Shown here piece by piece: positions 1 through 64,000 of a stretch of 64,000 nucleotides of DNA (its first letter is position 1; every line of letters begins with the position of its first letter). Origin of the DNA: Pseudomonas kribbensis (lineage in GTDB: Bacteria > Pseudomonadota > Gammaproteobacteria > Pseudomonadales > Pseudomonadaceae); the NCBI RefSeq assembly GCF_003352185.1, contig NZ_CP029608.1, positions 3,782,001-3,846,000 on the forward strand, in the 5' to 3' direction. Made by a program: the position numbers and the translations under genes. Below the pieces are notes generated by a model. It saw only the letters and a list, made by a program, of their open reading frames with translations, made no database searches and was not told where the DNA came from.

Positions 1-378
1 GGTCTGGATCGCCGCCGGCAACTGCTCACCCGCCTGCCGGCTGGAGTAGAGGCGCGATTCCAGAGGTTTTTCCTGCCAGGCACTCTGGCCCGGCCATGGA
101 CTGAACAGCAGCGTTTCATCGACCAGCGCAACGAAGGCATACACCAGCGCCTTGACCTGTTCGGTCGCCGAGTCGCCAACCCGCGAAAACGCCGTGCGCC
201 ACAGCCGTTGTGAGGCCTGGGTGGACAGCTCGACCACGGTTTCAACCAGCGCCGCATCGTCCTCGATGTCCTTGGGCAACTGCGTCCAGTCCAGTTGCCA
301 TTGCTGCCACGTCTGACGGAACGCGCTGCTCAACGGTGCGTCCTGCAACCCAAGGCTTGCGGCACTTCCTTGCGACAT
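1..378 (-). CDS. tssL: T6SS inner-membrane protein TssL (DotU/IcmH family), partial
   Basis: Only the first 126 codons are present; the gene runs off the left edge of the window. TssL is the inner-membrane component that joins TssM and TssJ in the T6SS membrane complex and contacts the baseplate through TssK. The visible part is the cytoplasmic DotU-like domain, recognisable by the motif ALVDETLLFSPW around residues 85-96 followed by an LESRLY...AGE stretch, as in DotU proteins. The single C-terminal membrane helix expected for the family lies outside the window. It starts at the ATG at 378, 18 bases after the tssK stop, so it is the downstream gene of a leftward tssJ-tssK-tssL operon. tssM and tssA probably follow outside the window. 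Confidence 0.9.
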   Translation of the reverse strand, partial: MSQGSAASLGLQDAPLSSAFRQTWQQWQLDWTQLPKDIEDDAALVETVVELSTQASQRLWRTAFSRVGDSATEQVKALVYAFVALVDETLLFSPWPGQSAWQEKPLESRLYSSRQAGEQLPAAIQT

Positions 379-396
379 ACGGCGTTCCTTGTGTGA

Positions 397-1728
397 TCAG
401 GCACTTTCACTGTTCTGGGCGACAAACAGCACCACTTGCCACGGACTGCTGGTCAGCCGGGTGGCCGGCGCGGCGATCACCAGCGGCAATTGCGCGTCGA
501 ACCAGTTGCCTTCGGCGGTCACCACAAACAGTCGGGTGTCGTCGCCGACGCTGTAGGCCACTTGTTCGCTGCGACTCATGGCCTGGTGCGTCAGGCCGCT
601 CATGCGCTGGCGGCTGAGCAAGGCGATGTGTGGCGCCGAGGCGATGATCGCGCCGCGCAGCCACTCGCCGGCCGCCTGTTCGCTGGCGCCGTTGGGCATG
701 CGCAGGCCGATGACCAGCCGCTGGCTCGGCTGTTCGTCCGGCAACTGAATGGAAAAGCTGTGTTCGCTGCGTTCGAAAGCGATGCTGCGATAACCTGCGC
801 GGATCAGCTCAAGCGTGGTTTCCAGCCAATCGAGCAGCGGTTCGTATCCACGCTGCAACTCGAAAAAATCCAGCGGTGCAAACGACGGCACACCCGCCAG
901 CGGATCCAGCGCCGACCACGCGCCGGCCAGCCCCAGCAGTTGCACATACAACGCCTGCGGATGGGCGATGCGGCTGTTCAGCGAGCCTTCGACTTCCGGC
1001 AGCCGCGTCCATAACGCGGTCAGTTGACGGCGAATCTCCAGCGCGTCGTCCTGATTGCCGGACTGTTGTGCCTGACGCAGACGCCCGCCGAGAAACAGGC
1101 ATTTCTCACGGGCCCGTGCGCAGAGCCCGGCAATCCGCCGACCCAGCGGCGATTCCGGCAACAGGACCGGCGTCGGCGGTGTATACGGCAACGGCAGGAA
1201 ACCGCCACCCTCCCTGCGGATTTTCAGCAGCGGCAGGCAGATCGAATCCGCCTTGTTGAGTTGCGTGCACAGACGCGGATTGGGTCGCCACACCGTGATC
1301 GATTCGGGGAACTCGCCACTGGTGAGATCCGGCAAGGCCTCGCCGACCACCGACTGTAAGCGGCCCTTGAGCGGCAGCAATTGACCGGCGCGCCACAAAG
1401 GGCTGATCGCGAGGTACACGGTGACAGTCGCATCGTCGGTTTCGTTGATTGACGGGCCGACATCCAGCTCCACCAATGGCCCGACACCTGCCTGCAGATT
1501 GACCGGTAAACCATCGGGCATCGTCCCCTGCAAGGACATCACCCGCACCACCCCGGCACTCATCGCCGAAGGGTCGAACTCCATGTGGCTGACGCCAAAG
1601 AACCACGGATTGCACGCCTGGGCCAGATGCGCGCCGAGCGCTTCGGCCCGCAGGCCCTGCAACTGAAAATGCTGTGGCAGCAATTGCATGCCTTCATGCC
1701 AGCAGACCGCGTCAGGTAGCAGACTCAT
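397..1728 (-). CDS. tssK: T6SS baseplate protein TssK
   Basis: TssK is a trimeric baseplate adaptor that links the TssFG wedge to the TssL/TssM membrane complex. The 443-residue product has the normal family length. Its N-terminus carries the typical W-x-E-G-M-x-L-x-P-Q-H-F-Q signature (residues 10-22 region) followed by a CNPWFFGV stretch. The ATG at 1728 is preceded by GGGAG at a good distance. It lies between tssJ (46-base gap) and tssL (18-base gap) on the same strand and is probably cotranscribed with both. I see no frameshift or truncation. Confidence 0.95.
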   Translation of the reverse strand: MSLLPDAVCWHEGMQLLPQHFQLQGLRAEALGAHLAQACNPWFFGVSHMEFDPSAMSAGVVRVMSLQGTMPDGLPVNLQAGVGPLVELDVGPSINETDDATVTVYLAISPLWRAGQLLPLKGRLQSVVGEALPDLTSGEFPESITVWRPNPRLCTQLNKADSICLPLLKIRREGGGFLPLPYTPPTPVLLPESPLGRRIAGLCARAREKCLFLGGRLRQAQQSGNQDDALEIRRQLTALWTRLPEVEGSLNSRIAHPQALYVQLLGLAGAWSALDPLAGVPSFAPLDFFELQRGYEPLLDWLETTLELIRAGYRSIAFERSEHSFSIQLPDEQPSQRLVIGLRMPNGASEQAAGEWLRGAIIASAPHIALLSRQRMSGLTHQAMSRSEQVAYSVGDDTRLFVVTAEGNWFDAQLPLVIAAPATRLTSSPWQVVLFVAQNSESA

Positions 1729-1774
1729 ACGACTCCCTTCGACTGCACCGCGAACCGGCGGCGGACGGTTTTTT

Positions 1775-2221
1775 TCAGTTTTCCTTGCTGACCAGGGTCA
1801 TTTCGCGGCTGTCGAACTTGAGCCACGCATCACTCTGATCGTCCAGCCGCAAGCGGTGCGCTCCGGGTGTGTTATAGCTGGCGAAGACTAAAAGTCCAGC
1901 CGCCCGCTTGCCCCCCAGCGGGAAGGGTTGGCGGTCGATGAATTGCCCCGGCACCAGCTCCAGTCCCCACACGCTCATCAGCTGACGATAGTCGCGCTGG
2001 TACTGCTCGCGCCCGGCGAACCACTGCTGGGCGCTGATGCCCGACAGTTGCTTGAGCAGGTCAGGGTCATTGACCGCGATGAAATCCACGGCAATCGGTG
2101 TGTCGTCATTGGCCTTGGGCGCGACGTCGAGGGTCAGGCTGTCGAGATCGACTTTCGGCCCGAAGAACGAACAGCCCGCGAGCAGCGCAAAGCCGATTGT
2201 TAGAAAAAGTCGTGAAGACAA
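1775..2221 (-). CDS. tssJ: T6SS outer-membrane lipoprotein TssJ
   Basis: TssJ is the outer-membrane lipoprotein that anchors the TssLM membrane complex. I chose the TTG at 2221 because AAGGA lies just upstream and the product then begins with a short hydrophobic signal ending in the lipobox LLAGC (Cys17). An in-frame TTG at 2338 would add 39 residues without any lipoprotein sense and has no good ribosome site. The mature region, about 130 residues, contains the family-typical pattern of beta strands and a conserved DVAPKAN...PIAVDF segment. It is the first gene of the leftward tssJ-K-L operon and diverges from tssB. Confidence 0.85.
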   Translation of the reverse strand: MSSRLFLTIGFALLAGCSFFGPKVDLDSLTLDVAPKANDDTPIAVDFIAVNDPDLLKQLSGISAQQWFAGREQYQRDYRQLMSVWGLELVPGQFIDRQPFPLGGKRAAGLLVFASYNTPGAHRLRLDDQSDAWLKFDSREMTLVSKEN

Positions 2222-2449
2222 AATGAATTTTCCTTTTCGCGAGACAGTCCAAAAATGTTTTTCGCTTGCATTTTTATAGACCTGTTCTAGCGTCTTGGGT
2301 AGTTCGGTTCCTACAGCCGAATGTGGAAGGTTTGTCAAAGGAACGACAGGTCATCTGCCTCCCTTTCTAACCTGTGGTCCAGCAAGGGAAAGCGATGAAC
2401 GGGCCTCCCCGATGCATTGCGCCCGCTCATCGCATCGGAGTCCGCCGAC
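2222..2449. promoter_or_regulatory. Divergent tssJ / tssB promoter region
   Basis: This 228-base spacer separates the leftward tssJ operon from the rightward tssB operon and must contain both promoters. It is AT-richer near 2220-2290 than the flanking genes. I could not assign convincing -10/-35 or sigma-54 elements. A GGAG at 2437-2440 is the tssB ribosome site. Confidence 0.5.
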
Positions 2450-2992
2450 ATGGCAGAAAGTACCCAGCACAAGCTCGACCGGGTTCGCCCGCCCCGAGTG
2501 CAAATCACCTATGACGTCGAAATCGGCAACGCCATCGAGAAAAAGGAATTGCCACTGGTGGTCGGGATTCTTGCCGACCTCTCGGGCAAGCCGCTCGAAC
2601 CACTGGCAAAACTGACCGAACGCCGTTTCACCGAAATCGACCGCGACAACTTCAACGACGTCCTCGCCTCCATCGCCCCTCGCGCCACGCTGCAAGTCAA
2701 CAACACCCTCAGCGGCGACGACAGCAAGCTGAACATCGAACTCAACTTCAAACACATCGACGATTTCGACCCGGTCAGGGTGGTGGAGCAAGTCACTCCG
2801 CTGCGGCGCCTGTTCGAAGCCCGTCAGCGCCTGCGCGATCTGCTGACCAAACTCGACGGCAACGACGATCTCGACAAGCTGTTGCGCGATGTCATCGCCA
2901 ACACCGAAGGCTTGCAAGAGATCAAATCGGCTCGCCCGGACACCGCTGTCCCGGCAGCTGATGCCGAGGCCCCGGCCGAACCGCAAGCCTGA
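2450..2992 (+). CDS. tssB: T6SS contractile sheath small subunit TssB (VipA)
   Basis: TssB pairs with TssC to form the contractile sheath around the Hcp tube. The 180-residue product has the family core: an RVQITYDVE motif near residue 15, ELPLVVGILADLSG near residues 30-45, and FNDVL...APR. The C-terminus ends in an Ala/Pro/Glu-rich tail. The ATG at 2450 is preceded by GGAG at about 9 bases; an upstream TTG at 2417 would add 11 residues with no ribosome site. It is the first gene of the rightward sheath/baseplate operon and lies 29 bases before tssC. Confidence 0.95.
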   Translation: MAESTQHKLDRVRPPRVQITYDVEIGNAIEKKELPLVVGILADLSGKPLEPLAKLTERRFTEIDRDNFNDVLASIAPRATLQVNNTLSGDDSKLNIELNFKHIDDFDPVRVVEQVTPLRRLFEARQRLRDLLTKLDGNDDLDKLLRDVIANTEGLQEIKSARPDTAVPAADAEAPAEPQA

Positions 2993-3021
2993 TCGTCCAC
3001 CTGACCGAGGAAGAATTCGCC

Positions 3022-4506
3022 ATGCCCGCCGCCGCCCAGAATCAAGCCAGCGAAAATGCTGCCGCCGAAACTTTATCCCTGCTTGACCGGATCATCGCCG
3101 AGGGCCGCATGGCCCATGACGACAGCCAGCAGGACTACGCCCGCGACATGCTCGCGGAATTCGCCACCCAGGTACTCGACGAAGGCATGGCCATCGACAA
3201 GGACACCGTGGCGATGATCAACGACCGCATCAGCAAGATCGATGAACTGATCAGTGCCCAGCTCAACGAAGTGCTGCACCACCCGGACCTGCAAAAACTC
3301 GAAGCGTCCTGGCGCGGCCTGCACATGCTGGTGCAGAACACCGAAACCAGCACCCGGTTGAAGCTGCGCCTGCTGAACGTGACGCAGAAAGAGCTGCAGA
3401 ACGATCTGGAAAAAGCCGTCGAATTCGACCAGAGCGCCCTGTTCAAGAAGATCTACGAAGAGGAATACGGTACCTTCGGTGGCCACCCGTTCAGCCTTTT
3501 GGTCGGTGACTACACCTTCGGCCGCCACCCGCAGGACATCGGCCTGCTGGAAAAACTCTCGAACGTCGCCGCCGCTGCCCACGCGCCCTTCATTGCTGCC
3601 GCCAGCCCGCGTCTGTTCGACATGAACAGCTTCACCGAACTGGCCGTGCCCCGTGACCTGTCGAAAGTGTTCGAGAGTCAGGAACTGATCAAGTGGCGCT
3701 CGTTCCGTGAGAGCGAAGACTCGCGCTACGTCTCGCTGGTGCTGCCACACTTCCTGCTGCGCCTGCCATACGGCCCGGACACTTCGCCGGTGGAAGGCAT
3801 CAATTACGTCGAAGACACCAACGGCACCGATCACAGCAAATACCTGTGGGGCAATGCCGCGTGGGCACTGTCGCAACGCATCACCGAAGCCTTTGCCAAG
3901 TACGGCTGGTGCGCGGCGATCCGTGGCGCTGAAGGCGGCGGCGCGGTCGAAGGCCTGCCGGCGCACACTTTCCGTACCAGCTCCGGCGACCTGTCGCTCA
4001 AATGCCCGACCGAAGTGGCGATCACCGACCGCCGGGAAAAAGAGCTCAACGACCTCGGTTTCATCGCCCTGTGCCACAAGAAGAACAGCGACATCGCGGT
4101 GTTCTTCGGCGGCCAGACCACCAACAAGTCCAAGGTCTACAACACCAACGAGGCCAACGCCAACGCACGAATCTCGGCGATGCTGCCGTACGTGCTCGCG
4201 GCTTCGCGTTTCGCCCATTACCTGAAGGTGATCATGCGCGACAAGGTCGGCAGCTTCATGACCCGCGACAACGTGCAGACCTACCTCAACAACTGGATCG
4301 CCGACTACGTGCTGATCAACGACAACGCGCCGCAGGAAATCAAGGCGCAATACCCGTTGCGTGAAGCGCGGGTGGACGTCACCGAAGTCGCCGGCAAACC
4401 CGGTGCCTACCGCGCGACGGTGTTCCTGCGGCCGCACTTCCAGCTCGAAGAGCTGACCGCGTCGATCCGCCTGGTCGCGACCCTGCCGCCACCGGTCGCC
4501 GCCTGA
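3022..4506 (+). CDS. tssC: T6SS contractile sheath large subunit TssC (VipB)
   Basis: TssC is the large sheath subunit; TssB-TssC heterodimers assemble into the contractile tail sheath in the cytoplasm. The 494-residue length is normal for the family. Clear family stretches are the N-terminal ...HHPDLQKLEASWRGL, the central FGGHPFSLLVGDYTF region (about residues 150-170), and the C-terminal YPLREARVDV...PGAY segment. A GAGGAA ribosome site precedes the ATG at 3022. A hairpin follows the stop codon and may limit read-through into hcp. Confidence 0.96.
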   Translation: MPAAAQNQASENAAAETLSLLDRIIAEGRMAHDDSQQDYARDMLAEFATQVLDEGMAIDKDTVAMINDRISKIDELISAQLNEVLHHPDLQKLEASWRGLHMLVQNTETSTRLKLRLLNVTQKELQNDLEKAVEFDQSALFKKIYEEEYGTFGGHPFSLLVGDYTFGRHPQDIGLLEKLSNVAAAAHAPFIAAASPRLFDMNSFTELAVPRDLSKVFESQELIKWRSFRESEDSRYVSLVLPHFLLRLPYGPDTSPVEGINYVEDTNGTDHSKYLWGNAAWALSQRITEAFAKYGWCAAIRGAEGGGAVEGLPAHTFRTSSGDLSLKCPTEVAITDRREKELNDLGFIALCHKKNSDIAVFFGGQTTNKSKVYNTNEANANARISAMLPYVLAASRFAHYLKVIMRDKVGSFMTRDNVQTYLNNWIADYVLINDNAPQEIKAQYPLREARVDVTEVAGKPGAYRATVFLRPHFQLEELTASIRLVATLPPPVAA

Positions 4507-4515
4507 CCCGCACAC

Positions 4516-4538
4516 GCCCGCAGGGTTTTCCTGCGGGC
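4516..4538 (+). terminator. Hairpin between tssC and hcp (terminator or attenuator)
   Basis: Perfect 9-bp stem (GCCCGCAGG / CCTGCGGGC) with a five-base loop GTTTT, starting nine bases after the tssC stop. The following sequence is only moderately T-rich (GCTTTCCCGTTTGT), so it may be a partial terminator, or a 3'-end stabiliser that sets a different hcp mRNA level. Confidence 0.55.
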
Positions 4539-4583
4539 GCTTTCCCGTTTGTCTAGCGCGATAATCTTCAGGAGTTTCAAGCG

Positions 4584-5081
4584 ATGGATGCAATCATTCT
4601 CGACCTCGGCGGCGACATCAAAGGCGACAGTCTGCTCGAGGGTTACGCGGACAAGATCGAAGTCATGTCCTACAGCCACAACGTGGCAATGCAGGTGACC
4701 AACGACGTCAGCAACTCGGAGCGCACCTCCGGCAAACCCCACGTTGGCGAGTTCACCCTGACCAAATTCGTCGACACTTCCACACCGTCCCTCAACGAAT
4801 ACTGCTGCGCCGGCAAACCGATCCCGGAAGCCAAGATCACCATCGGTCGCAACGCCGCCGAAGGCAGCGGGCAACTGCTCCCGTTCATCATCTACACCCT
4901 GACCAATGTGGTGATTTCCAACGTCAGCGTCAGTGGCGGTACCGGCGGCAAACCGGTGGAAACCCTGTCCCTGAACTTCACCAAAATCAAATGGGAGCTG
5001 ACCGCGCAGAAGGACGACGGTACCAAGGAAGGCACGGCTGCCTCGACCTGGGACATGGCCGCCAACAAGCTGGTCAGCTAA
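4584..5081 (+). CDS. hcp: T6SS inner-tube protein Hcp (TssD)
   Basis: Hcp forms hexameric rings that stack into the T6SS inner tube, and it is secreted. The 165-residue product matches the family length. The N-terminus MDAIILDLGG-IKG and the internal SGKPHVGEFTLTKFVD motif (about residues 49-65) are typical of Hcp proteins in which a KIEVMSYSHN segment forms the ring. There is no signal peptide, as expected. A strong AGGAG lies 8-12 bases before the ATG at 4584. The hairpin upstream and the 77-base gap suggest that hcp is tuned separately from tssBC. An adjacent Cys-Cys pair lies near residue 73. Confidence 0.96.
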   Translation: MDAIILDLGGDIKGDSLLEGYADKIEVMSYSHNVAMQVTNDVSNSERTSGKPHVGEFTLTKFVDTSTPSLNEYCCAGKPIPEAKITIGRNAAEGSGQLLPFIIYTLTNVVISNVSVSGGTGGKPVETLSLNFTKIKWELTAQKDDGTKEGTAASTWDMAANKLVS

Positions 5082-5096
5082 CCAGGCGCCCCGGCC

Positions 5097-5540
5097 ATGG
5101 CAGGCACCGGCATCCTTGCGCCGCTGTTCGAACGCCTCGCGTGCGGCGAGTCCGATGTCGCGCAGGCGTTCGATCTTCAAGGGTTGCTCGATTCGGTGCA
5201 CACCGAACTGTCGCGCCTGTTCAATACCCGCCGGGGCCCACGAACGCTCACTTCCCCGCCCAGCATTGTCGACTACGGCATCGCCGACTGGAGCGCCCTG
5301 CAACAACAGCGCAGCGATGACCGCCGTCGCCTGGCGCGGGACATCCGCGAGGCCATCACCCATTTCGAACCACGCCTGCTGCTGGGCGAGGTTCAGGTCA
5401 ATCCCCTCCCCGAACAACCACAGCGATTGAGCATCCGCCTGCTCGGCGAGTTACGCAGCGGCCGGCAACACTGGCCGGTGGCCTTTGTCATCGAGCCCGG
5501 CAACGAAGGGCTGGAGGTGCGCCATGAGCGACTCGATTGA
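5097..5540 (+). CDS. tssE: T6SS baseplate protein TssE (gp25-like)
   Basis: TssE is the phage gp25-like baseplate wedge protein that starts sheath assembly. The 147-residue product shows the gpW/gp25 pattern: a leader, then LFNTRRG (residues 42-48), SIVDYGIADW, and IREAITHFEPRL in the C-terminal half. It follows hcp by 15 bases. Its last 17 bases overlap the start of tssF, which suggests translational coupling among tssE, tssF and tssG. Confidence 0.93.
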   Translation: MAGTGILAPLFERLACGESDVAQAFDLQGLLDSVHTELSRLFNTRRGPRTLTSPPSIVDYGIADWSALQQQRSDDRRRLARDIREAITHFEPRLLLGEVQVNPLPEQPQRLSIRLLGELRSGRQHWPVAFVIEPGNEGLEVRHERLD

Positions 5541-7317
5541 CCCGCAACTGCTCGACTACTACCAACGCGAACTGACCTGGTTGCGTCACGCCGGCAGCCA
5601 GTTTGCCGAACGCTATCCGAAAGTCGCGCGGCGGCTGGAGCTGTCTCCCGGTGAGTGCCCCGACCCGCACGTCGAGCGATTGCTCGAAGGCTTCGCCCTG
5701 CTCGCGGCGCGTCTGCAACGACGCCTGGATGATGACTACGCCGAGTTCAGCGATGCCTTGCTGGAGCAGCTTTATCCCTTGGCCGTGCGCCCCCTGCCGT
5801 CCTGCGCCATCGTGCAGTTCGAGCCGGACCCGAGCAAAGGCAAACTCGACGGTGGTTATCCCCTGCCCCGGGACACGCCGCTGTTCGTCACCACCAGCAA
5901 GGGCGAAAGCATTCACTTTCGCACCAGTGCCGCCGTGCGGCTGTGGCCCATAGAAGTGACCGAAGCGCTGTTGCTCGGCAGTGATGAAGCGCAGGCGCTG
6001 ACCGGTGTGGCGCAGTCCCGTTCGGCCTTGCGCCTGAGTCTGCGTTGCCTGGGCGAAAGCCAATGGTCCGAGCTGGAGATCGACAGTTTACGCATTCATC
6101 TGGCCGCCTCACCGGTGATCAATGCCGGGCTCTATGACCTGCTCGGCGCCCATGCGGTGCAGGTGCTCGCAGGCTCGCCGGGGAGTATTCCGGCGAAATT
6201 GAAGGGACTGCCGCAGATCGTCGGGTTCGCCGACGACGAGGTGCTGCTGCCGGACGAAGACGGTGTGCACCCGGGCATGCGCCTGCTGGCGGAGTACTTT
6301 GCCTTCCCGGAGAAGTTTCATTTCTTCGACCTGCCACTTGCCGGCGTTTCCAGCGACAGCCAGACGCTCTACCTGTACATCGTTTTCGACCGTGCTCCGG
6401 CCGGCCGCCTGCACTTGCAGGCCAGCGACATCGCCCTTGGCTGCGCACCGGTGATCAATCTGTTCCCGCGCACCTCCGAGCCGCTGCGTCCCGACGGCAC
6501 CCGCAGCGAATACCGACTGGTCGCCGACAGCCATCGGGAAAACAGCGTCGAGATCCACAGCATCCGCGCGATGCGCTCCAGCTCCAGCGCCGGCGTGCAA
6601 CGTCTGCCCGCCTATTACGGCAGCCAGCACAGCGGCGGCGATCAACAGCGTTACTGGCATGCGCGGCGCGTCAGTGGCCAGTCGCCGAACCGGCTCGGCA
6701 GTGATCTTCTGGTCAGCGTCGTCGACACCCGTTTTGAACCGCAAACCGATCTGCCCGACTACAGCCTCACCGCCGAACTGCTGTGCACCAACCGGCATCT
6801 GGCCCAGAGCCTGCCGGCCGGCACGCCATTGGGATTCGAGCGGCCGGGGCCGGTAGCGTGGGCACGCCTGCGCAATCCGCCGAGCCCGCAGAGTCTGCCG
6901 CGACTGGACGGCGATTCGCGCTGGCGGCTGGTGTCGCAACTGACCCTCAATCATTTGTCGCTGGTCGAAGGACCGCAGGCGCTGGATGCGCTGAAGGAGA
7001 TTCTGCATCTGCATAACCTGCGCGATGAAGCCAGCGCCCTGCGCCAGATCGATGGCTTGCTGAGCCTTGCCTGCGAACGGGTGATCGGCCACGTCGGTGC
7101 CGATGCCTGGCGCGGCTGGCGCAACGGACTTGAAGTGCAGTTGCAGCTCGATCCGCAGCATTTCGTCGGCAGCAGCGCGGTGCTGTTCTCGGCGGTGCTC
7201 GCGCAGTTCTTTTCGGTGTACGCCACGGCCAATCGCTTTGTGCGCACGGTGCTCATGCAGGCTGACAAGGAGGTCAAGGCATGGCAACCCCAAGCCGGCA
7301 TGCCCCTGTCGCTCTGA
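5524..7317 (+). CDS. tssF: T6SS baseplate protein TssF
   Basis: TssF forms the baseplate wedge with TssG and TssE. The 597-residue product has the normal length and the diagnostic N-terminus YYQRELTWLRHAG with FAERYPKVARRL soon after. The ATG at 5524 has GGAGG upstream, inside the end of tssE, giving a 17-base overlap; an upstream in-frame start at 5485 would deepen the overlap without a better ribosome site. The 3' end overlaps tssG by 37 bases. No frameshift is seen. Confidence 0.95.
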   Translation: MSDSIDPQLLDYYQRELTWLRHAGSQFAERYPKVARRLELSPGECPDPHVERLLEGFALLAARLQRRLDDDYAEFSDALLEQLYPLAVRPLPSCAIVQFEPDPSKGKLDGGYPLPRDTPLFVTTSKGESIHFRTSAAVRLWPIEVTEALLLGSDEAQALTGVAQSRSALRLSLRCLGESQWSELEIDSLRIHLAASPVINAGLYDLLGAHAVQVLAGSPGSIPAKLKGLPQIVGFADDEVLLPDEDGVHPGMRLLAEYFAFPEKFHFFDLPLAGVSSDSQTLYLYIVFDRAPAGRLHLQASDIALGCAPVINLFPRTSEPLRPDGTRSEYRLVADSHRENSVEIHSIRAMRSSSSAGVQRLPAYYGSQHSGGDQQRYWHARRVSGQSPNRLGSDLLVSVVDTRFEPQTDLPDYSLTAELLCTNRHLAQSLPAGTPLGFERPGPVAWARLRNPPSPQSLPRLDGDSRWRLVSQLTLNHLSLVEGPQALDALKEILHLHNLRDEASALRQIDGLLSLACERVIGHVGADAWRGWRNGLEVQLQLDPQHFVGSSAVLFSAVLAQFFSVYATANRFVRTVLMQADKEVKAWQPQAGMPLSL

Positions 7318-8306
7318 CCCTGGGCCAGCGACTGCGCCGCGATCCGCAGGCGTTCGAATGGTTGCAAGCGTTGCTGTTGCTGGAGCGCGAACAGCCGCAG
7401 GCCGACTCCCTCGGTTCAGGCACATCGCCACAGGCCGAAGCGCTGAAATTGCGCGGGCCGTTGACGCCCGTGTTCGCCGCCAGCCAGATCGAAAGCCTGG
7501 AAGAAAAACCCGGTGAACCGCTGACGCTCAACTCGCCGATGTTCGGCCTCGGCGGCCCCGACGGCCCACTGCCCTACGCCTATCAGGAATGGCTGCAACA
7601 ACGGGCCCGGGCCAAGGATCACGCACCCGCCGAGTTCCTCGACCTGTTCCAGCATCGGCTGCTCAGCCTGCTGTACAAGGTAATGCGCAAACACCGGATC
7701 GCCCTCGGGTTTACCACGCCCGGTGCTTCGCCAGTGCAGGCGCAATTGCGGGCCCTGACCGGGTTGTTGCCCAAGTCACTGCAGGAGCGCCAGGCGATTC
7801 CCGACTGCGCCGTTCTGGCCTGCACCGCGTTGTACGCCGATGGCCGCCGGTCGTTGGCGGGGTTCGCAGCGATTGTCCGCGAGCAATTTTCCGTACCGGT
7901 GGAGCTGAGCGCCTATGAAGGTGCATGGCGTGAGATTCCGGCCGCCAGCCGAAGCGTCATGAAGGCTGGCGGGCGCAATCTGCAACTGGGTCGCAGCGCC
8001 GTGGCCGGCACCCGGGTCTGGGATGAGCATGCCGGGATTCGTCTGACGCTCGGGCCATTGTCCTCGGCGCAAGCCGGAAGCTTTCTGCCGGACGGCGAAT
8101 CGCACCCGGCACTGGCGAGCCTGGCGGCGTTGTATTTCGGCCCGGATCTGGATGTGAAACTGGTGATGCTGGTGCGCGGTGCCGGGCCGCTGAAGCTCGG
8201 TCGTCAGGCCCCGGCGTTGTTGAGCTGGAACGGCGGTTTGCAGCGTCAGGCCAGTCTTGCAGTGCAGCGGATCGAAACCCGTCTTCGTCAGCTGGGGATC
8301 ACCTGA
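7281..8306 (+). CDS. tssG: T6SS baseplate protein TssG
   Basis: TssG is the partner of TssF in the wedge complex. The 341-residue product begins with an LxxRLRRDPQAFEWLQALLLLE segment typical of the family and contains the LNSPMFGLGGPDGPLPYAY motif around residues 84-102, followed by FLDLFQHRLLSLLYK. AAGGAGG lies six bases before the ATG at 7281, inside the tssF end. One base separates its stop from the clpV start, so the two are translated together. Confidence 0.95.
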   Translation: MATPSRHAPVALTLGQRLRRDPQAFEWLQALLLLEREQPQADSLGSGTSPQAEALKLRGPLTPVFAASQIESLEEKPGEPLTLNSPMFGLGGPDGPLPYAYQEWLQQRARAKDHAPAEFLDLFQHRLLSLLYKVMRKHRIALGFTTPGASPVQAQLRALTGLLPKSLQERQAIPDCAVLACTALYADGRRSLAGFAAIVREQFSVPVELSAYEGAWREIPAASRSVMKAGGRNLQLGRSAVAGTRVWDEHAGIRLTLGPLSSAQAGSFLPDGESHPALASLAALYFGPDLDVKLVMLVRGAGPLKLGRQAPALLSWNGGLQRQASLAVQRIETRLRQLGIT

Positions 8307-8307
8307 A

Positions 8308-10848
8308 ATGGAACTGGCCAGCCTGATCGGACGCCTCAACCCGGACAACCGCCGCGCCCTCGAACGCGCCGCCCAGCGCTGTTTGCAGCGCGGGCATCAC
8401 TTTGTCGAGATCGAGCATCTGTTGCTGGAATTGCTCGACATCGACGGCGGCGACTTTGCCTTTCTGCTGCCGCGTTTCGGGCTGGAACGGGATGCACTGA
8501 CGGCTGAAATCAACAAGGCGCTGGACCTGTTCAAGGCTGGCAGCACGCGCACGCCGGCGCTGTCTTCGCACACCCTGGGTTTGCTGGAAGATGCGGTGGT
8601 GCAGGCCAGTGTGTTGGGCATCGACAGCATTCGCTCCGGGCTTTTGCTACTCGCGTTGATTGATCGTGACGAGCGCCGAAGTCTGCTGCTCAACAGTGCG
8701 TCGTCATTGCTGCGGATTCCCAAGGAAGCCTTGCGCGCGAACCTGCTGGAGTGGACGGAGAACTCCCGCGAGCATGCCGGACCGCGCTCTGTTTCTTCAG
8801 GAAATGCGGCGCCCCGGCAGGATTCGGTACTGGACCAATACACCCAGGACCTGACCGCCGACGCTCACGCCGGGCGCATCGACCCGATCGTAGGTCGCGA
8901 CGGCGAGATTCGTCAGTGCATCGACATTCTTTTGAGGCGCCGGCAAAACAACCCGATTCTGGTCGGCGCACCGGGCGTCGGTAAAACCGCCGTGGTCGAA
9001 GGCCTGGCGCTGCGCATTGCTGCCGGAGATGTGCCGCCGTCGTTGCAGGAAGTCAGCCTGCGGGTGCTCGACCTGGGCCTGTTGCAGGCCGGTGCCGGGG
9101 TTAAAGGTGAATTCGAACAACGGCTCAAAGGCGTGATCGATGCCGTTCGCAGCGCCGACAAGCCGATCATCCTGTTCATCGACGAGGCGCACACCCTGAT
9201 CGGCGCGGGCGGAGCCGAGGGCGGCAGCGATGCGGCCAACCTGCTCAAACCGGCGCTGGCCCGAGGTGAGCTGCGCACTTTGGCCGCCACGACCTGGATG
9301 GAGTACAAGAAATACTTCGAGAAAGACCCAGCCCTCGCCCGCCGTTTTCAACTGGTGCAGGTGGAAGAGCCGGACGAAATCACCGCTGTGGAAATGCTCC
9401 GAGGCGTGGCAGCAAAACTGGAACAGCACCACGGCGTGCAAGTGCTGGACGCGGCGATCCACGAAGCGGTGAAACTCTCCCATCGCTACATCTCCGGCCG
9501 CCAGCTACCGGACAAAGCCATCAGCGTGCTCGACACTGCGTGCGCCCGGGTTGCCCTGGGCCAGCACGACGTGCCGCCACCGCTGGAAAGCCTGCGCCAC
9601 CGGCAGAACAGCTTGAAAGATGAAGTCGAGCGCCTGCGCCGGGAGCAGGCCACGGGGCTGGATCATCGTGAGCGCATCACGCTGCTGGAAAATGAATCGA
9701 AAACCAATGTGCAGGCGATCCGCGAACTGGAAACACGTTGGGGCGAAGAGCGCGTGGCCGTGCGCGAACTGCTCGAGACCCGTCGCGAGTTGCTGGCATT
9801 GAGCGAAAGCGCCGACAGCGACAAACCCGACGAGGCTACCGACAGTCGCATTGATCATCTGGCCGCTGAACTGCTGCGCCTGGAGGCGGGACTGGATGCG
9901 ATTCGCCAGGACGATCCGCTGGTGCCGGAACAGGTCGACAGCAAGACCGTCGCTGCCGTTATTGCAGGCTGGACCGGCATCCCTGTCGGCAAAATGCTTG
10001 CCGATGAAGCCCATGCCGTGCGCACCCTTGGCCAACGCATGGGCTTGCGTGTGATGGGCCAGAAAACGGCACTCGCAACCATCGCCCAGCGCCTCCAGGC
10101 CTACCGCGCCGGGCTCACCGATCCGCAAAAACCGGTCGGCGTGTTCCTGCTGGTCGGCCCCACGGGCGTCGGCAAAACCGAAACCGCGTATGCGCTGGCC
10201 GATGCGTTGTACGGCGGCGAACGCAATCTGATCAGCATCAACCTTTCCGAATATCAGGAAGCCCATACCGTCAGCCAGCTCAAGGGCGCCCCTCCGGGTT
10301 ACGTCGGTTACGGCAGCGGTGGCGTGCTGACGGAAGCTGTTCGACGCAAACCGTATTCGGTGGTGTTGCTGGATGAGATCGAGAAGGCGCATCCGGATGT
10401 GCTGGAAGCGTTTTACAACGTCTTCGACAAAGGCTTGATGGAGGACGGTACCGGGCTGGTGGTGGACTTCAAGAACACCGTGATGCTCGCCACCAGCAAC
10501 GTCGGTGCCGAACTGTTGCTCGATACGCCCGTGGCACAGATCGGCTCCGAGCCCTTCAACGAGGCGCTGCACAAAGTCCTGCTGCAAGCGTTCCGCCCGG
10601 CGTTTCTGGCGCGCATGACGGTGGTTGCGTATCGGCCGCTGGATGAGGCGACGCTGGAAGGAATTGTGCTGGCGAAGCTGGAGAAACTGCGCGGACGCTA
10701 CAAGGCTGCGACCGGCAAGCAGTTCGAATTTGATGCGGGAATCGTCAAGGCCGTGCTCGCCAAATGCAGCGCGGCGGGTGCGCGTGATGTCGAGAATGTG
10801 TTGATGACCCAGGTGACCGGGAAGCTGGCGGAGTGGGTATTGGAGTAA
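8308..10848 (+). CDS. clpV: T6SS sheath-disassembly AAA+ ATPase TssH (ClpV)
   Basis: ClpV recycles contracted TssBC sheaths using ATP. The 846-residue product has a Clp-N repeat domain (about 10-150) and two AAA+ modules. Walker A motifs are GAPGVGKT (about 221-228) and GPTGVGKT (about 617-624). Walker B motifs are LFIDEAH and VLLDEIEKAHPDV. A charged coiled-coil middle domain lies near 430-530. The ATG at 8308 comes one base after the tssG stop; an upstream in-frame TTG at 8257 overlaps tssG deeply and is unlikely. It is the last core gene before the effector-like island. Confidence 0.97.
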   Translation: MELASLIGRLNPDNRRALERAAQRCLQRGHHFVEIEHLLLELLDIDGGDFAFLLPRFGLERDALTAEINKALDLFKAGSTRTPALSSHTLGLLEDAVVQASVLGIDSIRSGLLLLALIDRDERRSLLLNSASSLLRIPKEALRANLLEWTENSREHAGPRSVSSGNAAPRQDSVLDQYTQDLTADAHAGRIDPIVGRDGEIRQCIDILLRRRQNNPILVGAPGVGKTAVVEGLALRIAAGDVPPSLQEVSLRVLDLGLLQAGAGVKGEFEQRLKGVIDAVRSADKPIILFIDEAHTLIGAGGAEGGSDAANLLKPALARGELRTLAATTWMEYKKYFEKDPALARRFQLVQVEEPDEITAVEMLRGVAAKLEQHHGVQVLDAAIHEAVKLSHRYISGRQLPDKAISVLDTACARVALGQHDVPPPLESLRHRQNSLKDEVERLRREQATGLDHRERITLLENESKTNVQAIRELETRWGEERVAVRELLETRRELLALSESADSDKPDEATDSRIDHLAAELLRLEAGLDAIRQDDPLVPEQVDSKTVAAVIAGWTGIPVGKMLADEAHAVRTLGQRMGLRVMGQKTALATIAQRLQAYRAGLTDPQKPVGVFLLVGPTGVGKTETAYALADALYGGERNLISINLSEYQEAHTVSQLKGAPPGYVGYGSGGVLTEAVRRKPYSVVLLDEIEKAHPDVLEAFYNVFDKGLMEDGTGLVVDFKNTVMLATSNVGAELLLDTPVAQIGSEPFNEALHKVLLQAFRPAFLARMTVVAYRPLDEATLEGIVLAKLEKLRGRYKAATGKQFEFDAGIVKAVLAKCSAAGARDVENVLMTQVTGKLAEWVLE

Positions 10849-10908
10849 AGAAACATGCACCACGCCCGAGCAATGCAAACCGATGTTCAACATTGAAGGA
10901 CACCTTAC

Positions 10909-11469
10909 ATGAACTATCTTTTCGTACCTTTCGGCAGCAATGAGTCCAATAGCGAACTTCTTTCCATGGGAACACTTTGGGCGTCGAATGCCGCCAAAGA
11001 CCCGAGGGGAAAAGAAGCACCAAAACTTCTCTTCTACAACATTAAAGCTGCAAAACCCTTGAGCATTATCGGCAACAACGACACTGTATACATACTGGCT
11101 CATGGCTATGCCGCAAGCCCGGACTACATCTTCAACCTCGCCAATTTTCCTGCGATGGGCATGTCGCCGAACGAGCTAGGCATAAGATTAAAAGTGGCAG
11201 GACTCGGTGCCGGACACAGAAAAATAAAACTCTATATTTGTAATTCCAGCGGTGCATTTCAAACATTTGCAACGGAATTTAAAAGAATCATGCGCGACAA
11301 TCTAGGCTTCGCAAACATCGATATTTATTATTACAATTGTTCAGTATCGGTACCCAAGGAGTTCTCTGACGGGCTTTATCACAAGGATGGCGTACTTGAA
11401 AACGCCATGGGCAACATCGTTCTCACCCCGAGATTTCGCGCCAGTGAAAATAGACAGAGAGTGCCTTGA
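10909..11469 (+). CDS. Putative T6SS effector, clan CD (caspase-like) cysteine peptidase-type protein
   Basis: The 186-residue product has no family name that I recognise. Two hydrophobic strands end in candidate catalytic residues: VYILAHG (His65-Gly66) and KIKLYIC (Cys111, followed by NSSG). A buried strand ending in HG, then a second ending in Cys, is the hallmark arrangement of clan CD peptidases (caspase, gingipain, MARTX CPD). Family membership is my inference. There is no signal peptide. The base composition is visibly AT-richer than the T6SS core genes, suggesting transfer. AAGGA lies 9 bases before the ATG at 10909. Its place after clpV and upstream of vgrG suggests a secreted toxin. 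A non-catalytic Rossmann-like protein is the alternative. Confidence 0.6.
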   Translation: MNYLFVPFGSNESNSELLSMGTLWASNAAKDPRGKEAPKLLFYNIKAAKPLSIIGNNDTVYILAHGYAASPDYIFNLANFPAMGMSPNELGIRLKVAGLGAGHRKIKLYICNSSGAFQTFATEFKRIMRDNLGFANIDIYYYNCSVSVPKEFSDGLYHKDGVLENAMGNIVLTPRFRASENRQRVP

Positions 11470-11569
11470 ACATTCGGTGCAACATTCAGTAATCCAGAAG
11501 ACATGCAGGACAGGGTACCGCTGAAAAACAAACCCGACCCCATTGGCTTACATTAAAAGGGACTTGATC

Positions 11570-12100
11570 ATGCCACCACCACTTACTAGTAAAGTTTTGG
11601 TACATATATGGAAATTCAGAGCCTCTTTGAAAAGGAGTTCCTTCGCTTATGGCCATGCATCAATGACTGTTTGTGATCGACGTGGGCGAAGTGCGTACAT
11701 TTCGTGGTGGCCAGACGACAACCGCTCTGCTGACCCCAAAATACCTTTCGCGTATACGGCATACCCCGAGCGGGAGCAGACCCACGAATGGGTTGTAAAG
11801 GCGGAAGGACAAGAAGCTGACCATACTTTAGAAGTGGTAGGACTGGATGAGGAAAAAATAATAGATTTCTGGAGTGATCTCAGCTTGGAATTAGAGGGCG
11901 AGAGGCGATCCGGACCATTATTACCCTGGAGTGCAAAAACACTAAACTGCTCTACCGTTGTATTTAAAGCGCTTTGGGCTGGCGGCGCATCCAAGCACGC
12001 AAAAGACTATTGGTTTATTGACTACTGGACTCCGAACAGAGTTCTGGACTTCGTACAAACCTTAAGGCACCGGCTTAACAACCCCCAATCAAAACTCTGA
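11570..12100 (+). CDS. Putative T6SS effector, permuted papain/NlpC-P60-like cysteine hydrolase
   Basis: The 176-residue product has an N-terminal YGHASMTV segment (His29) and a C-terminal LNCSTVVFKALW segment (Cys127). This His-first, Cys-second order, with a small-residue loop before His and the Cys at the start of a helix, is that of circularly permuted NlpC/P60-like enzymes (YiiX/YaeF type). Such folds occur among T6SS amidase or lipid-acting toxins. The substrate cannot be told from sequence. The ATG at 11570 has AGGGA eight bases upstream; an in-frame TTG at 11543 is less likely. Its AT-rich composition resembles the preceding gene. No immunity gene is obvious beside it. Confidence 0.6.
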   Translation: MPPPLTSKVLVHIWKFRASLKRSSFAYGHASMTVCDRRGRSAYISWWPDDNRSADPKIPFAYTAYPEREQTHEWVVKAEGQEADHTLEVVGLDEEKIIDFWSDLSLELEGERRSGPLLPWSAKTLNCSTVVFKALWAGGASKHAKDYWFIDYWTPNRVLDFVQTLRHRLNNPQSKL

Positions 12101-12144
12101 GATACGTGGACAGGCTCCTCTACAGCGGCCACGTCCACTTATTG

Positions 12145-12197
12145 AATCAATGGGGACAGATTTATTTTTTCAATCAATGGGGACAGATTTATTTTTT
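12145..12197. repeat. Perfect tandem 26-bp direct repeat
   Basis: Two identical 26-base copies lie at 12145-12170 and 12172-12197, separated by one C (27-base period). Each contains GGGGACAGATTTATTTTTT. From memory, GGGGACAGATTTATTTT-type sequences recur beside transposase genes of REP-associated/IS200-like type in proteobacteria, so these may be scars of a mobile element or a duplicated element end. No transposase gene is present here. Confidence 0.85.
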
Positions 12198-12316
12198 GGG
12201 TGTGCCTATACCGAAAGCCTGATTACTTCAGTGGTTTTGATGCGCGGCAGCGATGTGTATCGAACGGTCTTGAACTCACTCGATTAGTCGTAAAGAGGTT
12301 GCACAAGGAGCGTTGC

Positions 12317-13231
12317 ATGTACTCGATCATGATCTGGAATACGCAGCACTTCGATAATCAGCGGGCCAAGCTCTCCAGCGCGTATTCGGATAAAAAGCAG
12401 TTTCTGGACTATTTCATTCAGCAAAAGAAGCCAGACATTATTGCTCTGTTTGAAGTGGGCAAAACCGGATCGATCAATGAAAGTCTGGTCAGCGACTTGA
12501 TGGGCAGCTACACCCTCGCCTCAGTGCTCGCGCAGGAAGGAGGCAAGAAGAAGCACACCACCCTCGGTTCCATGGTACTGATTCGCGATGCTATCGCCAA
12601 AGAGTTCGACGATGTCACCGAGCGTTACATTCTGTCGGACACCGAACAACGCGCACCACTGATCATTCGCCACAAAGCTTCAAGTTATGGTTTTGCGTTC
12701 TATCACGCCAACGCGTCCTACATGGCACCCGGCAACATTCTCGACACCATCGGTTTCATCGAAAGCAACGCCGATAACCTGGGTATCAAACAGTTGCTGT
12801 TTTTTGGCGGCGATCTGAACGTGAATGCTGTCGAAGGGCCCGAGACAATGCTCGGCATGAGCAGATTGCTGCCCAAAGGTGCCGGCTATACCCATTTGAG
12901 CGTGCGTAATGTCACCTTGCAGCGGGCGACGAACGAACTGCGCCTGCGTCAGGAATTCGGGCAGGACATGCACCATACGCCGCATTCCTATCTTGAACAC
13001 TACATGAACATGGAAGCCATCGAGCGTTGCGAAATACTGCCTATCCTGTTGATGCTCGACTACGCCTATGTTCATGCCCCACACGCTTGGGAGGCGAGCT
13101 GCGACGGTAGCGTTCAAATCGAAAGCGACATAGATGGAAACACCGTCAGCATCTCGCCGCGCTGCCTGGGCCAGGCCATTCGCAGCGACCATTTCCCGGT
13201 GTTGTTCACGCTCAAGGCTACACTCGAATAA
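12317..13231 (+). CDS. Endonuclease/exonuclease/phosphatase (DNase I-like) family protein, candidate T6SS effector
   Basis: The 304-residue product shows the EEP-superfamily metal and catalytic motifs in order: MIWNTQHF (Asn8), an isolated FEVGK (Glu46), FYHANA (His130), GGDLNVN (Asp166, Asn168) and SDHFPV (Asp291, His292). It should therefore be a metal-dependent nuclease or phosphoesterase. No signal peptide is seen. AAGGAG lies six bases before the ATG at 12317. It sits 19 bases before vgrG, the classical position for a VgrG-delivered cargo. A nuclease toxin is the favoured reading, but no cognate immunity gene stands out; a housekeeping EEP hydrolase is the alternative. Confidence 0.75.
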   Translation: MYSIMIWNTQHFDNQRAKLSSAYSDKKQFLDYFIQQKKPDIIALFEVGKTGSINESLVSDLMGSYTLASVLAQEGGKKKHTTLGSMVLIRDAIAKEFDDVTERYILSDTEQRAPLIIRHKASSYGFAFYHANASYMAPGNILDTIGFIESNADNLGIKQLLFFGGDLNVNAVEGPETMLGMSRLLPKGAGYTHLSVRNVTLQRATNELRLRQEFGQDMHHTPHSYLEHYMNMEAIERCEILPILLMLDYAYVHAPHAWEASCDGSVQIESDIDGNTVSISPRCLGQAIRSDHFPVLFTLKATLE

Positions 13232-13250
13232 CTCTCGTAAAGGTCGCTCA

Positions 13251-15260
13251 ATGCCCCGTTCCACCGATAGCAACACTACGCTCTCCCTCACCGCCACCTC
13301 GCTGTCGGCGCTTTATCCTGTGTCGTTCGCTGGTGAGGAAGCCCTGAACACCCTCGGCGTTCAAACCCTCAACGGATTGAACGACGGTACCTCGCTCCCC
13401 CTCACCAGCGCCGTTGCCACCCACGCCACCACCACCCTGCACAACGACACCCAACTCCGTCCCTTCGACGCTTTGGTCGCCGAGATCCGCCAACTCCCTG
13501 CCGACGCAACTGCCGAACGCTATCAGCTGGTATTAAGGCCCTGGCTCTGGTGGTTGACCCTCGCCAGCAACAACCGCGTATTCCAGAACCTCGCCACCTC
13601 GGACATCGTCACCACGATCTTCAAGGCCCACGGCTTCACCGATTTCAAACTCTCGCTGACCGGCAGCTACACCCCGCGCGAGTACTGCGTGCAGTACGGC
13701 GAAACTGATTTTGCCTTCGTCTCTCGCCTGCTGGAAGAGGAAGGTATCTTCTGGTTTTTCACCCACGACGAGGGCAAGCACACGCTAGTGCTGGGCGACA
13801 GCAATGACGCCTTCGTGCAGATCCCCAACGGCCCGAAGGTCAAGTATCTGGGCCAGCAAATGGGTGAACGCGAGTTGCATGGCATTCGCTCGGGCCAAGT
13901 GTGTCTGCAAGCCGTGGCCGGCGTGTACAAGGCGACGGATTACGAGTTCACCACGCCGACCACTTCACTCTTCGGCCAGGCCGAAGCCGTGGCCGGGCCG
14001 CTGTCGATCTATGAGCATCCCGGCGGTTACAACGCCAAGGCTCGGGGTGACGCATTGACCAAACAACGGGTAGACGGGCTTCGCAGTGAAGAGAAACGCT
14101 TCGTCGGCGAAAGCGATTGCCGCTGGCTGATCCCGGGCCACTGGTTCACCCTCGACGGCCACGAAGACGCGAGCCTGAACATCGACTGGGTCGTCACGCG
14201 GGTCACCCACGACGCCAGCCACGAAAGCTATCGCAACCGCTTCGAAGCCATCCCCAAAGCCACGCCGTTCCGCCCGCCCCGCACCACACCCAAACCGCGC
14301 ATGCATCCACAGACCGCCATCGTCGTAGGCAAGTCCGGCGAAGAAATCTGGACCGACGAGTACGGCCGGATCAAGTTGCAGTTCCCCTGGGATCGCGACG
14401 GCAAGAACGATGAAACCAGTTCCTTCTGGGTGCGCGTGGTGTTGCCGTGGAGCGGCAAGGGCTTCGGCATGCAGTTCGTGCCGCGCATCGGTCAGGAAGT
14501 CATCGTGACCTTTATCGACGGCGACCCGGACCGGCCACTGGTCACCGGATGCGTGTACAACGGCGACAACGCCCTGCCCTACGCCTTGCCGGCGAACCAG
14601 ACCCAGTCGGGGATCAAGACTCAATCGTCCAAGGGCGGCGGCGGTTTCAACGAGCTGCGTTTCGAGGACAAGAAGGATGCCGAAGAGGTGTTCCTGCAAG
14701 CGCAGAAAGACCTGAAGATCAACGTACTCAACGACACCACCGCCACCGTCGGCCACGACGAAACCCTCACGGTGCAAAACGCCCGCACCCGCACGGTCAA
14801 GGACGGCGACGAGACCGTCACGCTGGAGAAAGGCAAACGCAGCGTGACGATCCAGACCGGCAGCGACAGCCTCGATGTGAAGGACAGTCGCACCGTGAAG
14901 GTCGGCGCCGACCAGAACCACAGTACCGGCGGCAATTACACCGACAAAGTCACCGGCGACTACAGCCTGACGGTTGACGGCAACCTGACGATCAAGGTCA
15001 GCGGCACCCTCACGCTGCAAAGCGGCGGCAGTTTCACGATCAAGAGTGGCGCCGATCTGGCGACCTCGGCCAGCACGTCGATCACCCAGAAGGCCGGCAC
15101 CGCCATGACCAACCAGGCCGGTACTTCGCTGGACAACAAGGCCGGAACTACGCTGACCAACGATGCCGGCGTCAGCCTGACCAACAAGGGCGCGGCCTCG
15201 CAGACCGTGGACGGTGGCGGCATGCTGACCATCAAGGGCGGACTGGTACAGGTCAACTGA
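13251..15260 (+). CDS. vgrG: T6SS spike protein VgrG (TssI)
   Basis: VgrG trimers cap the Hcp tube and carry effectors. The 669-residue product has the gp27-like region with PREYCVQYGETDFAFVSRLLEEEGI (about residues 140-165), the gp5-like OB segment WTDEYGRIKLQFPWDRDG...SFWVRV, the VPRIGQEVIVTFIDGDPDRP motif near residue 410-430, and a C-terminal beta-helix of repeated T-x-x-x-x-G-TL-type units (about 490-650). No extra C-terminal enzymatic domain is present, so cargo is probably carried non-covalently. The ATG at 13251 follows the EEP gene closely and is followed by the YwqK-like gene after 12 bases. Confidence 0.96.
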   Translation: MPRSTDSNTTLSLTATSLSALYPVSFAGEEALNTLGVQTLNGLNDGTSLPLTSAVATHATTTLHNDTQLRPFDALVAEIRQLPADATAERYQLVLRPWLWWLTLASNNRVFQNLATSDIVTTIFKAHGFTDFKLSLTGSYTPREYCVQYGETDFAFVSRLLEEEGIFWFFTHDEGKHTLVLGDSNDAFVQIPNGPKVKYLGQQMGERELHGIRSGQVCLQAVAGVYKATDYEFTTPTTSLFGQAEAVAGPLSIYEHPGGYNAKARGDALTKQRVDGLRSEEKRFVGESDCRWLIPGHWFTLDGHEDASLNIDWVVTRVTHDASHESYRNRFEAIPKATPFRPPRTTPKPRMHPQTAIVVGKSGEEIWTDEYGRIKLQFPWDRDGKNDETSSFWVRVVLPWSGKGFGMQFVPRIGQEVIVTFIDGDPDRPLVTGCVYNGDNALPYALPANQTQSGIKTQSSKGGGGFNELRFEDKKDAEEVFLQAQKDLKINVLNDTTATVGHDETLTVQNARTRTVKDGDETVTLEKGKRSVTIQTGSDSLDVKDSRTVKVGADQNHSTGGNYTDKVTGDYSLTVDGNLTIKVSGTLTLQSGGSFTIKSGADLATSASTSITQKAGTAMTNQAGTSLDNKAGTTLTNDAGVSLTNKGAASQTVDGGGMLTIKGGLVQVN

Positions 15261-15272
15261 CAAGGAGTCGCC

Positions 15273-15815
15273 ATGGCGATCACACCGCTGGATTTGCAGC
15301 AGGATGACAAACATCTCAAAGGGCGATTGCAGGACGGCCAGCTCGACGGCCCGTTGAATATCAAGGATGACGGTCGCCAGCAGGCAGACTTGAATTACAG
15401 CCAGGGCCAATTGCAGGGCACGTCCCTGCTCTATCACCCCAACGGCAAGGTATCGGCGCAGATGCCGTTTGTGCGCGAAAAGCTGCAGGGCGTCGCCAGT
15501 TTTTATGCGCCCGAGGGCTGGTTGCAGCGCAAGGCAACCTATCGGCGCGGCTTGTTGCATGGCGAGGCGTTCAATTACTTTCCCGACGGGCAAGTGGCGG
15601 AGGCCGAGTTCTATCGCGACGGCGTGCGCGAGGGGCGTTATCAGCGCTTTCATCCCAACGGCAAACCGGCGGTGGATGCGCGGTATCTGAATGGGCAGTT
15701 GATGGAGCCGGAACAAGGATTTGCCGAAGACGGGCGACCGCTGGATGCCGATGGCAAACCGATTTCCCGGGTGCGCTGGTGGTTTCGCAAGTGGACGGAT
15801 CCGGCGCAGGCCTGA
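15273..15815 (+). CDS. YwqK-type MORN-repeat protein (putative antitoxin or T6SS accessory)
   Basis: The 180-residue product is built from MORN-like repeats of about 22 residues with G-x-x-x-G-x-x-x-x-Y-x-x-x-G cores (for example YHPNGK, YFPDGQ, FHPNGK). Such proteins are annotated as YwqK-family antitoxins; several lie beside secreted toxins. AAGGAG precedes the ATG at 15273, 12 bases after vgrG, so it is in the vgrG operon. It may be the immunity protein for an upstream effector or an adaptor. It converges with the DUF4280 gene, whose stop is only one base away. Confidence 0.7.
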   Translation: MAITPLDLQQDDKHLKGRLQDGQLDGPLNIKDDGRQQADLNYSQGQLQGTSLLYHPNGKVSAQMPFVREKLQGVASFYAPEGWLQRKATYRRGLLHGEAFNYFPDGQVAEAEFYRDGVREGRYQRFHPNGKPAVDARYLNGQLMEPEQGFAEDGRPLDADGKPISRVRWWFRKWTDPAQA

Positions 15816-15816
15816 C

Positions 15817-16212
15817 TCAGGGAATCAACATCTGCATCTGCCCCGGCATCACGATCTTGATCACCCCCGCCCAGTTGCACATCAACGTGCTGTTGGCATC
15901 GATCGCCGGCATCCCGCCCAGCAGCAGAGTCGGCGCTCCGCCGGGGATCCACGGCGTGGCGGTGGCGGGAATGCACGGCATCGGCGTCAGTACACCCAAT
16001 GCCGCAGCAGTGGCAGCGGCAACCATCGGATTGGCCATGCTCATGCACATGCCGAACGTGGTGACGTTGACCAGCGGAATATGATCCATGATGTTCGCCG
16101 CCGGCATCCCGCTGGTCAGCGTGCGGTTGACCGGCAGCACGTTGAGCACCGCCGGCGCAGCGCCGAAACTGCATTGCAGGGTAGCGCTGGCACAGACTTG
16201 CGGGCAGCCCAT
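15817..16212 (-). CDS. DUF4280 PAAR-like protein
   Basis: The 131-residue product has the DUF4280 (PAAR-like) arrangement: an N-terminal CPQVCASATLQCSFG with paired cysteines, then VLPVNRTLTSGMPAANIMD, and a C-terminal MPAIDANSTLMCNW repeat of the same kind. These proteins are thought to tip VgrG spikes. AAGGAG lies before the ATG at 16212, so I preferred it to the in-frame start at 16239. It faces the vgrG operon on the opposite strand. It carries no C-terminal toxin extension. Confidence 0.85.
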   Translation of the reverse strand: MGCPQVCASATLQCSFGAAPAVLNVLPVNRTLTSGMPAANIMDHIPLVNVTTFGMCMSMANPMVAAATAAALGVLTPMPCIPATATPWIPGGAPTLLLGGMPAIDANSTLMCNWAGVIKIVMPGQMQMLIP

Positions 16213-16402
16213 TTCAAAGCTCCTTTCCGAACAAGGCATTCGTGCTAAACCTTAGTCGCCAGCGGCCCGTCGCGCACATTCCCAAAGGTGATTATCGTCC
16301 AACACGCTAACCTATAAGACCGAACCGCGCTTGTGACGACCCGAGCGCGCCATTAGATTAGCCAATGATGTCTGGCCTCCAAAATAAGCAGAAGGGATAA
16401 GC

Positions 16403-17470
16403 ATGGCGCTTACTGACCAGTCCACCCGTATCCGCTCTGGCGAAGAACTCGATGCCAGCCTGATCGATCCGTACCTCAAGGCGCACATTCCGGGCCTGAC
16501 CGGCACGCCGCAGATCAGCCAGTTTCCCGGCGGCGCGTCGAACCTGACCTACCTGCTGGAATACCCGGACCAGGAATTCGTCCTGCGCCGTCCGCCGTTC
16601 GGCCACAAGGCCAAGTCCGCCCACGACATGGGCCGCGAATTCCGCATCCTCAACCAGTTGCGTGACGGCTTCCCGTATTGCCCGAAAGCCTACGTACACT
16701 GCACCGACGAGTCGGTGATCGGCGCCGAGTTCTATGTGATGGAACGGGTCAAGGGGATCATCCTGCGCTCGGACCTGCCGCCGGAACTGGGCCTGGACGC
16801 AGCGAAAACCGAAGCCCTGTGCAAGAGTTTCATCGACCGTTTCGTCGAGCTGCACCGGGTCGATTACAACGCCTGCGGCCTCGGTGATCTGGGCAAACCG
16901 GAAGGCTACGTCGCCCGGCAGATCAAAGGCTGGAGCGAACGCTACGAAAAAGCCCTGACCCCGGACGCACCGCACTGGGAAAAGGTCAAAGCCTGGCTCA
17001 ACGACAAGATGCCGGCCGATCACCCGACCTCGAGCATCGTGCACAACGACTACCGCTTCGACAACGTCATCCTCGACCCGAACAACCCGATGCAGATCAT
17101 CGGCGTGCTCGACTGGGAACTGACCACCCTCGGCGATCCATTGATGGACCTGGGCAACACCCTCGCCTACTGGATCCAGGCCGACGACCCGGCACCGGTG
17201 CAACTGATGCGTCGCCAGCCGAGCCACGCCCCGGGCATGCTGACCCGCCGCGAATTCGTCGACTACTACGCCGAGCGTTCGGGCATCCAGATCGACAATT
17301 TCGACTTCTACTACACCTACGGCCTGTTCCGCCTGGCCGGCATCGTGCAGCAGATCTACTACCGCTTCTTCCATGGCCAGACCCAGGACAAACGCTTCGC
17401 GCAGTTCATTCACATGAACAAACTGCTGGAGCAGATGAGCCTGCAGGTCATTGCCAAATCCAGCCTCTGA
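16403..17470 (+). CDS. Phosphotransferase family protein (APH/ACAD10-11-like kinase)
   Basis: The 355-residue product is an aminoglycoside-phosphotransferase-fold kinase. Key motifs are FPGGASNLTYLL (nucleotide loop, about residues 36-47), the Brenner-type catalytic loop HNDYRFDNVILD (His-x-Asp...Asn), and the DWELTTLGDPLMDLG metal-binding motif. This subgroup resembles the kinase domain of ACAD10/11, which phosphorylates 4-hydroxyacids before beta-oxidation, and is not an antibiotic-resistance enzyme; that role is an inference from the family. The SDR gene lies 38 bases downstream on the same strand, which fits a hydroxyacid or fatty-acid side pathway. Confidence 0.85.
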   Translation: MALTDQSTRIRSGEELDASLIDPYLKAHIPGLTGTPQISQFPGGASNLTYLLEYPDQEFVLRRPPFGHKAKSAHDMGREFRILNQLRDGFPYCPKAYVHCTDESVIGAEFYVMERVKGIILRSDLPPELGLDAAKTEALCKSFIDRFVELHRVDYNACGLGDLGKPEGYVARQIKGWSERYEKALTPDAPHWEKVKAWLNDKMPADHPTSSIVHNDYRFDNVILDPNNPMQIIGVLDWELTTLGDPLMDLGNTLAYWIQADDPAPVQLMRRQPSHAPGMLTRREFVDYYAERSGIQIDNFDFYYTYGLFRLAGIVQQIYYRFFHGQTQDKRFAQFIHMNKLLEQMSLQVIAKSSL

Positions 17471-17508
17471 TGACGGCGTTATAACAAGGCTCACTACAAG
17501 GGAATCCC

Positions 17509-18276
17509 ATGTCCAAGACTCAGTTGTTCGACCTCGACGGCAAGATCGCTTTCGTCTCCGGCGCCAGCCGTGGCATCGGTGAAGCCATCGCCAAACTGCT
17601 GGCCCAGCAAGGCGCCCATGTGATTGTTTCGAGCCGCAAACTCGAAGGCTGCCAGCACGTGGCCGACGCCATCATCGCCGCCGGCGGCAAGGCCACCGCC
17701 GTCGCCTGTCACATCGGTGAAATGGAACAGATCAGCCAGGTCTTCGCCGGGATCAAGGAACAGTTCGGGCGCCTCGACATCCTGGTCAACAACGCCGCGA
17801 CCAACCCGCAGTTCTGCAACGTGCTGGACACCGACCTCGGCGCCTTCCAGAAAACCGTCGACGTGAACATTCGCGGCTACTTCTTCATGTCGGTGGAAGC
17901 CGGCAAGCTGATGCGCGAAAACGGCGGCGGCAGCATCATCAACGTGGCGTCGATCAACGGCATTTCGCCGGGGATCTTCCAGGGCATCTACTCGGTGACC
18001 AAGGCCGCCGTGATCAACATGACCAAGGTCTTCGCCAAGGAATGCGCGCAATTCGGCATTCGCTGCAACGCCCTGCTGCCGGGCCTGACCGACACCAAAT
18101 TCGCCTCGGCCCTGGTGAAGAACGACGCGATCCTGAAACAGGCGCTGACCCAAATCCCGCTCAAGCGCGTGGCCGACCCGAGCGAAATGGCCGGCGCCGT
18201 GCTGTACCTGGCGAGCGATGCTTCGAGCTACACCACCGGTGTATCGCTGAACGTGGACGGCGGTTTCCTGTCCTGA
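17509..18276 (+). CDS. Short-chain dehydrogenase/reductase (SDR)
   Basis: The 255-residue product is a classical SDR: cofactor motif GASRGIG at residues 18-24, NNAA at 94-97, and the catalytic triad Ser148, Tyr161, Lys165 (motif YSVTK). It probably oxidises or reduces a hydroxyl/keto group with NAD(P)H; the substrate is unknown. It follows the phosphotransferase gene by 38 bases and ends before a REP pair that separates it from the convergent TRIC gene. Confidence 0.9.
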   Translation: MSKTQLFDLDGKIAFVSGASRGIGEAIAKLLAQQGAHVIVSSRKLEGCQHVADAIIAAGGKATAVACHIGEMEQISQVFAGIKEQFGRLDILVNNAATNPQFCNVLDTDLGAFQKTVDVNIRGYFFMSVEAGKLMRENGGGSIINVASINGISPGIFQGIYSVTKAAVINMTKVFAKECAQFGIRCNALLPGLTDTKFASALVKNDAILKQALTQIPLKRVADPSEMAGAVLYLASDASSYTTGVSLNVDGGFLS

Positions 18277-18283
18277 TCCAGTC

Positions 18284-18376
18284 CTGTAGGAGCGAGCCTG
18301 CTCGCGATAGCTTCAGTACAGTCAACATCTGCTTTGACTGAACCACCGCAATCGCGAGCAAGCTCGCTCCCACAGG
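18284..18376. repeat. REP palindrome pair (REPIN), GAGCGAGC type
   Basis: The left arm TGTAGGAGCGAGCCTGCTCG at about 18285 and the right arm CGAGCAAGCTCGCTCCCACA at about 18354 are near reverse complements, separated by about 45 bases. This is the common Pseudomonas intergenic REP arranged as an inverted pair. It lies between convergent genes and may act as a transcript end stabiliser or bidirectional terminator. Confidence 0.85.
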
Positions 18377-18389
18377 GTCAGTGTTTCAA

Positions 18390-19043
18390 TCAGGCATCAA
18401 GGACTTTCGGCAACTGCCAGCCGAAATGCACCGACAACAAGCGCAACAACAGACACGCCGCCCCCGCCAGCAACGCAGCCGCCACCGGCGAAACGCCCAG
18501 CCTGCGCCCGACGATCAACACCGCCGCGCCGACAAACGCCGAACTGGCATACAGATCCGCCTGCAACACCACCGGCACCCGCGCCAGCACAATGTCACGC
18601 AGCACCCCGCCACCGACCCCGGTAATCGTCCCCATCAGCATGGACACAAACGGAGAGATCCCGAAATTCAAAGCCTTCTGCGCCCCGGCCACTGCAAACA
18701 GCGCCAGCCCCGCCGCGTCCAGCACGATCAAAGTCGAACCGGACCAGCCCAGCACCAGCCCATGAAAAACAAACGCCACCCCGCCCATGGCAAACGCCAG
18801 CGCCGGATAACGCCAGTCGGCCACAGCCTTGGGCGGCGTAGCGCCGATCAACAGATCACGGGTCACCCCGCCGCCGAGCGCGACGATGAAGGCAATCACC
18901 ATCACACCCAGCAGATCGAGTTGAGCGTGCATCGCGGCAATAGCGCCTTCAACGGCAAACACGGCGGTACCGACCAGATCGGCCACCAGCACAATCCACT
19001 CGACCCGCGCCTTCGACGGCGCGTGCGTTATTGAGTGACGCAA
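18390..19043 (-). CDS. TRIC-type cation channel family protein (YicG/UPF0126)
   Basis: The 217-residue integral membrane protein has two similar halves of about three helices, each with a GGGxxRD motif (GGGVTRDLL and GGGVLRDIV). This is the signature of prokaryotic trimeric intracellular cation (TRIC) channels. It probably conducts monovalent cations across the inner membrane; its physiological role is unknown. The start used is TTG at 19043, with no good in-frame ATG before the first helix. It overlaps the end of the upstream lipoprotein gene by 16 bases, so the two are probably cotranscribed. Confidence 0.85.
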   Translation of the reverse strand: MRHSITHAPSKARVEWIVLVADLVGTAVFAVEGAIAAMHAQLDLLGVMVIAFIVALGGGVTRDLLIGATPPKAVADWRYPALAFAMGGVAFVFHGLVLGWSGSTLIVLDAAGLALFAVAGAQKALNFGISPFVSMLMGTITGVGGGVLRDIVLARVPVVLQADLYASSAFVGAAVLIVGRRLGVSPVAAALLAGAACLLLRLLSVHFGWQLPKVLDA

Positions 19044-19249
19044 CGCGTCTTGGTGATGTGTCGGGTTACCTGCCCGTCGGCATACATGTCACCGGCGACC
19101 TCGGTATTTTCCATCACCTGACAGGTGCGTTCAGGTGGCGGAGGCGGCGCTGCCGGCGGAGGGGGTGGAGGACTGGCACAGCCACTGAGCAGCACCAGAC
19201 CGAAAGCCGACAACAACGAAAAACACACGCGTTTCCCAGGATTGTTCAT
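19028..19249 (-). CDS. Small proline-rich lipoprotein
   Basis: The 73-residue product has a signal peptide ending in the lipobox LLSGC (about residue 24), followed by a run of prolines and alanines, then a short domain with two further cysteines (RTCQV and KTRCV) that could form a disulfide. It should be an outer- or inner-membrane lipoprotein of unknown function. The ATG at 19249 gives a proper signal peptide; the longer in-frame start at 19435 does not. It overlaps the following TRIC gene by 16 bases. Confidence 0.75.
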   Translation of the reverse strand: MNNPGKRVCFSLLSAFGLVLLSGCASPPPPPPAAPPPPPERTCQVMENTEVAGDMYADGQVTRHITKTRCVTQ

Positions 19250-19463
19250 AGGATGACCCGCGATAAATGGAAGACAAACTCCCGTCGCCGAGCGTGCAAA
19301 TACCCGGTTATGGAAACCGAACCACTCATTCCTTATAGACCAGTGGGGGGTGAGTGCCAGTGGAATGGCGAGAACTGGAGGAATTTGCTGTCGATTTTTG
19401 GGATGAGTCGACTGATCCATCGCCACCGCCGACAAGCCATCACCTACAGGTGAATGTCAGATT

Positions 19464-19509
19464 GGGACGCAGAGCGTCCCGGGCTGCATTCCCACGCGGA
19501 GCGTGGGAA
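19464..19509. repeat. Double hairpin intergenic repeat
   Basis: Two perfect hairpins lie in a row: GGGACGC-AGA-GCGTCCC (19464-19480) and TTCCCACGC-GGA-GCGTGGGAA (19489-19509). This kind of paired short palindrome recurs between genes in Pseudomonas. A short TTTTGC iteration follows at about 19521-19541. The 650 bases from 19250 to 19900 hold no supported gene. Confidence 0.7.
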
Positions 19510-19609
19510 CGATCAACTAGGTTTTGCTTTTGCTTTTGCTCCTCACCACTCAACACGATGAGCGTTAGCTCGAGTACCGCTTTTGACGTGCCGGCCCCGT
19601 CGGAAGGCT

Positions 19610-19870
19610 GAGTGGAGGGATTTATCCGGGGGTGGGCGCGTAGCGCCGTTCGACGAAGTCGAACACATCGAGAGGAGGTGCAGCGAAGCAAACCGGAGGC
19701 GATGCCCCCGGATGAATCCCGGAGCGAAGGAACACCGAGCCACAGCGAGGTGCCGAACGTTGGGGCCCAGACCTTTGGTTACTTTGGGGCGTTTGCCAAA
19801 GTGACTCGCCGTAAGGGCGAAACCGCCAGCGGCAGCACCCGAAGCAACGGATATTCACCCAAAAAACCCA
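19610..19870. repeat. Dispersed non-coding repeat of fluorescens-group pseudomonads
   Basis: This roughly 260-base stretch has features such as TTTGGTTACTTTGGGGCGTTT, GTGACTCGCCGTAAGGGCG and GCAACGGATATTCACCC that I remember as an abundant dispersed element in Pseudomonas genomes, often mis-annotated as small proteins. All short reading frames across it look like such artefacts. This is recall rather than a comparison; a BLASTN of the region against the same genome would decide. Confidence 0.5.
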
Positions 19871-19900
19871 TGAACCTGGTCGGCCCAGAGGCCGCCAAGT

Positions 19901-20143
19901 TCACCCCGGCGACCGCAAAGAATTACTCTCAAGCTCATACCGCAATTCATCAATCAAGGCATCCACCGCTTCCGGCGTACGCAAGGCACCAAGACTCAAC
20001 CCACTGATCACCAGATCCACCCGCCCCGAAACCGGCTCATACAACTTCACAGTAAGCGAGTGATCCCCATCCACCACACACTCACAAGCCAGCGGCGAAA
20101 AACTGCGCTCAAGCTGCGCCCGCAACTGCGCCAGATAAATCAT
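19901..20143 (-). CDS. DUF1652 family protein
   Basis: The 80-residue product matches the Pseudomonas-restricted DUF1652 family: AQLRAQLERSFSPLACECVVD at the start, then LTVKLYEPVSGRVDLVISGL and a C-terminal LIDELRYELE. The function is unknown. I used the ATG at 20143; a GTG-type start at 20161 would add six residues. It stands alone, with the dispersed repeat downstream and a 180-base spacer upstream that holds only two short ATTTGCACC repeats (about 20291 and 20318). Confidence 0.8.
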   Translation of the reverse strand: MIYLAQLRAQLERSFSPLACECVVDGDHSLTVKLYEPVSGRVDLVISGLSLGALRTPEAVDALIDELRYELESNSLRSPG

Positions 20144-20325
20144 CGCGCCAGCTCCACACAACGAGACTCAACGACAAACAACACATTCATAAGGGGCTGA
20201 TCCATTAGCAAGTTCAAAAGGGACGCGATCACGGGAAAAAAACCGCACCGCACCTCACCAGACTAAGAACAGCCCGCCCGATCAAACACCCGAATTTGCA
20301 CCCCATGAACTAGTGCATTTGCACC

Positions 20326-21816
20326 TTACCGCTGCCCCCGGCTGCTGCCCGAAAACAACCCACGCTCACGAGCCCAGACAATCGCCTCACTGCGACTGTG
20401 CACATCGAGCTTCGAATACACCGTCGCCACATGATTGCGCACCGTGTTCGGCGCCAGCTTCAACCGCGCAGCAATCTCCTTGTCCGCCAGCCCCTCACAG
20501 ATCAGCCCCAGCACATCGCGCTCGCGAGCCGTAAGATCGGTGAACGATACACTCGGCAATTGCGGCGAATTGACCTTCTTCACATTCGCCAGTTTTTCAA
20601 TCAGCGTACGGCTGAACCACGATGCATCCTTCATCACCTCTTCAATCGCCGCCACCAGTTCAAGCTCGGTGCGCTTGCGCTCGGTGATGTCCATCAGCAC
20701 CAGCAGATAGCACACCGTGTCCTGGATGTTGACGGTATCGGCGGACACCGCGCACTCCAGCAGCTCGGCGTCTTTCTTGCGGATCCGCATATCGACACGG
20801 TCAACCCGGCCGGTCTTCTCCAGCGCCGCCAGCAACCGGGCGCGTTCCGCCGGTTCATCGATGAAGTCCAGTTGCGCGACGGTCTTGCCGAGCACATCGT
20901 CGCTCTCGTAAGCCAGGGTATCGAGGAAGGCCTGATTGACGTCGATCAGCCGCTGCTCGTCGGCGCTGCAGATCAGGATCGGCACCGGTGTCAGGCGAAA
21001 GGCCTTGGCGAAGCGTTCTTCACTCTGACGCAGCGCGACTTCGGCCTTGTGCCGCAGCTCCATGTCGACGAACGAAAACAACATGCAGTCTTCGTCATTG
21101 AGCACCAGCGGCTGGCCGGCGACGATGACTTGCTTGCTGCCACCGTCCGGCAGACGCAATTCAGCCTGCATCTGCGGAATGGTCGCGACATCACGCAGAC
21201 GCTGGATGGCCAGTTCCTTGCGTTCGGCCTGTTCGAGAATGTCCAGCTCATAGGTCGAGGCGCCGATCACTTGATCCCGGGTATAGCCAGTCATCTCCAG
21301 GAACCCCGGATTGACCTTGATGTAACGCAGATCGCTGAGGCGGCAGATTACCGCCGGCGCCGGGTTGGCATTGAAGGTTTTTTCGAAACGCTGCTCGGCG
21401 TTGGCCCAATCGGTGACGTCGCTCATGATCAGCACCAGCGATTCGGTCTCGCCGTCACGATCGGTCAGCACCATGCTGCGCACACTGTGCACCCAGGTGC
21501 GCTCTTCATCGCTGTGCGGGGTGACTTCCACCAGCACGTCACTGAAGGTTTCCCCCGCCGCCACGCGACTGATCGGATACTGCTCCGGCGTCAGCGTGTG
21601 GTTGTTGCGATAACGCAGGTTGAAGCGCTCGGCATACTCCCCGGCATTGTTGCCCAACTCGCCAATGCGACTGACGCCATGCATCGCCAGCGCGGCTTCG
21701 TTGGCCCAGAGGATGGTCTGGTCGAGTTCCAGCAGAATCACCCCGTCGGACAGACCGGCGATGATCTGTTGCAACTGACGGCGATTGGTTTCGGTGGTCA
21801 GGACGTCCCGGCTCAT
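20326..21816 (-). CDS. Triple-PAS LuxR-type transcriptional regulator
   Basis: The 496-residue cytoplasmic protein has three PAS modules at about residues 15-130, 140-255 and 265-385, each ending in a PAC-type segment (for example SLVLIMSDVT and CYLLVLMDITERKR). A LuxR/GerE helix-turn-helix follows at about 430-490 (LTARERDVLGLICEGLADKEIA...NTVRNHV). It lacks a kinase domain and a receiver domain, so it probably senses a ligand or redox state directly. The target genes are unknown; the neighbouring LysR-iorAB genes are candidates. Confidence 0.88.
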   Translation of the reverse strand: MSRDVLTTETNRRQLQQIIAGLSDGVILLELDQTILWANEAALAMHGVSRIGELGNNAGEYAERFNLRYRNNHTLTPEQYPISRVAAGETFSDVLVEVTPHSDEERTWVHSVRSMVLTDRDGETESLVLIMSDVTDWANAEQRFEKTFNANPAPAVICRLSDLRYIKVNPGFLEMTGYTRDQVIGASTYELDILEQAERKELAIQRLRDVATIPQMQAELRLPDGGSKQVIVAGQPLVLNDEDCMLFSFVDMELRHKAEVALRQSEERFAKAFRLTPVPILICSADEQRLIDVNQAFLDTLAYESDDVLGKTVAQLDFIDEPAERARLLAALEKTGRVDRVDMRIRKKDAELLECAVSADTVNIQDTVCYLLVLMDITERKRTELELVAAIEEVMKDASWFSRTLIEKLANVKKVNSPQLPSVSFTDLTARERDVLGLICEGLADKEIAARLKLAPNTVRNHVATVYSKLDVHSRSEAIVWARERGLFSGSSRGQR

Positions 21817-21893
21817 TGGCTCTCCACAAGTACGCGCATGTGAAGATTACGACCGCTGGCCGTCGCGATCGTGCCGGGCAATTTTGCCCTTGG

Positions 21894-22784
21894 TCAGCGC
21901 GATGAGTGATCGACCAGTTCCCGCAACGTATCGAGAAACAGCTTGAGCACCGGCGAGGCATCGTCCGCCCGATAGGTTGCGTACAGCGGCACCTGCGGCA
22001 GCGCCGGGGTCAGACGCCGGAACACCAGCCCGGCGGGTGCCAGTTGCTCGATGGAGGCCGGCAACAGCGCCACACCGAACCCGGCACGCACCAGACTGAG
22101 CAAGGTCTGCACCTCGATCACCTGCTGGCGGATCTGCGGGGTGAAGCCGGCCTGAATACAGCACTGATAAAGAAAATTGGCGAAGCGCGACTGCTTCAAT
22201 TCCAGTGCCACGAACGGTTCCTGCGCCAGATCTGCCGGCGCCAGCACTTCACGCCGGGCCAGCGGGTGGTCCGCCGGCATCACCACATGGATCGGTTCAT
22301 GGATCAGCAATTCATTGCGCAACTGCGGGTCGTCATAACCGACGCGGAACACGCAGGCGTCGATACGTTTTTCCTTCAACGCCTTGACCTGCGCCGCCGG
22401 GGTCATTTCATGCAGACGCCAGGTCACCTGCGGGTAACGCTCGCGAAACAGGTGCAGCGCCTTGGGCAGCACGCCGACCATCACCGAACTGATCATGCCG
22501 ATTTCCAGCTCGCCCAGTTGCCCGCGCCCGGTCTGCCGGGTCAGGTCCAGCGCCCGTTCGAGTTGTTCGAACACCAGCGGCGCCTGCTCCTTGAGCATCT
22601 GCCCCGCCGCCGTCAGCTCGACCCGGTGGTGACTGCGCTCGAACAACGGCGTGCCGAGTTCTTCCTCCAGCAAGCGGATCTGCTGACTCAGCGGCGGCTG
22701 GCAGATGTGCAGCCGTTCGGCGGCGCGGCCGAAGTGCAGCTCATCGGCCAGGGCCATGAAGTACCGCAGCAAACGCAGGTCCAT
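21894..22784 (-). CDS. LysR-family transcriptional regulator
   Basis: The 296-residue protein has an N-terminal winged HTH (about residues 1-60; RYFMALADELHFGRAAERL..QPPLSQQI) and a LysR effector domain. The type resembles BenM/CatM and other regulators of aromatic-compound catabolism. It lies six bases downstream of the molybdenum hydroxylase large subunit and is probably cotranscribed with it, so it may control this operon in response to an aromatic inducer. Confidence 0.9.
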   Translation of the reverse strand: MDLRLLRYFMALADELHFGRAAERLHICQPPLSQQIRLLEEELGTPLFERSHHRVELTAAGQMLKEQAPLVFEQLERALDLTRQTGRGQLGELEIGMISSVMVGVLPKALHLFRERYPQVTWRLHEMTPAAQVKALKEKRIDACVFRVGYDDPQLRNELLIHEPIHVVMPADHPLARREVLAPADLAQEPFVALELKQSRFANFLYQCCIQAGFTPQIRQQVIEVQTLLSLVRAGFGVALLPASIEQLAPAGLVFRRLTPALPQVPLYATYRADDASPVLKLFLDTLRELVDHSSR

Positions 22785-22790
22785 GGCGGC

Positions 22791-24998
22791 TTACCCCAGG
22801 TTCAGTGGCGTGGAACGCTGACGCACCCCGGTCAGGCTGAACAGCGCATTGGCAATCGCGGGAACCACCGACGGGCTGCCCAGCTCACCGACGCCGCCCG
22901 GTTTGTCCGGTTGGCCATCGAGCACGAGGATGTCCACCGGCGGCATGTCCGACATGCGCGTGACGCGATAGTCGTGGAAGTTGCTCTGCACGACCCTGCC
23001 CTGCTGGATGTCGAGACGATCGAACAGTGCATGACCCAAGCCCCACATCAGTCCGCCATATATCTGCTCTTCGACCCCGCCCGGCGACACCGCCAATCCG
23101 CAGTCGACCACACAGGTCAGCTTCTCGATCCGCGCCTTGCCATCGACTTTCGCAACCCGCGCCACCACGGCGATAAAACTGGTGTAGCCCTGATTGGTGG
23201 CGATCCCCAGCGCTGTATCCGGCGGCAGTTTCTGGCCCCAACCGGCGCGTTCGGCTGCCTGTTTCAACACCGCGACATGCCGTGGCCGCTCCTGCATGTT
23301 GGCCAGCCGGAACGCCAGCGGATCTTCACCGGCCGCATGGGCCAGTTCATCCATAAAGCTTTCCACGGCAAACACATTGGGAATGAAACTTACGGAGCGA
23401 TACCAGCCGCTGGGCACATGGCTTTCGTGCTTGACCCAGTTCAGCTCCAGGTGCGGCGGACGGTAGGCGAAATCCCACGCGGTGATCGCTTCGGTGGTGC
23501 TGTAATCCATGTGATCCGGGCGCTCGAAATAGCCCGGTTCCCACTGCTCCGGCGAGGCCGGCGATACTGCATGCAGTTGCAGCGCGGTTAGTTTGCCCTG
23601 GGCATCCAGCGCGCCTTTTACCCGGTGCAAGGTCGCCGGGTGATTGAACAGCGCGTGCATTTCGTCTTCGCGGCTGTTGAGCAGTTTCACCGGCACGCCG
23701 CTCTGCTGCGCCAGATACGCGACTTCAAACAACCAGTATTTGGCTTCCCGCGCACCGAAGCTGCCGCCGGACACCAGCTCATGGATGGTGACCTTGTCCT
23801 TGCCGATGCCGCACACGGTCTGCGCCGCTTCCAGCGCCGACGACGGCACCTGCACGCCGCCCCAATAGGTGATCGCCTTGTCCTTGACCTGCGCGGTGAT
23901 GCAGATCGGTTCCAGCGGGTTTTGCACCTTGTAGGGCATCGTGTAATCGGCTTCGAGCAGCTTCGCCGCACCCGGCCATTGCCCGGCGACATCGCCCTGG
24001 GCCATGGCTTTGACGGTTTGCGTTGCCGGATCGCTGATCGCTGCGACCTGTGCCTTGGGCAGCTCGGCACTGTCGAAGCTGGCCAGCGGCGAGTCGCTCC
24101 ATTTGACCTCCAGCAACTTGCGTCCCTGCTGAGCGGCCCAGAACGTTTCGGCCAACACCGCGACGCCTTCGAGGTTACCGCCGAGTACGTCCGGCCGCCC
24201 CGGAACCGCGATCACCTTGCGCACGCCCGGCACCTGCAACGCGGCTGCCGAATCCACCGCGACAACCTTGGCGCCCACTACCGGCGCACGTTGAATCACC
24301 GCCACCAGCATCCCCGGCAACTGCACGTCGATGCTGTACTTGAAACGCCCGCACACCTTGGCCGCCGCATCGCGTTTGTGGCGCAACTTGCCGATGTATT
24401 TGAACTGCGACGGATCCTTCAGCGTGACATTGGCCGGCGCCGGCAGATGCGCCGCCGCGCCGGCCAGTTCGCCGTAGCCGAGGCTGCATTTGCTCGAGGC
24501 ATGCACGACCCGGCCTTCTTCGGTGGAGCAGCTGTCGGGGCTGACTTTCCACTGCTGCGCCGCCGCGCTGATCAGCAGCGCCCGCGCCGTGGCGCCGGCC
24601 ATGCGCAGGCGATCGTATTCCAGCGACACACTGGTGCTGCCGCCGGTGGAGAAGACTTTCCAGACCGGATGAATGTAGGTTTCAAAGAACGGATCTTCCG
24701 GGGTGATGACCTGCACGGTCATCGGGTTCACATCCAGCTCCTCGGCCACACACGCGGCCAGTGCGGTCTGGGTTCCGGTGCCGGAATCATGCTTGTGCAC
24801 CACCAGTTTCACCGTGCCGTCGGGCAGCACCCGCACCCAGGCGTTGGGTTCGAATTCAGTGGCCGAGGTTTTCGGTTCAGTCGCAGCCGCACCGGATGGC
24901 AGATACAGCGCAATCGCCAGGCCGGACGCCACCGTCACCGTCTGCTTTAGAAACACCCGACGCGACAGTTCAAAACCGGCATTTTCGACGAGGCTCAT
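22791..24998 (-). CDS. Molybdopterin-binding oxidoreductase large subunit (IorB-like)
   Basis: The 735-residue protein belongs to the xanthine-oxidase/isoquinoline 1-oxidoreductase beta class. It has a Tat-type start (SRRVFLK, about residues 13-19) and a hydrophobic stretch, so export or co-export is likely. Molybdopterin-binding regions include the SGGSFGAREAKYW segment and the C-terminal GGLMWGLGHALFD. These enzymes hydroxylate N-heterocycles or oxidise aldehydes using water. The ATG at 24998 shares one base with the stop of the 2Fe-2S subunit (TGATG) and has AAGGAGG upstream. No third cytochrome c subunit is encoded here. Confidence 0.88.
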   Translation of the reverse strand: MSLVENAGFELSRRVFLKQTVTVASGLAIALYLPSGAAATEPKTSATEFEPNAWVRVLPDGTVKLVVHKHDSGTGTQTALAACVAEELDVNPMTVQVITPEDPFFETYIHPVWKVFSTGGSTSVSLEYDRLRMAGATARALLISAAAQQWKVSPDSCSTEEGRVVHASSKCSLGYGELAGAAAHLPAPANVTLKDPSQFKYIGKLRHKRDAAAKVCGRFKYSIDVQLPGMLVAVIQRAPVVGAKVVAVDSAAALQVPGVRKVIAVPGRPDVLGGNLEGVAVLAETFWAAQQGRKLLEVKWSDSPLASFDSAELPKAQVAAISDPATQTVKAMAQGDVAGQWPGAAKLLEADYTMPYKVQNPLEPICITAQVKDKAITYWGGVQVPSSALEAAQTVCGIGKDKVTIHELVSGGSFGAREAKYWLFEVAYLAQQSGVPVKLLNSREDEMHALFNHPATLHRVKGALDAQGKLTALQLHAVSPASPEQWEPGYFERPDHMDYSTTEAITAWDFAYRPPHLELNWVKHESHVPSGWYRSVSFIPNVFAVESFMDELAHAAGEDPLAFRLANMQERPRHVAVLKQAAERAGWGQKLPPDTALGIATNQGYTSFIAVVARVAKVDGKARIEKLTCVVDCGLAVSPGGVEEQIYGGLMWGLGHALFDRLDIQQGRVVQSNFHDYRVTRMSDMPPVDILVLDGQPDKPGGVGELGSPSVVPAIANALFSLTGVRQRSTPLNLG

Positions 24999-25462
24999 CA
25001 CGCCTCCTTCGGCGCATTCGCCGCACGTTTGATCGCCTTGTTGATCCGCCCGTAAGTGCCGCAGCGGCAGATATTCCCGGACATGGCGTTGCGGATCGAG
25101 TCGTCATTGACCGGCGCGCCGGTGTTAAGCAGCGCGGCGGCGGACATGATCTGCCCGGATTGACAGTAGCCGCATTGCGGCACATCTTCGGCGACCCAGG
25201 CCAGTTGCAGCGGATGGTTTTCGCTGGGCGACAGGCCCTCGATGGTGGTAATGCTGTGGCCCGCGACGGCGGCCAGCGGCAACTGGCAGGAACGCACCGC
25301 GACGCCGTTCAAGTGCACGGTGCAGGCACCGCACAGGCCCATGCCGCAGCCGAACTTGGTACCGGTGAGTTTCAACTGATCACGCAACACCCATAACAAG
25401 GGCATGGAGGGGGACGCTTCATCCAGCTCGCGTCGTTCGCCGTTAACCGTGAATGCAATCAT
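24998..25462 (-). CDS. (2Fe-2S)-binding oxidoreductase small subunit (IorA-like)
   Basis: The 154-residue protein carries the two [2Fe-2S] clusters of a molybdenum hydroxylase: [15 protein letters not shown] (C-x4-C-x2-C) in the N-terminal half, and CGYCQSGQ with [11 protein letters not shown] in the C-terminal half. It passes electrons from the molybdenum site of the next gene product. It is translationally coupled to that gene (TGATG) and is transcribed divergently from a LysR gene 118 bases away. The spacer holds an inverted repeat GGCCCG-N8-CGGGCC at 25482-25501. Confidence 0.93.
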
Positions 25463-25580
25463 TGTCAGGCTCCAAAAGAGCGGCCCGTCTTTGTGCGGGC
25501 CTGGTCATCGATTATTGGAAGCCCGGGCAACACGCGGCCAGCGACGATTTCTGCCAACCGGTGTAAGCAGGACTAACAAC

Positions 25581-26471
25581 ATGTACAAGCGATACCCGTC
25601 GGTGCAGTCCATGAGCGCGTTCATCCACGCGGCGCGCAGCGGCAGTTTTTCCAGCGCCGCGCGCAAGCTCGACCTGACCCACAGCGCGATCAGCCAGCAG
25701 ATCCGCGCGCTGGAAGAATTCATCGGCCAGCCGCTGTTCGTGCGCGAAGGCGGCGGCAGCAACCTGACCGACGCCGGGCAGTTGTTTGCCAGCGTGCTGT
25801 CGGATGGGCTGGCGCAGATTGACCGGGCGTTGTCCTCGGTGAAAAACCGCAGCGTGGCCCAGCGTCTGACGCTGGATGTAGACAGTGAACTGGCCCAGAG
25901 CTGGCTCAATCCGCGCCTGCCGCAGTTGCTCGACGGCTTGCCGGATTACGAAGTGACGATCCTGTCGATGCCGCGCAGCGATCGCAGCACGTTCGAGCGA
26001 GTGGACCTGTCGCTGCGCTATGGCTATGGCGATTGGGATGATTGCGAGATGACGCAGATCTGCGGGGATCGGGTGATGGCGGTGGCGTCTCCGGCGCTCC
26101 TTGAACGGCATGGTTTGCAGCTGCCGTTGAGCCCGGCGCAGATTCTTGAACTGCCGCTGTTGGGGTACACGCGCAGGTCGTGGATTCCGTGGCTGGATGC
26201 GGCGGGAATGCCGGCGGTGGAGCCTGCTGCTCGCGTCGTTTTTGATAACGCGGCGAATTTGATTGCGGCTGCCGAGGCTGGCGTTGGCGCCGGGCTGGTG
26301 CGTGGATTATTGGCTGCCGATGCGTTGCGCAGCGGGCGGCTGGTGGCGTTGAACGAGGCGCAGATTGCGGCGCATTACAACCTGTATGCGGTGTGGCCCC
26401 ATGGGCAGGCCGAGCGGGTGGCGCCAGTGGTTGAGGTCATCAAACAGTTGGCCATGCATACCCAACGCTGA
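25581..26471 (+). CDS. LysR-family (GcvA-type) transcriptional regulator
   Basis: The 296-residue protein has an N-terminal HTH (SFSSAARKLDLTHSAISQQI, about residues 20-39) and a GcvA-type effector-binding domain ending in a pattern such as HYNLYAVWPHG. The ATG at 25581 gives the normal LysR length; an upstream in-frame start would add 59 poorly conserved residues. It diverges from iorA and precedes the amidohydrolase-UbiD cluster on the same strand, so it is a good candidate regulator for either or both. Confidence 0.88.
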   Translation: MYKRYPSVQSMSAFIHAARSGSFSSAARKLDLTHSAISQQIRALEEFIGQPLFVREGGGSNLTDAGQLFASVLSDGLAQIDRALSSVKNRSVAQRLTLDVDSELAQSWLNPRLPQLLDGLPDYEVTILSMPRSDRSTFERVDLSLRYGYGDWDDCEMTQICGDRVMAVASPALLERHGLQLPLSPAQILELPLLGYTRRSWIPWLDAAGMPAVEPAARVVFDNAANLIAAAEAGVGAGLVRGLLAADALRSGRLVALNEAQIAAHYNLYAVWPHGQAERVAPVVEVIKQLAMHTQR

Positions 26472-26700
26472 CGCCATGGCTGGCAAGCCCATATCGAACA
26501 AGTATCACCACCCCACCCAATTAATATTGTACGAACCCTCCCCCGCCTTCCAATACTCGCCTCAAGCAACCACCCACCCGGGCCGGATGCGAACAGGCGA
26601 GGGAATGCGCGAGTGCTGCGCATAGAAACGGCCGATTGCCCGGGACGTGGATGCTGTGAGCCGCAAGGCTCCCTTCCCCGCTATCAGGAGATCGACTTCA

Positions 26701-27630
26701 ATGATCATCGATATCAGCTGCTATCCCACCGATCTGGTGGACCTCGCCTGGAGGCATGACGGTGACCCGTTCACCGGCGAGCGTCTGCTGGAGATGATGG
26801 ATGGCCCGTACATGGTCAACGGCAAGCCTCGCCGCATCGACAAAGCCTTCATCCAGCCACCGCAGGGCAACACCATTTACACCTGGACCGACGGCGAACT
26901 GTCGGGCCGCGAATCCATCGACGCCTACATGGCCTACACCCTGAAAATGGTCCAGACCTACCCGGACCGTTTCATCGGCTGCTTCGTCTACAACCCGCGC
27001 TGCGGCGTGGAAAACGGCGTCGAGGCGATCGAGCGCTACGTCAAGGAACACGGTTTCAAGATGGTGCAGATGCAGGCCAACATGCACGCCTACCGGCCTG
27101 ACCGTGCGCTGGACTGGGTGCGCCCGGCCTTCGAGAAATGCGCCGAACTGGGCATTCCGGTCAAGCTGCACACCGGCGACGGGCCTTACAGCATCCCGTC
27201 GGAATGGGTGCCGATGATCAAGGAATTCCCCAACGTCGATTTCATCATGGCCCACTTCGGCGTGCAGACCGGCGGCGTCTACGTGTTTGAACCGATGCAG
27301 TGGGCGATGGAGCTGCCCAACGTTTACTGCGAGTCCGGCTGGTGCCTGCAATCGCGGATCGTCGAGTTCGCCAAGGTGCTGCCGACCCACAAGATCCTGT
27401 TCGGCACCGACACTCCGCCGAACGAGCCGGGCATGTGGCTGCGCCTGCTCGAAGTGCTGTGCCACGAGCCGCCGCAGGGCCTGAACCTCGACGAGGACAC
27501 CCTCGAGGATTACCTGGGTAACAACACCGCACGGATGATCGGCCTTGAGCCGTCCCCGCCGCCGCGTTCCGTTTCCGAAGCAGAGGCGCAACTCAAGCGC
27601 CCCGTCACCACTCAACTGGCCAGGAGCTGA
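26701..27630 (+). CDS. Amidohydrolase-2 family protein lacking the HxH metal motif
   Basis: The 309-residue protein is a PF04909-type amidohydrolase, related to ACMSD and resorcylate decarboxylases and to some hydrolases. It closely resembles its downstream neighbour along the whole length. At the position where the neighbour has THLH it reads ISCY, so the first two metal ligands are missing. The other metal-site residues remain: His157 (LHTGDG), His185 (AHFG) and Asp237 (GTDTPPNEPG). It may use a different metal set, act as a non-catalytic partner, or be inactive. The ATG at 26701 is preceded by AGGAG. It is first in a rightward catabolic run; the next gene begins four bases after its stop. 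Confidence 0.88.
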   Translation: MIIDISCYPTDLVDLAWRHDGDPFTGERLLEMMDGPYMVNGKPRRIDKAFIQPPQGNTIYTWTDGELSGRESIDAYMAYTLKMVQTYPDRFIGCFVYNPRCGVENGVEAIERYVKEHGFKMVQMQANMHAYRPDRALDWVRPAFEKCAELGIPVKLHTGDGPYSIPSEWVPMIKEFPNVDFIMAHFGVQTGGVYVFEPMQWAMELPNVYCESGWCLQSRIVEFAKVLPTHKILFGTDTPPNEPGMWLRLLEVLCHEPPQGLNLDEDTLEDYLGNNTARMIGLEPSPPPRSVSEAEAQLKRPVTTQLARS

Positions 27631-27634
27631 ACCG

Positions 27635-28540
27635 ATGATCATCGACACCCATCTGCACCCCACCAACCTGGTCGACGAGGCCTGGCGCCACACCGGCGAA
27701 CCGTTCACCGGCGAGCGCATGCTCAAGCTGATGGACGGCCCGTACATGATCAACGGCAAACCGCGCCGGATCGACATGGGCTTCATCCAGCCGCCACCGG
27801 GCAACACCGGATATCGCGACGGCAATCGCCGTGGCCGCGAGGGCGTGCGCGACTACATGTCCTACGTCGCCGAACTGTGCGTGAAGTACCCGGACCGCTT
27901 CATCGGCAACTTCAATTTCAACCCGCGCTGGGGACCGGAAAACGGCGCGGCAGAGCTGGAATTCCACATCAAGGAATACGGCTTCAAGATGCTCAAGCTG
28001 CACGCCAACATGCACGGCTATCGCCCGGACCGGGCGCTGGACTGGCTGCGTCCGGCGATGAAAGTCTGCGCCAAGTACAACATCGTGGTGCTGATCCACA
28101 CCGGCGACGGCCCGTACACCATTCCGACGATGTTCTACCCGATCATCCGCGAGTTCCCGATGGTCAATTTCATCATCGGTCACTTCGGCATCCAGACCGG
28201 TGGCAACTACTCGTTCGAGGCGTTCTGGATGGCGATGGACACGCCGAACGTGTACTGCGAATCCGGCTGGTGCTTCCAGTCGCGGATCGTCGAGTTCGCC
28301 AAAGAGCTGCCGCGCAACAAGATCGTGTTCGGCACCGATTCGCCGCCGAACGAACCGGGCATGTGGCTGCGCGAGCTGGAAGTGTTGTGCTCGCCGGCAC
28401 CCCAGGGCCTGGGGATCGACGAGGATCACCTTGAGGATTACCTGGGCAACAACATCGCCCGGTTGTGCGGGATCGAACCGACCCCGCCGCCCAAGGATCT
28501 GGCCGAGGCGGACATTCGTCTGACCACGACCTACCTCTAA
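27635..28540 (+). CDS. Amidohydrolase-2 family protein with intact metal site
   Basis: The 301-residue protein shares the fold of the preceding gene and retains the full site: HLH at residues 6-8, His155 (IHTGDGPY), His183 (GHFG) and Asp235 (GTDSPPNEPG). Family members decarboxylate or hydrolyse aromatic and heteroaromatic acids using a divalent metal. An AGGAG within the end of the previous gene precedes the ATG at 27635, so the two are translated together, possibly as a heteromeric enzyme. Nearby UbiD, UbiX and a nucleobase permease point to a carboxylated ring compound; the true substrate is unknown. Confidence 0.9.
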   Translation: MIIDTHLHPTNLVDEAWRHTGEPFTGERMLKLMDGPYMINGKPRRIDMGFIQPPPGNTGYRDGNRRGREGVRDYMSYVAELCVKYPDRFIGNFNFNPRWGPENGAAELEFHIKEYGFKMLKLHANMHGYRPDRALDWLRPAMKVCAKYNIVVLIHTGDGPYTIPTMFYPIIREFPMVNFIIGHFGIQTGGNYSFEAFWMAMDTPNVYCESGWCFQSRIVEFAKELPRNKIVFGTDSPPNEPGMWLRELEVLCSPAPQGLGIDEDHLEDYLGNNIARLCGIEPTPPPKDLAEADIRLTTTYL

Positions 28541-28578
28541 ACCCGTACACAGCGACTTTACAGGCGCGAAGATGACCC

Positions 28579-28623
28579 GGCGTTCGCTCGACCGGCAGGC
28601 CAACGGCTTGTCGATCGAACGCC
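28579..28623 (+). other. Strong intra-operon stem-loop upstream of ubiD
   Basis: GGCGTTCG at 28579-28586 pairs with CGAACGCC at 28616-28623. An inner CGAC/GTCG stem and an AGGCC/GGCTT tip helix extend it, interrupted by a 2x2 internal loop and a four-base bulge. No T-run follows, so it is not a classical terminator. It lies in the 123-base gap before ubiD and may be an mRNA processing or stability element. Confidence 0.6.
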
Positions 28624-28663
28624 AGCCTCACCCCTGCGCGCCTGCTTTTTACGAGGTGAAACC

Positions 28664-30049
28664 ATGACCCGTTCGACGCTCGGCGACTCTCAGGATTTTC
28701 ACGTATTCATCGACGCCTATCGCCGCCAGTACCCGGACGATGTGCTGACCGTCACCCAACCCCTTTCTGCCGATCAGGACGTCACCGCCCTGGTCGATGC
28801 CCTCGCCGCCCAGGGCCGCGACCCGCTGCTGATCTGCGAACACGTCGGCAACCTCGGCGTGCCGGTGGCGACCAATCTGTTCGCCTCCCGCCGGCGTATC
28901 GCCCGGTTGTTCGGCGTCAGCGCCGCGCAGTTGCACGAAACCTTCCAGACCCGCGCCAACCAGCCGATCCCGCCACGCTACGTCGAAACCGGCCCGGTGC
29001 TCGACGAGGTGTTCGAAGGCGAAGCGCTGGACCTGGCATTGCTGCCGATGCTCAAGCATTTCGACAGTGATCGAGGCCCCTACATCACCAACGCGATCAT
29101 CATCGCCGAGGACCCGCTCACCGGCATCGCCAACATGAGCTACCACCGCTCGATGCGCCACGCCCGTCAGGCCCTGGCCACCAGCCTGCATTCACGCGGG
29201 CACCTGTGGCGGATGTTGCAGACCGCCCGCGAACGCGGCGAAGAACTGCGCGTGGCCATGGTGGTCGGCGCGCACCCGCTGTTCATGCTCGCCGCTGCTG
29301 CTCGTCTGCCTTACGGCAGCGACGAACGCGCGGTGGCCGGCGGGCTGTTCGGTGCGCCGCTGGAACTGGTGAAGACTCCGCGCTACGGCATCGGCGTGCC
29401 GGCTTACGCCGAGTTCGTGCTCGAAGGCGCGATAGACCCGGCGGCCTATGCCGAAGAAGGTCCGTTCGGCGAATTCAGCGGTTACTCCTCGGATCGCTCG
29501 ACCAACAACGTGCTGCGCGTCGACACCCTGTTACGGCGCAAGGACGCGTGGCTGGTGGACGTGATGGGCGGGCGCTACGCCGAGCATCTGACTCTGGCGC
29601 GGCTGCCCCGCGAAGCGGAAATGAGCGAGAAGCTCAAGGCGCGCTTTCCCGCCGTCACCGCCGTGCATTACCCGAATTCCGGCACGCATTTTCATTGTTA
29701 CGTGGCGCTGGACCAGAGCCGCGACGGCGAGGCCCGGCAGATCATGCTGGCCCTGCTCGGCTGGGATCCGTACCTGAAAACCGTGATCGCGGTGGACAGC
29801 GATATCGACCTCACCGACGACAGCCAGGTGCTGTGGGCACTGGCCACACACTTCCAGCCGCACCTCGACATTTTCACCATCGACGGTTTGCCCGGCAGCC
29901 CGCTGGACCCGTCGTCCTCGGTCAATGGCACCACCTCGCGCATGGGCCTGGACGCCACACGCGGCTCGGGGTTCGACGGGATCAAGGCGCAACTCGATCA
30001 GGACGTGCTCGAGCGCGCCCGGCAACTGCTCGACGGTTTGCCATCGTGA
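28664..30049 (+). CDS. UbiD-family prenylated-FMN decarboxylase
   Basis: The 461-residue protein is a UbiD-type reversible (de)carboxylase. Family motifs include NMSYHRSMRHARQALATSL near residues 155-173 and the catalytic-region stretch AYAEEGPFGEFSGYS (about residues 260-274), which supplies acidic active-site residues next to prFMN. It is too far from any ubiquinone genes to be the ubiquinone enzyme and looks like catabolic relatives acting on aromatic or heteroaromatic acids (gallate/vanillate decarboxylase type). Its last bases overlap ubiX (GTGA), so it is supplied with its cofactor enzyme in the same operon. Confidence 0.93.
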   Translation: MTRSTLGDSQDFHVFIDAYRRQYPDDVLTVTQPLSADQDVTALVDALAAQGRDPLLICEHVGNLGVPVATNLFASRRRIARLFGVSAAQLHETFQTRANQPIPPRYVETGPVLDEVFEGEALDLALLPMLKHFDSDRGPYITNAIIIAEDPLTGIANMSYHRSMRHARQALATSLHSRGHLWRMLQTARERGEELRVAMVVGAHPLFMLAAAARLPYGSDERAVAGGLFGAPLELVKTPRYGIGVPAYAEFVLEGAIDPAAYAEEGPFGEFSGYSSDRSTNNVLRVDTLLRRKDAWLVDVMGGRYAEHLTLARLPREAEMSEKLKARFPAVTAVHYPNSGTHFHCYVALDQSRDGEARQIMLALLGWDPYLKTVIAVDSDIDLTDDSQVLWALATHFQPHLDIFTIDGLPGSPLDPSSSVNGTTSRMGLDATRGSGFDGIKAQLDQDVLERARQLLDGLPS

Positions 30050-30684
30050 ACTGCCAGCGGATGGTAGTCGGCATCAGCGGCGCGTCCGGGTTCATCTACG
30101 GCGTGCGCCTGCTGCAGCTGCTGGCCGAGCTGAACATCGAAAGCCACCTGATCATCAGCCGCGCCGCGCTGCTGACCATGGCCCACGAAACCGACTACAA
30201 ACTGGCGGACGTCACCGCCCTCGCCAGCCATTACCACCGCGCCGACGACGTGGCCGCCGGGATCGCCAGCGGTTCGTTCCGTTGCCTGGGCATGGTGGTT
30301 GCGCCCTGCTCGATGCGCACCCTGGCGGAGATCGCCACCGGCACCTCATCAGGACTGATCGGCCGCGCCGCCGATGTCACCCTCAAGGAGCGCCGCACCC
30401 TGGTGTTGATGGCTCGCGAAACGCCGCTGACCCTCGCCCACCTGCGCAACATGACCGCCGTCACCGAGATGGGCGGCATCATCGCCCCGCCGGTGCCGGC
30501 CTTCTACGCCCGCCCCGACAGCCTGGCGCAAATGGTCGACCACAGCCTCGGCCGCGTCCTCGACCTGTTCGGCCTCGATGCCGGCGTCGCGCTGCGCTGG
30601 GGTGAAACGCAGGCCACCGGCCAAATCCAGCCTCACTCCCCTTCATCGTGCACCGGTCTATCACTACCAAGGAGCCTCACATGA
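30046..30684 (+). CDS. UbiX-family flavin prenyltransferase
   Basis: UbiX attaches a dimethylallyl group to FMN to make the prenylated FMN used by UbiD. The roughly 212-residue product has the family N-terminus VVGISGASGFIYGVRLL, the APCSMRTLAEIATG motif (about residues 86-99) and the RETPL segment followed by a LRNM...GGIIAPPVPAFY tail. The start is a GTG overlapping the ubiD stop, or the ATG at 30061. Its stop overlaps the cobW-type ATG (ATGA). A 25-residue tail extends beyond the usual UbiX end. Confidence 0.92.
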   Translation: MNCQRMVVGISGASGFIYGVRLLQLLAELNIESHLIISRAALLTMAHETDYKLADVTALASHYHRADDVAAGIASGSFRCLGMVVAPCSMRTLAEIATGTSSGLIGRAADVTLKERRTLVLMARETPLTLAHLRNMTAVTEMGGIIAPPVPAFYARPDSLAQMVDHSLGRVLDLFGLDAGVALRWGETQATGQIQPHSPSSCTGLSLPRSLT

Positions 30685-31727
30685 ACACCCCCTTCAACGC
30701 CCCGACCCCGAACACCAAAATCCCGGTCACCATCCTCACCGGGTTCCTCGGTGCCGGCAAAACCACCCTGCTCAATTACATCCTCAAGGAGAACCATGGC
30801 CGCAAGATCGCGGTGATCGAAAACGAGTTCGGCGAAGTCGGCATCGACGGCGATCTGGTGCTCAGCTCCGAGACCGAAGAGATCTACGAAATGGTCAACG
30901 GCTGCGTCTGCTGCACTGCCGAAATCCGCGAGGATCTGGTGCGCATCGTCCGCGAGCTGGTGGCGCGCCCGGTGCGGCTCGACCATATCCTGATCGAAAC
31001 CAGCGGCCTGGCCGACCCGTACCCGGTGGCCCAGAGTTTTTTCATCAACGACCCGATTGCCGAGGAAGTCGAACTCGACGCCATCGTGACCATGGTCGAT
31101 GCCAAACACATCGCCCAGCACCTGGAAGACCTGCAACTGGACGGCGTCGACAATCAGGCGGTGGATCAGATCGTCTGCGCCGATCGCATCGTCATCAACA
31201 AGGTCGATCTGGTCAGCGCTGAAGAAGTGGAAACGCTGCGTGGCAAGATCCGTGGCCTGAACGCCACGGCGGATCTGGTGACCTCGACCCATGCGCAGAT
31301 CGACCTGTCGAAAATCCTCGGCATCGGTGCCTTCGAATGCACGCAGAAGCTGATGGAAATCGGCGCCGAACACGACCATCACGCCGACGAGCATCACCAC
31401 GACCATGACGAGCCGGATCACGAACACGACCCGAGCGTGTCCTCGGTGGGCATCGCCGTGGACGGCGCCGTCAACCTGATGGCGTTCCACCGCTGGATCA
31501 GCGAGTTGCGCAGTGCTCAGGCCGACAACCTGTACCGCATGAAAGGTGTGCTGGCGGTGGCCAACGAAGACCAGCGCTACGTGCTGCAAGGCGTGCACAG
31601 TCTGGTGGAGTTCCGCGCCTCTACCGCGTGGGGCAGCGAGCCGCGCTCGAGCAAGATCGTGTTCATCGGCCGCGACCTGGATCGGGCGGCGCTGAACCAG
31701 GGCTTCGCCGCCTGCCTGGCCGGCTGA
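30681..31727 (+). CDS. CobW/COG0523-family metal-chaperone GTPase
   Basis: The 348-residue G3E GTPase has the Walker A motif GFLGAGKTT at residues 21-29, the metal-binding CVCC motif at 75-78 (CxCC type), an NKVD guanine-specificity motif at about 173-176, and a histidine/aspartate-rich metal loop at 231-250. A CobW C-terminal domain follows. These proteins deliver zinc or other metals to client enzymes. AAGGAG precedes the ATG at 30681, which overlaps the ubiX stop. Coupling with metal-dependent amidohydrolases and the aminohydrolase suggests that it loads metal into one of them. Confidence 0.92.
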   Translation: MNTPFNAPTPNTKIPVTILTGFLGAGKTTLLNYILKENHGRKIAVIENEFGEVGIDGDLVLSSETEEIYEMVNGCVCCTAEIREDLVRIVRELVARPVRLDHILIETSGLADPYPVAQSFFINDPIAEEVELDAIVTMVDAKHIAQHLEDLQLDGVDNQAVDQIVCADRIVINKVDLVSAEEVETLRGKIRGLNATADLVTSTHAQIDLSKILGIGAFECTQKLMEIGAEHDHHADEHHHDHDEPDHEHDPSVSSVGIAVDGAVNLMAFHRWISELRSAQADNLYRMKGVLAVANEDQRYVLQGVHSLVEFRASTAWGSEPRSSKIVFIGRDLDRAALNQGFAACLAG

Positions 31728-31818
31728 AACCCGGCATCGGAGCCGGTGGATGGCGGTTCCGGGCACACAGAACGAATACCCCTCTGTACCGAATAACAAC
31801 AGCTAGAGGTGATTCCCC

Positions 31819-33174
31819 ATGTCGTCAGCCAGTTCCTCCTCCACCGTCCACCCCGTCGACCGCGTCTTGCCGGTGCGACAGATGCTCACCCTCGGCCTGC
31901 AGCACATGGCCGTCTCGTACATCGGCGCCATCGCCGTGCCGTTGATTGTCGCCAGTGCCTTGAAGATGTCCCACGCCGACACGGTGGTGCTGATCAGCAC
32001 CACGCTGTTCTGCTCGGGTATCGCCACCCTGCTGCAGACCGTCGGTTTCTGGAAGTTCGGCGTGCGCCTGCCGATTCTGCAAGGCGTGGCGTTCAGCAGC
32101 GTCGGGCCGGTGATCGCCATCGGCAGCAACCCGGAGGTGGGTTTCGCCGGGGTCTGCGGGGCGGTGATCGGCGCGGGGATTTTCACCCTGCTGATGGCGC
32201 CGTTCGTGGGCCGCTTGCGACGATTCTTTCCGCCGGTGGTGACCGGTTGCATCGTCACGGTGATCGGTCTGCAGCTGTTCCCGATTGCCTATGAGTGGGT
32301 CGGCGGCGGGCGCAACGCGAGCAATTTCGGCGCCCCGGCGTTTCTTGCCGTGGCGGTGCTGGTGCTGCTGACCATCCTGCTGGTCAACCGCTATGGCAGC
32401 CCGTTGCTGCGCAACATGGCGGTGCTGGTCGGCATGCTGGTGGGCGCCGGTCTGGCTTACGCTCTGGGCATGGGCAATTTTCACAGCGTCGAGGACGCGC
32501 CGTGGCTGACCGTGCCCTACCCGTTCTATTTCGGTTTGCCGACCTTCAGCCTGATCCCCATCGCGACCATGGTGGTGGTGATGATCGTGCAGATGGTCGA
32601 GTCCATGGGCCTGTTCGTGGCCATCGGCGACATCGTCGACAAACCGGTCGACGACAAGCAGGTGATCAACGGCCTGCGCGCCAATGGCCTGGCCAGCACC
32701 ATCGCCGGGATGTTCGCCGCGTTCCCGTTCATAGCCTTCATGGAGAACGTCGGGCTGGTGATCCTGACCGGCGTGCGTAGCCGTTGGGTGGTGGCGATCA
32801 GCGGCCTGCTGATGTGTTCGATTGCGCTGGTACCGAAGGCCGGGGCGATCATCGCCTCGATGCCGACCGCGGCACTGGGCGGTGCCGGCATCGCCATGTT
32901 CGGCGTGGTCGCCGCGGCGGGCATCCAGACCCTGGCCAAGGTCGACTACGAGCGCAACCGCTACAACGTGCTGATCGTCGGTTTCACCATCGCCGCCGCC
33001 CTGGTGCCGGTGCTCGCCCCGACCCTGTTCAAACAATTGCCCGAGTGGTCACAGCCGTTCCTGCACAGCAGCGTGGTCATCGCCTGCCTGGTGTCGGTGC
33101 TGCTCAACGCGGCGCTCAACGGCGTCAGCGTGCCAGAAACCACACCCGGCAAATCCGCCTCGCACATCCTTTGA
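31819..33174 (+). CDS. NCS2-family nucleobase:cation symporter (xanthine/uracil-type permease)
   Basis: The 451-residue protein with about 14 membrane segments belongs to the NAT/NCS2 transporters. The signature region reads ENVGLVILTGVRSR (about residues 309-322), with a Gly where uracil-type transporters often have Arg, nearer to the purine/urate type. It therefore probably imports a purine-like or other N-heterocyclic base with protons. GAGGTG precedes the ATG at 31819. Its place between cobW and the aminohydrolase gene makes it the likely uptake system for the substrate of this cluster. Confidence 0.92.
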   Translation: MSSASSSSTVHPVDRVLPVRQMLTLGLQHMAVSYIGAIAVPLIVASALKMSHADTVVLISTTLFCSGIATLLQTVGFWKFGVRLPILQGVAFSSVGPVIAIGSNPEVGFAGVCGAVIGAGIFTLLMAPFVGRLRRFFPPVVTGCIVTVIGLQLFPIAYEWVGGGRNASNFGAPAFLAVAVLVLLTILLVNRYGSPLLRNMAVLVGMLVGAGLAYALGMGNFHSVEDAPWLTVPYPFYFGLPTFSLIPIATMVVVMIVQMVESMGLFVAIGDIVDKPVDDKQVINGLRANGLASTIAGMFAAFPFIAFMENVGLVILTGVRSRWVVAISGLLMCSIALVPKAGAIIASMPTAALGGAGIAMFGVVAAAGIQTLAKVDYERNRYNVLIVGFTIAAALVPVLAPTLFKQLPEWSQPFLHSSVVIACLVSVLLNAALNGVSVPETTPGKSASHIL

Positions 33175-33186
33175 CTGGAGCTGCCC

Positions 33187-34575
33187 ATGACTCGACTTCA
33201 AAACATCCTGATCAAAAATCCCGTAGCGGTGATGACCGGCCTGCGCGGCCCCCGGGCCCGGGCCGGTGCCGTGGACATCCGCGTGGTCAACGGCCGCATC
33301 GCCGAAATGGCCGCCAACCTTGAGCCGCAGCCCGGTGAACGAGTGATCGACGCCCGTAACTCGGTGGTCTATCCGGGCTGGATCAACACCCACCACCACC
33401 TGTTCCAGAACCTGCTCAAAGCCGTGCCCGAAGGCTTGAATCAGGATCTGCAAGGCTGGCTGGCGAGCGTGCCCTATCCGCGCCTGAACCGCTTTACCCC
33501 GCAACTGGCGCGGATCGCCGCACGCTTGGGGATGGTCGAGCTGCTGCTGTCAGGCGTCACCACTTGCGCCGATCACCACTACCTCTACCACGCCCACGGC
33601 AGCACCGAGACCGGTGACTTGCTGTTCGACCTTGCCGAGGAATTCGGTCTGCGTTTCGTGCTGTGCCGTGGCGGCGCGCTGGAGTCGGCGAGCGCGCACC
33701 CGGGCTTCTCGAAAACCGCGCTGCAACCGGAATCCCTGGAGCAAATGGTCGGCGATCTCGAACGGCTGAAATCCCGCTATCACCAGGACACCCCAGATGC
33801 CCTGCGCCGTGTGGTCGTGGCGCCAACCACGCCGACCTTCTCGCTGCCGCCGACGCTGCTGCGCGAACTGGCGCACACCGCCCGAGGCATGGGACTGCGT
33901 CTGCACACGCACCTGTCGGAAACCGAGAATTACGTGAACTTCTGCCGCGACAAGTACAACTGCCTGCCGGTGGAGTTCGTCGCCGAACACGAATGGCTCG
34001 GCCCGGACGTGTGGTTCGCCCACGCCGTTCATCTGCAACCGGGGGAAATCCGCATGCTCGCCCAGACCGGCACCGGCGTCTCCCACTGCCCGGTGAGCAA
34101 CGCCCGGCTGGGCAGCGGCGTCGCGCCGATCCCGCAGATGTACGAGGCCGGTGTGCCAATCTCCCTCGGTGTCGACGGCGTGGCCTCCAACGAATCCGGA
34201 AGCATGGTCGGCGAAGCCAACACTGCGTGGCTGATCCACCGCGCCGAACAAGGCGCCTCGGCCACCACCGCCGAAGACGTCATCCACTGGGGCACGGCCG
34301 GCGGCGCGCAAGTACTTGGCCTCGGCGCGGTCGGTACACTGGAAATCGGCCAGGCAGCGGATCTGGTGATCTACAGCCTCGACCATCCACGCTTCTACGG
34401 CTTCCACGACAGCGCCGTCGCACCGGTCGTCGCGGGTGAGCCGATTGCCGTGAAATACAGCCTGGTGGGCGGGAGGATCGTGGTCGATGACGGCGTGATT
34501 CCGGGGCTGGATATCGAGCGGATGCGGGCCGAGGCTTGGGATGGAGTGCAGGCGATGATGAAGGTCGACGATTGA
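33187..34575 (+). CDS. Amidohydrolase/aminohydrolase, 8-oxoguanine deaminase-like (AtzB/TrzN family)
   Basis: The 462-residue metal-dependent aminohydrolase has HxH within INTHHHLFQ (about residues 67-75), the family segment LLSGVTTCADHHYL, a metal His in LHTHLSET, AHAVHL, and the Asp of GVDGVASNESGSM. The framework resembles 8-oxoguanine deaminase and s-triazine hydrolases. The likely reaction is deamination of a purine- or triazine-like ring. GGAG precedes the ATG at 33187, 12 bases after the permease stop. The substrate cannot be fixed from sequence; other N-heterocycles are possible. Confidence 0.88.
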   Translation: MTRLQNILIKNPVAVMTGLRGPRARAGAVDIRVVNGRIAEMAANLEPQPGERVIDARNSVVYPGWINTHHHLFQNLLKAVPEGLNQDLQGWLASVPYPRLNRFTPQLARIAARLGMVELLLSGVTTCADHHYLYHAHGSTETGDLLFDLAEEFGLRFVLCRGGALESASAHPGFSKTALQPESLEQMVGDLERLKSRYHQDTPDALRRVVVAPTTPTFSLPPTLLRELAHTARGMGLRLHTHLSETENYVNFCRDKYNCLPVEFVAEHEWLGPDVWFAHAVHLQPGEIRMLAQTGTGVSHCPVSNARLGSGVAPIPQMYEAGVPISLGVDGVASNESGSMVGEANTAWLIHRAEQGASATTAEDVIHWGTAGGAQVLGLGAVGTLEIGQAADLVIYSLDHPRFYGFHDSAVAPVVAGEPIAVKYSLVGGRIVVDDGVIPGLDIERMRAEAWDGVQAMMKVDD

Positions 34576-34584
34576 TGCATGACC

Positions 34585-34627
34585 GGTGGAAGCGACGGTG
34601 CGACGATTCGTCTCGTCGGCTTCCACC
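34585..34627 (+). other. Stem-loop after the catabolic operon
   Basis: GGTGGAAGC at 34585-34593 pairs with GCTTCCACC at 34619-34627, with an extra GACG/CGTC step inside. It lies ten bases after the aminohydrolase stop and has no T-run. It may be a weak terminator or a stabilising 3' structure for the preceding operon. Confidence 0.5.
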
Positions 34628-34725
34628 GCCGGCATTAGCGCCTTCCCGTTTTGTCGACTAACGTTAGTACCTCATCGGATTGAGCCCCTGCCAGAAACAC
34701 CGGGCTCTTGATCAAGGAGAGACTG

Positions 34726-34935
34726 ATGACATCCAACCGCCTCATCGAACAGACCTATCGCACCTGGTCCAGCCCCATCCTGCTGGAGCTGAAAAGGCGC
34801 GAGCACGAGATGGCGCCGGCCGAGCGTCAGGCGCTTGAAAATGTAATGGTGGAAAGACGATTGCTGGACGTTGGCAACCCGACTGGCGTTGAACGGCGCA
34901 AGAGTGCGACGAGTAAAACCGACAATCCCGGGTAA
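34726..34935 (+). CDS. Small hypothetical protein
   Basis: The 69-residue protein is of unknown function. It is basic and helical-looking, with an N-terminal WSSPILLELKRREHEMAP segment and a charged C-terminus; there is no signal peptide or cysteine. AAGGAGA lies seven bases before the ATG at 34726, giving good support for translation. It is separated by 150 bases from the aminohydrolase gene and converges with the DHH phosphoesterase gene, whose stop is five bases away. Confidence 0.6.
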   Translation: MTSNRLIEQTYRTWSSPILLELKRREHEMAPAERQALENVMVERRLLDVGNPTGVERRKSATSKTDNPG

Positions 34936-34940
34936 TCACT

Positions 34941-35870
34941 TCACCCGCCCGGGTTCACGCTCAGACCCAGTTTCAATAGCTCTTTGCGCAGGATCGAGGG
35001 CTTCAGAATCGCCAACCCAGCCTGCCACTCAATCGGCAGTAAACGACTCAACTTCTGCTGGCTGACCATGTGTTCAGCCAGCAAACAACTTGTGCGCTGG
35101 CTGATGCTGATGACGTTCAACAACCAGTCGTCCCCCTGCCCGCCCATCCAGCGGCAAATCTCGCTGCGATGCTTCTCGATCAATGCATCGGCGTCCCACA
35201 CGGTCATCTGCGCAAAAACCTCGGGCAACCGGCTCTCGGGTTTCATGCGTTTGAGATCGGCGGCCAATGCAGCAGACATGTCTGATTCGATGGCCGCCTG
35301 ACATTCGAGGAAGTACTGCTCGGGCCAGTCCGCCGTAAGTTTCCCGTGTGGTGCGAGTTCGGCATAGGCCTCGATGTCCGCCGCCGTGGTCATTTGCCCG
35401 GTGAAATTCAGCGTGTTGTCCAGAATCGCCGTGGCCAGCAGCGCGGCGCTTTGCTCGCTGATCCTCGGCAGCAAACCTGCGGTTTTCCAGCGCTGGAAAA
35501 CCTGGGTCGCCGCCGCGCCGATCGGGCGGATGTCGGCGGCAGATCCGAGCGTCTGCGCCCAGTGGTTTTCGAAACCCGGATGATGGTCGATGACTTCCAC
35601 CACCCGGTCGAGGGCGACCATCGGGTCGAAGTGGTGGTAATCGGAGACATCGACCAGCACGAACTCGTCGTTGGATGTCGGGCGGTAATCGTTCAGAACG
35701 GCGCCCCAGCCGAGCACGGTGTTCGAAACACTGGCATTGGGTTTTGCGTTACTGACGGCGCGGGCGGGAATGCCTTGCAGGTTGAGCAGTTCGGCGTAGG
35801 CGATGCAGCAGGCCCAGGCGTCGATGTCCAGATATGCCGAGCCTGAGGTGATGACTTTGATGGGCGACAT
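34941..35870 (-). CDS. DHH-family phosphoesterase
   Basis: The 309-residue protein has the DHH-superfamily metal motifs: YLDIDAWA (Asp15, Asp17), LVDVSDYHHFD (Asp74, Asp77 region) and the signature IDHHP at residues 94-98. It resembles manganese-dependent inorganic pyrophosphatase (PpaC) and nanoRNase-type proteins, without the clear C-terminal DHHA2 signature. It is probably a cytoplasmic Mn-dependent phosphatase or phosphodiesterase. It does not seem functionally linked to the nucleobase genes on either side; cotranscription with the leftward hyuC-type operon cannot be excluded. Confidence 0.85.
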   Translation of the reverse strand: MSPIKVITSGSAYLDIDAWACCIAYAELLNLQGIPARAVSNAKPNASVSNTVLGWGAVLNDYRPTSNDEFVLVDVSDYHHFDPMVALDRVVEVIDHHPGFENHWAQTLGSAADIRPIGAAATQVFQRWKTAGLLPRISEQSAALLATAILDNTLNFTGQMTTAADIEAYAELAPHGKLTADWPEQYFLECQAAIESDMSAALAADLKRMKPESRLPEVFAQMTVWDADALIEKHRSEICRWMGGQGDDWLLNVISISQRTSCLLAEHMVSQQKLSRLLPIEWQAGLAILKPSILRKELLKLGLSVNPGG

Positions 35871-35936
35871 TGCGCGTCCCTGGCTTCCATTTCAGGGGCG
35901 GCAACGTCGCACATTTTCATGAACGATTAATGAACA

Positions 35937-37220
35937 TCACGCAGCTTGTTGTCCTCCCGCCACCGCCGCCGAAGCCGCCAGCATCGCCCGCAACAACACC
36001 GCACAGCCCGCCGCCAGATCGTCCGGCGCGGCGTTTTCGATTTCGTTGTGGCTGATGCCGCCTTCACATGGCACGAAGATCATCCCGGCCGGGCCGAGTT
36101 CGGCGAGGAAGATTGCGTCGTGGCCGGCGCCGCTGACGATGTCCATGTGCGACAGGCCCAGACCTTTGGCAGCGCCACGCACGGCTTCGACGCAGCCTTT
36201 TTCGAAGTACAGCGGCGGGAAGTCGGCGGTCGGGGTCAGCTCGTAGGTCAGGCCGTGTTCTTCGCAGGTGGTTTCGATGACTTGCTTGACCTCCGCGATC
36301 ATCGAATCGAGGCGCGCCGGTTCCAGATGCCGGAAGTCGAGGGTCATGCGCACTTCGCCGGGAATGACGTTGCGCGAACCCGGATAGGCTTGCAGGCAAC
36401 CGACCGTGCCGCAAGCGTGGGGTTGGTGGCCGAGGGCGGCACGGTTGACTGCACCGACGATCACCGAAGCGCCCACCAATGCGTCCTTGCGCAGGTGCAT
36501 CGGGGTCGGGCCGGCGTGGGCTTCGACGCCACGCAGTTTCAGGTCGAACCACTTCTGCCCCAGAGCGCCGAGCACTACGCCGATGGTTTTCTGTTCGTCT
36601 TCCAGGATCGGGCCTTGCTCGATGTGCGCCTCGAAATAGGCGCCGACCTTGTGCCCGCTGACCTTGCGCGGCCCGGCGTAGCCGATGGCGTTCAGCGCTT
36701 CGCCAACCGTTACACCGTCGGCATCGACCTTGGCCAGGGTTTCTTCGAGGGTGAATTTTTCCGCGAACACGCCGGAGCCCATCATGCACGGGGCAAAGCG
36801 CGAGCCTTCTTCGTTGGTCCAGACTACCACTTCCAGCGGCGCCTCGGTTTCCACGCCCAGGTCGTTGAGGGTGCGCAGCACTTCGACCCCGGCCAGCACG
36901 CCGAAGCAACCGTCGAACTTGCCGCCGGTGGGCTGGGTGTCGATGTGGCTGCCGGTCATTACCGGGGGCAGGTTCGGATTGCGCCCGGGGCGGCGGGCGA
37001 AGATGTTGCCGACTTCATCGACCGTGACGCTGCAACCGGCGTCCTTGCACCACTGCACGAAAATATCGCGGGCCTGGCGGTCGAGGTCGGTCAGGGCCAG
37101 GCGACAGACCCCGCCCTTGACCGTGGCGCCGAGTTTGGCCAGCTCCATGAGCGACGCCCACAAGCGGTCGCGGTTGATGTGCTGATGGGTCGATTGCAGA
37201 ACGTCTACGGCTGCGTTCAT
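35937..37220 (-). CDS. M20-family N-carbamoyl-beta-alanine amidohydrolase (beta-ureidopropionase, HyuC/PydC-like)
   Basis: The 427-residue Zn-dependent amidase has the typical GSHIDTQPTGGKFDG segment (metal His/Asp) near residues 91-105, the WTNEEGSRFAP motif with catalytic Glu, AHAGPTPM, and a final SGAGHDAIFLA metal-ligand segment. This matches the allantoate amidohydrolase/carbamoylase group. In a locus with dihydropyrimidinase and PreTA it most likely performs the last step, hydrolysing N-carbamoyl-beta-alanine to beta-alanine, CO2 and ammonia. It lies 30 bases downstream of the NCS1 permease and is cotranscribed with it leftward. Confidence 0.9.
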   Translation of the reverse strand: MNAAVDVLQSTHQHINRDRLWASLMELAKLGATVKGGVCRLALTDLDRQARDIFVQWCKDAGCSVTVDEVGNIFARRPGRNPNLPPVMTGSHIDTQPTGGKFDGCFGVLAGVEVLRTLNDLGVETEAPLEVVVWTNEEGSRFAPCMMGSGVFAEKFTLEETLAKVDADGVTVGEALNAIGYAGPRKVSGHKVGAYFEAHIEQGPILEDEQKTIGVVLGALGQKWFDLKLRGVEAHAGPTPMHLRKDALVGASVIVGAVNRAALGHQPHACGTVGCLQAYPGSRNVIPGEVRMTLDFRHLEPARLDSMIAEVKQVIETTCEEHGLTYELTPTADFPPLYFEKGCVEAVRGAAKGLGLSHMDIVSGAGHDAIFLAELGPAGMIFVPCEGGISHNEIENAAPDDLAAGCAVLLRAMLAASAAVAGGQQAA

Positions 37221-37250
37221 GGGGATCTCCTCAGGCAGTTCTTATGGGAA

Positions 37251-38735
37251 TTACAACGGCGATTTGACGATGACCGGGCTGGTCCGCATCGCGCACAACC
37301 CGTAATAGATCAACCCGCCCAGCGCCGAGCCGGTGAACCAGCCGTAGCTGTAAAACCAACTGAACGCGCTGCTGCCCAGCGACAGCAGGGTCAGCACCAC
37401 CGGCACGCCGAACGCGATGAACCCGGACCAGTTCCACGCCGGGTAGATGTCATCGCGATACAGGCCGGCCAAATCCAGTTGTTGCTTCTTGATCAGGAAA
37501 TAGTCCACCACCATGATCCCGGCGATCGGCCCGAGCAGGCTGGAATAGCCCAGCAGCCAGTTCGAATACACGGTTTCCAGGCTGAGGTCGGAGACGATCC
37601 AGCCAAGCTTTTTCAACAGTTCATGGCCCATCAAGGCCAGGCCGACGAACCCGGTGAGGATCACAGCCTTGGTGCGGTTGATGACCTTGGGCGCGATGTT
37701 CTGGAAGTCGTTGGTTGGCGAGACGATGTTGGCGGCGGTGTTGGTCGACAGCGTGGCGATGATGATCAGCGCCATGGCCACCGCGACCCACACCGGGCTC
37801 TGGATATGGCCGATCAAAGTCACCGGATCGGAAACGCTGACACCCACCAGTTTCACTGACGCGGCGGTCATCACCACGCCCAGTGCGGCGAACAGGAACA
37901 TGGTCAGCGGCAGGCCGAAAATTTGCCCGAGGATCTGATCCTTCTGGCTGCGGGCATAGCGGCTGAAGTCGGGAATGTTCAGCGACAGGGTGGCCCAGAA
38001 GCCAACCATCGCCGTCAGCCCGGCGGCGAAGTAACTGACCACGCTCGCGCCTTCGGGGCGCTTTGGCGGAATCGCCAGCAGTTCAGTCATCGACACATTC
38101 GGCATGGCCCACACCAGCAACCCGATGCCGACCGCCACCAGCAGCGGCGCCGACAGGGTTTCCAGCCATTTGATCGACTCGGCGCCCCGGATCACCACCC
38201 ACAGGTTCAGCGTCCAGAAGATCATGAAACCGATCACTTCCCCCGTGCCGCCGAGGGATTTCCAGCCCTCGAAAATCGAGCCGAGAAACAGGTGGATCGC
38301 CAGCCCGCCAAACATGGTCTGGATGCCGAACCAGCCGCAGGCCACCAGCGCCCGGATCAGGCACGGCACGTTGGAGCCGAGAATTCCGAACGAAGACCGC
38401 AGCAGTACCGGAAACGGAATGCCGTATTTGGTGCCGGGGAAAGCATTCAGCGTTAGCGGGATGAGCACGATGATGTTCGCGAACAGAATCGCCAGCAGCG
38501 CCTCGCCGACGGTCAAACCGAAATACGCGGTGAGCACGCCGCCCAGGGTGTAGGTCGGCACGCAGATCGACATGCCGACCCACAGCGCGGTGATGTGCCA
38601 TTTGTTCCAGGTTCGTTCGCGCACCTTGGTCGGTGCCATGTCGTGGTTGTAACGGGGACTGTCGAGGACGTCGCTGCCGGCTTCGAGTTCGAACAAGCCG
38701 TCGCGCTCGGTCACTTGCGATCTGTTCTGTTGCAT
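37251..38735 (-). CDS. NCS1-family nucleobase:cation symporter
   Basis: The 494-residue protein with about 12 transmembrane helices belongs to the Mhp1/CodB/allantoin permease family. The N-terminal part has the pattern RTWNKWHITALWVGMSI-CVPTYTLGG; helix 6 has NIPDFSRYARSQKDQ. It probably imports uracil, hydantoin or another pyrimidine/hydantoin-type base. It is the first gene of the leftward operon with the ureidopropionase and diverges from dihydropyrimidinase across a 620-base region. Confidence 0.93.
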   Translation of the reverse strand: MQQNRSQVTERDGLFELEAGSDVLDSPRYNHDMAPTKVRERTWNKWHITALWVGMSICVPTYTLGGVLTAYFGLTVGEALLAILFANIIVLIPLTLNAFPGTKYGIPFPVLLRSSFGILGSNVPCLIRALVACGWFGIQTMFGGLAIHLFLGSIFEGWKSLGGTGEVIGFMIFWTLNLWVVIRGAESIKWLETLSAPLLVAVGIGLLVWAMPNVSMTELLAIPPKRPEGASVVSYFAAGLTAMVGFWATLSLNIPDFSRYARSQKDQILGQIFGLPLTMFLFAALGVVMTAASVKLVGVSVSDPVTLIGHIQSPVWVAVAMALIIIATLSTNTAANIVSPTNDFQNIAPKVINRTKAVILTGFVGLALMGHELLKKLGWIVSDLSLETVYSNWLLGYSSLLGPIAGIMVVDYFLIKKQQLDLAGLYRDDIYPAWNWSGFIAFGVPVVLTLLSLGSSAFSWFYSYGWFTGSALGGLIYYGLCAMRTSPVIVKSPL

Positions 38736-40795
<2,060 letters not shown>

Positions 40796-40817
40796 AATCC
40801 AGGCCTTCGGCCTTCGG

Positions 40818-40890
40818 CCTTCGCTAGCAAGCTAGCTCCCACAGGTGTACGCATTCCAAATGTGGGAGCCAGCCTGCTGGCGATGAAGCC
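40818..40890. repeat. REP palindrome pair (REPIN), GCTAGC type
   Basis: The left arm TCGCTAGCAAGCTAGCTCCC and the right arm TGGGAGCCAGCCTGCTGGCG are imperfect inverted partners about 15 bases apart, placed between hydA and preT. The core GCTAGC differs from the GAGCGAGC core of the pair at 18284. It may act as an internal mRNA stabiliser. Confidence 0.8.
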
Positions 40891-40961
40891 AGTTCAGACA
40901 CTACAAAAAACCACTGCCCGACAGAGGCAGAAAACCTCAAATAACCGTGAGGCAAAAAACC

Positions 40962-42329
40962 GTGATCGAGACCCTGAACCATCTCCCGCACCCGCACGAA
41001 AGTGCGGCCGCCCTCGCCGGCCATTTCACTGATCTGGCACCGCCGCTCAACGACCGTCAGGCGCATCTGGAAGCCTCGCGCTGCCTGTATTGCTACGACG
41101 CGCCGTGCGTGAATGCGTGCCCGAGCGAGATCGACATCCCGTCGTTCATCCGCAATATCCATCAGGACAACGTGCCCGGTGCGGCGCAGAAGATCCTTTC
41201 GGCGAACATCCTCGGCGGCAGTTGCGCCCGGGTCTGCCCGACCGAAATCCTCTGCCAGCAAGCCTGCGTGCGCAACAACGCCCATGAATGCGCACCGGTG
41301 CTGATCGGCCTGCTGCAACGCTACGCCGTGGACAACGCAAACTTCAGCGAGCACCCGTTCCAGCGCGCCACCGCCACCGGCAAACGCATCGCCGTGGTCG
41401 GTGCCGGCCCGGCAGGTTTGTCCTGCGCCCACCGCAGCGCCATGCACGGGCATGACGTGGTGATTTTCGAAGCGCGGGAGAAGGCTGGCGGGCTCAACGA
41501 ATACGGAATCGCCAAATACAAACTGGTCGACGACTACGCGCAGAAGGAACTGGATTTCCTCCTGCAAATCGGCGGCATCGAAATCCGCCACGGGCAGAAA
41601 CTCGGTGAGAATCTGACCTTGAGCGAGCTGCATCAGCAGTTCGACGCGGTGTTCCTCGGCCTCGGCCTGAACGCCAGCAAACAACTCGGCCTGGCCCACG
41701 AAGACGCCCCCGGCCTGCTCGCCGCCACCGATTACATCCGCGAACTGCGCCAGGCCGATGACCTGTCGCAACTGCCGCTGGCCGAGCACTGCATCGTCCT
41801 TGGCGCTGGCAACACCGCCATCGACATGGCCGTGCAAATGGCCCGCCTCGGCGCCCGCGACGTCAATCTGGTGTATCGCCGTGGCGCGGCGGACATGGGC
41901 GCCACCGGCCATGAACAGGACATCGCCAAGGCCAATCAGGTGCGGCTGCTGACCTGGGCGCAACCGGACGAAGTGCTGCTCGACGCTCAGGGCAAGGTGC
42001 GCGGCATGCGCTTCGCCCGCACGCATCTCGTGGAAGGTCGCCTGCAAACCACGGGCGAGACCTTCGAGCTGGCCGCCGATGCGATCTTCAAAGCCATCGG
42101 CCAGGCCTTCGATGGCAGCGCCCTCGCCGACCCGCTGGCCCGCGAACTCAAGCGTCAGGGCGAACGGATTCAGGTCGATGAAAACCTGCGTACCAGCATC
42201 CCCGGCGTGTATGCCGGCGGCGACTGCACCAGCCTCGATCAGGACCTGACCGTGCAAGCGGTGCAACACGGCAAGCGCGCCGCCGAGGCGATCAACGCTC
42301 AACTGATGCTCAACGTGGAGGCTGCGTAA
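40962..42329 (+). CDS. preT: Dihydropyrimidine dehydrogenase subunit PreT (NAD-binding, Fe-S)
   Basis: The roughly 455-residue protein resembles the N-terminal half of eukaryotic dihydropyrimidine dehydrogenase and the small subunit of glutamate synthase. Cysteine motifs CLYCYDAPCVNACP and CARVCPTEILCQQAC hold iron-sulfur clusters. FAD/NAD sites are AVVGAGPAGLSCA and VLGAGNTAIDMA. It feeds electrons from NAD(P)H to PreA for uracil/thymine reduction. I chose GTG at 40962 with GAGG nearby; a GTG at 40947 would add five residues. It ends immediately before preA. Confidence 0.93.
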   Translation: MIETLNHLPHPHESAAALAGHFTDLAPPLNDRQAHLEASRCLYCYDAPCVNACPSEIDIPSFIRNIHQDNVPGAAQKILSANILGGSCARVCPTEILCQQACVRNNAHECAPVLIGLLQRYAVDNANFSEHPFQRATATGKRIAVVGAGPAGLSCAHRSAMHGHDVVIFEAREKAGGLNEYGIAKYKLVDDYAQKELDFLLQIGGIEIRHGQKLGENLTLSELHQQFDAVFLGLGLNASKQLGLAHEDAPGLLAATDYIRELRQADDLSQLPLAEHCIVLGAGNTAIDMAVQMARLGARDVNLVYRRGAADMGATGHEQDIAKANQVRLLTWAQPDEVLLDAQGKVRGMRFARTHLVEGRLQTTGETFELAADAIFKAIGQAFDGSALADPLARELKRQGERIQVDENLRTSIPGVYAGGDCTSLDQDLTVQAVQHGKRAAEAINAQLMLNVEAA

Positions 42330-43604
42330 ATGGCCGATCTCTCGATTGTCTTCGCCGGCATCAAAGCCCCCAACCCGTTCTGGCTGGCCTCCGCGCCACC
42401 GACCGACAAGGCCTACAACGTGGTGCGCGCCTTCGAGGCCGGCTGGGGCGGTGTGGTCTGGAAAACCCTGGGTGAAGACCCGGCGGCGGTCAACGTCTCT
42501 TCGCGTTACTCGGCGCATTACGGCGCCAACCGCGAAGTGCTGGGCATCAACAACATCGAACTGATCACCGACCGCTCGCTGGAGATCAACCTGCGGGAAA
42601 TCACTCAGGTGAAGAAGGACTGGCCGGACCGCGCGCTGATCGTGTCGCTGATGGTGCCGTGCGTCGAGGAGTCGTGGAAACACATCCTGCCACTGGTGGA
42701 AGCCACCGGCGCCGACGGCATCGAGCTGAACTTCGGCTGCCCCCACGGCATGCCCGAACGCGGCATGGGTGCGGCGGTCGGTCAGGTGCCGGAGTACGTC
42801 GAGCAGGTCACGCGCTGGTGCAAGACCTATTGCTCGCTGCCGGTGATCGTCAAGCTGACGCCAAACATCACCGACATCCGCGTCGCCGCCCGCGCCGCGC
42901 ACCGGGGTGGCGCCGATGCGGTGTCGCTGATCAACACCATCAACTCGATCACCAGCGTCGATCTGGAACACATGGTCGCCCTGCCCACCGTCGGCAGCAA
43001 AAGCACCCACGGCGGTTATTGCGGCTCGGCAGTCAAGCCGATCGCGCTGAACATGGTCGCGGAAATCGCCCGTGATCCGCAGACCCAGGGCCTGCCGATC
43101 TGCGGCATTGGCGGCATCGGCAGCTGGCGCGACGCGGCGGAGTTTATCGCCCTGGGCAGCGGCGCGGTGCAAGTGTGCACGGCGGCGATGCTGCATGGTT
43201 TCCGGATTGTCGAGGAAATGAAGGACGGCCTGTCGCGGTGGATGGACAGTCAGGGTTACGCCAGCATCGCCGAGTTTTCCGGGCGTGCGGTGGGCAATAC
43301 CACGGACTGGAAGTACCTGGACATCAATTATCAGGTGATCGCCAAGATTGATCAGGAGGCGTGCATCGGTTGCGGGCGTTGCCACATCGCCTGCGAGGAT
43401 ACTTCACACCAGGCGATCAGCAGCCTGAAACAGGCCGATGGCACGCACAAATATGAAGTGATCGATGATGAGTGTGTAGGGTGCAATCTGTGCCAGATCA
43501 CCTGCCCGGTGGCGGACTGCATCGAGATGGTGCCGATGGAGACAGGGAAGCCGTTTCTGGACTGGAATCATGATCCGAGGAATCCCTACCATGTAGGTGC
43601 CTGA
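42330..43604 (+). CDS. preA: Dihydropyrimidine dehydrogenase subunit PreA (FMN, 4Fe-4S)
   Basis: The 424-residue protein has a dihydroorotate-dehydrogenase-like FMN barrel (about residues 1-310; ELNFGCPHGMPERGMG, ICGIGGIGSWRDA, GSGAVQVCTA) and a C-terminal ferredoxin domain with CIGCGRCHIACED and CVGCNLCQITCPVADC. It reduces uracil and thymine to the dihydro forms with PreT. It starts at the base after the preT stop. A REP pair lies between it and the convergent regulator gene. Confidence 0.95.
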   Translation: MADLSIVFAGIKAPNPFWLASAPPTDKAYNVVRAFEAGWGGVVWKTLGEDPAAVNVSSRYSAHYGANREVLGINNIELITDRSLEINLREITQVKKDWPDRALIVSLMVPCVEESWKHILPLVEATGADGIELNFGCPHGMPERGMGAAVGQVPEYVEQVTRWCKTYCSLPVIVKLTPNITDIRVAARAAHRGGADAVSLINTINSITSVDLEHMVALPTVGSKSTHGGYCGSAVKPIALNMVAEIARDPQTQGLPICGIGGIGSWRDAAEFIALGSGAVQVCTAAMLHGFRIVEEMKDGLSRWMDSQGYASIAEFSGRAVGNTTDWKYLDINYQVIAKIDQEACIGCGRCHIACEDTSHQAISSLKQADGTHKYEVIDDECVGCNLCQITCPVADCIEMVPMETGKPFLDWNHDPRNPYHVGA

Positions 43605-43610
43605 ACCACC

Positions 43611-43684
43611 GCCATCGCTAGCAGGCTAGCTCTCACTGTTGGAATGCACTTCCCTGTGGGAGCTAGCCTGCTAGCGATGAGGCC
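43611..43684. repeat. REP palindrome pair (REPIN), GCTAGC type
   Basis: CATCGCTAGCAGGCTAGCTC and GAGCTAGCCTGCTAGCGATG are nearly perfect reverse complements about 22 bases apart, between convergent preA and the tetR-type gene. It shares its core with the element at 40818 and may work as a bidirectional transcript end. Confidence 0.85.
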
Positions 43685-43702
43685 GGCAGCCGCACCCTTG
43701 CC

Positions 43703-44323
43703 TCATGGCTCCAACCCTATCCCCCGCAGAATCACGCTAGTCACCGTCTGCACAGCCCGCTCGAACTGCATGTCCGACAACGGCTGGTGCTCATTCAGAA
43801 TATTCACCTGATGATCAAAGTCGGCATAGTGCTGGGTCGACGCCCAGATCATATAGAGCAGGCTCGAAGGCTCCACCGGCAGAATCCGCTTGTCCTCCAC
43901 CCACTGACGGATCTTCGCTTCTTTCATCTTCGCCCAGTCGTACAGGCTGACATCCAGCGCCTCGCCCAGGGTCGGCGCGCCGTGGATGATTTCATTGGCC
44001 CAGACTTTCGAGCCGTAGGGCCGGCTGCGCGAGTGGTTCATCTTGGCGCGGATGTAGCTGCTGAGCACTACACGGGGATCGTCGAACATCTCGAAGCACA
44101 GCGCGTCCTGTTTCCACACTTCCAGCAGGTCGAACAGCACGGCGCTGTACAGCTCGCTCTTGGTTGAGAAGTAGTAATGCAGATTGGAACGCGGCAGCTG
44201 CACTTCGGCGGCGATGTCGGCCATGGCGGTGCCGCCGAAGCCTTTTTCGGCGAAGACTTTTTCCGCCGCCAGCAGGATCTTGTCGACGTTGGTGCGGCGG
44301 ATTTCGATCTTGTGATTGCCCAT
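43703..44323 (-). CDS. TetR-family regulator, RutR-like
   Basis: The 206-residue repressor has an N-terminal HTH (MADIAAEVQLPRSNLHYYF, about residues 33-51) and a RutR-type C-terminal domain with the segment MIWASTQHYADF, which matches the one I remember from E. coli RutR, the uracil/thymine sensor. It probably controls the pyrimidine locus beside it in response to uracil. GGGAG precedes the ATG at 44323; an upstream in-frame start at 44374 is less likely. A palindrome in its promoter may be an autoregulatory site. Confidence 0.9.
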   Translation of the reverse strand: MGNHKIEIRRTNVDKILLAAEKVFAEKGFGGTAMADIAAEVQLPRSNLHYYFSTKSELYSAVLFDLLEVWKQDALCFEMFDDPRVVLSSYIRAKMNHSRSRPYGSKVWANEIIHGAPTLGEALDVSLYDWAKMKEAKIRQWVEDKRILPVEPSSLLYMIWASTQHYADFDHQVNILNEHQPLSDMQFERAVQTVTSVILRGIGLEP

Positions 44324-44338
44324 GAGGGCTCCCTGAAG

Positions 44339-44348
44339 ACAACGTTGT
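44339..44348. promoter_or_regulatory. Palindrome in the tetR/GNAT divergent spacer
   Basis: ACAACGTTGT is a perfect ten-base palindrome, 16 bases upstream of the RutR-like start codon in the region shared with the divergent GNAT gene. It may be an operator, but short palindromes also arise by chance. Confidence 0.35.
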
Positions 44349-44470
44349 TGAAGACTAGCATCCGCTCTGGGCAAGGGGCGACAGGCGAGAACGATTCTTC
44401 ACACACTTGGGCTTTTTTCTGGTTTAGGATCGCCCCCCTTCTCCCTGTCAGACACTGAAGGATCTTGTCC

Positions 44471-44905
44471 ATGACCATTCGCAAACGTATTGCCGCGGAC
44501 GATCAGCAACTTGCCGACCTGTGGGAACGTTCCGTCCGCGCCACCCACGACTTTCTTCCGGAAGACGACATTCACCGACTGTTCCCGCTGGTCCGTGAGG
44601 CCTACCTTCCCGCGCTGGAGGTCTGGGTCTTCGAGAACCCCGACAACTCTCCGGCAGGCTTTATTGCCACCGACGAAGACACCGTGCAGATGCTGTTCAT
44701 CGACCCGGCCCGGCGTGGTCAGGGCATCGGCCGGCGCTTGCTCGACCATGTCCGCCGTCCGTTGCTGAAGGTCGATGTCAACGAACAGAATCCCCAGGCC
44801 CACGGTTTCTATCTGCACTACGGCTTCGAGGACATCGGCCGCTCGGAACTCGACGGTGAAGGCCGGCCCTTTCCGGTCGTGCACATGCGCCTGAAAAGCC
44901 TGTGA
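44471..44905 (+). CDS. GNAT-family N-acetyltransferase
   Basis: The 144-residue acetyltransferase has the acetyl-CoA motif A region LFIDPARRGQGIGRRLL (about residues 75-91) and the typical C-terminal HGFYLHYGFEDIGR segment. The substrate is unknown; similarity is to the YafP/YjaB-like group. AAGGA precedes the ATG at 44471; an in-frame TTG at 44465 adds two residues only. It diverges from the RutR-like gene and precedes copC by 47 bases. Confidence 0.85.
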   Translation: MTIRKRIAADDQQLADLWERSVRATHDFLPEDDIHRLFPLVREAYLPALEVWVFENPDNSPAGFIATDEDTVQMLFIDPARRGQGIGRRLLDHVRRPLLKVDVNEQNPQAHGFYLHYGFEDIGRSELDGEGRPFPVVHMRLKSL

Positions 44906-44952
44906 TCCTCGCTCTATACTCAGCCCGCCATTTCACTGAAAGGACACTGCCC

Positions 44953-45315
44953 ATGTCGATGAAAAAACTGTTCACCGCCGGCGCCCTGCTGGCTTCGCTG
45001 GTCGTCACCTCCCAGGCGTTCGCCCATGCTCACCTGAAAAGCGAAACCCCGGCCGCCGACAGCACCGTCGCCGCGCCTGCGGATCTGCGCCTGGTGTTTT
45101 CCGAAGGTGTCGAAGCCAGCTTCACCAAAGTCACCGTGACCCACGACGGCGCGTCGGTGAAGATCAAGCCTCTGACCACCGAAGGCGACAAGAAAACCCT
45201 GATCGTCACCCCTGAAGCACCGTTGACCGCTGGCGAATACAAGGTCGAATGGCACGCGGTGTCGGTCGATACGCACAAGAGCGAAGGCGCCTATCAGTTC
45301 AAGGTTGGCCAGTAA
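44953..45315 (+). CDS. copC: Copper resistance/homeostasis protein CopC
   Basis: The 120-residue periplasmic copper-binding protein has a signal peptide (about residues 1-24) ending AFA, after which the mature chain begins with His (HAHLKSETPAADS), the N-terminal Cu(II) ligand of the CopC family. A second His/Asp site is likely in HAVSVDTHKSEG near the C-terminus. It probably passes copper to CopD next door, from which it is three bases apart. No Met-rich region is present, so it is of the Cu(II)-only type. Confidence 0.9.
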   Translation: MSMKKLFTAGALLASLVVTSQAFAHAHLKSETPAADSTVAAPADLRLVFSEGVEASFTKVTVTHDGASVKIKPLTTEGDKKTLIVTPEAPLTAGEYKVEWHAVSVDTHKSEGAYQFKVGQ

Positions 45316-45318
45316 TTC

Positions 45319-46176
45319 ATGAGCGACGCGCTGGTGCTGTGCCGGTTCCTGCATTTCATCGTGGTGTTGATGCTGTTCGGGGCCTGGCTGTTCCGGCCGC
45401 TGCTGCTCAAGGGTGAAGCGCCGGTGCTGGATCGGCATCTGGCGCGGCTGGCTCGTTGGTTGACGGCGATTGCGCTGGCCAGCGGCGTTGTCTGGGCGTT
45501 GCTGATCACCGCGAGCATGGCCGGTTCGGCGGCTGCGGCGTTCGACCCGGACACCGTCGAGCTGGTGCTGGGCCATACGTTTTTCGGTCAGGTGTGGCGC
45601 TGGCATCTGCTGATCAATGCCCTGTTGCTGGCGTTGCTGTTTACGCCCTGGCGTTCTAATCAGCCATTACGGCTGGGCCTGAGCGCGTTGCTGCTGATGA
45701 CCCTCGCACCGGTCGGTCACGGGGCGATGCTCGACGGATTCAGCGGCCAGATGCTGATCCTCAATCAGGTCGTTCACCTGACCTGCGTCGGCGCCTGGCT
45801 CGGCGGTTTGCTGATGCTGGTGATGATTCTGCGCCAGTCCGGCGAAACGGTGCGTTACGTGTTGCAGCGGTTCAGCGGGGTCGGCTATGTGTTGGTTGCC
45901 GGTCTGCTGATCACCGGATTGATCAACGTGCGCGTCCTCACCGGCCAGTGGTGGCCGACGCCGTTGTTTTCGGGATTCGCCCTGATCCTGCTGATCAAGG
46001 CCTTGCTGGTGTTAGGGATGCTGGGGCTGGCGCTGTTCAATCGCTTGCGCATCCGTGATTGCGAACAGCGCGTCGATACTCTCAAACGCAGCGTGCTGCT
46101 GGAGTGGCTGCTGGGGATCGGTGCCGTGGCAGCGGTTTCCGTACTCGGCACCCTGCCGCCGATGATTGCGGCCTGA
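45319..46176 (+). CDS. copD: Copper-resistance membrane protein CopD
   Basis: The 285-residue protein with about eight transmembrane helices belongs to the CopD family, proposed to move copper across the inner membrane with CopC. Histidines lie in membrane segments (LCRFLHFIVVL, HLTCVGAWLGG). It starts three bases after copC and forms an operon with it. It converges with the efflux operon, whose stop lies two bases after its own. Confidence 0.92.
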   Translation: MSDALVLCRFLHFIVVLMLFGAWLFRPLLLKGEAPVLDRHLARLARWLTAIALASGVVWALLITASMAGSAAAAFDPDTVELVLGHTFFGQVWRWHLLINALLLALLFTPWRSNQPLRLGLSALLLMTLAPVGHGAMLDGFSGQMLILNQVVHLTCVGAWLGGLLMLVMILRQSGETVRYVLQRFSGVGYVLVAGLLITGLINVRVLTGQWWPTPLFSGFALILLIKALLVLGMLGLALFNRLRIRDCEQRVDTLKRSVLLEWLLGIGAVAAVSVLGTLPPMIAA

Positions 46177-46178
46177 CC

Positions 46179-47321
46179 TCAGTGTTTCTGGGTATCACCC
46201 TTTGCCGTATCGATGCTGACCACCACCGACATCCCCGGCCGCAAGCGCTCGATTTCCTGTTGGTCCGGATCGATGGTCACCCGCACCGGCACCCGCTGGG
46301 CGATCTTCACGAAGTTGCCGGTGGCGTTGTCGGCCTGCAATAACGCGAACTCCGAACCGGTGCCGGGCGAGATGTGCTGAACGTGGCCGGTGAATTTGCG
46401 GTGGTTCAGCGCATCGACGGTGAAGCTCACCGGTTGCCCGACCCGCACGTTGTCCATCTGGGTCTCTTTCATGTTGGCGATCACCCACTTCTGGTCCGGC
46501 ACCAGCGCCATCAGTTGCGCCCCGGAATTGACGTAGGCACCGAGGCGCACGCCAATCTGCCCGAGCTGGCCGTCACGCGGTGCGATGATGCGGGTGTTGG
46601 ACAGGTCGATCCGCGCCAGTTGCACGGCTGCCTCGGCACTGGCGACGGCGGCCTCCAGCGAACCGCGATTGACGATCACTGTTTGCAGATCCTGCCGGGC
46701 GATTTCCAGATTGGCCTTGGCCTGAGCTACGGACGCAATGCTTTGCGCGTTGGCGGCCAGCGCCACGTCCATCTCGCGTTTCGACACCGAGCCGTCATTG
46801 ACCAGCGCGGTGTTGCGGCGCAGGTCCGCCTCGCTTTTGCGCAGCTGCGCCTCGCTGTCGGCCACCACCGCCTGCCGCAACTTGATCGTCGCTTCGGCGC
46901 TGTTGCGCTGCTGCACTACATTGGCCAACGAGGCTTTCTGCACCGCCAGTTGCGCCAACGACTGATCCAGACGCTGCTGATAAATCCGGTCATCGAGACG
47001 CACCAGCAGATCCCCGGCCTTCACGAACTGAAAATCCTGCACAGGGACTTCATAGACATAACCGCTGAGCTGCGGGCCGATGATCGTCACCTGCCCGCGC
47101 ACCAAAGCGTTTTCGGTAGTCTCGACCGCACTGCTGAACGGCGGCAACTGCCACGCATACAGCACGATCAGCACACCGACGATGGCAATCGCGGCAAAGC
47201 CCAGCGACGAGATGATCCGCACCCGCAACGAGCGCGGCTCGGTGTTCGGCGATGACGGCGGCGCCTCGCCCTCGGGCGTGGCGGCAATGGCATTGGTGGT
47301 CGTAGTGGTCGGTTCGGTCAT
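46179..47321 (-). CDS. HlyD-family membrane-fusion protein of an EmrAB-type efflux pump
   Basis: The 380-residue periplasmic adaptor has a single N-terminal membrane anchor (about residues 35-60), two lipoyl-like halves (VRGQVTIIGPQLSGYV and later IIAPRDGQLGQIGVRLG), a long coiled-coil hairpin between them (about 110-230), and a beta-barrel domain with QPVSFTVDA. It links the MFS pump to an outer-membrane channel. The ATG at 47321 overlaps the pump stop (ATGA). No TolC-like gene is present in the window. Confidence 0.92.
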   Translation of the reverse strand: MTEPTTTTTNAIAATPEGEAPPSSPNTEPRSLRVRIISSLGFAAIAIVGVLIVLYAWQLPPFSSAVETTENALVRGQVTIIGPQLSGYVYEVPVQDFQFVKAGDLLVRLDDRIYQQRLDQSLAQLAVQKASLANVVQQRNSAEATIKLRQAVVADSEAQLRKSEADLRRNTALVNDGSVSKREMDVALAANAQSIASVAQAKANLEIARQDLQTVIVNRGSLEAAVASAEAAVQLARIDLSNTRIIAPRDGQLGQIGVRLGAYVNSGAQLMALVPDQKWVIANMKETQMDNVRVGQPVSFTVDALNHRKFTGHVQHISPGTGSEFALLQADNATGNFVKIAQRVPVRVTIDPDQQEIERLRPGMSVVVSIDTAKGDTQKH

Positions 47322-48973
47322 GAAGAAGTGGCACCGCTGGAAGGTACGGAAGGTGTCGGAGCGACGGCTTTGGTAGTGCTGATCAGCCATAGCGCACGGA
47401 TGGAAATCCAGATCATGGTGAGGATCGCGATCACCGCGATCAGCATGAACACATCGTTGTAGGCCAGCACGTTGGCTTCGCGGGTGGCGGCGTTGGCCAG
47501 GCTGCGAATGCCTTGCAGATTGCGCAGGCTCGGGTCGGCGATCAGGGAGCCGACCGCCGAACCGCCGCTCTGCACCCGCGCGGCTACCAACGGGTCGGAC
47601 AGCACCAGTTGCTCGACGATATGGCTGGAATGAAACTTCTCGCGAACGATCTGGAAGGTCCCCAGCAACGCCGCGCCGATCAGGCCGCCGAGGTTGTTGC
47701 AGATCCCGAACAGCACGGAAAAGCTCACCAGATTGCGCGGATTGGTCAGCACGTTGCGCGTGCCGAGAACCATGGTCGGCCCGAGGAAAAAGGTGCTGCC
47801 GAAGGCCAGCAGGAACTGGCTGAAATACAGGTTCTCGGGGCGGGTCAGGTTGTTCGAGGAACTGTCGATGATCGAACCGGTGGCCATCAACGCCAGCGAG
47901 ACGATCAGCGGCATCAGCAGGTGTTTTGGGTCGATGGTCAGCGCACTGGTGAGCAGCCCGGCGACGCTGCCTATCAGCATCACCACGTACAGGCTGTGCA
48001 ACTGCTGGCTGCTCATGTTCAGGTTCTGCATGAAACCCACGGCGCCGGTGGATTGCTCCGAGGTCACCATGCGAATCAGGATCACCGCCAGCGCCAGTCG
48101 GATCATCACTCCGCTGCCGAGCCAGCGGGTCATCAGCATCGGGTTGCTGCGGTTGTGTTCGATGGCCAGCCCCGCGAGGATCAAGGCGATCGATGCGGCC
48201 AGAGCGATGCCGATCCATTGTGCTTCGAGCCACCAGTCGATCCGGCCCAGGGACAGCACGGCGCACAGCAAAGCCACGCCGCTGGCGAGGATCGCAAAGG
48301 TAAGGAAGTCGAGGGGTTCAAAGGTCTTGAAGCGGTCACCCGGCGGCAACTTGAGCATCAACACACAACCCAGCGACAGCAGCGCCATGCCCAATTCGAA
48401 CAGGTACAGCCCGCGCCATTCGGCGATCTGCAGCAGGTCTTCGGAAAACAACCGCGCCAGCGGCAAGGCCAGTTGCGAAGTGCCAAGACCGAGTACCAAC
48501 GCCTTCATCCGCCATTTGGCCGGGAACGCCTGCACCATGTAATACAGGCCCAGCGAACTCAGCGCCGCGCCGACCATGCCGTGGGCCGCCCGCACGGCAA
48601 CCGCCGAATTCAGGTCATTGACGAACAGATGGCCGAAGGTCACCAGCGCATACAGCACCAGAAACACCTCGGTGAACGCCCGCAGCCCGAACTGCTGACG
48701 GAATTTCACCAGCAGCAGGTTCATCGACACGTTGGTCATCACATACGCCGCCGGCAGCCAGGCCATCTCCGCCGTGGTCGCCCCGAGCGCACCTTGCAGA
48801 TAAGGCAGGTTGGCGACCACCAGCGAGTTGCCCAATCCGCCAGTCAACGCCACCAGTAACCCGACCAGCGCATAGGCCAGGCGCTTGGGGTTGGAGTGCA
48901 ACGGCGTCGAGGGGGATCCGGGCAGACTGGGCTTCTCGTGAGGCTGCCAGTTGCGCGGGGCGTATCGATCCAT
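47318..48973 (-). CDS. MFS multidrug transporter, DHA2 (EmrB/QacA) type
   Basis: The 551-residue protein with 14 predicted transmembrane helices belongs to the DHA2 drug:proton antiporters. The N-terminal region has GLGNSLVVANLPYLQGALGA and the motif-C-like GMVGAALSSLG segment. It is expected to export hydrophobic compounds together with the HlyD partner. The ATG at 48973 gives a proper N-terminus; an upstream start at 49054 would lie in a REP element. It precedes and overlaps the HlyD gene. Confidence 0.92.
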   Translation of the reverse strand: MDRYAPRNWQPHEKPSLPGSPSTPLHSNPKRLAYALVGLLVALTGGLGNSLVVANLPYLQGALGATTAEMAWLPAAYVMTNVSMNLLLVKFRQQFGLRAFTEVFLVLYALVTFGHLFVNDLNSAVAVRAAHGMVGAALSSLGLYYMVQAFPAKWRMKALVLGLGTSQLALPLARLFSEDLLQIAEWRGLYLFELGMALLSLGCVLMLKLPPGDRFKTFEPLDFLTFAILASGVALLCAVLSLGRIDWWLEAQWIGIALAASIALILAGLAIEHNRSNPMLMTRWLGSGVMIRLALAVILIRMVTSEQSTGAVGFMQNLNMSSQQLHSLYVVMLIGSVAGLLTSALTIDPKHLLMPLIVSLALMATGSIIDSSSNNLTRPENLYFSQFLLAFGSTFFLGPTMVLGTRNVLTNPRNLVSFSVLFGICNNLGGLIGAALLGTFQIVREKFHSSHIVEQLVLSDPLVAARVQSGGSAVGSLIADPSLRNLQGIRSLANAATREANVLAYNDVFMLIAVIAILTMIWISIRALWLISTTKAVAPTPSVPSSGATSS

Positions 48974-49032
48974 GGAGAGGCCTTGTACGGTGATGGCTTG
49001 AGTGTGCCGCAAAACGGCAGCCAAACACATAT

Positions 49033-49057
49033 CCCTGTGGGCGCTTGCTCCCACAAG
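49033..49057. repeat. Single REP palindrome
   Basis: CCCTGTGGGCGCTTGCTCCCACAAG forms an imperfect hairpin of REP type and stands alone between the divergent efflux and deacetylase genes. Confidence 0.6.
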
Positions 49058-49169
49058 TCAGTGGTGGATTCGTAAATTTTGTTTAAAGGTCATCTCGCCC
49101 GCAGCGGATTTTTCCCAAGCGTAGCGGATGCCAACCTTGCCGCACTTCTCAACCTGCAAGGTGCCCGTT

Positions 49170-50120
49170 ATGACCACGTCCCGCTGGCAACGCTCCCCGC
49201 GTCTGCTGAAAAACCTGCTGGCCGCCGCCCTGTTGCTGCCCGCCCTCGCCTTCGCCCAGGACCGCCCGTGGCCGGATGGCTCGCAACTGGTGATTTCGGT
49301 GTCGATGCAATTCGAAACCGGTGGCCAGCCCGAGGGCGCGGAAAGTCCGTTCTCCGGCACGCCGCTGCCCAAAGGCTATCCGGACTTGCCGGCGCAGACC
49401 TGGTTCGATTACGGCTACAAGGAAGGCCTGTGGCGCATGCTCGATCTGTGGGATCGCACCGGCATCAAGGTCACCTCCCACGTGGTCGGCGAAGCGGCGC
49501 TCAAGCACCCGGAACTGGCCAGGGCGATTGCCGAGCGCGGCCATGAACTGGCGGCCCACGGCATGCGCTGGGCTGATTCGTACAACATGAACTACGCCCA
49601 GGAAAAACAGTTCATCGGCGACGGCGTCGCAGCGGTGGAGAAAATCACCGGCCAGCGCTCGGTGGGCTACAACGCCAACTGGCTGCGGCGCAGTCCCAAT
49701 ACGCTGAAGGTGCTGCAGGACCTGAACTTCACTTATCACATTGACGATGTCAGCCGGGACGAACCTTTCGTGACGATGGTTCGCGGGCATAAATTCGCCG
49801 TGGTGCCTTACACCCTGCGCAATAACGACATTGTGCTGATCGGAGGCCGACATTTCTCCGCCGAGCAGTTCTATCAGCAACTGGTGCTGGAATTCGATCG
49901 CCTCTACGCCGAAGGCGCGAGCAAGCGGCGGATGATGTCGGTGAGTCTGCACGACCGCATCGGTGGCACGCCGGCGATGGTCGAGGCCATGGAACGCTTT
50001 ATCCGCTATGCGCAGTCACATCCGAAGGTGAAATTCATGCGCAAGGATCAGATCGCCCAGATTGTGCTGACCGAGAAAAACCCGCTGATCGACAACACCG
50101 AGGCGGCGTACAACCAGTGA
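49170..50120 (+). CDS. Exported polysaccharide-deacetylase-fold protein, PuuE-like
   Basis: The 316-residue protein has a clear signal peptide (residues 1-29, cleavage after AFA). The mature part resembles PuuE-type (metal-independent allantoinase) members of the CE4-fold family: YGYKEGLWRMLDLWDR, ERGHELAAHGMRWADSYN, a PYTLRNND segment, and a C-terminal MMSVSLHDRIGGTPAMVEAMERFI. This differs from chitin or peptidoglycan deacetylases. The substrate may be a cyclic imide or ureide in the periplasm. The ATG at 49170 follows AAGG. A strong terminator follows it. Confidence 0.85.
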   Translation: MTTSRWQRSPRLLKNLLAAALLLPALAFAQDRPWPDGSQLVISVSMQFETGGQPEGAESPFSGTPLPKGYPDLPAQTWFDYGYKEGLWRMLDLWDRTGIKVTSHVVGEAALKHPELARAIAERGHELAAHGMRWADSYNMNYAQEKQFIGDGVAAVEKITGQRSVGYNANWLRRSPNTLKVLQDLNFTYHIDDVSRDEPFVTMVRGHKFAVVPYTLRNNDIVLIGGRHFSAEQFYQQLVLEFDRLYAEGASKRRMMSVSLHDRIGGTPAMVEAMERFIRYAQSHPKVKFMRKDQIAQIVLTEKNPLIDNTEAAYNQ

Positions 50121-50121
50121 C

Positions 50122-50153
50122 AAAAAAATCGCAGCCAAGGCTGCGATTTTTTT
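50122..50153. terminator. Bidirectional rho-independent terminator
   Basis: A stem AAAATCGCAGCC / GGCTGCGATTTT with an AA loop is flanked by A7 and T7 runs, so it can end transcripts from both the deacetylase and the convergent TSUP operon. It starts one base after the deacetylase stop. Confidence 0.92.
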
Positions 50154-50165
50154 CTGCTTGACCAC

Positions 50166-50966
50166 TCACGCCCGCAGCAACATATAAGCCGCAACCACCA
50201 GGCACACACTGGCGAATCCCACCTGCAATGTCCTCGCCGGTACTCGCGCGCAAAGTTTGCGGCCAATGATCATGCCGACAATGCTGGCCACGATGAACGC
50301 CGCGCCCAAATGATCGATCCGCACCCCGGCATGGAACGCACCGATCACGCCGATGGCGGAAATCAGGCTGATCACCATCAGCGACGTGGCGACGATGCCG
50401 CGCATCTGCACATCGGTCAGTTGCTTGAAGGCCGGCACGATCAGGAACCCGCCGCCGACGCCCAGCAACCCCGACACCACACCGGTGACCGCGCCCAACG
50501 CCGCAAGGGTTGCGGTGCATTTGGCAGTCCAGTCGAAACGGCCAGTCTGCTCATTGAGCATGCAGTTCTTCTGGCCCCAACTGGCGTGGCCATGATCGCT
50601 CGGCCCCTCTTGCTGGCGTTCGCGACGCAGCATGCGCCAGGCCACCATGACCATCAGCAGGCTGAAGAGAATCATCAGGACTTTCTCCGGCAACTGGTGC
50701 GCGAAGTAGATGCCCAGCGGCGAAAACACCGCCCCGAGCGCCGCGATCAACAGCGCCGCGCGGTAGCGCACCAGTCCATGACGCAAACCGTCGATGGCCC
50801 CGACTGCCGCCGCACTGCCCACCGCGAACAGCGCCACCGGCGCCGCTTGCGTCATCGTCCAGCCCAGCCCGAGCACCAGCGCCGGCACCGCGAGAATCCC
50901 GCCGCCGGCCCCGGTCAGCCCGAGGATCAATCCCATCACCACGCCAAACAGACTTGCCAGCAACAT
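50166..50966 (-). CDS. TSUP-family membrane transporter (TauE/SafE)
   Basis: The 266-residue protein with about eight membrane helices has the paired TSUP motif GLTGAGGGILAVPALVLGLG near the N-terminus and GLLGVGGGFLIVPAF in the second half. TSUP proteins move sulfite, sulfonates or other sulfur compounds. It is the last gene of the leftward bigR-sqr-TSUP unit, nine bases after the SQR stop, so it probably exports sulfite or thiosulfate formed from sulfide oxidation. Confidence 0.9.
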   Translation of the reverse strand: MLLASLFGVVMGLILGLTGAGGGILAVPALVLGLGWTMTQAAPVALFAVGSAAAVGAIDGLRHGLVRYRAALLIAALGAVFSPLGIYFAHQLPEKVLMILFSLLMVMVAWRMLRRERQQEGPSDHGHASWGQKNCMLNEQTGRFDWTAKCTATLAALGAVTGVVSGLLGVGGGFLIVPAFKQLTDVQMRGIVATSLMVISLISAIGVIGAFHAGVRIDHLGAAFIVASIVGMIIGRKLCARVPARTLQVGFASVCLVVAAYMLLRA

Positions 50967-50975
50967 AGGGAGTTC

Positions 50976-52220
50976 TCAGTCGACTTTGGACAGACTCGTC
51001 AGCCACTCACGGCCCTTGAGCATGCCGTTCCAGTAGAACCACGGCAGCAGGGACGCCTTCAGCCACCACGCGGAACGGCGCGCCACGGTCGGATCGAGGG
51101 GAAAGGTCGGCAGCAACTTGCCGCCATAGCCGAACTCGGCGAGGATCACCTTGCCCTTCTCCACCGTCAGCGGGCAGGAGCCATAGCCGTCGTACTTCAA
51201 CGGCAACGCCAGAGACTTGCGCTGGGCCAGCAGGTTCTCGGCGACCACCACGACCTGCTTGCGCACGGCAGCAGCGGTTTTCGCGTTGGTGGTGTTGCAG
51301 ATATCGCCGAGCGCAAACACCTCCGGGTAACGCGGATGTTGCAGGCTGTGCGGGTTGACTTCGCACCAGCCGGCGGCGTCGGCCAGCGGACTTTGTGCGA
51401 TGAAATCCGGGGAAACCTGTGGCGGCACGACGTGCAGCAGATCGAAGGTCTTGGCCATCTGACTGACGTTACCGTCGGCGTCCTTGACCTCGAACCAGGC
51501 GGTTTTCGCCGGGCCGTCGACCTTGACCAGATTGGCGTTGAACGCCAGGCGGGCGTTGTATTTTTCGATGTACTTCATCAGCGGCGGCACGAACGTCGCC
51601 ACGCCGAACAGCGCCGCACCCGCCAGATTGAATTCAACCTCGACCTTGTTCAGAACGCCGTTCTTGAGCCAGTGATCGCAGGACAGGTACAGCGCCTTCT
51701 GCGGGGCGCCTGCACATTTGATCGGCATTGCCGGCTGGGTGAACAGCGCCTTGCCGCCGCGCAGTTTCTGCACCTGATCCCAGGTGTATTGCGCATGCTG
51801 GTAGCTGTAGTTGGAGGTAACGCCGTGCTGGCCGAGGTTTTCCTGCAAACCCTCGATCTTCTCCCAGGCCAGGCGCAGGCCGGGGCAGACAATCAAATTC
51901 TGATAGCTGACGGTACGCTGATCGTTGAGGGTGAGACGGCGCTCGTCGGGATCAATGCCGGTCACTGCCGCTTGAATCCAGGTGGCCTGACGCGGCATCA
52001 CCTTGTTCATCGGTCGGGCAGTGTCCCTGGCGTCGTAGGCACCACCGCCGACCAGCGTCCACGCCGGTTGGTAGTAATGCTGGGCACTCGGCTCGATCAC
52101 CGTCACTTTCAGGTGCGGATCACGCTTGAGCAGACTGGCGACAAAACCGATGCCGGCGGTGCCGCCGCCGATGACCACGATGTCTGCACTGATGGATGGG
52201 CCCCAGTGTTGATCGTTCAT
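50976..52220 (-). CDS. sqr: Sulfide:quinone oxidoreductase, type II
   Basis: The 414-residue FAD enzyme oxidises sulfide to persulfide/polysulfide at the membrane and passes electrons to quinone. FAD motif IVVIGGGTAGIGF lies at about residues 14-26. Two conserved cysteine motifs point to the type II (SQOR-like) group: IKCAGAPQK (Cys169) and YDGYGSCPL (Cys349), which form the redox disulfide in relatives. It is 38 bases downstream of the BigR-type repressor gene and followed by the TSUP gene. Confidence 0.93.
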   Translation of the reverse strand: MNDQHWGPSISADIVVIGGGTAGIGFVASLLKRDPHLKVTVIEPSAQHYYQPAWTLVGGGAYDARDTARPMNKVMPRQATWIQAAVTGIDPDERRLTLNDQRTVSYQNLIVCPGLRLAWEKIEGLQENLGQHGVTSNYSYQHAQYTWDQVQKLRGGKALFTQPAMPIKCAGAPQKALYLSCDHWLKNGVLNKVEVEFNLAGAALFGVATFVPPLMKYIEKYNARLAFNANLVKVDGPAKTAWFEVKDADGNVSQMAKTFDLLHVVPPQVSPDFIAQSPLADAAGWCEVNPHSLQHPRYPEVFALGDICNTTNAKTAAAVRKQVVVVAENLLAQRKSLALPLKYDGYGSCPLTVEKGKVILAEFGYGGKLLPTFPLDPTVARRSAWWLKASLLPWFYWNGMLKGREWLTSLSKVD

Positions 52221-52258
52221 TGCTTGTTCCTTATTGCTGCACGCAAGGATAGCCGGGT

Positions 52259-52597
52259 CTATTGCGCCCAGCTTTTGAGCACGGCTCCGCAGTAGAGTCC
52301 GGACAGGGTTTTCATCACCTGGATGACTTCATGACTGGCGAGGCCGTAAAAAATGTACTTGCCTTCACGTCGGGTCGCGACCAGCCCTTCATCACGCAGG
52401 ATGCCCAATTGCTGGGACAGGGTCGGCTGGCGCACGCCGGTCATTTTCTCCAGCTCACCGACGTTGCGTTCGCCCTGGGTCAACTGGCACAGGATCAGCA
52501 GCCGATCCTCATTGGCCAGGGCCTTGAGCAGCGAACAGGCCTTGGAGGCCGAGGCCCGCAGTTGGGCGACTTCACATTCGGTCAGACTGGATTGCAT
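52259..52597 (-). CDS. bigR: ArsR-family persulfide-sensing repressor (BigR/SqrR/YgaV-like)
   Basis: The 112-residue winged-helix repressor has the HTH segment VRQPTLSQQLGILRDEGLV (about residues 55-73). Cys37 and Cys103 lie 66 residues apart, exactly as the persulfide-sensing pair of SqrR (Cys41/Cys107). It therefore probably senses polysulfide and releases DNA. It is first in the leftward bigR-sqr-TSUP unit and diverges from the MBL gene across a 99-base region with a palindromic operator. Confidence 0.9.
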   Translation of the reverse strand: MQSSLTECEVAQLRASASKACSLLKALANEDRLLILCQLTQGERNVGELEKMTGVRQPTLSQQLGILRDEGLVATRREGKYIFYGLASHEVIQVMKTLSGLYCGAVLKSWAQ

Positions 52598-52634
52598 TTG
52601 CAGGATGCCTTCAACGTCACTTAAGCTGCGGACA

Positions 52635-52650
52635 TTATGTGTTTACATAA
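52635..52650. promoter_or_regulatory. Candidate BigR/SqrR operator
   Basis: TTATGT-GTTT-ACATAA, a perfect 6-bp inverted repeat with a four-base spacer, lies in the bigR/MBL divergent spacer, 38 bases upstream of bigR. AT-rich dyads of this size are usual for BigR-type ArsR proteins and could repress both directions. Confidence 0.65.
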
Positions 52651-52696
52651 AGTGTTGCAACCCTGACTTTCCACCTTCCTGCACAGGACCCTGTCC

Positions 52697-53560
52697 ATGC
52701 CCGCGCTGATTGAAGCTTTCCTCGACCCCGCCTCCTCGACCTACAGCTACGTGGTCTACGAGGCCGATGGCGGACAGTGCGCAATCGTCGATCCGGTGCT
52801 CGATTACGACGGCGCCGCCGGCCGCACCTGCACGGCCCAGGCAGACAAAATCATTGCCTTCGTGCGCGCCCACCATCTGCAAGTGCAGTGGCTGCTGGAA
52901 ACCCACGCCCACGCCGATCACCTGTCCGCCGCGCCCTACCTGCGCCGCGAGCTGGGCGGCAAGATCGCCATCGGCGAATCGATCAGCAAAGTGCAGAACG
53001 TGTTCAAGGCGCTGTTCAATCTGGAACCGGAATTTCGTGTCGACGGCTCGCAGTTCGATCACCTGTTCGCACCGAACGAGTCCTTCCTGATCGGCAACCT
53101 CAAGGCCACCGCCCTGCACGTTCCCGGCCACACACCGGCGGACATGGCCTACCTGATCGACGGCGAGCAGATCCTGGTGGGCGATACGCTGTTCATGCCC
53201 GACGTCGGCACCGCCCGCTGCGATTTCCCCGGCGGTAACGCGCATCAACTGTTCAACTCGATCCACAAACTGCTGGCCTTCCCTGCCAGCGTGAAGCTCT
53301 ACGTCTGTCACGACTACCCGCCGCAAGGTCGCGCCTCGCAGTGCCAGACCACTGTCGGCGAACAACGCAAAAGCAATATCCATGTGCAGGACGGCATCGA
53401 CGAAGCCGCGTTTGTCGAGATGCGCACCAAACGTGATGCCGGGTTGGGCATGCCGACGCTGTTGCTGCCGGCGATTCAGGTGAATGTGCGGGCGGGGAAT
53501 CTGCCGCCGGCAGAAGGAAATGGCGTTGTCTACCTGAAGATTCCCATCAACTCTGTGTAG
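52697..53560 (+). CDS. Metallo-beta-lactamase-fold persulfide dioxygenase-like hydrolase (Blh/ETHE1-type)
   Basis: The 287-residue MBL-fold protein has the metal motif ETHAHADHL (His70, His72, Asp74, His75), a later GHTPADMAYLIDGEQILVGDTLF segment and a KLYVCHDYPPQGR segment (His ligand). The pattern fits ETHE1/Blh persulfide dioxygenases, which convert glutathione persulfide to sulfite. It diverges from the bigR-sqr-TSUP unit and probably shares its operator. There is no rhodanese domain. Confidence 0.9.
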   Translation: MPALIEAFLDPASSTYSYVVYEADGGQCAIVDPVLDYDGAAGRTCTAQADKIIAFVRAHHLQVQWLLETHAHADHLSAAPYLRRELGGKIAIGESISKVQNVFKALFNLEPEFRVDGSQFDHLFAPNESFLIGNLKATALHVPGHTPADMAYLIDGEQILVGDTLFMPDVGTARCDFPGGNAHQLFNSIHKLLAFPASVKLYVCHDYPPQGRASQCQTTVGEQRKSNIHVQDGIDEAAFVEMRTKRDAGLGMPTLLLPAIQVNVRAGNLPPAEGNGVVYLKIPINSV

Positions 53561-53687
53561 GAAAAATTCAGTCAAGGAACCGGGAATAACGGATTTCGTA
53601 CCTGTCACGTCGGATGCGATGAACTGTGCGTTTTTTCAGCCAGCAGGCAGACTTCATTGGGCAATCAAGCAATGGAGTTTTGGCAAT

Positions 53688-54548
53688 ATGGATATTCGCC
53701 GCAACCACCGGGATCTGTCCCGGGATGAGAAATCCGCTTTCATCGACGCGGTTCTGAGACTGAAAAACAATGTCGACAGCGTACTGCGCCCCGGTCAGCA
53801 GAGTCGTTACGATGACTTTGTCCAGATCCACAAGAATTCGATGGGCCGGGGCAACCCACTGGTTCCCAATCCGCATGGCAGTCCGCTGTTCTTTCCCTGG
53901 CACCGGATTCTGATCCGCCAGTTCGAGCTGGCCCTGCAAGCCGCCGTCAATAATCCCGGTATCACCCTGCCCTACTGGAACTGGCAACTCAGTGGTGCCG
54001 ACAACCCGTTCACCTCCGACTTCATGGGGGGAAATGGCGACAATACGCTGGAGCAGCGCGTCACCACCGGGCCGTTTTCCCGGGAGCATTCTCAATTTGA
54101 AGTGACGGTATGGGACGAGGCGCCGGGAAACACGGGCCTGCTTCGAAACCTGGGTGCAGAAGGCGCCTTGCCGTCGGAAGACGCGGTTATTTCTGCCCTC
54201 AACAGGACGCCCTACTGGCTGGAGCCGGCGGGTTGGGAAAACGTTGCGGAAAGAGAGCTGCATAACCCGGTTCACGCCTGGGTGGGCGGCAGCATGCTAC
54301 ACGCGGCCTCCCCGAACGATCCGGTCTTCTTCCTGCATCACTGCTACATGGATCTGCTGTGGGAACGCTGGAAACATCAACATCCGCGCCTCCCGGCATT
54401 CACGTCCAGTGAAGGCGATCCGGATGCAATGAATGAAACTGCGCTGGTTTTCCACCCGGAGAATGAACCCGCCCCTTGGGCACAAACATTCACGGTTGGG
54501 CAGGCGATCCATACGACGGAGCTGAATTATCGATATGACCGCCTGTAA
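53688..54548 (+). CDS. Tyrosinase-family copper protein
   Basis: The 286-residue protein has a type-3 dicopper site: CuA ligands near His48 (QIHKNSMG), His63 (NPHGSPLFFPWHR) and His72, and CuB ligands in the ELHNPVHAWVGG (His192, His196) and DPVFFLHHCYMD (residues 211-222) segments. It has no signal peptide, membrane anchor or caddie partner gene. It should oxidise phenols to catechols/quinones, or polymerise phenolics. I chose the ATG at 53688 with GGAG ten bases upstream; an in-frame start at 53619 would add 23 residues. Confidence 0.88.
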   Translation: MDIRRNHRDLSRDEKSAFIDAVLRLKNNVDSVLRPGQQSRYDDFVQIHKNSMGRGNPLVPNPHGSPLFFPWHRILIRQFELALQAAVNNPGITLPYWNWQLSGADNPFTSDFMGGNGDNTLEQRVTTGPFSREHSQFEVTVWDEAPGNTGLLRNLGAEGALPSEDAVISALNRTPYWLEPAGWENVAERELHNPVHAWVGGSMLHAASPNDPVFFLHHCYMDLLWERWKHQHPRLPAFTSSEGDPDAMNETALVFHPENEPAPWAQTFTVGQAIHTTELNYRYDRL

Positions 54549-54560
54549 TCCGGCCAGCGA

Positions 54561-55049
54561 TCAGTTTCCGAGGGTCAGACCGTTCGCCGGCAACGGCAAA
54601 GCGGTCTTGTAGCGCACCTGCTTGAGCGCAAAGCTCGACCGAATGTTGGCCACGCCCGGCACTTTGGTCAGGAAGTCCATCATGAAGCGCTCAAGGGACT
54701 GAATGGTCGGCACCAGCACCCGGATCAGATAGTCCGGGTCGCCGGCCATCAGGTAGCACTCCATGACTTCCGGTCGGTCGGAAATCGCTTCTTCGAAATG
54801 CTGCAAAGCTTCCTCCACCTGCTTCTCCAGGCTCACGTGAATGAACACGTTCACGTGCAGCCCGAGCAGGTCGGCATCCAGCAGGGTCACCTGCTCACGG
54901 ATCAGGCCCAGTTCTTCCATCGCCTTGACCCGGTTGAAGCACGGTGTCGGCGACAGATTGACCGAACGGGCCAGGTCGGCATTGGTGATGCGCGCATTCT
55001 CCTGAAGGCTGTTGAGAATGCCGATGTCGGTACGGTCCAGTTTGCGCAT
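54561..55049 (-). CDS. bkdR: Lrp/AsnC-family activator BkdR
   Basis: The 162-residue Lrp-type regulator has an N-terminal HTH ([25 protein letters not shown], about residues 21-45) and an AsnC ligand-binding domain ([17 protein letters not shown]). In Pseudomonas BkdR activates the adjacent keto-acid dehydrogenase operon in response to branched-chain amino acids. It diverges from bkdA1 across 185 AT-rich bases that contain an inverted repeat TGCAGA-N7-TCTGCA. Confidence 0.93.
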
Positions 55050-55078
55050 GAGACAAAACCACCTGTTTTTTATGTTTA

Positions 55079-55097
55079 TGCAGAATTTCTATCTGCA
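55079..55097. promoter_or_regulatory. Inverted repeat in the bkdR/bkdA1 spacer
   Basis: TGCAGA-N7-TCTGCA lies 30 bases upstream of the bkdR start in an AT-rich spacer. It is a candidate BkdR site, though Lrp-type proteins usually bind several looser AT-rich sites. Confidence 0.4.
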
Positions 55098-55189
55098 AAT
55101 GATCTCCAGCGCAACGAAACAGAGAGAAATATTCTTCTTGCCCGGGCCTATGATTGTTGTAGGACAAGATTTCTTTTATCGAAGAATGA

Positions 55190-56470
<1,281 letters not shown>

Positions 56471-56471
56471 C

Positions 56472-57530
56472 ATGAACGACCACAACAACAATATTCAGTT
56501 GGAAACCGCCATGACCACGACCACCATGACCATGATCCAGGCCCTGCGCTCGGCCATGGATGTGATGCTTGAGCGTGACGACAATGTGGTGGTGTTCGGC
56601 CAGGACGTCGGTTACTTCGGCGGCGTGTTCCGTTGCACCGAAGGCCTGCAGGCCAAGTACGGCACCTCGCGGGTGTTCGACGCGCCGATCTCCGAGAGCG
56701 GCATCGTCGGGACCGCCGTGGGCATGGGCGCCTACGGTCTGCGCCCGGTGGTGGAAATCCAGTTCGCCGACTACGTCTACCCGGCCTACGACCAGATCAT
56801 TTCCGAGGCGGCACGCCTGCGTTATCGCTCCGCCGGCGAATTCACCGCGCCGATGACCCTGCGCATGCCTTGCGGTGGCGGCATCTACGGTGGCCAGACC
56901 CACAGCCAGAGCATCGAAGCCCTGTTCACCCAGGTCTGCGGCCTGCGCACCGTCATGCCGTCCAACCCGTATGACGCCAAGGGTCTGCTGATCGCCTCCA
57001 TCGAAAACGATGACCCGGTGATCTTCCTGGAGCCGAAACGCCTGTACAACGGCCCGTTCGACGGCCACCACGAACGCCCGGTAACGCCGTGGTCGAAACA
57101 CCCGGCCGCACAAGTCCCGGACGGCTACTACACCGTGCCGCTGGACGTTGCCGCCATCGCCCGTCCGGGCAAGGAAGTCACCGTGCTGACCTACGGCACC
57201 ACCGTCTACGTGTCGCAGGTCGCCGCCGAAGAAAGCGGTGTGGACGCTGAAGTCATCGACCTGCGCAGCCTGTGGCCGCTGGACCTGGAAACCATCGTCA
57301 AATCCGTGAAGAAAACCGGCCGCTGCGTCGTGGTACACGAAGCCACCCGCACCTGCGGTTTCGGCGCCGAACTGGTGTCGCTGGTGCAAGAGCATTGCTT
57401 CCACCACCTGGAAGCGCCGATCGAACGCGTCACCGGTTGGGACACCCCCTACCCGCACGCGCAAGAGTGGGCGTATTTCCCTGGGCCGTCCCGAGTGGGC
57501 GCGGCGCTGAAACGGGTCATGGAGGTCTGA
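56472..57530 (+). CDS. bkdA2: Branched-chain 2-oxoacid dehydrogenase E1 beta (BkdA2)
   Basis: The 352-residue protein is the E1 beta subunit, forming the heterotetramer with BkdA1. Typical segments are VFDAPISESGIVGTAVGMGAYGLRPVVEIQF and RMPCGGGIYGGQTHSQSIEALF with the conserved YVYPAYDQI. The start is an ATG one base after the bkdA1 stop, with a somewhat long N-terminus containing an NNN stretch; the true start may be at the ATG in MTTTT at about residue 14. bkdB begins at the base after its stop. Confidence 0.96.
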   Translation: MNDHNNNIQLETAMTTTTMTMIQALRSAMDVMLERDDNVVVFGQDVGYFGGVFRCTEGLQAKYGTSRVFDAPISESGIVGTAVGMGAYGLRPVVEIQFADYVYPAYDQIISEAARLRYRSAGEFTAPMTLRMPCGGGIYGGQTHSQSIEALFTQVCGLRTVMPSNPYDAKGLLIASIENDDPVIFLEPKRLYNGPFDGHHERPVTPWSKHPAAQVPDGYYTVPLDVAAIARPGKEVTVLTYGTTVYVSQVAAEESGVDAEVIDLRSLWPLDLETIVKSVKKTGRCVVVHEATRTCGFGAELVSLVQEHCFHHLEAPIERVTGWDTPYPHAQEWAYFPGPSRVGAALKRVMEV

Positions 57531-58802
57531 ATGGGCACGCACGTTATCAAGATGCCGGACATCGGCGAAGGCATCGCAGAAGTAGAACTGTCGCAGTGGC
57601 ACGTCAAGGTCGGCGATCTGGTCGTTGAAGATCAGGTGCTGGCGGATGTGATGACCGACAAGGCGATGGTGGATATTCCGTCGCCGGTGCACGGCAAGGT
57701 GATTGCGCTCGGCGGTCAGCCGGGCGAAGTGATGGCGGTCGGCAGTGTGCTGATCAGCATCGAGGTAGAAGGTGCGGGCAATCTGAAAGAGTCCGACAAA
57801 CCGGCGCCTGTTGTAGCGAAGGAAGCACCTGTTGCACCGAAAGTCGAAGCGGTCGTTGAAAGCAAACCTGCCGCGCCACGTACGGCTCCGGTTTGCCAGG
57901 GCCCGGTGGTTGCCCGGGAAGCCGATGAGCGTCCGCTGGCCTCGCCGGCCGTGCGCAAGCACGCGCTGGATCTGGGCATCCAACTGCGTCTGGTGCGCGG
58001 TTCCGGTCCGGCCGGTCGCGTGTTGCACGAAGACCTCGAGGCTTATCTGGCCCAAGGTCAGTCGAACGCTTCGGCGCCGGTCGCCGCCGCTTACGCCCAG
58101 CGTAACGATGAAGAACAGATTCAGGTTATCGGCATGCGCCGCAAGATTGCCCAGCGCATGCAGGACGCCACCCAGCGTGCTGCGCACTTCAGTTATGTCG
58201 AGGAAATCGACGTCACCGCGATTGAAGAACTGCGCGCCCATCTGAACGAAAAACACGGCGCCAGCCGTGGCAAGCTGACCCTGTTGCCGTTCCTCGTGCG
58301 TGCACTGGTCGTCGCCCTGCGCGACTTCCCGCAGATGAACGCCCGTTACGACGACGAAGCCCAGGTCATTACCCGCCTCGGCGCGGTGCATGTCGGCGTC
58401 GCCACCCAAAGCGATGTCGGCCTGATGGTGCCGGTGGTGCGTCACGCCGAAGCGCGCAGCCTCTGGGACAGCGCGGCGGAAATCTCCCGCCTCGCCACTG
58501 CAGCACGTAATGGCAAGGCCAGCCGCGATGAACTGTCCGGCTCGACCATCACCCTGACCAGCCTCGGCGCCCTGGGCGGCATCGTCAGCACCCCGGTGCT
58601 GAACCTGCCGGAAGTGGCCATCGTCGGCGTGAACAAAATCGTCGAACGGCCGATGGTCGTCAAAGGCCAGGTGGTGATCCGCAAGATGATGAACCTCTCC
58701 AGCTCCTTCGATCACCGCGTGGTCGACGGCATGGACGCGGCGCTCTTCATCCAGGCCATTCGTGGTCTGCTCGAACAACCCGCGACCCTGTTTGTGGAGT
58801 GA
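57531..58802 (+). CDS. bkdB: Branched-chain 2-oxoacid dehydrogenase E2 (BkdB)
   Basis: The 423-residue dihydrolipoyl acyltransferase has an N-terminal lipoyl domain with the lipoylated lysine in the [13 protein letters not shown] segment (about residues 40-52), an Ala/Pro-rich linker, an E3-binding domain (about 138-172; [16 protein letters not shown]) and a C-terminal catalytic domain with [14 protein letters not shown]. It starts immediately after bkdA2 (ATG at 57531). It is the core of the complex and transfers acyl groups to CoA. Confidence 0.96.
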
Positions 58803-58806
58803 TGGC

Positions 58807-60180
58807 ATGCAAACTCTGAACACCACGCTGCTGATCATCGGCGGCGGCCCCGGCGGTTACGTGACGGCCATTCGCGCCGGGCAACTGGGTATTTCGACCA
58901 TTCTGGTCGAGGGTGAATCGCTGGGCGGCACCTGCCTGAACATCGGCTGCATTCCGTCGAAAGCGCTGATCCATGTGGCCGAGCAGTTTCACCAGACTCA
59001 ACACCACAACCAGCATTCGGCACTGGGCATCAGCGTTTCCGCGCCGACCCTCGACATCAGCAAAAGCGTCGAGTGGAAGGACGGCATCGTCGATCGCCTG
59101 ACCACCGGCGTCGCCGCACTGCTGAAGAAAAACAAGGTTCAGGTCATCAACGGCTGGGCCAAGGTCATCGACGGCAAGACCGTTGAAGTCGGCGACACCC
59201 GGATCCAGTGCGAACATCTGGTGCTGGCCACCGGTTCGAAAAGCGTCAACCTGCCGATCCTGCCGATTGGCGGGCCGATCATCTCCTCCACCGAAGCACT
59301 GGCGCCGAAGTCCGTGCCAAAACGTCTGATCGTGGTCGGCGGTGGTTACATCGGCCTGGAGCTGGGCATTGCCTATCGCAAGCTCGGCGCCGAGGTCAGT
59401 GTGGTCGAGGCGCAGGATCGCATCCTGCCGGCCTACGACGCCGAACTGACCCAGCCGGTGCACGAAGCGCTGAAGCAACTGGGCGTGAAGCTGTACCTGA
59501 AGCACAGCGTGCTGGGTTTCGACGGCACGTTGCAGGTGCGCGATCCGAACGGCGACACCCTGAACCTGGAAACCGATCAGGTGCTGGTGGCCGTCGGTCG
59601 CAAACCCAATACCCAGGGCTGGAATCTTGAAGCGCTGAACCTGGACATGAACGGCTCGGCGATCAAGATCGACAACCGCTGCCAGACCAGCATGCGCAAC
59701 GTCTACGCCATCGGCGACCTGAGCGGCGAGCCGATGCTGGCCCACCGTGCCATGGCCCAGGGCGAGATGGTCGCCGAGCTGATCAGCGGCAAGACCCGCG
59801 AGTTCAACCCGACCGCTATCGCCGCCGTGTGCTTCACCGACCCGGAACTGGTCGTTGTCGGCAAGACGCCGGATGAAGCCAAGGCGGCGGGACTGGACTG
59901 CATCGTGTCGAACTTCCCGTTCGCGGCCAATGGCCGGGCGATGACCCTGGAATCGAAAACCGGCTTCGTAAGGGTGGTCGCCCGTCGGGACAACCATGTG
60001 ATTGTCGGCTGGCAGGCGGTGGGTGTCGGGGTGTCGGAGCTGTCGACCGCGTTCGCGCAAAGCCTGGAAATGGGCGCGCGACTGGAAGACATCGGCGGCA
60101 CCATCCACGCGCACCCGACCCTGGGTGAAGCGGTGCAGGAAGCGGCGTTGCGTGCCCTCGGGCATGCGTTGCACCTGTAA
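58807..60180 (+). CDS. lpdV: Dihydrolipoamide dehydrogenase of the Bkd complex (LpdV)
   Basis: The 457-residue FAD-linked E3 enzyme has the redox disulfide motif [13 protein letters not shown] (about residues 37-49), the NAD-binding [14 protein letters not shown] and a C-terminal [13 protein letters not shown] with the catalytic His/Glu. It is the LpdV type specific to the branched-chain complex. The ATG at 58807 lies four bases after bkdB; an in-frame GTG/ATG start at 58762 would overlap it. The 165 bases after it hold only a weak CCCG/CGGG hairpin at about 60184. Confidence 0.95.
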
Positions 60181-60345
60181 AAACCCGACGCGGGGGAGTT
60201 TTTTCATAAGCAGGCTAATAAATCTGCTGCTCCCCCCATCGCCCGGGCTGCGAAACCGCTCAAGAATGAAGTATTGTTGTGCCCATCAAAAAAAACGTCA
60301 GAAGCCTTGAACCGTTTCGACGGTTGTTAAGTGATAGAGGGTGTC

Positions 60346-61365
60346 ATGGGTAACGAAAGCATCAATTGGGACAAGCTGGGTTTTGACTACATCAAGACCG
60401 ATAAACGCTATCTGTCGTACTTTCGCAACGGCGAGTGGGACAAAGGCACCCTGACCGAAGACAACGTGCTGCACATCAGCGAAGGCTCCACTGCCCTTCA
60501 CTATGGCCAGCAATGCTTCGAAGGCCTGAAGGCCTATCGTTGCAAGGACGGCTCGATCAACCTGTTCCGTCCGGACCAGAACGCCGCCCGCATGCAACGC
60601 AGCTGCGCCCGCCTGCTGATGCCGCATGTGTCCACCGAGCAATTCATCGAAGCGTGCAAGGAAGTGGTTCGCGCCAACGAGCGTTTCATCCCGCCTTACG
60701 GCACCGGCGGCGCGCTGTACCTGCGTCCGTTCGTGATCGGGGTGGGTGACAACATCGGCGTGCGTACCGCCCCTGAGTTCATCTTCTCGGTGTTCGCGAT
60801 CCCGGTCGGCGCCTACTTCAAGGGCGGCCTGACCCCGCACAACTTCCAGATCTCCACCTTCGACCGCGCCGCGCCACAAGGCACCGGTGCCGCCAAAGTC
60901 GGTGGCAACTACGCCGCCAGCCTGATGCCGGGCTCCCAGGCCAAGAAAGCGCACTTCGCTGACGCCATCTACCTGGATCCGCTGACCCACAAGAAGATCG
61001 AGGAAGTCGGTTCGGCCAACTTCTTCGGGATCACCCACGACAACAAGTTCGTGACCCCGAATTCGCCGTCGGTACTGCCGGGCATCACCCGTCTGTCGCT
61101 GATCGAACTGGCCAAGTCCCGTCTGGGCCTGGAAGTGGTCGAAGGCGACGTGTTCATCGACAAGCTGTCGGACTTCAAAGAAGCCGGTGCTTGCGGTACC
61201 GCTGCGGTGATCACCCCGATCGGCGGCATCAGCTACAACGACCACCTGCACGTGTTCCACAGCGAAACCGAAGTCGGCCCTGTGACCCAGAAGCTCTACA
61301 AAGAGCTGACCGGCGTACAGACCGGCGACGTCGAAGCGCCAGCCGGCTGGATCGTCAAGGTTTGA
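60346..61365 (+). CDS. ilvE: Branched-chain amino acid aminotransferase (IlvE)
   Basis: The 339-residue PLP-dependent class IV aminotransferase has LHYGQQCFEGLKAY (about residues 53-66), GGNYAASL with the catalytic lysine just before (AKVGGNYAAS), and SPSVLPGITR. It interconverts valine, leucine and isoleucine with their 2-oxo acids, supplying substrate for the Bkd complex upstream. The ATG at 60346 lies in GTGTCATGG; GTG-type starts upstream add five residues. A strong terminator follows. Confidence 0.95.
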   Translation: MGNESINWDKLGFDYIKTDKRYLSYFRNGEWDKGTLTEDNVLHISEGSTALHYGQQCFEGLKAYRCKDGSINLFRPDQNAARMQRSCARLLMPHVSTEQFIEACKEVVRANERFIPPYGTGGALYLRPFVIGVGDNIGVRTAPEFIFSVFAIPVGAYFKGGLTPHNFQISTFDRAAPQGTGAAKVGGNYAASLMPGSQAKKAHFADAIYLDPLTHKKIEEVGSANFFGITHDNKFVTPNSPSVLPGITRLSLIELAKSRLGLEVVEGDVFIDKLSDFKEAGACGTAAVITPIGGISYNDHLHVFHSETEVGPVTQKLYKELTGVQTGDVEAPAGWIVKV

Positions 61366-61383
61366 TCTGACGCCCAGATGCAC

Positions 61384-61418
61384 AAAAGCCCCCATCGAGT
61401 GATCGATGGGGGCTTTTT
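61384..61418. terminator. Bidirectional rho-independent terminator
   Basis: AAAAGCCCCCATCGA (61384-61398) and TCGATGGGGGCTTTTT (61403-61418) make a 14-15 bp stem with a GTGA loop and A/T tails, between convergent ilvE and the LysR gene. Confidence 0.93.
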
Positions 61419-62296
61419 CATGGGGTCTGTTTTTGCAGCCACGTCAGAAATACCTGGGCCGATGCGGAGGCTTGTGGCGCCACACCGTAGTAATAACGTG
61501 GCAGCGGCATCCGCAGATCGGGCAACGGGCAGACCAGCCGACCACTCGACAGATGCGTGCCCAGCAACGTGGTCGGGCACAACGCAACGCCCTCACCCGC
61601 CACGGCGGCCTCCATGACTCGATGCATGTAATCGAATTGACGAATCTCCTGGGTTGCACTCTGACTCTGGCCGAAACGCAACGTCCAGTGGTGCCAGTCT
61701 TCGCGTCGGGCCCTGACCGTCAGCAAAGTGTGCTGGCCCAGATCGGCAAGGTCCGCCAAGGGGATTCGCTCGATCAACTCGGGCGCCGCCACCATCAGCA
61801 ACTCATCTTCAAACAACGGGTGCGACTCGATGGTCGGTGCCCAGTCGTCGCGGCCACGGCGGATGACGATGTCGAAGCTGTCTCGCGCAGGATCCGGAGA
61901 GCGGGTCTGGGTGATCACCTGCGGTTCGATCTCCGGATGTTCTGCCGTGAAGTCATCCAGCCGGGGCATCAGCCACAACTGGGCAAAGGACGGCCGGGTG
62001 TTGATGGTCACGGTCGGCCGTGCTGCCTGCTGCCGCAACTCGGCAGCCGCGTCGGCGATCTGTGCCAGACCGGCGCTGACCTGCTGGTAAAAACGCTGGC
62101 CGGCGGGCGTCAGCAACGATTGCCGGATACGCCGCTCGAACAGCAACACACCCAGGTGTTCTTCCAGCAATTTGATGTGCCGGCTGACGGCACTGTGGCT
62201 CACGTGCAGCTCTTCGGCCGCCAACGTGAAACTCTGGTGACGGGCGGCAACCGCAAAGGCGCGAACCGCATTGAGCGGCGGGAGTGATTTGTTCAT
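61418..62296 (-). CDS. LysR-family (GcvA-type) transcriptional regulator
   Basis: The 292-residue protein has an HTH (SFTLAAEELHVSHSAVSRHIKLLE, about residues 22-45) and a GcvA-type substrate domain. The stop codon overlaps the terminator tail. It diverges from the LysE-type exporter gene (106-base spacer) and is a likely regulator of it, as in many LysR-LysE pairs. The inducer is unknown. Confidence 0.9.
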   Translation of the reverse strand: MNKSLPPLNAVRAFAVAARHQSFTLAAEELHVSHSAVSRHIKLLEEHLGVLLFERRIRQSLLTPAGQRFYQQVSAGLAQIADAAAELRQQAARPTVTINTRPSFAQLWLMPRLDDFTAEHPEIEPQVITQTRSPDPARDSFDIVIRRGRDDWAPTIESHPLFEDELLMVAAPELIERIPLADLADLGQHTLLTVRARREDWHHWTLRFGQSQSATQEIRQFDYMHRVMEAAVAGEGVALCPTTLLGTHLSSGRLVCPLPDLRMPLPRYYYGVAPQASASAQVFLTWLQKQTP

Positions 62297-62402
62297 GGGT
62301 CTAATTTAGTCACGTATGCGCTGCATTTAAAGCGTTTGTCACAGGTTCTTCGCCACGCCAATCTGCCCGCACGCCCAACCCCGCGCCCCGACGGAGCCAG
62401 AC

Positions 62403-63011
62403 ATGCACAGCTACGGACTCTTTGTACTCTTCGCCACCCTGACCATTTTGAGCCCCGGCCCGGGAGTGGTGTTGACCCTGTCCAACGCCGTGCGCCTGGG
62501 CTGGACCGGTGCGGTGCCGGGGATTCTGGGGATTGCCTCGGGAGCCTTCGTGGTTGCCGCCGTCAGTGCAACCAGTGTCGGCCTGATCCTCAGCGCCTCG
62601 GCGACGGCCTTTACTGTGCTGAAATACGCCGGCGCCGCTTACCTGTTGTACCTGGGTTTCAAGAGCTGGCGTTCGGATCGTTTCCGTACGCTGCAAGACG
62701 TCCGCCCATCGCGCCCGAGCTACCGTTTTCTGGAAGCCGCATCCCTGCAGTTTCTCAATCCCAAAGCCATCTTCTTTTTTCTGGCGGTGTTCCCGCAGTT
62801 CATCGACACCGCACAGGCTTTCCTTCCGCAGTTCTTCAAACTGGTGGCCTCTTACGCCGTGCTGGTGATTCTGGTGCACGGCAGTTATGCGCTGCTCGCC
62901 AATGCCGCCAAAGGCTGGCTGTCGAGCCCGAAAGGTTCCTGGCTGACGGCGAAAGTCTCGGGGGTGACCTTTGCCGGATTTGGACTGTTGATGGCTTCGG
63001 CGACGCGCTGA
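62403..63011 (+). CDS. LysE-family amino-acid exporter
   Basis: The 202-residue membrane protein has about six helices and the LysE/RhtB signature SPGPGVVLTLSNAVRLG (about residues 18-34), followed by KYAGAAYLLYLGFKSW and LNPKAIFFFLAVFPQF. It probably exports an amino acid or a related metabolite. Its 3' end overlaps the convergent DNA-repair gene by about 127 bases. Confidence 0.9.
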   Translation: MHSYGLFVLFATLTILSPGPGVVLTLSNAVRLGWTGAVPGILGIASGAFVVAAVSATSVGLILSASATAFTVLKYAGAAYLLYLGFKSWRSDRFRTLQDVRPSRPSYRFLEAASLQFLNPKAIFFFLAVFPQFIDTAQAFLPQFFKLVASYAVLVILVHGSYALLANAAKGWLSSPKGSWLTAKVSGVTFAGFGLLMASATR

Positions 63012-63853
63012 ACGGACGGCGGATTCTCGACCTGTTTCAACGCAATACGTTTGCCGCCACGCCCGGCGATGCCGCCAGCCTGCCCGTTCTGCTGCTTGCC
63101 CGTGCGCGCCTGGGTAATCAACCCGGGGATCAATTCACCCTCCGGCAGGTTCTTCCAGAAGCGCATCGGCAAGTGCCCCTGCATGACCTTCTCGTTCAAC
63201 CGCGCCGGGTTGAAGATGTGGCTGTAGTACGCCAGCCACAGTTCCCCCTGCGGATCGTCGACGTTCTGCGCCAGTTGCTGCCATTCCAGCGGGCACTGGC
63301 GCTGATGAACCAGTTGTTCGCCATCGTAATAAACCCCGTCCCGTGGCGTAGCGATCAGCCAGCGATGGCGCCCCATGCGCCCGATGAAATGTTCGCTGGC
63401 GCTGTGCAGGATGTCGTGGGCCGGTTCGTGCCACGCTACGTATTGCGGGCCGGGCAGTTCTGATGGACGCTCGATGAAACGCACGAACGCATGCAAATGA
63501 TGGGCTTCACGCTGCACCTGTTTGATCCGCCGCTGTAACTCGCTGCCGAGTTTGTCACCGGCCATCATTGCCGTACGATCGCCGTGGCTGACGCGCCAGA
63601 GCACTTCATACAGCAGACTCCAGCGCTGATCGCCACGGTATCGTGACGCTTGTTCCAGAGTATCGAGCAATGCACGCGGAATCCGCGCCTGAAACGGCCC
63701 CTGCCCTTCAGGCACCGACACATCACTGGCAAACAGATCACTCACCCCTTCCGACGCCCAGCTCACCAGGCTGGGATCGATTTCATGGCTGAGCAGCCAT
63801 CGTGCCTGCTGGCGCCAAGTGTCGAACAGGTCGTCGCAATCGAGATTGATCAT
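62885..63853 (-). CDS. TIGR03915-family DNA-repair-associated protein
   Basis: The 322-residue protein matches the TIGR03915/DUF4130 family, which accompanies a radical SAM protein thought to act in DNA repair or modification. Recognisable parts are the segment LLYEVLWRVSHGD (near residues 82-95), VQREAHHLHAFVRFIE, and RFWKNLPEGELIPGLI. The ATG at 63853 overlaps the radical SAM stop (ATGA). The C-terminal 60 residues after about residue 260 look unlike the family and run antisense through the lysE 3' end, as though an original stop had been lost. Confidence 0.85.
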   Translation of the reverse strand: MINLDCDDLFDTWRQQARWLLSHEIDPSLVSWASEGVSDLFASDVSVPEGQGPFQARIPRALLDTLEQASRYRGDQRWSLLYEVLWRVSHGDRTAMMAGDKLGSELQRRIKQVQREAHHLHAFVRFIERPSELPGPQYVAWHEPAHDILHSASEHFIGRMGRHRWLIATPRDGVYYDGEQLVHQRQCPLEWQQLAQNVDDPQGELWLAYYSHIFNPARLNEKVMQGHLPMRFWKNLPEGELIPGLITQARTGKQQNGQAGGIAGRGGKRIALKQVENPPSVQRVAEAINSPNPAKVTPETFAVSQEPFGLDSQPLAALASSA

Positions 63854-64000
63854 CCCCACAACCCCATCTGCTGCGGCATCGGCCGGTCGCGCAACTGCTG
63901 ATAGAGCATCTGGCTGGTGATTTCTGCCTGCTGCGGGTGGTAATCGCTGGTGATGATGAACGGCTTGGCCTTGGCCAGCACACAGCGCATGCGGGCCACG
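63850..64000 (-). CDS. Radical SAM DNA modification/repair protein (TIGR03916-like), C-terminal fragment
   Basis: Only the last 49 codons lie in the window. They read with the pattern ARMRCVLAKAKPFIITSDY...QMLYQQL and end QQMGLWG, as in the C-terminus of radical SAM partners of TIGR03915 proteins. The stop (63852-63850) overlaps the start of the next gene, showing translational coupling. The catalytic Fe-S region is outside the window. Confidence 0.75.
   Translation of the reverse strand, partial: VARMRCVLAKAKPFIITSDYHPQQAEITSQMLYQQLRDRPMPQQMGLWG

What the first reader, a model, noticed from the sequence alone, without database searches (positions are those of the whole stretch)
22791..34575. 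Candidate undescribed N-heterocycle carboxylate catabolic cluster
One region holds a molybdenum hydroxylase (IorAB-like), two amidohydrolase-2 proteins, UbiD with its own UbiX, a metal-chaperone GTPase, an NCS2 nucleobase permease and an 8-oxoguanine-deaminase-like enzyme, flanked by LysR regulators. I know no named pathway with this combination. Uptake by NCS2, ring hydroxylation, decarboxylation by UbiD or the amidohydrolase, then deamination would degrade a carboxylated purine-, pteridine- or pyrimidine-like compound. The order of steps is inference.
Basis: partly seen in the sequence, partly recalled or inferred. Interest (0 to 1): 0.72.

Follow-up and report, generated by a model that had tools for sequence, protein, structure and literature searches.

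The report
Candidate pterin-degrading gene cluster
A block of co-inherited genes in a Pseudomonas and some other bacteria looks like a route that turns pterins (the ring of folates and insect pigments) into xanthine, and it offers gene candidates for a step that I recall as known only from 1960s biochemistry.

Summary
They form one inherited unit: AH1-AH2-UbiD are contiguous in 79 of 80 loci fetched, and close homologues of AH1, the IorB-like hydroxylase and the deaminase occur in the same 20 of 199 genus genomes.

The '8-oxoguanine-deaminase-like' gene scores below that family's cut-off, while another gene of the genome passes it. Its nearest solved relative is 2paj, recalled as an isoxanthopterin deaminase, so a pterin substrate is likely.

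Best reading (inference): a Tat-exported molybdenum hydroxylase oxidises a pterin; NCS2 imports it; the deaminase makes a lumazine; the AH1/AH2 pair, of which AH1 has lost the HxH motif, contracts the ring to xanthine-8-carboxylate; UbiD decarboxylates it to xanthine for the genome's xanthine dehydrogenase. The ring contraction (EC 5.5.1.3) is recalled as an activity without a gene. No reaction was tested. Against it: the hydroxylase is missing near AH1 in one Pseudomonas and several other loci, and 2paj is closer to a different deaminase group. Library searches found no description of the cluster.

The parts
21894..22784 (-). LysR1, probable regulator of the AH1 unit
   Evidence: PF03466/PF00126. 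Beside AH1 in Crenobacter, Pandoraea, Paracoccus, Brucella and Ochrobactrum loci that lack IorAB nearby
22791..25001 (-). IorB-like molybdenum hydroxylase large subunit with a twin-arginine (Tat-like) signal
   Evidence: PF02738/PF20256; RR motif (loosened pattern) in 52 of 57 homologues over 500 bits; in the other 5 the matched DNA does not reach the N-terminus
24998..25462 (-). IorA-like [2Fe-2S] small subunit
   Evidence: PF01799, PF00111; overlaps IorB by 4 bases
25581..26471 (+). LysR2, mostly travels with IorAB
   Evidence: PF03466/PF00126. Absent together with IorAB in Pandoraea, Paracoccus and Brucella loci; exception Crenobacter, which keeps it
26701..27630 (+). AH1: amidohydrolase-2 protein without HxH (S-C-Y), probable partner subunit
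   Evidence: PF04909; degenerate motif in 111 of the 185 homologues listed; separate clade from AH2, support 0.999
27635..28540 (+). AH2: amidohydrolase-2 protein with HxH, probable catalytic subunit
   Evidence: PF04909; HxH in 70 of the same 185; ACMSD-family fold. ATG at 27635 seen; other calls used 27632 as first base
28664..30049 (+). UbiD-family prFMN decarboxylase, nearest solved relative PtHmfF (6h6v)
   Evidence: TIGR00148; R162, E265, E270 and H308 in 89 of 89 loci scored
30046..30684 (+). UbiX flavin prenyltransferase (GTG start 30046, or ATG 30061)
   Evidence: TIGR00421 233.2 bits against 108.9; overlaps the UbiD stop
30681..31727 (+). CobW/G3E-type GTPase, probable metal chaperone
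   Evidence: PF02492/PF07683; ATGA overlap with UbiX; present in 36 of 36 loci tabulated by name
31819..33174 (+). NCS2 permease, xanthine-permease subfamily
   Evidence: TIGR03173 476.4 bits against 414.15
33187..34575 (+). cog0402-type deaminase, candidate isoxanthopterin/leucopterin deaminase
   Evidence: PRK12393; 2paj 453 bits against 298 for the next, 3hpa; Q74, Y132, T214, T215

Best explanation
This is a pterin-catabolic island that feeds purine breakdown. Shown here by sequence: the gene families, their linkage and co-inheritance, the deaminase's kinship to 2paj, the UbiD catalytic residues, and the pair of amidohydrolases of which one keeps and one has lost HxH. Inferred: (1) IorAB, exported by Tat, hydroxylates C6 or C7 of a pterin in the periplasm (for instance isoxanthopterin to leucopterin). 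(2) NCS2 imports it. (3) The deaminase removes the 2-amino group; from leucopterin this gives tetraoxypteridine (2,4,6,7-tetrahydroxypteridine). (4) AH1/AH2, metallated with help from the CobW-type GTPase, hydrolyses one amide bond of the oxamide-like 6,7-dioxo ring and recloses the oxamic acid on the neighbouring amine, giving xanthine-8-carboxylate (EC 5.5.1.3, tetrahydroxypteridine cycloisomerase; recalled as an activity of Alcaligenes faecalis without a gene, McNutt and Damle 1964). (5) UbiD with UbiX-made prFMN decarboxylates C8 to give xanthine. (6) Xanthine enters the genome's xanthine dehydrogenase pathway. I give about 0.7 to a pterin-class substrate and 0.45 to the whole scheme.
For: Deaminase: best PDB match 2paj 453 bits, next 3hpa 298; below the 8-oxoguanine deaminase cut-off while another gene of the genome passes at 699.7 bits; signature Q-Y-T-T in 56 of 56 loci at 70% identity or more (one, L119, is the window's own gene), against Q-Y-C-S in the genome's 8-oxoguanine deaminase. 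A review passage says that Sargasso Sea members of this family deaminate isoxanthopterin and pterin-6-carboxylate (PMC5270733). Different gene sets around the same core: Comamonas-type loci use a three-subunit XDH-like hydroxylase and a 46-50% deaminase; Sinorhizobium meliloti plasmids have an XDH-like hydroxylase, a CodA-like deaminase and a BMP-type ABC transporter. These keep AH1-AH2-UbiD. UbiD is nearest PtHmfF, acting on a five-membered heteroaromatic 2-carboxylate, and keeps a His at the place of His296 of that chain, probably the furan-specificity residue that PMC7976604 calls H297; imidazole C2 forms a covalent prFMN adduct in HudA. The own genome holds XdhB over the cut-off. Step 4 is ordinary amidohydrolase plus cyclisation chemistry (inference).
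Against: No reaction was tested and the McNutt pathway is recalled; the library search for it found one unrelated paper. 2paj is closer to a different deaminase group, linked to a Rieske oxygenase (677 bits), than to this one (453), so substrate transfer is indirect. HudA did not accept imidazole-2-carboxylate, and I know of no UbiD enzyme acting on an azole C2. Many of AH2's fold neighbours are decarboxylases, so AH1/AH2 could be the decarboxylase. The hydroxylase is not always there: L041, a Pseudomonas, has 10 kb upstream of AH1 without IorAB or the LysR genes, and a Mo-hydroxylase large subunit is missing from the stretch held in 8 of 36 loci tabulated by name (L066, L076, L088, L094, L095, L097, L098, L114; L097 is short and L098 shows an XDH FAD subunit). 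Whether those genomes have one elsewhere was not tested. L089 and L100 show no full deaminase. Genomes G716 and G808 carry AH1 without a close deaminase, G812 with a partial one; G808's locus has none in the 20 kb held.
Confidence: 0.45

Rival explanations
1. Pterin-6-carboxylate route: the compound taken up is a folate breakdown product (pterin-6-carboxylate). It is deaminated and 7-hydroxylated, UbiD removes the 6-carboxylate, and AH1/AH2 then opens the pyrazine ring of the resulting 7-hydroxylumazine.
For: Pterin-6-carboxylate is the other reported substrate of these enzymes (PMC5270733 passage); lumazine-6-carboxylate is named as a candidate folate-degradation intermediate (PMC9513972 passage); UbiD and UbiX need a carboxylate somewhere.
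Against: It leaves the product of AH1/AH2 without a route known to me. Hydroxylase and deaminase vary while AH1-AH2-UbiD stay contiguous, which fits AH1/AH2 and UbiD as consecutive steps in either order, so it does not exclude this rival.
Confidence: 0.2
2. Purine route: the cluster degrades an oxidised or carboxylated purine (8-oxoguanine-like) and the deaminase is a purine deaminase.
For: NCS2 falls in the xanthine-permease subfamily; homology of the deaminase to 3hpa, 298 bits, recalled as an 8-oxoguanine deaminase.
Against: A separate gene passes the 8-oxoguanine deaminase cut-off and the cluster gene does not; the signature residues differ, T-T against C-S; purine breakdown as I know it needs no UbiD and no amidohydrolase-2 pair.
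Confidence: 0.12
3. AH1/AH2 is itself a non-oxidative decarboxylase (isoorotate- or LigW-like) and the cluster handles a carboxylated pyrimidine or a dicarboxylate; UbiD acts on a second carboxylate.
Against: A shared fold gives no function; LigJ hydratase is equally near and LigY is in the list; two decarboxylases would need a dicarboxylic start; the deaminase evidence points to pterins.
Confidence: 0.12
4. AH1/AH2 is a dinuclear metal monooxygenase like AibH1H2, also a heteromer of two amidohydrolase-2 proteins.
For: AibH1H2 is a precedent for a catalytic plus an auxiliary amidohydrolase subunit (PMC7782822 passages); 8ful AibH1H2 is at rank 49 of the fold matches of AH1; AH2 has an acid at D+5.
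Against: AH2 has HxH where AibH2 has Asp-x-His, and Pro where AibH2 has His340 (D+3); I recognised no ferredoxin-reductase gene among the eleven genes.
Confidence: 0.05

Closest known systems
Isoxanthopterin deaminase Sgx9339a (PDB 2paj; Hall 2010, not held; the link of 2paj to this name is recalled)
   Same: Nearest solved relative of the cluster deaminase; Q, Y, T, T pattern
   Different: 2paj is closer to the Rieske-linked deaminases (677 bits); no pathway or neighbours described in what I could read
Pterin deaminase and carboxypeptidase G of Variovorax sp. F1, and Arad3529 (PMC9513972)
   Same: Bacterial pterin/folate deamination by a hydrolase of cyclic amidines
   Different: A term search of its main text found no UbiD, amidohydrolase, xanthine or decarboxyl; in the parts I read it does not carry the pterin ring further
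HmfF furandicarboxylate decarboxylase (6h6v) and its prenyltransferase HmfG (HmfG recalled)
   Same: Nearest solved UbiD (212 bits); His in the EHL motif conserved
   Different: Substrate is a furan; neighbours here are a pterin-type deaminase and NCS2
AibH1H2 (PMC7782822, PMC10401708, PMC12141560; passages)
   Same: Heteromer of one catalytic and one auxiliary amidohydrolase-2 subunit
   Different: Metal ligands differ; AH1 has lost HxH altogether, whereas AibH1 still binds one metal
Tetrahydroxypteridine cycloisomerase, EC 5.5.1.3 (recalled)
   Same: Would be the reaction of AH1/AH2
   Different: No sequence known to me, so no comparison possible

Membership tests
2paj-type isoxanthopterin/pterin-6-carboxylate deaminase | 2paj is the nearest solved relative | tested here: met
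   453 bits against 298 for 3hpa
2paj-type isoxanthopterin/pterin-6-carboxylate deaminase | conserved Gln, Tyr and two Thr in the active site (recalled from Hall 2010; positions assigned by me) | tested here: met
   Q74 Y132 T214 T215; 56 of 56 loci at 70% or more; among AH1-linked loci at 46-50%, 7 T-T and 4 T-S
2paj-type isoxanthopterin/pterin-6-carboxylate deaminase | same orthologous group as 2paj | tested here: inconclusive
   Rieske-linked deaminase scores 677 with 2paj, Oxalobacteraceae cluster type 553, window 453
2paj-type isoxanthopterin/pterin-6-carboxylate deaminase | activity on isoxanthopterin | not testable with these tools
   needs an assay
8-oxoguanine deaminase (PRK08203) | score over the curated cut-off of 532 bits | tested here: not met
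   425.9; another gene of the genome reaches 699.7
UbiD decarboxylase | family score and the E-R-E network | tested here: met
   TIGR00148 282.6 against 244.85; R162, E265, E270 in 89 of 89 loci scored
HmfF-like UbiD | His equivalent to HmfF H297 | tested here: inconclusive
   H308 aligns with His296 of chain 6h6v and is in 89 of 89 loci; that this is the H297 of PMC7976604 is my inference, the numbers differ by one
UbiX flavin prenyltransferase | TIGR00421 cut-off | tested here: met
   233.2 against 108.9
NCS2 xanthine permease subfamily | TIGR03173 cut-off | tested here: met
   476.4 against 414.15; transported compound not tested
ACMSD-type amidohydrolase-2 | HxH, His, Asp metal site (set recalled) in AH2 | tested here: met
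ACMSD-type amidohydrolase-2 | HxH metal site in AH1 | tested here: not met
   S-C-Y in the window and in 96 of 185 listed homologues; related degenerate forms in 15 more
AibH1H2-type dinuclear monooxygenase | Asp-x-His at strand 1 and D-x2-H-x-D | tested here: not met
   AH2 has H-x-H and D-x2-P-x-E; ligands of AibH2 from passages
Tetrahydroxypteridine cycloisomerase (EC 5.5.1.3) | converts tetraoxypteridine to xanthine-8-carboxylate | not testable with these tools
   activity recalled; no sequence to compare

The most novel reading that the evidence does not exclude
AH1/AH2 is the missing tetrahydroxypteridine cycloisomerase: a heteromer of one HxH-bearing and one HxH-less amidohydrolase subunit that hydrolyses and recloses a pteridine to a purine-8-carboxylate. 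The UbiD beside it would be the first prFMN decarboxylase acting at an azole C2 (xanthine C8). Together they form a pterin-to-purine salvage route spread over several proteobacterial lineages, with interchangeable oxidation, deamination and uptake modules.
Probability: 0.3. Interest if true: 0.78.

Novelty: new variant of a known kind. Interest (0 to 1): 0.62.

Why it matters
If true, it gives genes to a pterin catabolic route and to an activity that, as I recall, has lacked a gene for about 60 years; links folate and pigment pterins in the environment to purine nitrogen; adds a new UbiD substrate class; and gives another example of a catalytic/auxiliary amidohydrolase pair. The steps can be tested with purified proteins and single deletions.

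Tried and rejected
Rejected: 8-oxoguanine deaminase identity. AibH-type oxygenase identity for AH1/AH2. Unlinked or chance neighbourhood. Phage carriage of AH1: no match at E 1e-20 in 50,697 phage records. Led nowhere: the papers on 2paj and Arad3529 are not held; one unrelated library paper for EC 5.5.1.3 and its product; nothing on bacterial isoxanthopterin or leucopterin breakdown that named this cluster in the listings (20 of 75 and 2 of 2 papers listed); no paper for the gene combination and no fitting one among 5. P. aeruginosa NCS2 substrates (PMC11633122): no 'pterin' in the main text. NC_003078 carries no gene table in the collection. An actinobacterial AH2 (P0139) gave no actinobacterial plasmid, so I could not see whether AH2 stands alone in Actinobacteria and Chloroflexota, where homologues exist. 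A first regex for the AH motif was wrong and was redone; a first motif search for the deaminase mis-hit in several rows and was replaced by an alignment count; a first Tat count, 25 of 52, was too strict and misplaced and was redone with a looser pattern and a higher score limit.

Limits of the counts: one search found 301 confirmed stretches and returned the best 80. Searches list the best 120 of 291 and 120 of 298 homologues; the 185 distinct proteins come from these lists. One search gave 35 of 199 genomes at E 0.001; 20 of them have AH1, the other 15 only distant amidohydrolases at 27-32%. One search gave 30 of 199; 20 at 90% or more, 10 at 52-55%. One search gave 73 of 299; the 12 beyond the 61 are G812 (partial), G716 and ten without AH1. 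E-value limits were set by me. In one search the loci L075, L077, L080, L083, L084 and L085 (short) were left out of the table, and loci of 20 kb or less were left out of the Pseudomonas count, which hid L041; one search recounted all 42 Pseudomonas loci. The 89 and 72 loci include the window's own genome. The tree dropped proteins outside 280-344 residues or without a readable motif. The Fisher test ignores shared descent and is not used. Co-inheritance in one locus can reflect transfer of a block.

Full report
WHAT IS THERE. The window lies in a 6.32-Mb single-contig genome; the nearest named loci are Pseudomonas (P. paraglycinae, P. koreensis, P. sputi and others). On the plus strand run AH1 (26701-27630), AH2 (27635-28540), UbiD (28664-30049), UbiX (30046-30684), a CobW-type GTPase (30681-31727), an NCS2 permease (31819-33174) and a deaminase (33187-34575), with 4-base gaps or overlaps at several junctions. 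On the minus strand lie an IorAB-like molybdenum hydroxylase (22791-25462) and LysR1 (21894-22784); LysR2 (25581-26471, plus) sits between the two units.

IT IS ONE UNIT. A scan of one genome for each of 84,980 species with an AH1 alignment found 301 stretches encoding a relative; the best 80 were returned. AH1-AH2-UbiD are contiguous and in one direction in 79 of these 80; in the other (L084) the DNA held ends just past AH1. Of 42 Pseudomonas loci, 36 hold all eleven window genes; in L023, L024, L037, L042 and L044 the held DNA ends inside the block; L041 (P. baetica) has AH1 to deaminase but no IorAB and no LysR gene in the 10 kb held upstream. In the genus sample, AH1, an IorB homologue at 82% or more and a deaminase at 90% or more are in the same 20 of 199 genomes; one search has 15 further genomes with distant amidohydrolases only, and one search has 10 with a 52-55% deaminase. 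In a sample of 299 genomes of the family of G449 (inferred to be Burkholderiaceae), 64 have AH1; 61 of them have the deaminase at 66% or more, G812 has a partial copy, G716 only a 52% homologue and G808 none; 0 of the 235 genomes without AH1 have one at 66% or more, ten have one at 48-55%. In a phylum-wide sample AH1 is rare: 4 of 398. These are linked genes, so the counts show co-inheritance, not independent events.

THE CORE AND ITS INTERCHANGEABLE MODULES. Around AH1-AH2-UbiD the other roles are filled by different proteins. Most Pseudomonas loci and the Marinobacterium, most Ralstonia, Paraburkholderia and Caballeronia loci have IorAB and a 70-100% deaminase. Comamonas, Ramlibacter, Rubrivivax and Xylophilus have a three-subunit XDH-like hydroxylase and a 46-50% deaminase, some with a BMP-type ABC transporter. 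Massilia and Pseudoduganella combine an IorB at about 60% with the 48-49% deaminase. Sinorhizobium meliloti plasmids and Ponticoccus have an XDH-like hydroxylase and a CodA-like deaminase that is 64-78% identical across five alphaproteobacterial loci. One search tabulated 37 loci by name; one (L129) was not yet in the database and was scored. Of the other 36, the GTPase is in 36; UbiX is missing from L073 and L089; a Mo-hydroxylase large subunit is missing from L066, L076, L088, L094, L095, L097, L098 and L114 (L097 is a short stretch; L098 shows an XDH FAD subunit); a deaminase is missing or partial in L071 (stretch ends), L089 and L100. LysR1 stays beside AH1 in those loci without IorAB; LysR2 mostly goes with IorAB (exception L066).

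THE DEAMINASE POINTS TO PTERINS. It matches PRK12393 (779.9 bits against 543) and falls below the 8-oxoguanine deaminase cut-off (425.9 against 532). The genome has another gene at 699.7 bits for that family. Its nearest solved relative is 2paj (453 bits; next 3hpa 298); the Comamonas-type deaminase gives 490 against 220 and the Oxalobacteraceae one 553 against 232. I recall 2paj as Sgx9339a, an isoxanthopterin and pterin-6-carboxylate deaminase (Hall 2010, not held); a review passage says that Sargasso Sea members of this family have these activities (PMC5270733), and another review cites the paper (PMC11121863 passages). The residues I recall as its pterin contacts are Gln, Tyr, Thr, Thr. 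In one search, 72 loci were scored: Q-Y-T-T in 56 of 56 at 70% or more (one being the window's own gene, L119), 7 Q-Y-T-T and 4 Q-Y-T-S in the AH1-linked 46-50% group, 1 Q-Y-T-T and 3 Q-Y-T-S in a Rieske-linked group, and Q-Y-C-S in the genome's own 8-oxoguanine deaminase. Against this, 2paj itself is nearest the Rieske-linked group (677 bits).

UBID. Nearest solved relative 6h6v, 212 bits, next distinct enzyme (AnInD) 144; 6h6v is PtHmfF (PMC8988006 passage). The catalytic Arg and two Glu, and a His that aligns with His296 of 6h6v, are present in 89 of 89 loci scored. PMC7976604 passages state that H297 was key to furan specificity in HmfF (I take this to be the same residue; the numbers differ by one), that imidazole C2 can bond covalently to prFMN in HudA, and that imidazole-2-carboxylate is not a HudA substrate. 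So azole-C2 chemistry on prFMN has a structural precedent and no catalytic one that I know.

THE AMIDOHYDROLASE PAIR. AH1 and AH2 are 64% identical yet split cleanly into two clades, 109 and 69 proteins, support 0.999. Of 185 homologues listed have HxH, 111 have a degenerate form (SCY 96, ACH 9, SAY 2, SCF 2, ACY 2) and 4 have no readable motif. Both models are confident (AH1 mean pLDDT 84.4, AH2 88.1) and match ACMSD-family decarboxylases and LigJ-type hydratases, which says little about the reaction. AibH1H2 is a precedent for a catalytic plus an auxiliary amidohydrolase subunit (passages of PMC7782822, PMC10401708 and PMC12141560), but its metal ligands are not conserved in AH2. That AH1 and AH2 bind each other is inference.

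HOW IT MOST LIKELY WORKS. The UbiD/UbiX pair needs an aromatic or unsaturated carboxylate, while the other genes suggest a pterin that need not carry one. The one route I know from pteridines to a heteroaromatic carboxylate is the ring contraction of tetraoxypteridine to xanthine-8-carboxylate described for Alcaligenes faecalis (McNutt and Damle 1964, EC 5.5.1.3; recalled, no library support). Chemically this is hydrolysis of one amide bond of the 6,7-dioxo ring followed by closure on the neighbouring amine, fitting for an amidohydrolase. The order would be: periplasmic oxidation by IorAB (Tat-like RR motif in 52 of 57 IorB homologues; in the other five the matched DNA does not reach the N-terminus), uptake by NCS2, deamination, ring contraction by AH1/AH2, decarboxylation by UbiD, and xanthine dehydrogenase, whose XdhB the genome has over cut-off (1297.4 against 849.5). 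Every arrow is inference. The main rival keeps the pterin but starts from pterin-6-carboxylate. The missing hydroxylase in some loci means that step 1 is the least certain part.

NOVELTY. Searches of the open-access library for isoxanthopterin deaminase, EC 5.5.1.3 and its product, pterin deaminase or UbiD, bacterial isoxanthopterin or leucopterin breakdown, Arad3529/2PAJ, and this gene combination showed no description of the cluster in the listings I saw (one search listed 20 of 641 papers, 20 of 75). The nearest paper is on folate degradation in Variovorax (PMC9513972: abstract, passages and section 8 read). Subscription papers and preprints are not covered. All parts belong to known superfamilies, so I class it as a new variant of a known kind (catabolic cluster), with a reaction it could give genes to.

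Noticed in passing
L122:6636-10873, L123, L124, L125 (window's genus); L132, L133 (family of G449): A second conserved block without AH1 or UbiD in the 19 kb held: a VanA-like Rieske oxygenase, a Tau-type ABC permease (with an NMT1-type binding protein in L124) and a deaminase that in L122 is even closer to 2paj (677 bits). Possibly another pterin-degrading system using a Rieske oxygenase.
   Followed up: partly
window 34941-38735 (-): Next to the cluster lie a DHH-like protein (label from reading, no family match), an M20 hydantoinase/carbamoylase-type amidase (PRK09290.1-3, 680.8 bits against 452) and an NCS1 permease; amidase and permease lie downstream of the deaminase in part of the Pseudomonas loci and may belong to pyrimidine or hydantoin use.
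   Followed up: partly
P0137, P0139, P0148 (Nocardia, Streptomyces, Humibacter) and P0153 (Caldilineales): AH2-type proteins with intact HxH, 69-74% identical, occur in Actinobacteria and Chloroflexota; whether they have an AH1 partner is unknown.
   Followed up: no
P0074, P0077, P0078, P0081, P0083, P0084, P0087-P0089: An AH1 subgroup from metagenome sources reads A-C-H and has Ser or Thr where the others have the Asp at strand 8, so it has lost still more of the metal site.
   Followed up: no
L041:1-10000: P. baetica 25P2F9 has the AH1-to-deaminase unit but other genes in place of IorAB and the LysR pair, so the hydroxylase half was lost or moved there.
   Followed up: partly
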